This document shows positions 1 through 33,699 of a DNA stretch of 33,699 nucleotides, one piece after another (the stretch's first letter is position 1; every line of letters begins with the position of its first letter). The stretch lies in assembly GCA_017882325.1 (NCBI GenBank), contig JADGPQ010000008.1:1-33699 (forward strand), in the 5' to 3' direction. The DNA is from Thermoleophilia bacterium. GTDB lineage: Bacteria; Actinomycetota; Thermoleophilia; UBA2241. The notes beneath the pieces were generated by a model. That model saw nothing but the letters and a program-made list of their open reading frames with translations. It made no database searches and had not been told where the DNA came from. A program made the position numbers and the translations under genes.

Positions 1-212
1 CCGCCGTGCACGTTGACCGTGACGTCGAACTTACCGCCGGTGTGGGTGGTCTCGAAGGGCATCTGGGCGATGGTCTCGAGGACCTTGCGCCCGAAATAGG
101 CGTCGATGGCGCGACCGTTGATGACGACGGTGCCGACGCCCGGGGTGAGGGTAACGCGGGCGACGCTGGTCTTGCGTTTGCCGGTCGCCCGGTAAGTCAC
201 TGCATCAGGCAC
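1..212 (-). CDS. rpsI: 30S ribosomal protein S9 (partial, N-terminal part)
   Basis: Small-subunit ribosomal protein S9; only the first 70 or so residues lie in the window and the C-terminal part with the basic tail is cut off by the left edge. The N-terminus reads YRATGKRKTSVARV, the conserved S9 opening, followed by a GRAIDAYFGRKVLE segment. A GTG start at 212 is chosen because an AAGGAG Shine-Dalgarno lies 6 nt upstream, inside the end of rplM. It follows rplM after 3 nt, the universal L13-S9 operon, and must share its promoter. Confidence 0.95.
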   Translation of the reverse strand, partial: MPDAVTYRATGKRKTSVARVTLTPGVGTVVINGRAIDAYFGRKVLETIAQMPFETTHTGGKFDVTVNVHG

Positions 213-215
213 GCC

Positions 216-650
216 TTACTCCTTGATCTCGAGCACTTCGGGCAGTTGCGCCTCGTGAGGATGCTCCGTGCCCGCGTAGATCTTGAGCTTGCGGAGCTGG
301 GCGCGCCCTAGCTTGGTGTGGGGCAGCATGCCGCGCACGGCGTGGCGCACGATCTCCTCGGGCCGGCGGGCCTGGAGCTTGGCATATGACTCGCTCTTGA
401 TGCCGCCGGGGTAGCCGGAGTGGTGGTAGTACATCTTCTGCTCGGGCTTCTTGCCCGTGACGACGATCTTGTCGGCGTTGATGATGACGACGAAATCGCC
501 GGTGTCGATGGTGGGGGTGTACGTGACCTTGCGCTTGCCGCGCAGACAATCGGCGACGACGGTGGCGAGACGGCCCAGCGTGTGGCCCTTGGCGTCGACG
601 ATGTACCACTTCTTTTCGATGGTGGAGGGCTTGGCGACGTAAGTCTTCAT
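216..650 (-). CDS. rplM: 50S ribosomal protein L13
   Basis: Large-subunit ribosomal protein L13, 144 residues, against a usual length of about 142. It begins [20 protein letters not shown] and contains [18 protein letters not shown], the [14 protein letters not shown] block, [10 protein letters not shown] and the [13 protein letters not shown] segment, all hallmarks of the family. The frame is open further upstream, but the ATG at 650 gives the standard L13 N-terminus. It is the first gene of the L13-S9 operon, with a good promoter about 55-85 nt upstream. The upstream neighbour on the same strand (DUF62) ends at 751, so the ribosomal pair is probably its own transcription unit. Confidence 0.96.
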
Positions 651-705
651 GCGCTCGCTCGTGTCGGTGACAGAACGCGCGCCCCACGTGGACGCGCGAA
701 GGGGA

Positions 706-734
706 ACTATAGCCAATCGCGCCTGGCGATGCAA
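706..734 (-). promoter_or_regulatory. Promoter of rplM-rpsI
   Basis: Read on the minus strand: -35 box TTGCAT (734-729), a spacer of exactly 17 nt, then -10 box TATAGT (711-706). This is the best vegetative-type promoter in the left part of the window. It leaves a leader of about 50 nt before the rplM ATG at 650. Confidence 0.7.
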
Positions 735-750
735 GACGAGGCCGTGGCGC

Positions 751-1557
751 TTACGTGAGCCGCCGCAAGCGCACCTCGTCGCCGGGCTCGAGGCCCAGCA
801 CCTCCTCGGCGGACCCGGCGTTGACGGCGATCGCCACCTGGCCGTAGCTGTCGACGAGGACGACGATATCGCTGGGGCGCACGGAGGCGAAGGTCCGCGC
901 CACCCGAGCCAGGAAGCGCTCGTCTCCGCAAACGAGCTCGACGGTGTCGCCGAACTTCGCCGCCTCGAGCTGCCGGGCGCGCAGGTTGAGCGCCACGTTG
1001 CCAAAGCGGTCGACGAGCAGGGCTGTGGTCGTCAGGCCGTCGCGGTGCCGGCGCAGCTCGGGCAGCTCCAGCCGCGTGAGGCCGCCGGGGTCGATGGCCC
1101 TGCCAGCGGCGTCAAGCGCCAGCCCGTCGGCGAGCCGCGCCGCGACCGGGGCGAAGATGTCGCGGCCGTGGAACGTCGCGGAGAGGGGCGCCAGCCAAAG
1201 CTCTTCGTTGGTCAGCTCGTGGGCCGCCTCGATACCCCCGTCGCGGTCGGCGGCCAAGGTGAGCAAGCCGTTGTCGGGGCCCACGAAGAGGCGGTCGCCG
1301 CCGCTGCGCAAAGCGACCGCCCGCCTGGCCCCGCCCACCCCGGGGTCGACCACCGCGAGGTGCACGGCCCTGTCGGGCATGTACGGCAGCGTGTTGCGGA
1401 GCACGAGGGCGCCGGCCAGCACGTTGCGCCCCGGCAGCCCGTGCGTGACGTCGATGACGCGCACGTCGGGCGCGACGCGCGCGATCACGCCGCGGCACAC
1501 GCCGGCGAAATCGTCGGCGTGACCGTAGTCACTCGCGAAGCATAGCGGTCTGCGCAT
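751..1557 (-). CDS. SAM hydroxide adenosyltransferase (DUF62 / chlorinase-fluorinase fold)
   Basis: 268-residue member of the DUF62 family, which hydrolyses S-adenosylmethionine to adenosine and methionine using activated water; the halogenases of natural product pathways share the fold. Visible signatures are [11 protein letters not shown] near residue 9, [11 protein letters not shown] (D71, R78), FVGPDNGLL near 91 and [10 protein letters not shown] (H130). The Asp-Arg-His triad of the hydrolase branch is therefore present, and there is no reason to call it a halogenase. The C-terminal half (from about residue 165) matches the family's second beta-barrel domain, including DRFGNVALN. It is the last gene of the hem run, 55 nt after hemD. 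Its physiological role is not established for the family. Confidence 0.88.
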
Positions 1558-1612
1558 GGCCGCAACCTACGACGTTGCGCGCGACGACGCAACGTCTCCA
1601 CCGCCGCCGACG

Positions 1613-2437
1613 TCAGGCAAAGCCGGCGGCGGAGGCGGCGATCGCCGCCACGAGCCCTTCGGCGGTGTGCTCGGAGGCCTCCACGGCGACCGGCAGCCCC
1701 AGCTCGCGGAGCGTGTCGCTGGTGGCGGGGCCGATAGAGCAGAGCGCGGCGCCGGAGAGCCGCTCGGCGAGCGGCCGGCCGGCGCCGGCATGGGCACTGC
1801 CGGTCCCGGCAATGTCCATGAGCCCGACGAACTGCAGCGCGGCCGAGCTGGAGGTGAAGGTGATGAAGTCGGCCCGCTCGATCCGCTCGGGGGGGAGCTG
1901 CAGACGCTTCGCCGGCACGGTGTCGTAGACCGGCAGCACATCCACCCTGGCGCCGCTCGCGCGCAGCGCCTCGGACAGCACGGTGCGCGCCAGCCGCGCC
2001 GACGGGATGAGGACCCTCGTCCCGGCCGGAGCCACGGCGCGCTTCTCCAGCGTGTCCAGCAGGCCCTCGGCGACGAAGTCGTCGGCCACCACGTCGCAAG
2101 TGACGCCGCGTTCCTCGAGAGCGGAGGCCGTCCGCGGACCGACCGCCGCGACGATGGCGTCGTCGAGCGACGCGAGAGGCAGGCCGAGCTCCGTGAGATA
2201 GCCCAGGAAGACTGCCACGCCGTTTGCACTCGTGAAGATGATGAGCCGGTATTCCGGGAGATCGTTGACGACGACGCGCACGACCTCGTCGTCCAGCGTC
2301 CGGGGCACGATCCGGATGGTCGGCGCCAGCAGCACCTCGGCGCCCAGATGCTCGAGCGGCTGGGCCAGAGAGGCGGCCTGCTCGCGCGGCCGCGTGACGA
2401 CGATGGTCCTGCCCTCGAGCGGCCGACCGTGCGTCAT
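1613..2437 (-). CDS. hemD: Uroporphyrinogen-III synthase
   Basis: Cyclises hydroxymethylbilane to uroporphyrinogen III in the cytoplasm, inverting ring D. The 274-residue protein starts MTHGRPLEGRTIVVTRPREQ and has the two-lobed HemD pattern: an N-terminal TRPREQA motif, IIFTSANGV near residue 70, VAAVGPRTASALEERG near 92, and the second-lobe FITFTSSSAALQF followed by CSIGPATSDTLRELG. HemD is poorly conserved, so these short motifs and the operon position carry the call. The ATG at 2437 lies one nucleotide after the hemC stop (TGA-C-ATG), so the two are translationally coupled. The order hemA-hemC-hemD matches many bacterial tetrapyrrole operons. Confidence 0.92.
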   Translation of the reverse strand: MTHGRPLEGRTIVVTRPREQAASLAQPLEHLGAEVLLAPTIRIVPRTLDDEVVRVVVNDLPEYRLIIFTSANGVAVFLGYLTELGLPLASLDDAIVAAVGPRTASALEERGVTCDVVADDFVAEGLLDTLEKRAVAPAGTRVLIPSARLARTVLSEALRASGARVDVLPVYDTVPAKRLQLPPERIERADFITFTSSSAALQFVGLMDIAGTGSAHAGAGRPLAERLSGAALCSIGPATSDTLRELGLPVAVEASEHTAEGLVAAIAASAAGFA

Positions 2438-2438
2438 G

Positions 2439-3398
2439 TCAGGCGGCTCCGCGGACCTCTGCGAGGATCCTCTCGGCGCCGCGCGCCAGCAGGTCCTCGG
2501 CAAGCGCGATCCCGAGACCCTCGGGCGCTTGCGCCGGCCCCGCCAGCTCTCCGCGCACGGCCTTCGTGCCGTCCACGGAGCCGACAAAGGCACGCAGCAG
2601 GAGCCGCTCGACGCCGACCTCGTCGGGCACCTGGGAGACCTCGGCGAAGCCCGCGATCGGCACCTGGCACCCGCCCTGCAGGGCGTGCATGAGGCTGCGC
2701 TCGGCACGCACGGCGAGAGCGGTATGCTCGTGGATCAGCGGGGCGACGATAGCTGCGACGCGCGTGTCGCCGGCTCGCGCCTCGATGGCCAGGGAGCCTT
2801 GCCCGACGGCGGGCAGCATCTGTTGGAAGGCGAAGGCGAAGGACGCCAGCTTGGGCTGCTCGAGACGGGCCAGGCCGGCGGCGGCCAGGATCGTGCCGGA
2901 CATGCCCTGTTCCTCCAGCTTGCGCAAGCGGGTCTGCACGTTGCCGCGGATGTCGACGAGATCGAGATCGGGGCGCAGCGCCAGGAGCTGCGAGCGACGC
3001 CTCAGGCTGGAGGTGCCGACGGTCGCGCCCCGGGGAAGGTCGTCGAGGGTGCGCAGCGAGGAGGACGCGCCGCCCACGAACACGTCGCGCACGTCCTCGC
3101 GCGCCGTGAAGGCGACGATGGCAAGGCCCTCGGGGACCTCCGTCGGCATGTCTTTGGCAGAGTGCACAGCGAGGTCGGTGCGGCCATCGAGCATGGCCGC
3201 CTCCAGTTCCTTGGTGAACAACCCTTTGTCGCCGATCTTGGCCAGCGGCGCGTCCAGCAGCTTGTCGCCCTTGGTATGGATGACCTCGATCTCGACCTGC
3301 AGGTCCGGATGAAGACGCCTGAGCTCGTCGCGCACCCACGCGCTCTGGATGAGGGCGAGCTTGCTCCCCCGGGAGCCGATGCGCAGCGTGCCGCTCAC
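2439..3398 (-). CDS. hemC: Hydroxymethylbilane synthase (porphobilinogen deaminase)
   Basis: Polymerises four porphobilinogens into hydroxymethylbilane on a covalently bound dipyrromethane cofactor. The 319-residue protein shows LRIGSRGSKLALIQS at the N-terminus, DLAVHSAKDMPTE around residue 75-87 with the catalytic Asp at 83, VGTSSLRRRSQL with the substrate-binding arginines, and LQGGCQVPIAG with Cys244, the cofactor attachment residue. Everything needed for activity is present. The GTG start at 3398 overlaps the hemA stop as GTGA. Upstream in-frame sequence is open but encodes no HemC homology. Confidence 0.96.
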   Translation of the reverse strand: MSGTLRIGSRGSKLALIQSAWVRDELRRLHPDLQVEIEVIHTKGDKLLDAPLAKIGDKGLFTKELEAAMLDGRTDLAVHSAKDMPTEVPEGLAIVAFTAREDVRDVFVGGASSSLRTLDDLPRGATVGTSSLRRRSQLLALRPDLDLVDIRGNVQTRLRKLEEQGMSGTILAAAGLARLEQPKLASFAFAFQQMLPAVGQGSLAIEARAGDTRVAAIVAPLIHEHTALAVRAERSLMHALQGGCQVPIAGFAEVSQVPDEVGVERLLLRAFVGSVDGTKAVRGELAGPAQAPEGLGIALAEDLLARGAERILAEVRGAA

Positions 3399-4795
3399 GC
3401 GTTGTCCGTGCCGGTGCCCCGAAGGTGATGGACGGTGGCGCCGGGCGGGTCGGGCGGGTCGGCGGCGGCGTGATCGTCCGCGGCGGCGTCCGGAACCGGG
3501 TCGTCTGCCGCGCCATCGGGCGCCGCCCCGTTGCCACTGAGGTCGAAGAGAGTGCGCACGGCATCGACGTAGACATAGCACTCCTCGCTTCCCGCGACCT
3601 CCTTCATCTTCACGGTCGGCATGTGGAGGATCTTGTTGACGATGCTCGCCGTGAGCATATCGACCTGGGCGCGCTGCTCGTCGGTGAGGTCGCCGAGCTT
3701 GCCGCCGAGACGCTCGAGCTCGGCCCGGCGGATCTGCTCCACCGTATCTCGCAGCGTGGCGATCGTGGGCACGACCTCAAGGCTGCGCAGCCAGTCGTTC
3801 ACGCTGCGCAGCTCCTCCTCGACGATGCGCTCCGCGTGGTGGGCCTCTTTCTCGCGTTCGCCGCGGTTCTGTTCCACCACGTGCTGCAGGTCGTCGATGT
3901 CGTAGAGGTAGGCGTTGCGCACGCGATTGATCTCGGGGTCGAGGTCACGCGGCACAGCGATGTCGATGAAGAAGATGGGCCGGTGACGCCGGTGCCTCAG
4001 CGAACGCTCGACACGCTCGCGCGTGATGACGTAGTGCGGCGCCGCGGTGGAGCTGATGACGATGTCGGCGGCGGCCAGGTGCCCTTCGAGGTCCTCGAAG
4101 GGCACGGCGCGGCCGCCGACCCGGCGGGCCAGCTCCTCGGCCGCGCCGAACGTGCGGTTGGTGACGAGGATCTTCTCGATGCCGTGAGCCTTGAGGTGCG
4201 TGGCGGTGAGCTCACTGGTCTCGCCAGCGCCCACGATGAGCACGGTGTGGTCCTTGAACTTGCCGAACACCTGGAGGGCCAGCTCGACGGCCGCGGAGCT
4301 CACGCTCACCGGCCGTTCGCCGATGGCCGTCTCGGTGCGTACGCGCTTGCCCACTTCGAGCGCGTGCCGGAACAGGCGGTTGAAGACGACGCTGGTGCAA
4401 CCGCCCTCGCAGGCCTGCTGGTACGCGGCCTTCATCTGGGCGACGATCTGCGCCTCGCCGACGACCATCGAGTCGAGGCTCGAGGTGACGCGGAAGAGGT
4501 GCGCGATGGCCGCGTCCCCCGAGTAGCTGTAGAGGCTCGGCTCGAGCTCGCCGACGGCCGCTCCGGCGTGCTGCGCCAGGCGTTCAACGGCCGCCTGGCG
4601 GGCAGCCAGAGAGTCGCGGCCGTACATGTAAAGCTCGGTGCGGTTACAGGTGCTCAGGGCGACGGCCTCACAGGCCGCCCCGCCGTCCAGCAGCTCCTGG
4701 GCCACGCGCAGGGAGCCGTCTTCATCGAGGGCCAAGCGTTCGCGCAGCTCCAGTGGAGCGGTCTTATGCGAGATGCCGGTGACGACGACGAGCAC
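3395..4795 (-). CDS. hemA: Glutamyl-tRNA reductase
   Basis: First committed enzyme of the C5 heme pathway, reducing glutamyl-tRNA to glutamate-1-semialdehyde with NADPH. The 466-residue protein has the catalytic domain with ALSTCNRTELY (Cys50 nucleophile), the SLDSMVVGEAQI block, an NADPH-binding Rossmann segment VLIVGAGETSELTATHL near residue 195, and a C-terminal helical dimerisation region. The last 45 residues are an Asp/Ala/Pro-rich tail with no family counterpart. GTG start at 4795 with GGAGG 8 nt upstream; its stop overlaps the hemC start (GTGA). It sits 4 nt after the CcsA/HemX-like gene, an arrangement like the Bacillus hemA-hemX neighbourhood. Confidence 0.96.
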   Translation of the reverse strand: MLVVVTGISHKTAPLELRERLALDEDGSLRVAQELLDGGAACEAVALSTCNRTELYMYGRDSLAARQAAVERLAQHAGAAVGELEPSLYSYSGDAAIAHLFRVTSSLDSMVVGEAQIVAQMKAAYQQACEGGCTSVVFNRLFRHALEVGKRVRTETAIGERPVSVSSAAVELALQVFGKFKDHTVLIVGAGETSELTATHLKAHGIEKILVTNRTFGAAEELARRVGGRAVPFEDLEGHLAAADIVISSTAAPHYVITRERVERSLRHRRHRPIFFIDIAVPRDLDPEINRVRNAYLYDIDDLQHVVEQNRGEREKEAHHAERIVEEELRSVNDWLRSLEVVPTIATLRDTVEQIRRAELERLGGKLGDLTDEQRAQVDMLTASIVNKILHMPTVKMKEVAGSEECYVYVDAVRTLFDLSGNGAAPDGAADDPVPDAAADDHAAADPPDPPGATVHHLRGTGTDNA

Positions 4796-4799
4796 CCGG

Positions 4800-5627
4800 T
4801 CAACCTCCGTAGGTATGAAAGCCGCTGAGGTACGGGACGGCGGCGAAGCGGATGACCAGCAGCACGACGAGTCCGGTGAGGGCCAGCCAGGCGATGCGGC
4901 TGCCGACCCAGTCGGCGCGCATGCGGCCCCAGAGCAGCACCGCGTAGAGCGCCCAGGCGAAGAGCGCCAGCAAGACCATGGGGTCCACCCACCAGTGCGG
5001 TACGTTGAAGGTCTCGGCGCGGATGATGCCCGCCAGCATTCCCGCCGTGAGGAACGGCAGCCCCAGCAGCGTCGCGTGGTAGATGAGCTTCTCCAGGGAG
5101 CCCAGCGACGGCAAACGCCCGAGGACGCCGCCCGCCATGCGACGTCGCAGCAGGGCCTCCTCGATGAGGTAGATGATGCCCGCGCCGCCGGCTACGTAGA
5201 GGCAGCCGATAGCGATGAGCAACACGATCACGTGCAGGATGACGATGTCGCTCCTCAGTGCCGGCACGAGCTGCACCGGCGGCTTGTACTCGACCCAGGC
5301 CACGGTGAGCAAGATGAGGACCACGGGGAGCACGTACAGGCCGACGGCGCGCATCCTGGTGAACGACTCCAGTACGTGCCACACGAGAACGATGGACCAG
5401 GCGACCATGACCAGCGACTCGTAGGCGCCGACGAATGGCACGTGACCCGCGCTGAAGCCGCGGAAGATGATGGCCAGGGTCTGAAAGACCAAGCCGACGG
5501 CGGCCACGACAAGGCCGACACGGGTGAGCGTCGGGCTCTTGGTGAGGAACTGGACCACGAAGACGGCGAACGTCCCCGCGTAGAGCAGGTAGGCGATCCA
5601 GAGGAAGATGACTGAGGCGTGCTCCAT
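4800..5627 (-). CDS. CcsA/HemX-like cytochrome c assembly family membrane protein
   Basis: 275-residue polytopic membrane protein with about eight predicted helices, of the cytochrome c assembly family (CcsA/ResC/HemX/CcmC superfamily). Typical features are VPFVGAYESLVMVAW near residue 63, the LRSDIVILHVIVLLIAIGCL helix with its His, and a C-terminal PYLSGFHTYGG resembling the GLHSY end of CcsA. The tryptophan-rich heme-handling motif is degenerate: HWWVDPMVLLALFAW stands where CcsA has WGSYWSWDPKET. That, and its place 4 nt before hemA, fits a HemX-like role in heme synthesis better than a true CcsA, since a full Ccm set lies just upstream. The ATG at 5627 has a CATACT box 7 nt upstream, so an internal leaderless promoter is possible. 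Confidence 0.8.
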   Translation of the reverse strand: MEHASVIFLWIAYLLYAGTFAVFVVQFLTKSPTLTRVGLVVAAVGLVFQTLAIIFRGFSAGHVPFVGAYESLVMVAWSIVLVWHVLESFTRMRAVGLYVLPVVLILLTVAWVEYKPPVQLVPALRSDIVILHVIVLLIAIGCLYVAGGAGIIYLIEEALLRRRMAGGVLGRLPSLGSLEKLIYHATLLGLPFLTAGMLAGIIRAETFNVPHWWVDPMVLLALFAWALYAVLLWGRMRADWVGSRIAWLALTGLVVLLVIRFAAVPYLSGFHTYGG

Positions 5628-5671
5628 ACCGGAGAGTATGCGCCTTGACTAACGCCGGTGGCGCCGGCGGA

Positions 5672-5851
5672 TCACTCGCCGCCCGCCCCGCCGGCCCCGA
5701 TCTGGCGCCGCTGGACTTCCTGCTCGAGCAGCTGCACGTCGCGCTTCAGAGTGTTCACCCGGCGCGCGCTCAGGACGTAGTAGAGCATGAGGACCGCCAG
5801 GATAATAGCGTAGGCGGCGGCGACGAACTTGGCGCCTTCTTCTATTGTCAT
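5672..5851 (-). CDS. CcmD-like small membrane protein
   Basis: A 59-residue reading frame exactly between ccmC and the CcsA/HemX-like gene. It starts MTIEEGAKFVAAAYAIILAV, forming one transmembrane helix at about residues 8-28. A basic SARRVNTLKR turn follows, then a short amphipathic helix (DVQLLEQEVQRRQ) and a Gly-rich end. This matches CcmD, the small protein that holds CcmC, CcmE and CcmAB together during heme export, in size, topology and position. The sequence of CcmD is barely conserved, so the call rests on context and topology. The ATG at 5851 follows the ccmC stop after 4 nt. Confidence 0.72.
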   Translation of the reverse strand: MTIEEGAKFVAAAYAIILAVLMLYYVLSARRVNTLKRDVQLLEQEVQRRQIGAGGAGGE

Positions 5852-5855
5852 CGGG

Positions 5856-6545
5856 TCAGCCTCCGATCGAGTTCTTGAGGTCGGCCACGCGGTCCTTGAG
5901 CTCCTCGACGGCGAGGTCTCTGCGGATGAGCGCGACCAGCAGAAGAGTCATGCCGATCATGCTGATGAAGAAGCTCACGAACATGCTGCCGGGCATGCCG
6001 GTGCCCCCCATGGTGATCACCGTAGGGTGCATGCCAGCCGGCAGGAAGCGCGTGGCAAAGAACGTGATCGGCACGTCGATGAACGCGATGATCGAGAACA
6101 CGGCAGCGAACGTGGCGCGCCGCTGCTCTTCTTCCACGACGGAGCGTAGCACGAAGTAGGCCACGTAGAGGAAGCAGACGAGAAGGAACGTGGTGAGCCG
6201 CGGCTCCCAATCCCACCAGGTGCCCCAGGCGGCCTTGCCCCAGATCATGCCGGTGGCCATGACGAGCAGGCTGAAGACGAGGCCGAGGCGCACGGAGACC
6301 ACACCGAGGCGGTCCCACCTGGGGTCTTGGCTGCGCAGGTAGAGAATGGCGGCGACGAAGGCGACGCCGAAGGCGACCAGCGCCGTTTCGGCGATGGGCG
6401 CGTGGTAGAAGAAGATCTTCTGGCTGTAGCCCATCGTCGACGCGTCGATGGGCGCATAGAGGAAGGCCAGCAAGAGCCCCGTGACGAGGAAGATGCCGGC
6501 CCCCACGAAGAGTACGGGGGCGCTGACTAGCTGCTTCACGCTCAC
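5856..6545 (-). CDS. ccmC: Heme exporter subunit CcmC
   Basis: Integral membrane protein that loads heme onto the chaperone CcmE. The 229-residue protein has six predicted helices and the signature tryptophan-rich loop WGTWWDWEPRLT near residue 107-118. Flanking histidines are in FFYHAPIAET (residue 48) and in the AGMHPTVITMG segment (about 174). The C-terminal RRDLAVEELKDRVADLKN tail is cytoplasmic. The GTG start at 6545 overlaps the ccmB stop (GTGA); a second GTG two codons later is an alternative. It is part of the ccmEFABCD run. Confidence 0.95.
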   Translation of the reverse strand: MSVKQLVSAPVLFVGAGIFLVTGLLLAFLYAPIDASTMGYSQKIFFYHAPIAETALVAFGVAFVAAILYLRSQDPRWDRLGVVSVRLGLVFSLLVMATGMIWGKAAWGTWWDWEPRLTTFLLVCFLYVAYFVLRSVVEEEQRRATFAAVFSIIAFIDVPITFFATRFLPAGMHPTVITMGGTGMPGSMFVSFFISMIGMTLLLVALIRRDLAVEELKDRVADLKNSIGG

Positions 6546-7207
6546 TCTCCTATGGCGAAGTCGTAGGTGCCGTACGCCGCCACCAAGAAGACGGCATCAA
6601 AGCCTAGCAGGAACAGGACGCGGGCGAGAAGGTCGCCGAACCCGGCGCCCTCCGCGAAAATCAGCGTCGTCGCCCCGGTGGCGGCGATGAGCACCGGCAC
6701 GATGAGCGGCAGGAAGATGATCGGCAGCAGCAGATCGCGCGAGCGCGTGTTCATCGAGATCGTCGCGAGGAGTGTTCCCAACGCACAGATGCCCACGTCG
6801 GCGAGCAGCATGACGATGAGGAACGGTACGAGATCGCCGACGTAGCTTCGCGAGACGAAGAAGAGCGTGAACACGGGCACGGCAACGACCTGGATGATGA
6901 GCAGGAAGACGAGGTTGCCGGCCGTCTTCGCGAGGAAGATCGTCACACGGTCCACCGGGCAGAGCAGCAGACCATCGAGGCAGCGCTCGTCCTTCTCCTG
7001 CGCGAATGAGCGGTTGAGCCCAAGAAGCATGGCGAAGATGAAGGTCACCCACAGCATGCCGCCGGTGAAATACGTGAGGTCCGCGTCTTCCTTGACACTG
7101 AAGGCGTAGTGGAAGATCACCATCGCCAGCAGCACGAAGAGGATCATGCTGATGATCATCTCGCGGGTGCGCAGCTCGCGAATGAGGTCCTTGCGCAGGA
7201 TGGCCAT
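6542..7207 (-). CDS. ccmB: Heme exporter subunit CcmB
   Basis: Permease half of the CcmAB ABC complex, which with CcmC and CcmD releases holo-CcmE. The 221-residue protein begins MAILRKDLIRELRTREMI, the usual cytoplasmic CcmB start with its Arg-Glu-Leu-Arg-Thr motif, then has six hydrophobic helices. It includes GGMLWVTFIFAMLLGLNRSF and EKDERCLDGLLLCPVDR, the coupling-helix region of this family. An alternative GTG at 7225 would add six residues; the ATG at 7207 gives the family's normal length. The stop overlaps the ccmC start. Confidence 0.93.
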   Translation of the reverse strand: MAILRKDLIRELRTREMIISMILFVLLAMVIFHYAFSVKEDADLTYFTGGMLWVTFIFAMLLGLNRSFAQEKDERCLDGLLLCPVDRVTIFLAKTAGNLVFLLIIQVVAVPVFTLFFVSRSYVGDLVPFLIVMLLADVGICALGTLLATISMNTRSRDLLLPIIFLPLIVPVLIAATGATTLIFAEGAGFGDLLARVLFLLGFDAVFLVAAYGTYDFAIGE

Positions 7208-7227
7208 GAACTGCCGCGTTCCCACGC

Positions 7228-7974
7228 TCAGAGCACCGAACCTTCCTGAACGTGCTCGCGGTACACAGCGCTGAACGACTCGGGGTCGACGCCGGCGGCA
7301 CGCTCGTAGACGATGCGGCCGTCCTCGACGATCATGAGGCGAGTACCCCACTCGAGCCCCTTGGCGATGTTGTGCGTGACCATCACGAAGGTGTGCTCGT
7401 CGCGGATCTCGGTCAGCAAGCCGTCGAGGATGTCGACGGCGCGTGGGTCCAGTCCGGAGTGCGGCTCGTCCAGCAGAAGCACACGCGGCCGGTGAAGGAT
7501 GGCGCGCGCGATGGCCAGGCGCTGGCGCATGCCCTTGCTGTAGGTGCGCACGACGTCGTGGCGGCGGTGGCTGAGCTCGAGACGCTCGAGAAGCTCCGTG
7601 ATGCGCGCCTCACGGTCGTCGACGCCGTACATGTCGCCGTAGAAGCGCAGATTCTCTTGCGCCGTAAGATCGAGGTAGAGCATGGGGTTGTGCGAGATGA
7701 GCCCGACGGTGCGGCGCACGGGCATGGGGTCGTCGCGCACGTCGTGGCCGGCGACACGGACCGTGCCGCCGCCGGCCGTGAGCAGGGTGGCGAGCACGCG
7801 CAGCGTGGTCGTCTTGCCGGCGCCGTTGGGGCCGAAGATGCTGAGAAAGCCGCCGCGCTCCAGGCTGAACGAGAGACCCTTCAGCACCTCACGGCGGCCG
7901 AACGTCTTGCGCAAGCCCTCGACTTCGATCTCAAGGGGGGGCGCGCCCTCCTGCCCGTCTGGTGAGTCCGACAC
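7228..7974 (-). CDS. ccmA: Heme exporter ATP-binding protein CcmA
   Basis: ATPase of the CcmAB complex; ATP hydrolysis drives release of heme-loaded CcmE. The 248-residue protein shows Walker A GPNGAGKTTTL near residue 49, ABC signature TYSKGMRQR near 141, Walker B VLLLDEPHSGLDP near 164 and the switch His in VTHNIAKG. At the Q-loop position the sequence is LISHNPMLYLDLT, so the usual Gln is Asn. The GTG at 7974 is preceded by GGAGG with 7 nt spacing, 13 nt after ccmF; the longer upstream open frame has no homology. The order F-A-B-C-D is preserved. Confidence 0.94.
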   Translation of the reverse strand: MSDSPDGQEGAPPLEIEVEGLRKTFGRREVLKGLSFSLERGGFLSIFGPNGAGKTTTLRVLATLLTAGGGTVRVAGHDVRDDPMPVRRTVGLISHNPMLYLDLTAQENLRFYGDMYGVDDREARITELLERLELSHRRHDVVRTYSKGMRQRLAIARAILHRPRVLLLDEPHSGLDPRAVDILDGLLTEIRDEHTFVMVTHNIAKGLEWGTRLMIVEDGRIVYERAAGVDPESFSAVYREHVQEGSVL

Positions 7975-7987
7975 AGGGCGCCCTCCG

Positions 7988-10003
7988 CTAGGCCGTGGCG
8001 CCGTCCGGGCGGGCGACGTCGCCGGTGTCGGCGATCGCCTCCGTGACCCGCGCCTCCTGCTCCTGGGGGCGCGCCTTGGGCCACAGCGACACCGCCGCGC
8101 CCACACACAGCAGGATGGAGCCGATCCAGACCCAGCGGATGAGCGGGAAGATGATCATGCGCAGCGCGATGCTCTTCGACGTGCTGTCGAACGGGTCGTC
8201 GGCGACCACGAAGAGGTCTTCGAACGGCCGTCCGAGGATCACGGCGCGCACCGCCGCCCCGCTCGCCGGATACACGTCGGTGTGCGGCGTCAACGTGCCG
8301 ATCTGCGTGCCACCGCGAGTCACCGCAAACGTCGCGAAGGAGCGCGTCGAGTTCTGCGGACCCGTGTTCCCCGTCATGCCCTTGTAGGCCAGGGTGTAGC
8401 CCGCGATGCTCGCGGTCTCGCCGGCCTTGACCTTGACCAGCGCCGTCGCCTCGTGCTTGTACACGTTGGAGCCGATCAGTCCGGCGACCACGAGGATCAT
8501 CCCGAAGTGCACGAAGTACGCGGCGGTGCGCGTGCGGCTGCCGGTGAAGGCGCGGCCCATGCCGGCCCAGAGGCTCTTGCCGGGGCCGGCCGCGCGCCGC
8601 GCCGAGTGCAGCACGAACTGGATGACGCCGCCCACGGCGAAGCCGCAGACCACGAGGCCAATGAATCCCCAAACGCTGGACTGGAAGCCGAGATACAGCC
8701 AGAGCGGCACCGACAGCACCGCCGTGACCAGCGGCAAGATGATGGTCTTGCGCAGCTCGGAGCCTTCGGTCTTGCGCCAGGCCAACAACGGGCAGATGGC
8801 GATGAGCCCCAGGGTGACGACCCCGAGCGGCTGTGCGATCGCGTTGTAGGTGCTCGGCCCCACGGTCTTGTTCATGGCCAGCGGTACGAACACCGTGCCG
8901 AAGGCTACGGCAACGGCGAACAACGTGAGCAGCAGGTTCGTGAGGTAGTAGAGGAAGTCGCGAGACAGGATCGACTCCACCTGGTCGTGGCTCTCGAAGC
9001 GCCGCCAGCGCCAGGCCATCAGGCCGCTGCTGGCGGCGGCCGTCAGGACGAGGAACCCGGAGAGGATCCAGACCAGCAGCGGGTTCTTCTCGAACGCGTG
9101 GACCGATTGGATCAGGCCGGTCCGCGTGGTCCAGGTGGCGAGGATCGTGAAGAAGAACGTGGCGGCCGCCAAGCCCAGCGCCCAGTGCTTGAACAGGCCC
9201 CGCGACTTGTACAGGGTGAAGGCGTGGAGCAAGGCGGTGGCCGTCAGCCACGGCACGAGCGACGTGTTCTCGACAGGGTCCCAGCCCCAGTAGCCGCCGA
9301 AACTGAGTACTACGTAGGCCCACCAGGCGCCGAGGCCGATACCGAGGGACAGGAAGAGCCAGCCGGCCACGGCCCACTTCTGCGAGAGACTGACCCATTG
9401 CTTGTCCCCCCTGCCGAGGAGCAGGGTGGAGATGGCGAAGGCAAAGGGCACCGACAGACCCACGTACCCGATGAACAGCGCCGGCGGATGCAGCACCATG
9501 GCCGGGTGGAGGAGAAGTGGGTTCAGGCCGAACGGTTGCGTGCCCGGTTCGGCCGCGACGAACGGGTTGGATCCCTTGTTGAGGACCATGAGCGCGGCGA
9601 AGACCCCGCCAACGACGCAAAGCACCATCACGGCGCCGCCGGTGAGGCGCTCGAGCCTGTTCAGGTCGACAAGGGCGATGACCACGGCGACCACGGCGAT
9701 GAGCAGCAGCCAGAGGAGGAACGAGCCCTGCTGCCCCGCCCAGAAGCCCGCGATGCGGTAGAAGGTCGACAGGCTGGCGTCGGAGTTCTCGGCGACGTAG
9801 CCGAAACCGAAATCCTTCTTGAGGAAAGCCTGAAGCAGCACCGCACTGGACACGACGGTGGTCAAGAAGAACGCGTAGACCGCGTAGTAGCCGTTGCGCA
9901 GCAGGTCCTTGCGGTCCCAGCGCATGCCAAGGGCAAGGAAGAGAACGCTCGCCATGGAGAAGACGAGCGCGAGGGCCAGTGCGATGCGACCGAGGGCTAT
10001 CAC
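7988..10003 (-). CDS. ccmF: Cytochrome c heme lyase subunit CcmF
   Basis: Large membrane protein (671 residues, about 14-15 helices) that receives heme from CcmE and attaches it to apocytochrome c. It shows the CcmF signatures FYRIAGFWAGQQGSFLLW near residue 82, NPLLLHPAMVLHPPALFIGY near 160 with its histidines, and the tryptophan-rich loop FGGYWGWDPVENTSLVPWL near 232. Helices resume after a long C-terminal periplasmic domain containing the TDVYPASG segment. No ccmH or ccmG gene accompanies it, so ligation probably relies on CcmF alone, as in System I* organisms. GTG start at 10003, 10 nt after ccmE, with GAGG upstream. Confidence 0.96.
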   Translation of the reverse strand: MIALGRIALALALVFSMASVLFLALGMRWDRKDLLRNGYYAVYAFFLTTVVSSAVLLQAFLKKDFGFGYVAENSDASLSTFYRIAGFWAGQQGSFLLWLLLIAVVAVVIALVDLNRLERLTGGAVMVLCVVGGVFAALMVLNKGSNPFVAAEPGTQPFGLNPLLLHPAMVLHPPALFIGYVGLSVPFAFAISTLLLGRGDKQWVSLSQKWAVAGWLFLSLGIGLGAWWAYVVLSFGGYWGWDPVENTSLVPWLTATALLHAFTLYKSRGLFKHWALGLAAATFFFTILATWTTRTGLIQSVHAFEKNPLLVWILSGFLVLTAAASSGLMAWRWRRFESHDQVESILSRDFLYYLTNLLLTLFAVAVAFGTVFVPLAMNKTVGPSTYNAIAQPLGVVTLGLIAICPLLAWRKTEGSELRKTIILPLVTAVLSVPLWLYLGFQSSVWGFIGLVVCGFAVGGVIQFVLHSARRAAGPGKSLWAGMGRAFTGSRTRTAAYFVHFGMILVVAGLIGSNVYKHEATALVKVKAGETASIAGYTLAYKGMTGNTGPQNSTRSFATFAVTRGGTQIGTLTPHTDVYPASGAAVRAVILGRPFEDLFVVADDPFDSTSKSIALRMIIFPLIRWVWIGSILLCVGAAVSLWPKARPQEQEARVTEAIADTGDVARPDGATA

Positions 10004-10013
10004 AGGCGCAGCC

Positions 10014-10439
10014 TCACTGCGCCGAGGGCGGCGTGGGCGCAGGAGAGGCCTGCCCCTTGTACTTGCTGGGGCACTTGGTCTGGAGCTGGTCGGCGTTGAT
10101 CACCCCGGCGGTGGACGCGTACTTGCCGATGACCACAACGTCGACACCGCTGTTGAACGTGTTCGGCATCTGGCCGCTGTAGGTGACCTTGACGGTCTGC
10201 GACTTGCCGGTGAGGTCCTGGATGGTGAAGTGCACGCCGCTGGAGTCACGGTTGATGGTGCCGTCCAGCACCTTGCCGCCGACCTTGACGTTCTTACCGT
10301 CGTACTGGCCGGTGGTCAGGTCGGAGACCTGACGGTAGTAGGCGCCCTGCTTCTGGATGAGGAACACGACGCCGATCACGAACACCACGACGATCACGCC
10401 GGTGGCGATGAGCAGACGCGTACGGGACTTCTTGTTCAC
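10014..10439 (-). CDS. ccmE: Cytochrome c maturation heme chaperone CcmE, cysteine (CxxxY) type
   Basis: Membrane-anchored heme chaperone of cytochrome c maturation, 141 residues: an N-terminal transmembrane helix (about 8-28), then an OB-fold periplasmic domain (VKVGGKVLDGTI, VHFTIQDLTG, VKVTYSGQMPNTF, VVVIGKY). The covalent heme-binding site, HxxxY in the classical protein, here reads KCPSKY, with Cys123 and Tyr127. This is the CxxxY variant known from Desulfovibrio and archaea (System I*). A Pro/Ala-rich tail follows. GTG start at 10439 with a GGGGG-type ribosome site. It is the first gene of the long ccm-hem operon. Confidence 0.94.
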   Translation of the reverse strand: MNKKSRTRLLIATGVIVVVFVIGVVFLIQKQGAYYRQVSDLTTGQYDGKNVKVGGKVLDGTINRDSSGVHFTIQDLTGKSQTVKVTYSGQMPNTFNSGVDVVVIGKYASTAGVINADQLQTKCPSKYKGQASPAPTPPSAQ

Positions 10440-10476
10440 GCGGATACCCCCGGTTGTATTGCGAGTGGCGACTCAC

Positions 10477-10482
10477 AGTGTA
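10477..10482 (-). promoter_or_regulatory. Putative -10 box of the ccm-hem operon
   Basis: TACACT on the minus strand, 37 nt ahead of the ccmE GTG. The same hexamer precedes moaA, pabC and the 61-residue gene in this window. No convincing -35 is visible (TGGCGC at 17 nt is poor). The 133-bp gap 10440-10572 separates ccmE from the divergent SatD-like gene and should hold both promoters. Confidence 0.4.
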
Positions 10483-10572
10483 GCCGACCAAGGGGCTTTG
10501 CGCCATTTCCACTGTCCGCAGGATGATTAAGTCGTGTGAAGGAGGGCGGCGCCGGGCGGCGTAGCTAGCAGC

Positions 10573-11220
10573 ATGCCCATCGACAAACGTCGCGAGAGCA
10601 AGCTCATCGCCGTGATCTACGCCGATGTCTCCGGCGCCGGCGATGCGCATGTGGACCGCCGCCTGCGGCCCGCCCTCGAGCGTCTCAATCAGCTCTTCGC
10701 GCCGGCCGTCGCCGAACCGTTCGCCGTCACCGGCGCCTGTCGCGGCGAGGGCGCCCTGGCAGACCCGGCGCAGGCTCCGCTCTGCATCAGCGTGCTCCGC
10801 GAGAGCCTGGCTCCGCTGCAACTCAGCGTGGGCGTGGGCATCGGCACTGTGGAACAGGTACGCGACTCGGCGGCCGACGGGCGCGACGTCTACTCCGTCG
10901 CCCGTCGCGCCCTTCAGATTGCCATGCGTGACGACAGCCTGTGCCGCTACCTCGGCACCGGCGACGCCGGCGACGTGCTGCTGGGCGCCCTTTCCCGCCT
11001 CGTCGACCCTCTCATCCGGGCGCGCACCCTGAAGCAGTGGGAGGCGATCGCGGCCTACCGTGAGCTCGGCCACCAACGCGACGTGGCCGAGCGACTCGGA
11101 GTGACGCGCCAGAGCGTGGGCGACCGCCTGACGGCCGGTCACCGCCGTGCGGTGGAAGAGGCGGACGCGGCCGTCGCCACATACCTGAGCTACTTCCGCC
11201 GGCAGCGCTTCACGCCCTGA
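10573..11220 (+). CDS. SatD-like protein with C-terminal helix-turn-helix
   Basis: 215-residue protein resembling the SatD family. The N-terminal part has IAVIYADVSGAGD and a DRRLRPALERLNQLF helix, then FAVTGACRGEGAL and SVGVGIGTVEQ. These correspond to the family's GDI-R, ITxGDEFQG and FGIGIG positions, although the acidic GDEF-type motif is replaced by GACRGEG. Residues about 155-190 (AIAAYRELGHQRDVAERLG, then VTRQSVGDRL) form a helix-turn-helix. The function of SatD proteins is not firmly established; a regulatory role is inferred from the helix-turn-helix and from its divergent position next to the ccm-hem operon. ATG at 10573 lacks a close Shine-Dalgarno; a GGAGGG lies too far upstream (10541). 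Confidence 0.65.
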   Translation: MPIDKRRESKLIAVIYADVSGAGDAHVDRRLRPALERLNQLFAPAVAEPFAVTGACRGEGALADPAQAPLCISVLRESLAPLQLSVGVGIGTVEQVRDSAADGRDVYSVARRALQIAMRDDSLCRYLGTGDAGDVLLGALSRLVDPLIRARTLKQWEAIAAYRELGHQRDVAERLGVTRQSVGDRLTAGHRRAVEEADAAVATYLSYFRRQRFTP

Positions 11221-11240
11221 CGGGCGTGGCCGGCTGCCGG

Positions 11241-11260
11241 CCCCGGCGACTTCGCCGGCG
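11241..11260. terminator. Possible bidirectional terminator
   Basis: The 40-bp gap between the converging SatD-like and MOSC-MogA genes holds an inverted repeat CCGGCG-ACTT-CGCCGG (11243-11258). It is positioned for both strands but has no T tract, so only its placement and symmetry support the call. Confidence 0.4.
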
Positions 11261-12229
11261 TCAGCCCTCGGGCACGACCGGCGTTTCGGGCACGGCGCAG
11301 TCGCCACCCAGGTCGAGCAGCTTCTCCACCGCGTGCGGGAGCGCCGGCGCGATCATCGCGAGCTGCTCACGGCAGGCGCGCGGGCTGCCGGGCATGTTGA
11401 TGATCAGCGACCTGCCGCGGATACCGCTGACGGCGCGCGAGAGCATCGCGTGCGGCGTCGTGGCGGCCGACCCGGCGCGCATCGCTTCGGCGAAGCCCGG
11501 CGCCTGACGCTCGAGCACTTCGAGCGTGGCCTCCGGCGTCACGTCGCGCGTGGTCATTCCGGTCCCGCCCGTGGAAAGGATGAGGTTGACCTTCGTCTCG
11601 TCGGCCCAGCGTCGCATCTCGGCCGCGATCCGCTCCCGTTCGTCGGGCACGGTGGCGCGCTCCACGGACGCGACGCCCAAGGCGCGCAGCGCCTCTTCGA
11701 GGGCGTCGCCGCTCGTGTCGTCGCGCTCTCCGCGCGACCCCTTGTCACTCACGGTGAGCACGCCGGCCACGATGAGGCTTTGCTTGAGCAGCACGATGCC
11801 GTGCCCGGGCACGATCTCCCCGCCCTCGATGACGCGCGCGAAGATGCCCTCGCGCGGCATCACGCAGTCGCCCGCCTGATGGAAGATGGCGCAGCGGTCG
11901 TGGCACACCTTGCCGATCTGCGTGACCTCGAGGAGGCACTCGCCAGCGTACATGCGCGCGCCGACGGGAAGCTCGTAGACCACGAGGCCCTCGGTGGTGA
12001 TGTTCTCGCCGAAGGCGCCCGGTTCTACTGTGGGGCACGCGGCCTTCATCTTGGCGATGCTCTCGTTGCCCAGCAGGCTCACCTGGCGGTGCCACGGGCC
12101 AGCGTGCGCGTCGCCCTCGACGCCGTGCTCGACCACCAGGGTGATCGACTCCACAGGCTCCTTGCGCACGCCCTTCTCGGCGGCGACGTTGACCGACACG
12201 ATGCGGCCGTCGACGGTGTGCTGACTCAC
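11261..12229 (-). CDS. MOSC domain - MogA/MoaB fusion protein (molybdenum cofactor)
   Basis: 322-residue two-domain protein. Residues 1-150 are a MOSC domain: [24 protein letters not shown] and a Cys-containing [18 protein letters not shown] segment, the position used for sulfur or cofactor handling in this family. Residues about 160-322 are a MogA/MoaB molybdopterin adenylyltransferase domain: [38 protein letters not shown] and [16 protein letters not shown]. MogA-type domains adenylylate molybdopterin before metal insertion; the joined MOSC domain suggests coupling to cofactor delivery or sulfuration, which is inference. The GTG start at 12229 overlaps the moaC stop (GTGA). Confidence 0.9.
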
Positions 12230-12732
12230 TGCTCGCCTCCGCTCGGTCCCACGTCGTCCCGACGCCGCCACGGGCCGCTCCGCCCGCCGCTCTTCTCGAG
12301 CAGGCGCAGGGCCGTGATCTCCATGCCGCGATCGACAGCCTTGCACATGTCGTAGATGGTGAGCGCCGCTACCGACGCGGCCACCAGGGCCTCCATCTCG
12401 ACGCCCGTGCGGCCGCGCAGTCGTGCCTCGGCGACGACGCGCAGGCCGGGCAGCGCGCCGTCCGGCTCGATCTCCACGGCCACCGAGGTGAGGTTGAGCT
12501 GATGACAAAGGGGGATGAGCTCGTGTGTGCGCTTGGCCGCCATGATGCCGGCCAGACGGGCGACGGCGATGACGTCGCCCTTGGGCGCCGCCTCGTCCCG
12601 GATCATGGCGAGCGTGGCCGGCGCCATGACGACCCGCGCCTCGGCGCGCGCCACGCGCTCCGTCTCGTCCTTGCCGCCCACGTCCACCATGCGCGCGCGA
12701 CCGCGCGCGTCCAGGTGGCTGAGCTCGCTCAT
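12226..12732 (-). CDS. moaC: Cyclic pyranopterin monophosphate synthase
   Basis: Converts the MoaA product 3',8-cyclo-GTP into cyclic pyranopterin monophosphate, step two of molybdopterin synthesis. The 168-residue protein carries [48 protein letters not shown] with the active-site His/Cys region, [20 protein letters not shown] and [10 protein letters not shown] with the conserved catalytic Lys. Length and motifs are complete; the tail after residue 150 is Arg/Gly-rich and variable. ATG at 12732 follows moaA after 4 nt. Confidence 0.96.
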
Positions 12733-12736
12733 CGCG

Positions 12737-13702
12737 TCACCCGCCGATCTCGGACATCGCGCGCTGGTTGGCGCGCTGTTCGCGGCAGCGGTCGAAGCTC
12801 TTGCCCGACACCGCTGCGCGGATCGCGTCGCGCAGCTCGTCAGGTCGGGCGATGAGCGGCCGGATGGCGACCTCATCGCCCGAGAAGAGGCAGGTGCGCA
12901 GACGGCCGTCCGCGGTAAGACGAAGGCGGTTGCAGCTCTCGCAGAAGTGCTCGGAGACGCCGGCGATGAAACCGATGGTGCCCAGCGCCCCCGGCGCGTG
13001 CCAGTACTGCGCCGGACCGTGGCCATACGGGCCCTCGTGCGGCACCAGCTCGTGACGGTCTTTGAGAAGCTGAAGGATCTCGGCGGCCGGCACGAGGCGG
13101 CCCTGCTCGCCCAGCCGCCGGTCGAGCGGCATGAACTCGATGAAGCGCACGTGCACCTCGCGCTCGCGCGTGAGGGCGACGAAGGCGTCGAGCTCGTCCT
13201 CCACGCCTTCGAGCAGAAGCGCGTTGACCTTGACCGGCGAGAACCCCGCGTCGAAGGCCGCGTCGAGGCCGGCAAGCGCGTCGGCGAGCCGGCCCCCGCG
13301 GCTGAGCCGCGCGAAACGCTCCGGGTCAAGGCTGTCGAGGCTGATGTTGACCCGCCGTAGCCCGGCGCGGCGCAGATCGGCCGCGTACCTGGGCAGCAGC
13401 ACGCCGTTGGTGGTGAGCGAGATGTCGTGGATGCCGCTCGTGCGGCCGAGCATGCCGACGAAGTCGACGCAGCCGTGCCTCACGAGCGGCTCCCCGCCGG
13501 TGATGCGCACCTTGCTGATGCCGCATCCGGCCGCCACGCGCGCGAACGCCGCCAGCTCCTCGTAGCTGAGGATGTCGTCGTGAGAGCGTGCCGGCACGCC
13601 TTCGGCGGGCATGCAGTACGTGCATCGCAAGTTACAGCGGTCGGTGACCGAAAGGCGAAGGTAGTCGACCCTGCCCTGCGTCATGTCGGGGATGGCGTTC
13701 AC
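12737..13702 (-). CDS. moaA: GTP 3',8-cyclase (radical SAM)
   Basis: Radical SAM enzyme that starts molybdopterin/tungstopterin synthesis from GTP. It shows the N-terminal cluster CNLRCTYC (Cys23, 27, 30), [18 protein letters not shown], the C-terminal [4Fe-4S] site [21 protein letters not shown] region (about residue 250-270) and the C-terminal Gly-Gly required for activity (ends SEIGG). I prefer the GTG at 13702 over the in-frame ATG at 13726: a GGAG lies 5 nt upstream of the GTG, and the promoter -10 box (TACACT, 13717-13712) lies between the two, so the ATG would not be transcribed from it. First of the moaA-moaC-MOSC/MogA run. Confidence 0.95.
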
Positions 13703-13711
13703 GAGGGCTCC

Positions 13712-13740
13712 AGTGTAGCGGGCCATCCCCGCGGCGTCAC
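13712..13740 (-). promoter_or_regulatory. Promoter of moaA (near-leaderless)
   Basis: Minus strand: -35-like GTGACG (13740-13735), 17-nt spacer, -10 TACACT (13717-13712), then only 9 nt to the moaA GTG. Transcription should begin within a few bases of the start codon. The -35 overlaps the stop codon of mop. Confidence 0.55.
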
Positions 13741-13940
13741 TTCTGCAGCAGGACCTCGGTGGCCTTGATCACGACGGTGACGTCGTCGCCCGCCTTGATG
13801 TCGAGCGCCTCCGCCGAATGCCGCGTGATGACCGACACCACTTCGTGCCCGCTAACGTCGACGACGATCTCGGCCATCACCGCGCCGAGCACCACGCTCT
13901 TCACCACGCCGGGGAGCTGGTTGCGCGCACTCAACGTCAT
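13737..13940 (-). CDS. Molbindin-like TOBE domain protein (Mop)
   Basis: 67-residue single TOBE/Mop domain: SARNQLPGVVKSVVLGAVMA, EIVVDVSGHEVVSVITRHSA, then AGDDVTVVIKATEVLL. Such molbindins form hexamers that bind molybdate or tungstate in the cytoplasm and buffer or store the oxyanion. The full Mop consensus is present and nothing else is fused to it. ATG at 13940 has GGAGG 5 nt upstream. It lies upstream of moaA and is divergent from the tungstate importer, fitting oxyanion homeostasis. Confidence 0.92.
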   Translation of the reverse strand: MTLSARNQLPGVVKSVVLGAVMAEIVVDVSGHEVVSVITRHSAEALDIKAGDDVTVVIKATEVLLQK

Positions 13941-14056
13941 GGCTGCCTCCTTCGCTTCGTCGCCGCCCGTGGCGGCCCGTCGCGCACCTCATTCCCGTCA
14001 CGGCGTTCGGCAAACGGACGGTCATGTCGGCGGGGTCGCCGTGTGAGGCGCGCGAG

Positions 14057-14086
14057 TTGACCGGTGCGCGCCGTTTCCGATATCCT
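14057..14086 (+). promoter_or_regulatory. Promoter of the tup operon
   Basis: -35 TTGACC (14057-14062) and -10 GATATC or TATCCT (14079-14084 or 14081-14086), spacing 16 or 18 nt. The predicted transcription start falls just before the first stem of the leader RNA at 14096. The 412-bp gap between mop and tupA holds this promoter, the leader RNA and its downstream hairpins, and no gene. Confidence 0.65.
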
Positions 14087-14095
14087 CGGCGGCGT

Positions 14096-14197
14096 CTCTT
14101 CGAGCGCTTGAGTCCTAAGGGCACGTACAGGCCTATGGAGCTTGCGCCGGCAGGGTACAGCGGGAAACCGCCGTGTCTCCCAGGGTGGAAAGAAGAG
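14096..14197 (+). ncRNA. Structured leader RNA, probable Moco/Tuco-type riboswitch (copy A)
   Basis: Folds into a closed multi-stem element. P1 is CTCTT (14096-14100) with AAGAG (14193-14197). P2 is an imperfect helix enclosing the conserved TCC...CTATGGA. A GAAA-capped hairpin AGCGG-GAAA-CCGC is followed by TCTCCCAG and GTGGAAAG. Copy B (18946-19042, minus) shares CTATGGA, GCCGGCAGGG, GCGGGAAACCGCCG, CTCCCAG and GGAAAG in the same order, while P1 covaries (TCTCC with GGAGA). The layout and its place before a tungstate importer best fit the molybdenum/tungsten cofactor riboswitch class, recalled from memory and not searched. It lacks the core motifs of c-di-GMP, cobalamin and TPP switches. 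A regulated leader is near certain; the ligand is inference. Confidence 0.65.
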
Positions 14198-14203
14198 CTT
14201 ACG

Positions 14204-14235
14204 AGCGAGCTCCGTCCGCCTGCGATGAGCTCGCT
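14204..14235 (+). promoter_or_regulatory. Expression-platform hairpin of the tup leader
   Basis: Perfect 9-bp stem AGCGAGCTC (14204-14212) with GAGCTCGCT (14227-14235), 14-nt loop, beginning 6 nt after the leader RNA closes. The CTTCT at 14234-14238 can alternatively pair with AGAAG in the P1 3' strand (14191-14195), giving a plausible switch between P1 and this hairpin. A second, smaller GGGC/GCCC hairpin follows near 14250-14263. No T tract, so the mode of control is open. Confidence 0.45.
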
Positions 14236-14353
14236 TCTGCGCGCTCTGAGCGGGCATTCCGCCCACGGACGCGCGTCACCGACCGCCCTGCCACCACCCG
14301 TCAGCGACGACGGCGCACGAAGGGCTGTCCATAGGGCAAACGTGGAGGGAAGC

Positions 14354-15301
14354 ATGTTCTACAATCGACCAAAGACCATCGCGCGCCGCGGCCTGCTCGT
14401 GCTCGCGATCGTGGCCCTCGCCGCGGCGGCGATCGTCGGCACCAGCCTCGCGGGCGGCAGCGGCCGTGCCGCTGGCAAAGCGGCACCCGACAACGCCACG
14501 CTCGCCCTGTACAGCACGACCAGCGTGCGCGACTCCGGCCTCATGCAGAACGTCGTGCTCCCGGCGTACAACGCGGCCCACCCCGGCATCACCGTGAAGC
14601 CCATCTACGTGGGCTCGGGCCAGGCCATCCAGGCGGCTCGCGACGGGCTGGCCGACGTGATCATCGTGCACTCCCCAGCCGACGAGAAACAGCTGCTGAC
14701 CGACGGCGTGGCCACATTGCGCCTGCCGTTCGCCTACAACTACTTCACCATCGTCGGGCCAAGGAGCGACCCCGCCAACGTCGCTACCGCCACGACCGCG
14801 ACCGTCGCCTTCAAGCGGATCGCCGCTTACGGCAGGACGCTCGCCGCCGGCAAGGTCGCCTTCGTTTCCCGCGGCGACGCCTCCGGCACCAACAAGAAGG
14901 AGCTGCAGCTCTGGTTCGCCGCCAAGGTGACGAAGGACGCAACGGTCGCCCCCACCGGCGCCTGGTACATCACCGCCGCCGGCGGCATGCTCCAGTGCCT
15001 CCAGGTCGCCGCCGAGAAGAGGGCCTACACGCTCACCGACACGGCAACCTGGCTCACGAATCGCGACAACCTGCGGCCCCTCTACCGCAAGCTCACCAAG
15101 AAGGCCGACCTCAAGAACCAGTACTCCGTGCTGCTCCTGAACCAGGCCGTGCACGATCAGGTCGCCTCGACGGGCGCCGAGTGGATGGCGGCCTGGCTCG
15201 TGAGCTACCGCGGCCAGAAGAAGATCGGCGCCTACGGCAAGGCGACGTTCGGCGAGCCGCTGTTCTTCCCCAACGCGTTCACCGTCGCAAACAAGTTCTG
15301 A
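14354..15301 (+). CDS. tupA: Tungstate-type ABC transporter substrate-binding protein
   Basis: 315-residue extracytoplasmic binding protein. A signal peptide covers about residues 1-35 (RRGLLVLAIVALAAAAIVG), with twin arginines. The mature part carries the TupA family pattern: YSTTSVRDSGLMQNVVLP, VGSGQAIQAARDGLADVIIV, HSPADEKQLLTDG, NYFTIVGPRSDPA, FVSRGDASGTNKKELQLW, ITAAGGMLQCLQVAAEKRAY and TLTDTATWL. The TTS, SRGDxSGT and HSPA elements form the oxyanion site in TupA/WtpA-like proteins. Tungstate is favoured over molybdate from the TupA-type sequence, but selectivity cannot be proved here. ATG at 14354 with GGAGG 5 nt upstream. The protein is cysteine-poor and has no lipobox, so it is probably a secreted or N-terminally tethered form. 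Confidence 0.92.
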   Translation: MFYNRPKTIARRGLLVLAIVALAAAAIVGTSLAGGSGRAAGKAAPDNATLALYSTTSVRDSGLMQNVVLPAYNAAHPGITVKPIYVGSGQAIQAARDGLADVIIVHSPADEKQLLTDGVATLRLPFAYNYFTIVGPRSDPANVATATTATVAFKRIAAYGRTLAAGKVAFVSRGDASGTNKKELQLWFAAKVTKDATVAPTGAWYITAAGGMLQCLQVAAEKRAYTLTDTATWLTNRDNLRPLYRKLTKKADLKNQYSVLLLNQAVHDQVASTGAEWMAAWLVSYRGQKKIGAYGKATFGEPLFFPNAFTVANKF

Positions 15302-15362
15302 GCCGCGGCTCCGGCGGCGGCGTGTGAAAGCCGTTTGGTAAGCTGACGCCGGCGTGACGATG

Positions 15363-15400
15363 CGGGGCGGCGAGCGCTCTGTCGAGCGCTCGCCGCCCCG
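15363..15400 (+). terminator. Perfect 17-bp hairpin between tupA and tupB (attenuator or 3' stabiliser)
   Basis: Arms CGGGGCGGCGAGCGCTC (15363-15379) and its exact complement (15384-15400), loop TGTC. No T tract follows. Its place after the binding-protein gene suggests partial termination or protection of the tupA message, giving more TupA than TupB/TupC. A TAAGCT box near 15338 could add an internal promoter. Confidence 0.6.
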
Positions 15401-15443
15401 CCGTCGTACCTGGCGGGCGTTCTCGGCCTCAGGAGGATCCGCG

Positions 15444-16148
15444 ATGAACTTCATACTCCAAGGCTTCTACGAGGCCATGCGCCTCCTGTTCACCGGAGAC
15501 TCCGCCACGTATGAGATCGCCCTTCGCTCCCTGGAGGTCTCGGCGGTCGCACTGGCCGTGTCGCTCGTGCTCGGGGTGCCGGCGGGCACGGCCATCGCTC
15601 TCGCGCATTTCCCCGGCCGGCGCTTGGTGGTCGCAGTGATCAATACGGGCATGGGGGTACCGCCGGTCGTGGTTGGTCTCATCGTGGCCCTGTTCCTTTG
15701 GCGGACGGGACCGTTGGGATCCCTGGGCCTGATGTACACGCTTCAGGCGATGATCATCGCCCAGGTACTCATCGCGCTGCCCATCGTCGCCGGTCTGTCG
15801 CTGGCGGCGCTGCAGCAGCTCGACCAGGGGTTCCGGCTGCAGATCATGGCGCTCGGGGCCGGCCGCTGGCGCACCTTCCTGCTGCTCATCCGTGAGATCA
15901 GGGTGCCGCTGATGGCTGCTGTGATGGCCGCCTTCGGCGGTGTGATCTCAGAGGTCGGCGCCGTGCTCATGGTGGGCGGCAACATCGTCGGACAGACGCA
16001 GGTGTTGACCACCGGTATCGTGACCGACGTGAGCATGGGTCTCTTCGCCTCGGCGGTAGCGCTGGCCGTGGTCCTGATGATCCTGTCGTTCACCACCAAC
16101 TACGCCATGACGATCATCCAGCAGCACGGCAGCAAGTCGCGGACATGA
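15444..16148 (+). CDS. tupB: Tungstate-type ABC transporter permease
   Basis: 234-residue membrane permease with five to six helices. Key features are YEIALRSLEVSAVALAVSLV at the N-terminus, TGMGVPPVVVGLIVALFLWR, and the cytoplasmic EAA-type loop LQIMALGAGRWRTFLLLIREIR that docks on the ATPase. FGGVISEVGAVLMVGGNIVG, typical of the TupB/WtpB/ModB branch, is also present. ATG at 15444 has AGGAGG 7 nt upstream; the longer upstream open frame covers the hairpin and is not coding. Its TGA overlaps the tupC ATG (ATGA), so permease and ATPase are translationally coupled. Confidence 0.93.
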   Translation: MNFILQGFYEAMRLLFTGDSATYEIALRSLEVSAVALAVSLVLGVPAGTAIALAHFPGRRLVVAVINTGMGVPPVVVGLIVALFLWRTGPLGSLGLMYTLQAMIIAQVLIALPIVAGLSLAALQQLDQGFRLQIMALGAGRWRTFLLLIREIRVPLMAAVMAAFGGVISEVGAVLMVGGNIVGQTQVLTTGIVTDVSMGLFASAVALAVVLMILSFTTNYAMTIIQQHGSKSRT

Positions 16149-17257
16149 GTGGATCGCCGATCCTCGAGGCCCGCGACCTTACCGTCGTTCGCGGCGGACA
16201 CACGCTCGTCAAGGTCGAGCGGTTCGGCCTGGAGCAAGGTGAGGTGCGCGTGCTCTTCGGCCCCAACGGGGCCGGCAAGACGACGCTGATGCGCGCTCTC
16301 AACGGGCTGGAGAGGGCCGACGGCGAGATCCTCTTCGAGGGCCGTCCCGTGCGAAGCGGCGGCGATCGGCTGCGCCTGCGCCGCCGCACCTCGGCCGTGT
16401 TCCAGCAGGCCTTCCTGCTGGCTACCACGGTGCGCGGTAACGTCGAGAGTGGCCTGCGGCTGCGCGGCGTGCGGGGCGACGATCTGCGACGCCGCACGGA
16501 CGCCGCCCTCGAGATGCTCGCCATCGGGCATCTCGCGGAGCGGCGGCGCGCCGGCCTCTCCGGCGGCGAGGCGCAGCGCGTCAGCATCGCGCGGGCCCTC
16601 GCCGTCGATCCGGCTGTCGTGTTCCTGGACGAGCCCATGGCGTCACTCGACCCGCCGACCCGCCGTGCGCTGCTCTCCGACCTCGAGGTCATTTTTCACC
16701 GTCTTTCCACGGCCGTGCTGTGGGTCACTCATGACACGGAGGAGGCGCTGGCAGTCGCCGACCGCATCACGTTCCTCGCACGAGGAGAAGTTGTCCAGGA
16801 AGGCGCCGCCACCGACGTGTTCAACAACCCGGCCACGCAGGTCGTGGCCGACTATCTCGGACTCGACGTATGGCTGGAGGGTCACGTCGAGGACGCCGCC
16901 AATGGGTCGGCGCGGTTCGTCCTCGACGACGGCACCAGCCTGATCTGCGCGGAGACCGCCCCCGGACCGGCGGTCGCCTGCATCCATCCCGACGACGTGA
17001 TGCTGTTCCTCACCAGGCCGGACTCGAGGGGGACGAGCCTGCGCAACGTCCTCGAGGTGACGGTGAGGCAGGTGCGCGCAGCGGGGCGTTCCCGGCTGGT
17101 GGCGCTAGACTGGCAGGAGCAGCGCATCGATGCGCTGCTCACCAGGGCGGCTTGTGAGGAGCTCGCTGTCGCCCCCGGTCAGCGAGTGTTCGCGGCGATC
17201 AAGGCTACGGCCATCCGGGTGCTACCGCGTAGTGGAGGAAACGACGATGAAGCCTGA
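16145..17257 (+). CDS. tupC: Tungstate-type ABC transporter ATP-binding protein with C-terminal TOBE domain
   Basis: 370-residue ATPase of the importer. Walker A FGPNGAGKTTLMRAL near residue 38, Q-loop FQQAFLLATTVRGNV near 82, signature LSGGEAQRVSIARALA near 138, Walker B VVFLDEPMASLD near 160 and the switch His in VTHDTEEAL. After about residue 235 comes a regulatory tail with a VACIHPDDVMLF strand and VTVRQVRAAGRSRLVALDW, a TOBE-like fold as in ModC/CysA-type subunits that may sense the oxyanion. The ATG overlaps the tupB stop by four bases. The last 11 nt overlap the following lipoprotein gene, extending the operon. Confidence 0.93.
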   Translation: MSGSPILEARDLTVVRGGHTLVKVERFGLEQGEVRVLFGPNGAGKTTLMRALNGLERADGEILFEGRPVRSGGDRLRLRRRTSAVFQQAFLLATTVRGNVESGLRLRGVRGDDLRRRTDAALEMLAIGHLAERRRAGLSGGEAQRVSIARALAVDPAVVFLDEPMASLDPPTRRALLSDLEVIFHRLSTAVLWVTHDTEEALAVADRITFLARGEVVQEGAATDVFNNPATQVVADYLGLDVWLEGHVEDAANGSARFVLDDGTSLICAETAPGPAVACIHPDDVMLFLTRPDSRGTSLRNVLEVTVRQVRAAGRSRLVALDWQEQRIDALLTRAACEELAVAPGQRVFAAIKATAIRVLPRSGGNDDEA

Positions 17258-17720
17258 CACGAGCGACGGCGTGGCGCCGCGGAGGCGCCGCAGGCCGCTG
17301 CGGGCGCTGGCCGCCGCGAGCCTTCTGGCGTTGCTCGCGGCGGGCTCGCTCGCGGCGTGCTCCGGCAGCCCGGGATCGGGGCCCAAGAACACCGTGGAGC
17401 CGGGGCCCCTGCAGGCCAACGGCCCCATCAGCTGGAGCGAGGCCGGCTCCCGGGTCGGCGAAGTGCTCTCCGTCGAGGGCCCGGTGACGAGCGCGAGCCG
17501 GGACGACAACGGCGGCATGATCCTCAACGTCGGCGGCGACGCGAGTGACCCCAGCCGCTTCGTCGTCGTCATCCCCAAGGCCGCACTGAGAAGATTCCCG
17601 GCCGACCCCGCAAGCCGGTACGTGGGCCAACTCATCGTGGCCACCGGCAGGATCGTCGACCAAGGGGGGACGGCGGCGATGGTGGTCCGCTCACCCCGGC
17701 GCCTCACGACGGGAGAGTAG
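17247..17720 (+). CDS. OB-fold lipoprotein encoded in the tup operon
   Basis: 157-residue predicted lipoprotein. An Arg-rich n-region (RRRRRPLRALAAA), a hydrophobic segment and lipobox SLAAC with Cys near residue 38 predict a membrane-attached extracytoplasmic protein. The mature part (about 62-153) looks like one OB-fold: VGEVLSVEGPVTSAS, GGMILNVGG, RFVVVIPKAALRRF, YVGQLIVATGRIV and TAAMVVRSPRRL. This pattern resembles the nucleic-acid-binding-like OB folds found in secreted thermonuclease-type proteins, but no catalytic residues are seen. ATG at 17247 with GGAGG 8 nt upstream, overlapping tupC by 11 nt, so it is co-translated with the importer. A role in tungstate capture or handling is inference from context only. 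Confidence 0.75.
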   Translation: MKPDTSDGVAPRRRRRPLRALAAASLLALLAAGSLAACSGSPGSGPKNTVEPGPLQANGPISWSEAGSRVGEVLSVEGPVTSASRDDNGGMILNVGGDASDPSRFVVVIPKAALRRFPADPASRYVGQLIVATGRIVDQGGTAAMVVRSPRRLTTGE

Positions 17721-17770
17721 GCGCGCTCCAGAGCTGACGCCGCCCAGGTACCGCAGCGAGTCGACGTCGC

Positions 17771-18928
17771 TCAGCGACCGAGCGGCCAGAAGGGTCCGAA
17801 CAGCCTCGCCCGCTCGAACTCGTAGCCCGATATCCTGCGCAGCTGAGCGGCCGCGATCAGCCACGGGACAAAGAACATCGCGGCCAGGGCGGCCACCACG
17901 AGGGCGATGCGCCCGATCGGCAGCCGACCGGACCCGCGCGCCGCGGCGGGCATGCTCGCGGATCCGGCGACCGCGGCGTTTCCCGCCGGCTCCAGGGTGA
18001 CACCACTGACGGTCTGCCCGACGTCGACAGGCAGACCGCTGACACTCTGAGGCGCCCCGCTCGGCGCAGAGGCCGGCGGCGAGGGGACCGCCGCGGGCTG
18101 CGCGGCTGTCCGCGTCAAGGCGCTCGCCGCGGACAACGCCGACGAGCCAGCGCCGGAACCGGCGCCGGAGCCTCCGCCCGAGCCGGTGCCGGAACCGGCG
18201 CCAGAGCCTCCGCCCGAGCCGGTGCCGGAACCGGTGCCCGAGCCGCCACCGGAGGCGCTCCCCGATCCGCCGGAGCCCCCGCCTGCAGCGCCTCCAGGCG
18301 CGTCGGGATACCTGTACGTCCCACTCCCCGGCTTGTGCTCGGCCTGCGGCTTGTGGCTCGTGCCCCCGCCGCCGCCCGTCGGGTCTGTCGGCTTGCCGGT
18401 CCAGCGCGCGTACTCGATGACGATGTCGTCGACAGCCGGACTCACCGTGGCGTCGCCGCTCATCATGCTGACCGTGTAGGCAATGGTCCTGCCATGCGTT
18501 CCACGAGGCATGTCGAAGCCGCCGCCGCCCACCGCCGGCAGCCACGCCGCCCCGTCCACGCTGTAGCTGATGAACAGGTTCGTACCGTGCGGCTTGATGG
18601 CGTCCCATGACAGACTGAGGAACTCTTTCTCGAGCGTCGGCCTCCTGAAGTCCAGCGCCTGTGACGAGGCGGCGGCGGTCACCGGCAGGTCGCCTTCGAG
18701 CGGCGTCACCAGGCGAAGCTGCTGGTCGAGTCCGTCACCGACGGTCAGGGCGGGATCGAGAGGCTGTTCGAGTGAGAACGGCGCATCAAGAGTGCCTTCG
18801 AAGAACGTGAGAACAGGGTTCGCGGCCGCGGCCGGCGCAGGAGCAGCCACGGCGAGTAGCAGGCAGCAGGCCGCGACGGCAAGCGTGGCGAGACTGAGCA
18901 TGATCGGACTGCGAGCCAGCGACCGCAT
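17771..18928 (-). CDS. Secreted, C-terminally anchored beta-sandwich-like protein of unknown function
   Basis: 385 residues. A signal peptide covers about 1-36. Residues 37-185 form a compact domain with LDPALTVGDGLDQQLRL, LDFRRPTLEKEFLSLSWDAI, LFISYSVDGAAWLPAVGGG and VDDIVIEYARW; the SYSVDGxxW pattern suggests a carbohydrate-binding or discoidin-like beta-sandwich. A Gly/Ser linker (about 200-265) with 36-bp DNA repeats follows, then a Pro/Ala/Val-rich spacer. A transmembrane helix IALVVAALAAMFFVPWLIAA (about 341-360) is followed by a short basic cytoplasmic tail. I do not recognise the family. It is preceded by leader RNA copy B, tying it to the tungstate importer's regulation. The ATG at 18928 lies 17 nt after that RNA; AAGGAG sits in the RNA's closing stem, so ligand-dependent translation is possible. 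Confidence 0.75.
   Translation of the reverse strand: MRSLARSPIMLSLATLAVAACCLLLAVAAPAPAAAANPVLTFFEGTLDAPFSLEQPLDPALTVGDGLDQQLRLVTPLEGDLPVTAAASSQALDFRRPTLEKEFLSLSWDAIKPHGTNLFISYSVDGAAWLPAVGGGGFDMPRGTHGRTIAYTVSMMSGDATVSPAVDDIVIEYARWTGKPTDPTGGGGGTSHKPQAEHKPGSGTYRYPDAPGGAAGGGSGGSGSASGGGSGTGSGTGSGGGSGAGSGTGSGGGSGAGSGAGSSALSAASALTRTAAQPAAVPSPPASAPSGAPQSVSGLPVDVGQTVSGVTLEPAGNAAVAGSASMPAAARGSGRLPIGRIALVVAALAAMFFVPWLIAAAQLRRISGYEFERARLFGPFWPLGR
18152..18259. repeat. 36-bp tandem repeat coding a Gly-Ser linker
   Basis: About three copies of a 36-bp unit starting at 18152, 18188 and 18224, each beginning GCCGGAACCGG on the plus strand; the third copy is degenerate. It encodes GSGTGSG-type repeats in the secreted protein, so length variation between strains is likely and would change the linker only. 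Confidence 0.8.
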
Positions 18929-18945
18929 CGGTCGGCGCGAGGCGC

Positions 18946-19042
18946 TCTCCTTTCCGCACTGGGAGGCGCGGCGGTTTCCCGCCGAGCCCTGCCGGCCCGG
19001 GTTCCATAGACGGCACGCCCACAGGATTCCCGGACTCGGAGA
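18946..19042 (-). ncRNA. Structured leader RNA, probable Moco/Tuco-type riboswitch (copy B)
   Basis: Minus-strand element about 97 nt long, matching copy A (14096-14197). P1 pairs TCTCC (19042-19038) with GGAGA (18950-18946), against CTCTT/AAGAG in copy A, so the stem is kept while the bases change. P2 pairs CCGGG with CCCGG around the conserved TCC...CTATGGA. The hairpin GGCGG-GAAA-CCGCC is perfect and the CTCCCAG and GGAAAG strings are identical. The P1 3' strand is embedded in AAAGGAGAG, a ribosome-binding-like sequence 17 nt before the ATG at 18928, so P1 formation may hide it. Ligand identity is inferred as for copy A. Confidence 0.65.
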
Positions 19043-19051
19043 TACGCCGGG

Positions 19052-19080
19052 ATTCTACCGCCCCGCCGCGGCGTTCTCCA
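19052..19080 (-). promoter_or_regulatory. Promoter of the riboswitch-controlled secreted protein
   Basis: Minus strand: -35 TGGAGA (19080-19075), 17-nt spacer, -10 TAGAAT (19057-19052). P1 of the leader RNA begins 9 nt after the -10, the same distance as in copy A, so the RNA would start right at the transcript's 5' end. The 420-bp gap 18929-19348 holds the leader RNA, this promoter and the hairpin at 19148; I see nothing else in it. Confidence 0.6.
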
Positions 19081-19147
19081 GCCCGCGCCCGGCCCGCGTC
19101 GCCTGACCCAGAGGCCGCACGGCTCGAAGAGGCTGCCGTACGCAAGA

Positions 19148-19177
19148 GGGGCGGCGAGCCAATGGGCCCGCCGCCCC
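19148..19177 (-). terminator. Probable terminator downstream of the aldehyde dehydrogenase gene
   Basis: Perfect 9-bp stem GGGGCGGCG / CGCCGCCCC with a 12-nt loop that can itself pair GCC/GGC. On the minus strand it is followed by TCTTGCGT, a weak T-rich stretch. It lies 170 nt after the 19349 stop and before the promoter at 19080. The stem shares GGGGCGGCGAGC with the tupA-tupB hairpin. Confidence 0.5.
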
Positions 19178-19348
19178 AGACTGTGGTGCGGCGCGCAGTC
19201 GCACCGCATGCGGGGCGTCTAGCGCGCCGCACCTCGTAAGTCACTCAATGTCGCGTACCTCCTTCCGTCGTCGCTCCCGACCGTCGCACACCGGGCTGGC
19301 TTAGTCACCGGTGCTCCCGGCCGCCTGCCCGTCCGAGCCCCGCGGCCA

Positions 19349-20860
19349 TCACGGGCCGAGCGGCTCGCGCAGGCAGGCGTCGGTGGGCGGTCCTCCGGTC
19401 TGCCAATCCATCTCACGGATCGCGACCATCTTCAACTCTGTCATTTCCCTAATCGCATACTTCAATCCTTCCCGGCCGATGCCGGAACCCTTGATTCCGC
19501 CGTATGGCATGTGATCCACGCGGAACGTGGGCACCTCGTTGATCATCACGCCACCGACCTCGAGGCGCTTGGCGGCGTACAACGCCTTGTTGAGATCGTT
19601 GGTGAACACGCCCGCCTGCAGCCCCATCGTGCTGTCGTTGCTGATGTCGATGGCCTCGCAGAGGTCGCGCGCCTTGAGGATGCTGAGAACGGGGCCGAAC
19701 ACCTCGTTAGCGGACACCTTCATCTCGCGGGTGACGCCTGTAAGGACGGTGGGAAGAAGGCGGCCATCGTCGCGGACGCCGCCTGTCGCCAGCGTGGCGC
19801 CCTGTTCGACCGCCTCCTCGATCCAAGCCTTCACGCGCGCGACCTCACCGTCGTTGATGAGCGTCGCCACGTCGGTCGCCTCGTCGAGTGGGTCGCCGAC
19901 CTTGAGCGCCGCGACCTGCGGCACGAGCATGGCGAGGAACTCGTCGTAGACGGCCGCGTGCACCACGACGCGCTGCACCGAGATGCAGATCTGGCCGGAG
20001 TTGGCGAACCCGCCGGCCACGATGCGCTGCACAGCAAGGTCGAGGTCGGCGTCGTCCTCCACGATGGTCGCCGAGTTGTTGCCCAGCTCGAGGGTCACCA
20101 TCTTCATGCCGGCGTCTCTCGCGATCTGGCGCCCCACCGGCGGGCTGCCGGTGAAGCTCACCATGTTGGTGCGCTCGTCCATCACCAGCTTGTTGCCGAT
20201 CGTGGCCCCGGAGCCCACCACGACCTGCAGGACACCGTCGGGCAGGCCGGCCGCGGCCAGAAACTCCGCCAGCCGCAGCGCGGTGAGCGGGGTGTTGGAG
20301 GCGGGCTTGAGCACCACGGCGTTGCCTCCCGCCAGCGCCGGCGCCACCTTGTGCGCGACGAGGTTGAGCGGGAAGTTGAACGGCGAGATCGCCGCGATGA
20401 CGCCGCGGGGCTCGCGGATGGTCCAGCCAAAGCGGTTCTCGCCGCTGGGGTCGGCGTCCATCTCGATGAGCTCTCCAGCGGTGCGCTTGGCCTCTTCGCT
20501 CGCCCAGCGGAAGGTGGAGGCGCCGCGCTTGGCCTCGGCGCGCGCGTCCTTGAGCGGCTTGCCGCCCTCTGCCGCGATGAGGCGCGCGACCTGCTCTACG
20601 TTGTCCTCGATCAGGTGCGAGGCGCGCTCCAGGATCGCCGCGCGCTTCCAGGCCGGGAACCAGCGATACGCCTCAGCGGCGGCGCGTGCGCGGTCGAGGA
20701 CCTCGTCGATGTCCTCGAGCGTGGCTGTGGGGATCCGCGCGAGCTCGGCACCGTCCCACGGCGCGCGGAGCACCATCGGCTCGCCAGTGCCATACGGCCC
20801 GCGGATCTTCAGCCCCGGCTGAATGAGGTCGCTGACCAGGACCTCAAGGTTCGGCTTCAT
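19349..20860 (-). CDS. NAD(P)-dependent aldehyde dehydrogenase (lactaldehyde/GAPN-like branch)
   Basis: 503-residue aldehyde dehydrogenase oxidising an aldehyde to the acid. Catalytic Cys292 lies in NSGQICISVQR and the general base Glu258 in LELGNNSATIV. Further features are the cofactor-site VIAAISPFNFPLNL, the VVLKPASNTPLTAL lysine motif, FTGSPPVGRQIA, and EVFGPVLSI near the C-terminus. GNNS and GQICIS point to the branch with lactaldehyde, non-phosphorylating GAPDH and related enzymes; substrate cannot be read from sequence. ATG at 20860 with GGAGG 8 nt upstream. It is separated from the next aldehyde dehydrogenase by a strong hairpin, so it probably has its own promoter, perhaps around TATGGA some 70 nt upstream, which is weak. 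Confidence 0.9.
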   Translation of the reverse strand: MKPNLEVLVSDLIQPGLKIRGPYGTGEPMVLRAPWDGAELARIPTATLEDIDEVLDRARAAAEAYRWFPAWKRAAILERASHLIEDNVEQVARLIAAEGGKPLKDARAEAKRGASTFRWASEEAKRTAGELIEMDADPSGENRFGWTIREPRGVIAAISPFNFPLNLVAHKVAPALAGGNAVVLKPASNTPLTALRLAEFLAAAGLPDGVLQVVVGSGATIGNKLVMDERTNMVSFTGSPPVGRQIARDAGMKMVTLELGNNSATIVEDDADLDLAVQRIVAGGFANSGQICISVQRVVVHAAVYDEFLAMLVPQVAALKVGDPLDEATDVATLINDGEVARVKAWIEEAVEQGATLATGGVRDDGRLLPTVLTGVTREMKVSANEVFGPVLSILKARDLCEAIDISNDSTMGLQAGVFTNDLNKALYAAKRLEVGGVMINEVPTFRVDHMPYGGIKGSGIGREGLKYAIREMTELKMVAIREMDWQTGGPPTDACLREPLGP

Positions 20861-20977
20861 GCTGTGTTCCTCCCGGCTCCCATGGATGCGCTGCGAGGCG
20901 CGGTCACGCTTGTGAGGACTCCATACCCGCCGCGGGGGACGGCGGAACGACACGGGAGCTGATCGTAAGGGGGGAGG

Positions 20978-21008
20978 GGGCGCGGCGGCCGGAAGGGCCG
21001 CCGCGCCC
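20978..21008 (-). terminator. Terminator of the second aldehyde dehydrogenase gene
   Basis: Perfect 13-bp stem GGGCGCGGCGGCC / GGCCGCCGCGCCC with a 5-nt loop, starting 10 nt after the stop at 21018. On the minus strand it is followed by a C/T-rich run ending in CCTTACG. It is the best-placed terminator in this block. Confidence 0.65.
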
Positions 21009-21017
21009 GTCATGCGC

Positions 21018-22631
21018 TCAGAGGCCCGGCTGGCAGTTCTCGCAGAACTGCACCCAGGACTCGTCGGTCTTGCTCTCGTCTCCGCGGAAGGGGCGCCGGT
21101 CGCTCAGCGGCACCACCCTGCGATTGCCGGCGACGTTCTTGTCCTTGCCCCGTTGGTACACGCCCATCGGCGCGTCCGTGAGGTCGATGTTGATCTGCTT
21201 GACCTCGGTGTACTCGTCGAGGCCGTAAGTGCCGAGCTCACGCCCCACGCCGCTCTGCTTGTAGCCGCCCCAGGGAGCTTCGCTGTAGGTCGGGTGGTAC
21301 GTGTTGACCCACGTGATGCCGGCGCGCAGCGCCTTGACCACGCGCATGGCCTTGGTGACATCCTTCGTCCAGACGGCGCCCGCGAGGCCGTAGATGGTGT
21401 CGTTGGCGATCTCGACGGCCTGCTGCTCGCCGTCGAACGGGATGACGACCAGCACGGGCCCGAAGATCTCTTCCTGGGCGATGCGCATCTTGTTGTCGAC
21501 GTCCACGAAGATCGTGGGCTCGTAGTAGTAGCCGCGACCCTCGAGGCGATGGCCGCCGGTGGCGAGCGTGGCGCCTTCGTCGCGGCCGATCTGCACGTAC
21601 TTCTCGACGGTCGCCAGCTGCTGCTTGTTCACCAGGGGACCCATCTCGCTGTCCTCGTCGAGCGCCGGACCCACTTTGATCGCCATGGCCCGGCTCACGA
21701 GCTCGCCGACGAAGCGGTCGTAGATGGCGCGATCCACGATGAGGCGCGAGCCCGCCGAACAGACCTCGCCGGTGCCGGCGAAGATGCCGACCAGGGCGCC
21801 GTCGATGGCGGCCTCGAAGTCGGCGTCGGCGAAGACGATGTTGGGGCTCTTGCCGCCCAGCTCGAGGCCGACCTTCTTCACGTTCTCCGCGCCCTGACGC
21901 ATGATGTGCTTGCCGACCTCGACCGAGCCAGTAAACGCCACCATGTCGACGAGCGGCGAGGCGGCGAGGTAGTCACCGATCTCGCCGCCGGGCCCGGTGA
22001 TCACCTGGAAGACGCCCTCCGGGAGGCCGACCTCCTCGAAGATCTTCGCCAGTTCGAGATTGGTCAGCGGGCTGACAGAGGCCGGCTTGAGGATCATCAC
22101 GTTGCCGGCCGCGAGCGACGGCGCGGCCTTCCAGGCGGCCATGAGCATCGGGTAGTTCCACGGCGTGATGCCTACGGTGACGCCGATCGGCTCGCGCACG
22201 ACCATGCTCATCGTGTCGCCGGGCACTTCGAGCGTCTCGCCATGCGCCTCCACGACCAGGCCGGCATAGTAGTCGAACGTGTGGGCCGCGTCGCTCATGT
22301 CTACGATGGCCTCGGAGAAGAGCTTGCCCATCTGCAGGCTCTCGAGGCGCGCCAACTCGTCGGCGCGCTCGCGAATCCGCGTGGCCGCCCGCCGCAGAAG
22401 ATCGCCGCGCTCTACCGCCTTCATCCGCGGCCAGGGACCCTTGTCGAACGCCTCGCGCGCCGCCTTGACGGCCGTCTCCGCGTCGGCGACCGTGGCCTTG
22501 GGTACTCGGGCGATCACCTCTTCGGTGGAGGGGTCGAGGATCTCCGAAGTCGCGCCGTTCGACGCGTCGACCCAGCGACCGCCGATGTACATCTGGTAGG
22601 GGGTCACCTTCGTCTCTTGGACTGCTGCCAT
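21018..22631 (-). CDS. Betaine-aldehyde-dehydrogenase-like enzyme with a C-terminal CxxC extension
   Basis: 537-residue aldehyde dehydrogenase. Catalytic Cys291 is in GTGEVCSAGSRLIV and Glu257 in GLELGGKSPNIVF; VTVGITPWNYPMLMA, MILKPASVSPLTNLE, FTGSVEVGKHI, EEIFGPVLVV and the closing PWGGYKQSGVGREL are all in place. The EVCSAGSR site is closest to betaine/aminoaldehyde dehydrogenases. The usual family length is about 490; here about 45 extra residues after the normal end (from LTDAPMGVYQRGKDK on) finish in FCENCQPGL. This Cys-x-x-Cys tail is unusual and may bind metal or form a disulfide. ATG at 22631 with GAGG 8 nt upstream; a GTG three codons earlier is less likely. Confidence 0.9.
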   Translation of the reverse strand: MAAVQETKVTPYQMYIGGRWVDASNGATSEILDPSTEEVIARVPKATVADAETAVKAAREAFDKGPWPRMKAVERGDLLRRAATRIRERADELARLESLQMGKLFSEAIVDMSDAAHTFDYYAGLVVEAHGETLEVPGDTMSMVVREPIGVTVGITPWNYPMLMAAWKAAPSLAAGNVMILKPASVSPLTNLELAKIFEEVGLPEGVFQVITGPGGEIGDYLAASPLVDMVAFTGSVEVGKHIMRQGAENVKKVGLELGGKSPNIVFADADFEAAIDGALVGIFAGTGEVCSAGSRLIVDRAIYDRFVGELVSRAMAIKVGPALDEDSEMGPLVNKQQLATVEKYVQIGRDEGATLATGGHRLEGRGYYYEPTIFVDVDNKMRIAQEEIFGPVLVVIPFDGEQQAVEIANDTIYGLAGAVWTKDVTKAMRVVKALRAGITWVNTYHPTYSEAPWGGYKQSGVGRELGTYGLDEYTEVKQINIDLTDAPMGVYQRGKDKNVAGNRRVVPLSDRRPFRGDESKTDESWVQFCENCQPGL

Positions 22632-22869
22632 CGTGCTCACCTCTCGTAGGCCCCGGCGACGCACGCCGGAAATGGGAAGGCGCGATGAAAGACGGGCTTG
22701 GTCCCTCCACGCGCCCGCAACGACTCTTGACTCCTTCGTTCCCACCGAGACGTGTCGCATAACACTGCACCCATAGTGATTACGGGCGGAGGCTCGACCA
22801 AACGCGGAGCGAGGTCAGTGTCGCACGCGGAAGCGGCGGCCACCGCGCGGCCGCGCGCTCACGACATCG

Positions 22870-23055
22870 CTAGAAGCAGCCGAGCTGGCACTGCATCATC
22901 TTGATGCCCAGCTCGTTGCAGGTGCGGCCGACGTCGGCGAGCGGAACGTCGAGGTCGCGAGCAATCTTGAAGGCCTCGGCGCAGGCGAGGCGCTTCTCGT
23001 CACCGGCCTGCGCTTTGAGGGTCTCGATGAGACGGGGGATGTTGCCTGCTGCCAT
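22870..23055 (-). CDS. Small conserved-looking protein ending in CQLGCF
   Basis: 61 residues, mostly helical. It has a LACAEAFKIARDLDVPLADVG helix pair and a RTCNELGIK turn, and ends in MMQCQLGCF with two cysteines separated by three residues. The middle segment looks like a small helix-turn-helix-type fold. From memory, similar short proteins with a terminal CQLGCF occur in anaerobes near molybdenum or tungsten enzyme genes, but I could not check this. The start is the ATG at 23055; a TACACT box 7 nt upstream predicts a leaderless mRNA, and no Shine-Dalgarno is present. It is followed by 238 nt without a recognisable gene before the aldehyde dehydrogenase. Confidence 0.72.
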   Translation of the reverse strand: MAAGNIPRLIETLKAQAGDEKRLACAEAFKIARDLDVPLADVGRTCNELGIKMMQCQLGCF

Positions 23056-23062
23056 GCCGGCG

Positions 23063-23090
23063 AGTGTAGCACCGCAGAGTCCGTGGGCAA
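23063..23090 (-). promoter_or_regulatory. Leaderless promoter of the CQLGCF gene
   Basis: Minus strand: -35 TTGCCC (23090-23085), 16-nt spacer, -10 TACACT (23068-23063), then 7 nt to the ATG at 23055. No ribosome-binding site fits in between. Confidence 0.6.
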
Positions 23091-23129
23091 CCCCCTGGGC
23101 CGGCCGTCACCAGTGGCTGGCGCGGGCAC

Positions 23130-23783
23130 TCACCGATCGTCAGCGTCCGCGCCGGGCTTCGTGAGCTTCGCGAAGATGTACACCGCCGCGTAGATGAACA
23201 GGAAGAGCAGCGCGAACAGCAGCGTGAAGCCGAGGAGCCGGGGCTGCGAAGCGGGGTCGGTGACCTTTCCATAGAGCTCCCCGGCCAGCGGCATCGGCCG
23301 GCGCAGCAGGTCCCAGCTGTTCAAGCGCAGGAAACGGCCCAGGTAGATGCCGAAGCTGCCAAGCCCCGCGGCGGCGATCACGAACGTCCAGCCGGCCGCG
23401 CCGCCGAAGGCCCGCGCGACGATGTCCTGCATCAGATAGAGCGACACGACACCCAGGAGAAGGCCCGTCCAGGCGAACCAGAACAACATCAGCACGTCGT
23501 ACCAACCGGGGACGATGTCGCCCATGCTGCCGAGGTGCAGGAAGTCGGTGAGGATGTACGGGGCGTTGGGGAAGAAGACGAGCCACACGAGGGCCGCGAC
23601 GACGATGAGAACGTAGAGCACCGCGCGGCGCGCGGAGGCGAGGGTGTAGGCCACGCCGGCGAACACGAACGGCACCCAGGCCAGCGCCAGGTTCCACGAG
23701 AGGAACCAGTAGTGCACTGTGTGCGAGTAGACCATGCGCGCCGCCACGAGACCGAGGCAAACGAGGGACGCGCCGAGAAGCAA
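23130..23783 (-). CDS. DUF1361 family membrane protein
   Basis: 217 residues with six to seven predicted membrane helices. It has the family pattern: HYWFLSWNLALAWVPFVFA near residue 24, VWLVFFPNAPYILTDFLHLG near 66, WYDVLMLFWFAWTGLL near 93, and GSFGIYLGRFLRLNSWDL near 142. The function of DUF1361 is unknown. The start is uncertain: the only in-frame candidate before the first helix is a TTG at 23783, with no good ribosome site, while two GGAGG sequences lie 40-60 nt upstream without an ATG or GTG in this frame. An ATG 17 codons downstream would cut the first helix. It follows the MoaD-like gene after about 90 nt. Confidence 0.82.
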   Translation of the reverse strand: MLLGASLVCLGLVAARMVYSHTVHYWFLSWNLALAWVPFVFAGVAYTLASARRAVLYVLIVVAALVWLVFFPNAPYILTDFLHLGSMGDIVPGWYDVLMLFWFAWTGLLLGVVSLYLMQDIVARAFGGAAGWTFVIAAAGLGSFGIYLGRFLRLNSWDLLRRPMPLAGELYGKVTDPASQPRLLGFTLLFALLFLFIYAAVYIFAKLTKPGADADDR

Positions 23784-23874
23784 GCCGACGATGGCCGTCG
23801 CGAAGCGGTGCCTCCGTGGGGGCGTGACCTCCTCGCGCGCGGTCGCCGGCGGGTGGTCGAGCGCGGCCGCGGCG

Positions 23875-24123
23875 TCAGCCTCCCCCGAGCGGAGGGAACA
23901 GCGAGATCTCGTCGCCGGGCTCGAGCACCCGGTCGCTTCCGGCGTGCACGCCGTTGACGAGGACGATCCCCGTGGCGCCCGCTTCGAGGCCGAGACGCTC
24001 GACGACCGAGCCCACGGTGGGGGTCTCTGTCAGCAGGAATGAGTGCTCCGTGCGGCGCTGGGCAGTCTGCGTCTCGAGGCCGGCGAACAGCCGTGCGGTG
24101 ATTGTTTCTGTCCAGGTGGTCAT
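23875..24123 (-). CDS. MoaD/ThiS-like ubiquitin-fold sulfur carrier
   Basis: 82 residues with the beta-grasp pattern and a C-terminal Gly-Gly (FPPLGGG). The motifs SVVERLGLEAGATGIVLVNG and LEPGDEISLFPPLGGG match MoaD-like proteins, which carry a thiocarboxylate on the terminal Gly for molybdopterin dithiolene formation. Some tungsten-enzyme clusters keep a dedicated MoaD copy. No moaE or moeB lies nearby, so its partners are elsewhere. The ATG at 24123 is preceded by TACAGT with 6 nt between, predicting a leaderless message. Confidence 0.85.
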   Translation of the reverse strand: MTTWTETITARLFAGLETQTAQRRTEHSFLLTETPTVGSVVERLGLEAGATGIVLVNGVHAGSDRVLEPGDEISLFPPLGGG

Positions 24124-24129
24124 GCCAGG

Positions 24130-24135
24130 ACTGTA
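24130..24135 (-). promoter_or_regulatory. Leaderless -10 box of the MoaD-like gene
   Basis: TACAGT on the minus strand, 6 nt before the ATG at 24123, with no Shine-Dalgarno between. A -35 is not clear. The opposite strand carries TAGAGT (24202-24207) as a possible -10 for the divergent ATPase gene. Confidence 0.5.
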
Positions 24136-24239
24136 CCACCCAACGTGGCTCTCGACGCCCCGGCCGGCGGCATGGCTCGACTCCGCGGGCCTGGCTGCCG
24201 ATAGAGTAGTCGACCGCGCTACGCGGGCAGAGGAGAGGG

Positions 24240-25211
24240 ATGCTGGCGGACGACGATATCGAGGCGGCGGGAGCCCGCGCGGGGACCACTGGCGCGGACG
24301 GCGCGGACGGCGCTCTGCAGACCGCCGCGGCGGAGAGCCGCGACGCCGCCCTGCGCGCCGTCCAGTTCGCGCTCATCAAGGAAATAGATGATGCGATCAG
24401 CAAGCTCGAGCGCGCCCGCATCGGCGCGGCCACTCGCGAGCACCTCGAGATCCTGCGCAGCCTGCTCAAAGCACAGGTGAGCGCCTATCTCGAGCACGTC
24501 GTCGCACGGCGCGCCACACTCTTCCCGCACACCTCGGTGATGTACGCCGGCGAGGTCGGCGCGCCCGGCGTCCTCTCCACCACGTTTCGCGGTCTCCTGG
24601 AAGGCGGCACGTTCACCGGCGGTCAGGGCGCCAAGCTGGCGCAGTTTATCGGCGACCGCCGTACGCTGGTGATCTTTGGCGAGCGCGCCACCGGCAAGTC
24701 GACGCTTCTCAACTCCCTCTTCGAGCTCGTCTCCGTGGACGACCGCTTCGTCGCCATCGAGCGCGGCCCGGACCTGCCGGCCTTGAAGGAGCGCTCGTTC
24801 TGCGTGCGGCTCGGCGTGGGCGCCGGCACCGACATGAAATCCCTGTTCGCCAAGGCCCAGCGCATGGATCCCGGACGGCTTGTGGTCGGCGAGATCCACC
24901 GGGAGGAGGTCCGGGAGTTCTTCAGCCTGCTCGCGGGAAACCCCCATGTCGGCGGCATGGCGACCCTTCGCGCCGAGAGCGTGAGCCGGGCCGTCGACAC
25001 GATCATCGCAGCCTTCGGCGGCGACGACGCCTACGCACGCGAGCTCATTGCGCGCGTCGTGCCTGCCTTCGTGCACATGCGTTCGGACGTGATCGGCCGG
25101 CCGCGCCTGGCCGCGATCTGGAGCATCGCCGGTCTCGTCGACGGCGAGCTTGCTCTGGAAGAAGTGGACACCGGCGCGCCGGCTGCCAGCCAGCTCGTCG
25201 CTGAGGCCTGA
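24240..25211 (+). CDS. Stand-alone VirB11/CpaF-like secretion ATPase
   Basis: 323-residue ATPase of the type II/IV secretion family. Walker A GERATGKST at 147-155 (usually GxxGxGKT; here Ala precedes TGK), then FVAIERGPDLPALKE, the Asp-box-like region, Walker B GRLVVGEIHREEV at 212-224, and GGMATLRAES at 238-247. CpaF-type proteins have a GSLTTxHAN motif there, so the conserved His is missing. The N-terminal part is a predicted helical, Ala/Asp-rich stretch (about 1-90) instead of a normal N-domain. No pilin, TadC or other secretion genes surround it, which is odd for this family. Start ATG at 24240 with AGGAGAGGG directly upstream. Its job cannot be inferred from the neighbours. Confidence 0.82.
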   Translation: MLADDDIEAAGARAGTTGADGADGALQTAAAESRDAALRAVQFALIKEIDDAISKLERARIGAATREHLEILRSLLKAQVSAYLEHVVARRATLFPHTSVMYAGEVGAPGVLSTTFRGLLEGGTFTGGQGAKLAQFIGDRRTLVIFGERATGKSTLLNSLFELVSVDDRFVAIERGPDLPALKERSFCVRLGVGAGTDMKSLFAKAQRMDPGRLVVGEIHREEVREFFSLLAGNPHVGGMATLRAESVSRAVDTIIAAFGGDDAYARELIARVVPAFVHMRSDVIGRPRLAAIWSIAGLVDGELALEEVDTGAPAASQLVAEA

Positions 25212-25230
25212 CGCCCTCTGCGCTCAGGCC
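25204..25230 (+). terminator. Possible terminator after the ATPase gene
   Basis: Imperfect stem GCCTGACGC / GCG(C)TCAGGC with one bulged base, overlapping the stop codon at 25209-25211. There is no T tract. The remaining 240 nt to rpsF hold the promoter and leader described next. Confidence 0.35.
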
Positions 25231-25335
25231 CGCAGTCGTCAGCCCTCCCCACGCAAGGTAACAGCGCGACTGTCGGCAACGTCACCTCGCGCCGCCGCCG
25301 GCACTCTTCACGCCGCCCGCGCCACGCGATACGGT

Positions 25336-25365
25336 TTGCCTGCACCCGCCGAGGGCTGGTAGAGT
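25336..25365 (+). promoter_or_regulatory. Promoter of the rpsF operon
   Basis: -35 TTGCCT (25336-25341), 18-nt spacer, -10 TAGAGT (25360-25365). It leaves a leader of about 70 nt before the rpsF start. Confidence 0.6.
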
Positions 25366-25375
25366 GCCCGTTCAC

Positions 25376-25422
25376 GCTGCCGCAAAGCAGCTTGTCACCC
25401 CTGCTCCAGCATCCGAGGCTGG
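25376..25422 (+). promoter_or_regulatory. rpsF leader hairpins, candidate S6:S18 binding site
   Basis: Two stem-loops: GCTGC-CGCAAA-GCAGC (25376-25391) and CCAGC-ATCCGAG-GCTGG (25406-25422); the latter can be extended by two pairs. The second presents a CCG triplet in its loop. A CCG exposed in a leader stem-loop is the known recognition element for the S6:S18 complex, which represses the rpsF-rpsR operon in many bacteria. Only motif and place support the call. Confidence 0.4.
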
Positions 25423-25442
25423 GGCCGCGAAGACCACAGGAG

Positions 25443-25739
25443 GTGATCGCGATCAACAAGTATGAGCTCATGCTCATCGTGAACCCGAACGCGGATGACG
25501 AGCGCCAGAAGGAGATCGTGGAGCGGCTGCGCGCCACCGTCGAGAAAGACAAAGGCAACGTCGCCGGCGTCGACGAGTGGGGCAAGAAGAAGCTCGCCTA
25601 CGAGATCAAGAAGGAACCCGAAGGCGTCTACACGGTCATCACGTTCACGGCCACTCCCGCCACTCTCGCCGAGGTCGAACGCGTCCTGGGCATCACCGAC
25701 GAGGTCTTGCGCTTCATGACCACGCGGCAGAAGTCCTAA
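25443..25739 (+). CDS. rpsF: 30S ribosomal protein S6
   Basis: Small-subunit protein S6, partner of S18. The sequence has NKYELMLIVNP, the VEKDKGNVAGVDEWGKKKLA block, YEIKKEPEGVYTVITFTA and the RVLGITDEVLRFMTTR end typical of S6. The start is a puzzle: the GTG at 25443 overlaps the only good ribosome site (AGGAGG, 25438-25443). Homologues begin M-x-x-Y-E, which would place the start at codon 25452, an ATC exactly 8 nt after the AGGAGG. I give the GTG as the conventional boundary, making 98 residues; an ATC start would give 95. First gene of the rpsF-ssb-rpsR-rplI operon. Confidence 0.93.
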   Translation: MIAINKYELMLIVNPNADDERQKEIVERLRATVEKDKGNVAGVDEWGKKKLAYEIKKEPEGVYTVITFTATPATLAEVERVLGITDEVLRFMTTRQKS

Positions 25740-25767
25740 CGACCTTTTCGAGCGAAGGGAGCCCACC

Positions 25768-26250
25768 GTGCCCAGTTCAGTCAACGTCGTCGTCCTCGTC
25801 GGCAATCTCACGCGCGATCCCGAGCTCCGCGCCACGGCCGGAGGCACGAGCGTGTGCAAGCTCGGCCTTGCCGTCAACGAACGCGCCAAGGATCCAGCCA
25901 CCGGCGAGTGGGGCGAGCGCCCGAACTACTTCGATATCGACGTGTTCGGCGCGCAAGGCGAGAGTTGCGCCCAGTACCTTACCAAGGGTCGTCAGATCGC
26001 CGTTGAAGGCCGCCTGCGCTGGCGGTCCTGGGAGACTCAGGACGGCCAGAAGCGGTCGGCCGTCAGCGTGGTCGCCAACACCGTCCAGTTCATCGGCCCT
26101 CGGGAGGGTGGTGGCGGCCAGGGCGGCGGTTGGAGCGGTGGAGGTCAGGCCGCCGGCGGTCAGGGCAGCGGAGCCGGCTTCAACAAAGCCGGTCTCGACC
26201 CCGCCAAGGGCGACTTCGCCGAGTCAGGTGACGACGATATCCCGTTCTAA
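25768..26250 (+). CDS. ssb: Single-stranded DNA-binding protein
   Basis: 160-residue SSB for replication, repair and recombination. It has an N-terminal OB-fold (NVVVLVGNLTRDPELRATAG, LGLAVNERAKD, YFDIDVFGAQGESCAQYL, GRQIAVEGRLRWRSWE), a Gly/Gln-rich disordered linker and the acidic tip DDDIPF that docks partner proteins. GTG start at 25768 with AAGGGAG 7 nt upstream. It sits between S6 and S18, the conserved order. An in-frame alternative start was not found. Confidence 0.96.
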   Translation: MPSSVNVVVLVGNLTRDPELRATAGGTSVCKLGLAVNERAKDPATGEWGERPNYFDIDVFGAQGESCAQYLTKGRQIAVEGRLRWRSWETQDGQKRSAVSVVANTVQFIGPREGGGGQGGGWSGGGQAAGGQGSGAGFNKAGLDPAKGDFAESGDDDIPF

Positions 26251-26261
26251 GCTGCAGGTGA

Positions 26262-26281
26262 CGGCGCTCCGCGGAGCGCCG
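26262..26281 (+). repeat. Perfect 20-bp palindrome between ssb and rpsR
   Basis: CGGCGCTCCG followed directly by its complement CGGAGCGCCG. As RNA it would form a GC-rich hairpin just before the GAGGAG ribosome site of rpsR. It could slow decay, attenuate the operon or affect S18 translation; nothing in the sequence decides. Confidence 0.7.
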
Positions 26282-26297
26282 CGAGGAGAGCACACGC

Positions 26298-26567
26298 ATG
26301 ACTAGTTCCAGACCAACGCCTCGGCGCGAGAAGACGAGCAAGGCCGGTGCCGCCGACCCGTCTCGACGCCGCTGTTGTTCCTTCTGCAGGGAGGGGACCG
26401 ACGAGGTCGACTTCAAGGACTTCTCGGCCCTGCGCCGCATGATGTCCGAGAAGGGCAAGATTCGTTCACGCCGCCTCACCGGCACCTGCGCGCGCCACCA
26501 GACCCAGGTCGCCGTGGCGGTCAAACGCGCCCGTGTGATGGCGCTCCTGCCCAACGCAAGCCGCTGA
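26298..26567 (+). CDS. rpsR: 30S ribosomal protein S18, zinc-binding type
   Basis: 89-residue S18 with an N-terminal basic extension and the four-cysteine-type motif [11 protein letters not shown] (Cys26, Cys27, Cys30) plus [10 protein letters not shown] (Cys64, His67), indicating the C+ zinc form. Also present are [19 protein letters not shown] and RRLTG. The window shows no second, zinc-free S18 copy. ATG at 26298 with GAGGAG 9 nt upstream. Confidence 0.95.
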
Positions 26568-26577
26568 GGAGGGCTGC

Positions 26578-27024
26578 ATGGAGGTCATCCTGCTCCAGAA
26601 CGTCGAGAACCTCGGCGAGAAAGGTTCGCTGGCCAACGTGGCTCGGGGCTACGCGCGCAACTACCTGATCCCGCGCAAGCTGGCCGAGCCAGCGACCCCC
26701 GGCAAGATCGCCGAGTTCCGGCGCCGCGAAGAAGAGCGTAAGTCACGCGACGCCCGCATGGCGGTCCAGGCCGAGGAGTACACGGCCACGCTCAACAAGA
26801 CCGTGCTCACGCTGGCCGCCAAGGCCGGCGAGGGCGACCGCTTGTTCGGTTCCATCACGGGGGCCGACATCGCCGACGCCATCAAGGACGCGCGCGGGTT
26901 CACCATCGACAAGCGCAAGGTGCTGCTCGAGGAGCCCATCAAAGAGCTCGGCACCTTCATGGTCGACGTCGAGGTGGCGGAGGGTTTCGTCGCCACGGTC
27001 AAGACCATCGTCACGCCCGAATAG
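26578..27024 (+). CDS. rplI: 50S ribosomal protein L9
   Basis: 148-residue L9 with the N-terminal VILLQNVENLGEKGSLANV, the RGYARNYLIPRKLAEPAT segment, a long central helix (KIAEFRRREEERKSRDARM) and the C-terminal domain RLFGSITGADIADAIKDA followed by KVLLEEPIKELGTFMVDVEV. Length and both rRNA-binding domains are normal. ATG at 26578 with GAGGAGGG 6 nt upstream; 10 nt after rpsR. Last gene of the operon before a strong hairpin. Confidence 0.97.
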   Translation: MEVILLQNVENLGEKGSLANVARGYARNYLIPRKLAEPATPGKIAEFRRREEERKSRDARMAVQAEEYTATLNKTVLTLAAKAGEGDRLFGSITGADIADAIKDARGFTIDKRKVLLEEPIKELGTFMVDVEVAEGFVATVKTIVTPE

Positions 27025-27050
27025 CGGCCTGACAGACCAGCGTACTTCCC

Positions 27051-27087
27051 CGACGGGCGGGGGCGGCTCCGCCGCCCCCGCCCGTCG
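27051..27087 (+). terminator. Terminator after rplI
   Basis: Perfect 17-bp stem CGACGGGCGGGGGCGGC (27051-27067) with its complement (27071-27087) and a 3-nt loop. No T tract follows, as is common in very GC-rich genomes. It separates the ribosomal operon from dnaB. A weak -10 (TAGACT, 27146-27151) 38 nt before dnaB may start a new transcript. Confidence 0.7.
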
Positions 27088-27188
27088 CTCGTGCGCCGCG
27101 CTTTGCCGTCATCAGCGGGCGCTATCATGACGGTGCCACGTCGCGTAGACTGCTGGTTCCAGACCACCCGCACGCCCCCGGAGACCAC

Positions 27189-28544
27189 ATGGCCGCCTCG
27201 CGCCTCGAGACCGAGACCACCCATCTCCCACCGCACGACCTCGAGGCCGAGCAGTCGGTCCTCGGCGCCATGCTGGTCAATCCCAACGCCATCACCGCCG
27301 TCGCGGAGTCGCTCTCGGCCGACGACTTCTACCGCGACACGCACCGGTTCATCTACCGCGCCGTCCTCACCCTGTTCGACAGGGGCGAGGAGGTCGACGT
27401 GGTCACTCTCAGCGCCCAGCTCGAGCGCGAGGGCGTGCTCGAGCGCGCCGGAGGGCGCGAGCTCGTGCATACGCTGGCCGAGTTCGTGCCGGCAGCGGCC
27501 AACGCCGCCCACTACGCCGGCATCGTGCGCGAACAGAGCGTGCTTCGCGCCCTCATCCGCGTGGGCAACGAGATCGCGGAGCTCGGCTATCAACACCCGG
27601 GCAACACGCACGAGCTCCTTGACCGCTGCGAGCAGAAGGTCTTCGCCATCCAGCAGCAGCGCCGCGTGGCCGAATTCCAGCACATCAAAGAGATCCTGGT
27701 CCGCAACTTCGAGTACCTCGACATCATGGAGCGCGGCGGCGGCGTCAGCGGCATCGCCAGCGGTTTCGAGGGCATCGACAGGCTCACGGGTGGTTTCCAG
27801 AAGGCCAACCTCATCGTCCTGGCGGCGCGCCCCGGCGTGGGCAAGACTTCTCTGGCCCTCAACATCGCCCAGACAGTGTCCGTGGAGGGCAAGGCGCCGG
27901 TCGCCATATTCAGCCTCGAGATGAGCGCCCAGGAGCTGGGCGAGCGCATGATGTGCTCGTCGGCCCGCGTCAGCTCGCACAAGGTCCGCACCGGCCGCCT
28001 GTCGGGCGACGACTACGCGAAGCTCGTGCAGGCCGCCGGCGAGCTGGAGAAGGCCGACATCTTCATCGACGACACCGCCGGCCTCAACATGTTCGAGCTA
28101 CGCGCCAAGGCGCGCCGCCTCCAGGCCAAACACGCGCTTTCACTGGTCATCGTCGACTACCTGCAGCTCATGTCCGGCGACAGCCGCGCCGAGAACCGCC
28201 AGCAGGAGGTCTCCAACATCTCCCGCTCCATGAAGCAGCTGGCCCGCGAGCTCGACGTGCCGGTGCTCGCCGTCTCGCAGCTCAACCGCTCCCCCGAGGC
28301 GCGCGCCGACCGCGAGCCGCAGCTCGCCGACCTGCGCGAGTCGGGCGCCATCGAGCAGGACGCCGACATGGTCATGTTCCTGTACGAAGACCCCAGCGAT
28401 CCTGCGTCCAAGGGCGTCGTCAAGCTCAAGATCGCGAAGCACCGCAACGGCCCCACTGGCCTGGTGCGCCTGGGCTTCGTGCGCGACTACACCAAGTTCC
28501 GCACGCTCAGCCAGTCTGAGGACTTCGAGTACGACGGGGAGTAG
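27189..28544 (+). CDS. dnaB: Replicative DNA helicase
   Basis: 451-residue hexameric helicase that unwinds DNA at the fork. The N-terminal domain begins HDLEAEQSVLGAMLVNPNAI; a linker helix leads to the RecA-type core with Walker A AARPGVGKTSLALNIA (213-220 for the P-loop), FSLEMSAQELGERMM, Walker B LVIVDYLQLMSG and the SQLNRSPEARADREPQLADL motif with the arginine finger region, then SGAIEQDADMVMFLYED. No intein interrupts the usual insertion sites. ATG at 27189 with GGAG 6 nt upstream. Confidence 0.97.
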   Translation: MAASRLETETTHLPPHDLEAEQSVLGAMLVNPNAITAVAESLSADDFYRDTHRFIYRAVLTLFDRGEEVDVVTLSAQLEREGVLERAGGRELVHTLAEFVPAAANAAHYAGIVREQSVLRALIRVGNEIAELGYQHPGNTHELLDRCEQKVFAIQQQRRVAEFQHIKEILVRNFEYLDIMERGGGVSGIASGFEGIDRLTGGFQKANLIVLAARPGVGKTSLALNIAQTVSVEGKAPVAIFSLEMSAQELGERMMCSSARVSSHKVRTGRLSGDDYAKLVQAAGELEKADIFIDDTAGLNMFELRAKARRLQAKHALSLVIVDYLQLMSGDSRAENRQQEVSNISRSMKQLARELDVPVLAVSQLNRSPEARADREPQLADLRESGAIEQDADMVMFLYEDPSDPASKGVVKLKIAKHRNGPTGLVRLGFVRDYTKFRTLSQSEDFEYDGE

Positions 28545-28576
28545 CGCACGCTGCGCCGGCGCCGCCGACCACGAGC

Positions 28577-30088
28577 ATGAGCCCTCACCTCACCGCCTTC
28601 ACGGCCTCGTCGCTCGACCCTGTCGCGCTACTTCGCGGTTTGGGCCTCGAGGGCCTCTCGCCGGTGGTGCTGCTCGACTCGGCCGGCGGGTCGGCGCAGC
28701 TGGCCCGCCGGCACTATCTCGCCTGGGACCCCATCTTTCGCCTGCGCGTGCGCAATGGCGCCGTGAGCGTGGCGGCCGAACCGGGTGCGGACTGGGACGA
28801 GGCGGCGCGCGGGCTGGCAAGGCAGGCGCGCGCGCTCGAGGAGCTCGCGCCCTTCGAGGCGGTCCGCGCGGCCACGCGGCTGGCCGCGCTGCCCGGGGTC
28901 CTGCGGCCGGCCAGGCGTACCGATCATGCGCCGGCTGACCCCCGACCCGCCGCGGCCGTCCATGAGGACTTCCCCGAGGCGGAGGCCCTGTTCGGCCTGC
29001 TCGCCTACGACGCCGTGCGGTACCTCGAGCGCCTGCCGGACACCACCCGTGACGATCTGGGGCTTCCGGACATCGACATCTTTCTGCCCGGCACGCTAGT
29101 GCGCTGCGATATCACCACTGGCGAGACTCTGCTGCTAGACCGGCTCTCGGCTGACGCGGCCCAGGCGGGGAGGGCAGGCGCGCGCGTGGGCGCAGCCCTC
29201 GCCGGCGCGCGCCACCCCGCCCCCGCCGTCCTGCACGGCAACGACCTCTCCGTGTTCCGCTCCAACTTCACGCGCCCCGAATATGAGGCGGTGGTCGCCC
29301 GCACCCGCGAGTACGTGTACGCGGGCGACATCTTCCAGGCCAACCTGTCGCAGCGCCTGGACGGCATGTACGTACTGCCGAGCCTGCACCTCTACCAGAC
29401 GCTGCGCACCGTGAACCCGTCACCGTTCGCCGGGTACCTGCACCTCGGCGACTATGAGCTCATCTCGTCGTCGCCGGAGCGCCTCGTCTCGCTCGCTCGG
29501 AACGGCTGGGCCGAGACGCGGCCCATCGCCGGCACGCGCCCGCGCGGCGACAGGCGCCCCGAAGACGACGCGCTCGCCGAGGAGCTCAACCTCGACCCCA
29601 AGGAGCGGGCCGAGCACATCATGCTCGTCGATCTCGAGCGCAACGACCTCGGCAAGGTCTGCGAGTACGGCACGGTGCGCGTGTCGGAGCTCATGATCAA
29701 CGAGTACTACTCGCACGTGATCCACATCGTCAGCAACGTGCGCGGTCACCTGCACCCGGACCGCGACGCCGTCGACCTCGCCAAAGCGATGTTCCCCGGC
29801 GGCACCATCACCGGCTGCCCCAAGGTGCGCTGCATGGAGATCATCGACGAGCTCGAGACGGTGCGCCGCGGGCCGTACACGGGCTCGTTCGGCTGGATCG
29901 CTGCGCGCACGCTCGACCTCAACATCGTGATCCGCACTCTGGTGCGCGTCGGCGACCGGCTGTTCCTGCAAGTCGGCGGGGGCATCGTCGCCGATTCGGT
30001 GCCCGAGCGCGAGTACGGGGAGACCTTGCACAAGGCGGCGGGCATGTTGCGCGCCGTCAGCGCGGGCATCGCGGAGCGCGCCGGCTGA
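28577..30088 (+). CDS. Chorismate-binding enzyme, PabB/TrpE family
   Basis: 503-residue chorismate-utilising enzyme, the aminating subunit that forms aminodeoxychorismate (PabB) or anthranilate (TrpE). The N-terminal domain has VVLLDSAGGSAQ where TrpE has its LLES inhibitor motif. The C-terminal domain has VYAGDIFQANLSQR, YELISSSPERLVS, RPIAGTRPRG (316-323), AEHIMLVDLERNDLGKVC, PGGTITGCPKVR and GSFGWI. The residue after PI is Ala318, as in TrpE; E. coli PabB has Lys there. The next gene is a PabC-like lyase, which argues for folate synthesis. Both roles remain possible. It lies 32 nt after dnaB. Confidence 0.85.
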   Translation: MSPHLTAFTASSLDPVALLRGLGLEGLSPVVLLDSAGGSAQLARRHYLAWDPIFRLRVRNGAVSVAAEPGADWDEAARGLARQARALEELAPFEAVRAATRLAALPGVLRPARRTDHAPADPRPAAAVHEDFPEAEALFGLLAYDAVRYLERLPDTTRDDLGLPDIDIFLPGTLVRCDITTGETLLLDRLSADAAQAGRAGARVGAALAGARHPAPAVLHGNDLSVFRSNFTRPEYEAVVARTREYVYAGDIFQANLSQRLDGMYVLPSLHLYQTLRTVNPSPFAGYLHLGDYELISSSPERLVSLARNGWAETRPIAGTRPRGDRRPEDDALAEELNLDPKERAEHIMLVDLERNDLGKVCEYGTVRVSELMINEYYSHVIHIVSNVRGHLHPDRDAVDLAKAMFPGGTITGCPKVRCMEIIDELETVRRGPYTGSFGWIAARTLDLNIVIRTLVRVGDRLFLQVGGGIVADSVPEREYGETLHKAAGMLRAVSAGIAERAG

Positions 30089-30109
30089 GCGACGGCCGGG
30101 CCGGCGCGA

Positions 30110-30115
30110 TACACT
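30110..30115 (+). promoter_or_regulatory. Leaderless -10 box of the pabC-like gene
   Basis: TACACT at 30110-30115 followed by 6 nt and the ATG at 30122; no Shine-Dalgarno exists in TCCTTC. The message would begin at or next to the start codon. A -35 is not convincing. Confidence 0.5.
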
Positions 30116-30121
30116 TCCTTC

Positions 30122-30946
30122 ATGACCGTCCTCATGCTTAACGGCGAGCTCATCGCGCCCGAGAAGGCTACCCTGCCGGCAACCGACCGCGCGCTGACCC
30201 ACGGGCTCGGCCTCTACGAGACGCTCAAGCTGGTGGGCGGCGTCCCCGTGTTCTTCGAGGAGCACGTCGCACGCCTCGACCTGGGCCTCGAGGAACTCGG
30301 CCTCGAACGCCCCTGCGCGAGGGCCGAGATGGCCGCGCAGATCTGCCGGCTGTCCGCGGCCAGCGACGTCCCGGACGGCGCCTGCCGCGTGCTGGTCACG
30401 GCCGGGACACCGCAAGGCAAGCCCGGCCTGCTCATCCAGACCGACCGGCGACAGTTCCCGGCGCGACCGCTGCGCGTGATCAGCTACATCGGCGTGCGCG
30501 TGCGGGCGCAGCTCAAGGCGATGACGGTGATGCAGTCGTACCTCGCGCAGCGCGCGGCGGCGGCCGCGGGCGCCGACGACGCTATCCTCGTCGACGATGA
30601 GGGCCGGATCGTCGAGGGCGCCACCTCCAACATGTTCCTCGTCCGTGGCGGCGGCCTCGTGACGCCGCCGGCCGAGGGCGCCATCCTCCCTGGCGTGCTG
30701 CGCGCCAAGGTCGAAGAGCTGGCCGGCGCGCACGGCATCCCGGTGGTCGAGGCGTTCGCGCGGGCCGCCGACCTGCGCCCCGACGACGGCATGCTGCTCA
30801 CCAGCAGCGTACGCGGCATCGTCCCGGTGGGCAGCGTCGACGGTCGCGACCTGCGCGTCGACGAGGCGCTCCTCGGGCGCCTGCGCTCGCTTGTCGGCGA
30901 AGCCGAAGAAGCGAGCACGGCCGCCTTCCGCGACTCCTACCACTAG
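30122..30946 (+). CDS. pabC: Class IV aminotransferase, aminodeoxychorismate lyase-like
   Basis: 274-residue PLP enzyme of fold type IV. It has LPATDRALTHGLGLYETLKL, FFEEHVARLDLGLEELGL, the PLP-binding Lys132 in QLKAMTVMQSYLAQR, DDAILVDDEGRIVEGATSNMF and the LLTSSVRGIVPV segment that binds the phosphate. This pattern occurs in PabC and in branched-chain or D-amino acid aminotransferases. Position directly after a PabB/TrpE-like gene favours aminodeoxychorismate lyase, releasing pyruvate to give p-aminobenzoate for folate. ATG at 30122. Confidence 0.8.
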   Translation: MTVLMLNGELIAPEKATLPATDRALTHGLGLYETLKLVGGVPVFFEEHVARLDLGLEELGLERPCARAEMAAQICRLSAASDVPDGACRVLVTAGTPQGKPGLLIQTDRRQFPARPLRVISYIGVRVRAQLKAMTVMQSYLAQRAAAAAGADDAILVDDEGRIVEGATSNMFLVRGGGLVTPPAEGAILPGVLRAKVEELAGAHGIPVVEAFARAADLRPDDGMLLTSSVRGIVPVGSVDGRDLRVDEALLGRLRSLVGEAEEASTAAFRDSYH

Positions 30947-31002
30947 ACCACCATCCCGGCCCCCGGGTTTGCCCGCGCCACGCGGCGTGGAATCCTCACG
31001 CC

Positions 31003-32151
31003 ATGAGACGCATCCTGCTCATCTCCGTCATCGCGGCCGTCGCTGGAGCGGCTGCGCTCTTCGCGCTGGCGCCGCGGCCCGAGGCGGGCGCCGGCCTCGT
31101 ACGCGGAGCCCGCGCAGCAGCGGCGCCCAGCGTCGCGCTCGTCAGGATCCCCGGGACCTTCGACCAGCCCGTCTACGTGGCCGCGCCCCCCGGCGACACG
31201 TCGCGCCTGTTCGTCGTCGAGAAGACGGGTCGCATCCGCATCGTCAAGGGCGGCGCCGTGAACGCCAGACCCTTCCTCGACCTCTCGGGTTTGGTCTCCA
31301 GCGACGGGGAACGCGGCCTGCTGTCGGTGGCGTTCGATCCTCGCTACGCGTCCAACCGCCGCTTCTACGTCGACTACACGAACACCGCCGGCGACACGAG
31401 AGTGGTGCGTTACACGGCCTCGGCGCACAATCCGGACCGCGCCTCGATCGCCTCCCGCAAGGTACTCCTGCGCATCGGCCAGCCGTACAGCAACCACAAC
31501 GGCGGACAGCTTCAGTTCGGGCCGGACGGCCGTCTGTATGTCGGCATGGGTGACGGCGGAAGCTCGGGCGATCCCCAGGGCCGTGCGCAGAATCCGCACA
31601 GCCGTCTGGGCAAACTGCTGCGTCTCTCTCTGGGCACGTCGCCGGTCAAAGTGAGCATCTACGCCAAGGGGCTGCGTAACCCGTGGCGCTTCTCCTTCGA
31701 CCGCCGGACCGGCGCCCTCTGGATCGGCGACGTCGGCCAGAACGCCTGGGAAGAAGTGGACTCCCTGCGCCCCGGCCGGCCGGCAGGCGCCAACCTGGGC
31801 TGGAACGGCTACGAGGGAACGCACGTCTACAACCGCACGACCGCGGCTCGCCTCGACAGGAGCAGGCTGGTGTGGCCGGTGAACCAGTATTCCCACAGCC
31901 TCGGAAGCGCGGTGACCGGCGGCTACGTCTACCGGGGCAGCGCCATCCCGGCGCTGCGCGGCTGGTACATCTTCGGCGACTTCGGTTCGGGCCGCGTTTG
32001 GGCAATGAAGGGGCGCACGGGCACGCGGGTCGCGCTGCCGGGCGCCGACCGGGCCGCCGGGAGCATCTCGTCGTTCGGCGAGGACGCCGCCGGCGAGCTC
32101 TACGTGGTCGACCTCGCCGGCTCCGTCTACAGGATCGCGCCGGCGCCCTGA
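31003..32151 (+). CDS. Secreted PQQ-dependent glucose/sorbosone dehydrogenase family protein
   Basis: 382 residues: a signal peptide or N-terminal anchor (RRILLISVIAAVAGAAALFA), then a six-bladed beta-propeller of the soluble aldose sugar dehydrogenase family. Visible blade motifs are RLFVVEKTGRIRIVKGG, GERGLLSVAFDPRY, NHNGGQLQFGPDGRLYVGMG, GLRNPWRFSFDRRTG, WIGDVGQNAWEEVD, NLGWNGYEGTHVYN and YIFGDFGSGRVWAM. The His in SNHNGGQ and the Arg in GLRNPWR are residues used for PQQ and substrate in this family. No PQQ synthesis gene is nearby. The 3' end overlaps the converging methyltransferase gene by 25 nt. Confidence 0.88.
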   Translation: MRRILLISVIAAVAGAAALFALAPRPEAGAGLVRGARAAAAPSVALVRIPGTFDQPVYVAAPPGDTSRLFVVEKTGRIRIVKGGAVNARPFLDLSGLVSSDGERGLLSVAFDPRYASNRRFYVDYTNTAGDTRVVRYTASAHNPDRASIASRKVLLRIGQPYSNHNGGQLQFGPDGRLYVGMGDGGSSGDPQGRAQNPHSRLGKLLRLSLGTSPVKVSIYAKGLRNPWRFSFDRRTGALWIGDVGQNAWEEVDSLRPGRPAGANLGWNGYEGTHVYNRTTAARLDRSRLVWPVNQYSHSLGSAVTGGYVYRGSAIPALRGWYIFGDFGSGRVWAMKGRTGTRVALPGADRAAGSISSFGEDAAGELYVVDLAGSVYRIAPAP

Positions 32152-32858
32152 CCGCAGCGCCGCCTGCCCTCCAGGAACCAGCTCGCGTGGCGGTGCACGA
32201 CGCCGCTTGCGTTGTGCTCGTCGTAGGAACGTTCCTCCACATCCAGCACCGCGAAGGCCGAGAAGTCGGCGGTCAGCTCGTCGGCCGTGCAGAAGTGAAG
32301 GTAGACGTGTTCCACCCAGCTGCGCTCCTCGCCCAGCACCGGTTCGCCTACAGCATAGTGCTGCGGGTCACGCGGCGAGAGCGTGCTCAGAAAGAGGAGG
32401 CCACCGGAGCGGACGAGGGTTGCAAGAGCCGCCGCGAACTCCCGGCGGCCGCCCGGGCTGAGCAGGTGGTAGACGTTGCAGGCGAAGGCGACGTCGAAAC
32501 GGCCGAGCTGGGAGGCGTCGTCGGCGAGGGAGGCGGCGTCGCCGACCTCATGCTCCACGTCCAGGCCGGGCCGGCGCGCCTTGCGCGCGGCGGCCACCGC
32601 GGCGGGCGACGGGTCGAGGCCCAGCACGCGACAGCCCAGCTCTGCCGCAAGATAGCGACTGTCGCGGCCGTAGCCGCAGCCCACATCGATCAGAGAGAGC
32701 GGCGACGCGTCCGCGTCGCGCGGCGCCGCCACGGACGGGCGCAGGCGGGCGACGGCGAGGCGAGCAAGCTCGCTCGGGCCGTCGCCCCACAGGCGCCCGT
32801 CCGTCGCGTAGCGCTTCTCCCAGTAGCGAGCGGCGGCGAAGATGGGTTCGGGGCTCAC
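32127..32858 (-). CDS. Class I SAM-dependent methyltransferase
   Basis: 243-residue methyltransferase. A short [20 protein letters not shown] start leads into the SAM-binding motif [16 protein letters not shown] (about 57-71), the acidic [32 protein letters not shown] near motif IV and [15 protein letters not shown]. The YWEKRY/GCGYGRD combination resembles thiopurine- or tellurite-resistance-type methyltransferases; the substrate is not known. GTG start at 32858 overlaps the purC stop (GTGA), so it is coupled to purC. The last eight codons overlap the converging sugar dehydrogenase. Confidence 0.85.
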
Positions 32859-33699
32859 TCTCGCGTCAGGCGACGCCACGCCTCCAGGTACTTCTCGGAC
32901 GTCTTCGCCGCGACGTCCGGCGGCAGCTCGGGTCCGGGCGCCGTCTTGTCCCAGTCCAACGTCTCGAGGTAGTCCCGCACGAACTGTTTGTCGTAGCTGG
33001 GCTGGCTCCTCCCCGCGATGTAACCGTCGGCGGGCCAGAAGCGCGATGAATCGGGCGTCATCACTTCGTCGATGAGGATGAGCTCGCCGTCGAGGATGCC
33101 GAACTCGAACTTGGTGTCGGCGATGATGATGCCGCGCTCAAGAGCGTATTGAGCACCGAACGCGTAGAGCTCGAGCGACACGTCGCGCACCTTCTCGGCC
33201 AGTTCCTTGCCGATGAGGCCGACCGTGCGCTCGAACGAGATGTTCTCGTCGTGGGCGCCGATCGCCGCCTTGGTGGACGGCGTGAACAGCGGCTCGGGGA
33301 GACGGCTGGCCTCCACGAGCCCTTGCGGCAGCGGGACGCCGCACACGCCGCCTGTCTTCTCGTAGTCCTTGCGCCCCGAGCCCGTTAGATAACCGCGCAC
33401 GATAGCCTCCACCGGCAGCGCCTCGGCTCGGTGGACGACGATGGCGCGGCCCGCGAGGTGCTTGCGTTCCGGGTCGGTGCTGAACGGCTCAGGATCGACG
33501 ATGTGGTTGGGGACGATGGCGCTGGTCTTGTCGAACCAGCAGTTGGCGATCTGCGTGAGGACGACGCCCTTGTCGGGGATCGGCGTGGGCAGGATGACGT
33601 CGAAGGCGGACAGGCGGTCGGTGGTGACGATGAGCATCTCGTTGGGTGCGTACTCGTAGACGTCGCGCACCTTGCCGCGGCTGATGAGCTTCCAGGCGG
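32855..33699 (-). CDS. purC: SAICAR synthase (phosphoribosylaminoimidazole-succinocarboxamide synthase), 5' end cut off
   Basis: Purine biosynthesis enzyme joining CAIR and aspartate with ATP. The frame is open to the right edge, so the N-terminal residues are missing; the visible part starts [16 protein letters not shown]. Motifs are [64 protein letters not shown] and [16 protein letters not shown], all typical of the long (about 290-residue) PurC form. It is followed by the overlapping methyltransferase gene. Confidence 0.95.

Follow-up and report, generated by a model that had tools for sequence, protein, structure and literature searches.

Two similar elements lie on opposite strands of the window, by which we mean the whole stretch of 33,699 nucleotides analysed, one ahead of genes for a tungstate importer and one ahead of a gene that we call orfB. 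Are these elements riboswitch leaders, and if so, which cofactor do they sense and which genes do they govern? The window is an entire contig of a 3.0-Mb assembly (92% complete). An Rfam cmscan of all of it returned exactly two matches, both full length and both to Moco RNA (RF01055). The earlier note had taken the two elements for Moco/Tuco riboswitches, and both scored over the gathering score of 36 bits: copy A with 59.1 bits (E-value 6.3e-12 for the whole window) and copy B with 57.7 bits (1.6e-11). The features of the locus are as follows.

11261-12508, reverse strand: MOSC-MoaB fusion gene, a neighbour on the divergent side of copy A
12737-13726, reverse strand: moaA (TIGR02666 over cut-off), a neighbour divergent from copy A
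14057-14086, forward strand: promoter-like site of copy A, TTGACC-18 nt-TATCCT (1 found versus 0.1 in shuffles)
14086-14211, forward strand: copy A, P3-less Moco RNA (RF01055), core from P1 to P1 at 14096-14197
14205-14234, forward strand: candidate leader hairpin of copy A (arms 14205-14212 and 14227-14234), then UUCU
14354-15301, forward strand: tupA-like tungstate-binding protein gene, with the Shine-Dalgarno (SD) sequence GGAGGG at 14344-14349
15354-16148, forward strand: tupB-like permease gene (NF041773, 7.5e-48; NF038017 over cut-off)
16145-17257, forward strand: gene for an ATP-binding subunit with TOBE domain
17247-17720, forward strand: small putative lipoprotein gene without Pfam match, fourth in the tup operon
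17771-18928, reverse strand: orfB, 385 aa, with a predicted signal sequence, a beta-type domain, a linker rich in Gly and Ser and a membrane anchor at the C-terminus
18931-19053, reverse strand: copy B, P3-less Moco RNA (RF01055), core 19042-18946
19052-19080, reverse strand: promoter-like site of copy B, TGGAGA-17 nt-TAGAAT (1 found versus 0.0 in shuffles)

Elsewhere in the window, a cytochrome c maturation cluster (4800-10439, reverse strand; CcmE, CcmF/NrfE-like, CcmB and assembly proteins) adjoins haem biosynthesis genes.

Copies A and B form an inverted pair of 66 nt with 82% complementarity. Every sequence block that had been claimed as shared between them was found, with the order kept. 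The closing stem P1 was said to differ by compensation, and it does so, since CTCTT (14096-14100) with AAGAG (14193-14197) in A and TCTCC (19042-19038) with GGAGA (18950-18946) in B are different sequences that still pair. The proposed change from C-G to U-G proved real and lies at the base of P2 (CG in 17 and UG in 5 sequences of the alignment), and the distance from the -10 box to the start of the core, given as about 9 nt, is 9 nt in both copies. Like the RF01055 type case, E. coli moaA (PMC2408646), A and B have P1, the P2 receptor, P4 with its GAAA loop, and P5. Using the tetraloop/receptor definition of that work, we found in A the GAAA tetraloop at 14164-14167 and an intact receptor, CCUAAG (14114-14119) with UAUGG (14134-14138); B keeps the tetraloop (18978-18975) with an altered receptor (CCUGUG/UAUGG). 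Both copies differ from the type case in having no P3, the positions of which are deleted in the RF01055 alignments, and A differs from the usual RF01055 members in having UU/AA rather than CC/GG at the top of P1. The absence of P3 was linked to the tungsten cofactor (Tuco) by Regulski et al. 2008 (PMC2408646), so A and B belong to the tungsten-cofactor group proposed there; that P3-less RNAs discriminate between tungsten and molybdenum cofactors was put forward in 2008 as a proposal, without demonstration (PMC2408646).

Is this structure maintained by selection on pairing? We aligned 22 P3-less RNAs from the family of the window and from neighbouring families, and RNAalifold found P1, P2, P4 and P5 without the Rfam structure as input. 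At 17 of the 31 pairs, at least one sequence had both sides changed; covariation in homologues was thus strong. None of 500 shuffles reached any of five measures, and sliding the partners abolished the signal. P5, with two pairs, varies too little for covariation in this alignment. With these data, A and B are well supported as new members of an established riboswitch class and fall into the subtype proposed for tungsten.

What lies downstream of copy A? The TupA-like protein matched NF041772 with 1.4e-38 and 133 bits, below the NCBI equivalog cut-off of 400, and for this reason we name the gene Tup-like; no genome of the family reaches that cut-off. Its closest solved relatives are 5my5, the TupA of D. 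alaskensis described in PMC5517513, and the tungstate-binding protein 3lr1. The TupA signature consists of a TTTS motif and the conserved H59, R118, T124 and D170 (PMC5517513). The oxyanion site of the TupA-like protein retains H, R, T and D, and STTS stands where TTTS is expected. The protein is 77% identical to TupA of an uncultured Thermoleophilia bacterium. Thus, the claim that copy A controls a tungstate importer stood as far as the Tup-like genes downstream are concerned; the control itself we infer from position. The link between RNA and tup is not general, since we found no Moco RNA at 15 tupA loci of other phyla. Within the family there are eight tupA genes, and a good RNA accompanies only four. 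The tupA leader of the close relative G003 (L134:2543-2668, reverse strand) is a sub-threshold Moco RNA of 25.4 bits and an orthologue of leader A. It shares the U-A rich P1 with A, has GCAA in place of GAAA and has lost the receptor, which indicates that leader A is diverging within the genus; GCAA members without receptor were remarked on in the 2008 paper (PMC2408646).

We then compared P3 state with the metal of the next importer. RF01055 was present in all 15 family genomes examined, as were matches to AFOR_C, of the AOR type, with several in the genome of the window. The AOR type is a tungsten-enzyme family; a literature search brought up no paper that deals with AOR in Thermoleophilia. 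The assembly holds three Moco RNA copies, each with a different downstream gene. The third (C201:3881-4041) has P3, and the gene immediately after it encodes a MOT1 molybdate transporter; the start codon of that gene follows GGAAAGGAGTGAGGG. Across the family, the importers directly downstream of P3-less RNAs were five for tungsten (Tup four times, Wtp once) and one for molybdenum, versus none for tungsten and ten for molybdenum after P3-containing RNAs (Fisher p = 0.0014, relatedness ignored, a value that overstates the weight because the loci are related by descent). The Tup cases are copy A, G010a, G012a and G014b, and the Wtp case (G007) is a wtpA gene just under its cut-offs (NF003196, 252 bits; TIGR03730, 225); in the P3-less operons of G003 and G010, a wtpA that exceeds the TIGR03730 cut-off follows a few genes downstream. 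P3-containing RNAs stand directly before MOT1 in five genomes and before ModA (over cut-off) in five, and also precede molybdopterin-oxidoreductase (PF00384) genes and a mobA/mobB gene. In another family, P3-less RNAs precede tupA in G017, G027 and G052. Exceptions were a P3-less RNA before ModA over its cut-off (G014a) and P3-containing RNAs before tupA (G047) and before a sulphite-oxidase-like gene (G010d). Both RNA types occur within single genomes, before importers of different metals, in G000, G010 and G012. In relatives, therefore, the subtypes sort largely by the metal of the next importer, as was already observed across unrelated phyla in 2008 (PMC2408646). The P3-less group of Syntrophomonas wolfei and others (PMC2408646) likewise has no P3 and occurs in genomes with a tungstate importer and tungsten-enzyme-family genes. 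Unlike in that group, the RNA here stands directly before tupABC, and in the same genome a molybdate transporter gene is preceded by a copy that has P3.

The P3-containing RNAs of the family have features of their own. Where the Rfam model has a single P3, all 15 (L080:3881-4041 and 14 further loci) show two hairpins, of which one is nearly invariant (CCAYGG-AYAGA-CCRTGG) and the other variable and covarying; in a search of 149 genomes of the class, the conserved hairpin was found in this family alone. The two-hairpin RNAs may represent a structural subtype within Moco RNA. In G011 (L062:4998-5477), a gap of about 180 nt separates two P3-containing RNAs of opposite strand, which face divergently toward genes for a molybdopterin oxidoreductase and for MOT1. 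In G010 (L063:5051-6272), a P3-containing and a P3-less RNA share a strand at a distance of about 1 kb, with a sulphite-oxidase-like gene between them, a possible two-metal arrangement.

What, then, does copy B precede? The single gene after it, orfB, runs convergent to the tup operon and starts 3 nt past the Rfam match of B; the start codon is supported by the alignment of the N-terminus with homologues. The protein had neither a Pfam nor an NCBIfam match. Unlike the targets of RF01055, orfB does not belong to the known cofactor genes and has no known connection with the cofactor, and compared with the P3-less group it is an additional kind of target. An AlphaFold model of orfB (mean pLDDT 36.8) was of too low quality to search for related folds and was left unused. 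In G012, the orfB homologue adjoins tupABC in the same convergent order. In G006, it is clustered with a protein that bears a weak resemblance to an ECF S-component and with a small protein that has no Pfam match and reads like a sulphite-oxidase-fold domain. By these associations, orfB is likely to be tungsten- or molybdenum-related and to act outside the cytoplasm; its tie to secreted sulphite-oxidase-fold-like proteins is one of neighbourhood only. Two adjacent aldehyde dehydrogenase genes occupy 19349-22760 of the window (reverse strand), with copy B just after them. The same site after the aldehyde dehydrogenase genes holds a P3-less RNA in G008, G011, G006, G004, G010 and G003, with varying next genes.

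Other P3-less RNAs of the set precede moaA (G011a, G004a) and xanthine-dehydrogenase-family genes (G004b, G013), the latter usually molybdoenzymes. P3-less RNAs also head operons for secreted proteins (G003a, G001b, G010b and probably G006b) that contain PF00174 (Oxidored_molyb) proteins. The first protein of these operons, which has no Pfam match, aligned with the second domain of the PF00174 proteins in hhalign (probability 98.5%, E 2e-15). No cysteine occurs in the stretch of the first proteins examined, which makes it unlikely that they have a classical sulphite-oxidase active site. AlphaFold models of the sulphite-oxidase-like proteins (mean pLDDT 44.1) were set aside for the same reason as that of orfB. 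Secreted proteins with two sulphite-oxidase-fold-like domains lie under P3-less RNAs at L068:6567-9165, L071:1542-3855 and L063:1347-4855; two such proteins carry CAxPGCHGS (CX4CH, possibly haem-binding) in the second domain, and their operons also hold WtpA-type tungstate-binding proteins. In S. wolfei as well, some P3-less members precede sulphite-oxidase-type genes (PMC2408646).

How might the two leaders act? Each promoter-like site is the only one in its region. As in RF01055, where the RNAs are 5' leaders of cofactor or oxyanion-import genes and some members have the SD within P1, copy B has AAAGGAG in P1 as the only SD-like sequence ahead of orfB, which makes a translational platform likely. 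The spacer to the start codon, about 17 nt, is unusually long, and with this reservation B resembles the translational layout that was proposed for E. coli moaA (PMC2408646). In most P3-containing leaders of the family, a start codon closely follows GGAAAGGAG, which is that same translational layout. In copy A, about 156 nt separate P1 from the start codon, which has its own SD (GGAGGG). The leader hairpin of A was no better than shuffled sequence. A two-state switch for A, with P1 and the leader hairpin forming when the aptamer was imposed and neither in the free ensemble, was rejected because shuffled downstream sequence behaved alike (energy gap in 47 of 150, hairpin in 26 of 150). In A, the 3' arm of the aptamer paired with the sequence downstream more strongly than in shuffles (-19.4 versus -14.0, SD 1.9), one test among many; the same pairing in B (-19.1) was no stronger than in shuffles (-21.7). 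Many P3-less leaders carry terminator-like hairpins within about 50 nt (G008a, G009a, G010b, G006b, G003a, G001b, G017, G027 and G052), and in some of them these overlap sequence able to pair with the aptamer's GCGGAAAGG; transcriptional control is therefore likely in those leaders.

Our main reading, to which we give a probability of about 0.72, is that A and B are P3-less Moco riboswitch leaders and that binding of Tuco lowers expression of tupABC (A) and orfB (B); ligand, repression and platforms we infer. Each copy would be the 5' leader of an mRNA, and its predicted aptamer, made of P1, P2 with the tetraloop receptor, P4 with the GAAA tetraloop and a short P5, would most likely bind Tuco when the cofactor is sufficient. 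Bound A would then give less of the importer TupABC, and bound B, probably through the SD-like sequence within P1, less of the surface protein OrfB.

Could A and B instead sense the molybdenum cofactor, or either form, with the loss of P3 reflecting lineage history and leaving the ligand unset? We consider this unlikely. Such a reading would accommodate the exceptions to the sorting (G014a, G047) and the xanthine-dehydrogenase-family targets, and it agrees with the report that E. coli RNA without P3 lost control with its specificity unswitched (PMC2408646), but it sits poorly with the two types standing before importers of different metals within G000, G010 and G012, and with a sorting seen in unrelated phyla in 2008 (PMC2408646). 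Two similar inverted copies within 5 kb might suggest a mobile or dispersed repeat that has no part in regulation; with only three copies in the genome, different next genes, cofactor and metal genes among them, and compensatory changes across genera, we ruled it out as next to impossible.

A further possibility is that A is an active switch and B a recent duplicate or a relict aptamer, the site having swapped genes so that the next gene is not its target. The P3-less RNA keeps its place in several genera while the next gene is moaA, a sulphite-oxidase-like gene, a gene for a TIG protein or orfB; no RNA B turned up ahead of the orfB homologues in G006 and G012 (the G012 contig ends close by), and the long spacer from SD to start would also fit. 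Yet B scores like A, its helices are all kept by compensation, it has its own promoter-like site, and orfB begins, at a start codon backed by homologues, immediately past the Rfam match, so that we regard a relict as rather improbable too. A broader proposal can be made only tentatively: that P3-less RNAs discriminate Tuco from Moco where a cell uses both metals, and that they also govern a hitherto undescribed extracellular system, related to tungsten, of secreted sulphite-oxidase-fold-like proteins and OrfB.

In the literature searched, we found no direct test of the 2008 proposal on P3 and molybdenum versus tungsten. Natural matched pairs occur in this family: a single genome has aptamers with and without P3, each ahead of an importer of the corresponding metal, and these pairs are material for such a test. 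The added interest of the locus thus lies in the side-by-side sorting of P3 and metal and in the surface-protein part of the regulon, where the link with secreted sulphite-oxidase-fold-like proteins and orfB points to functions outside the cell.
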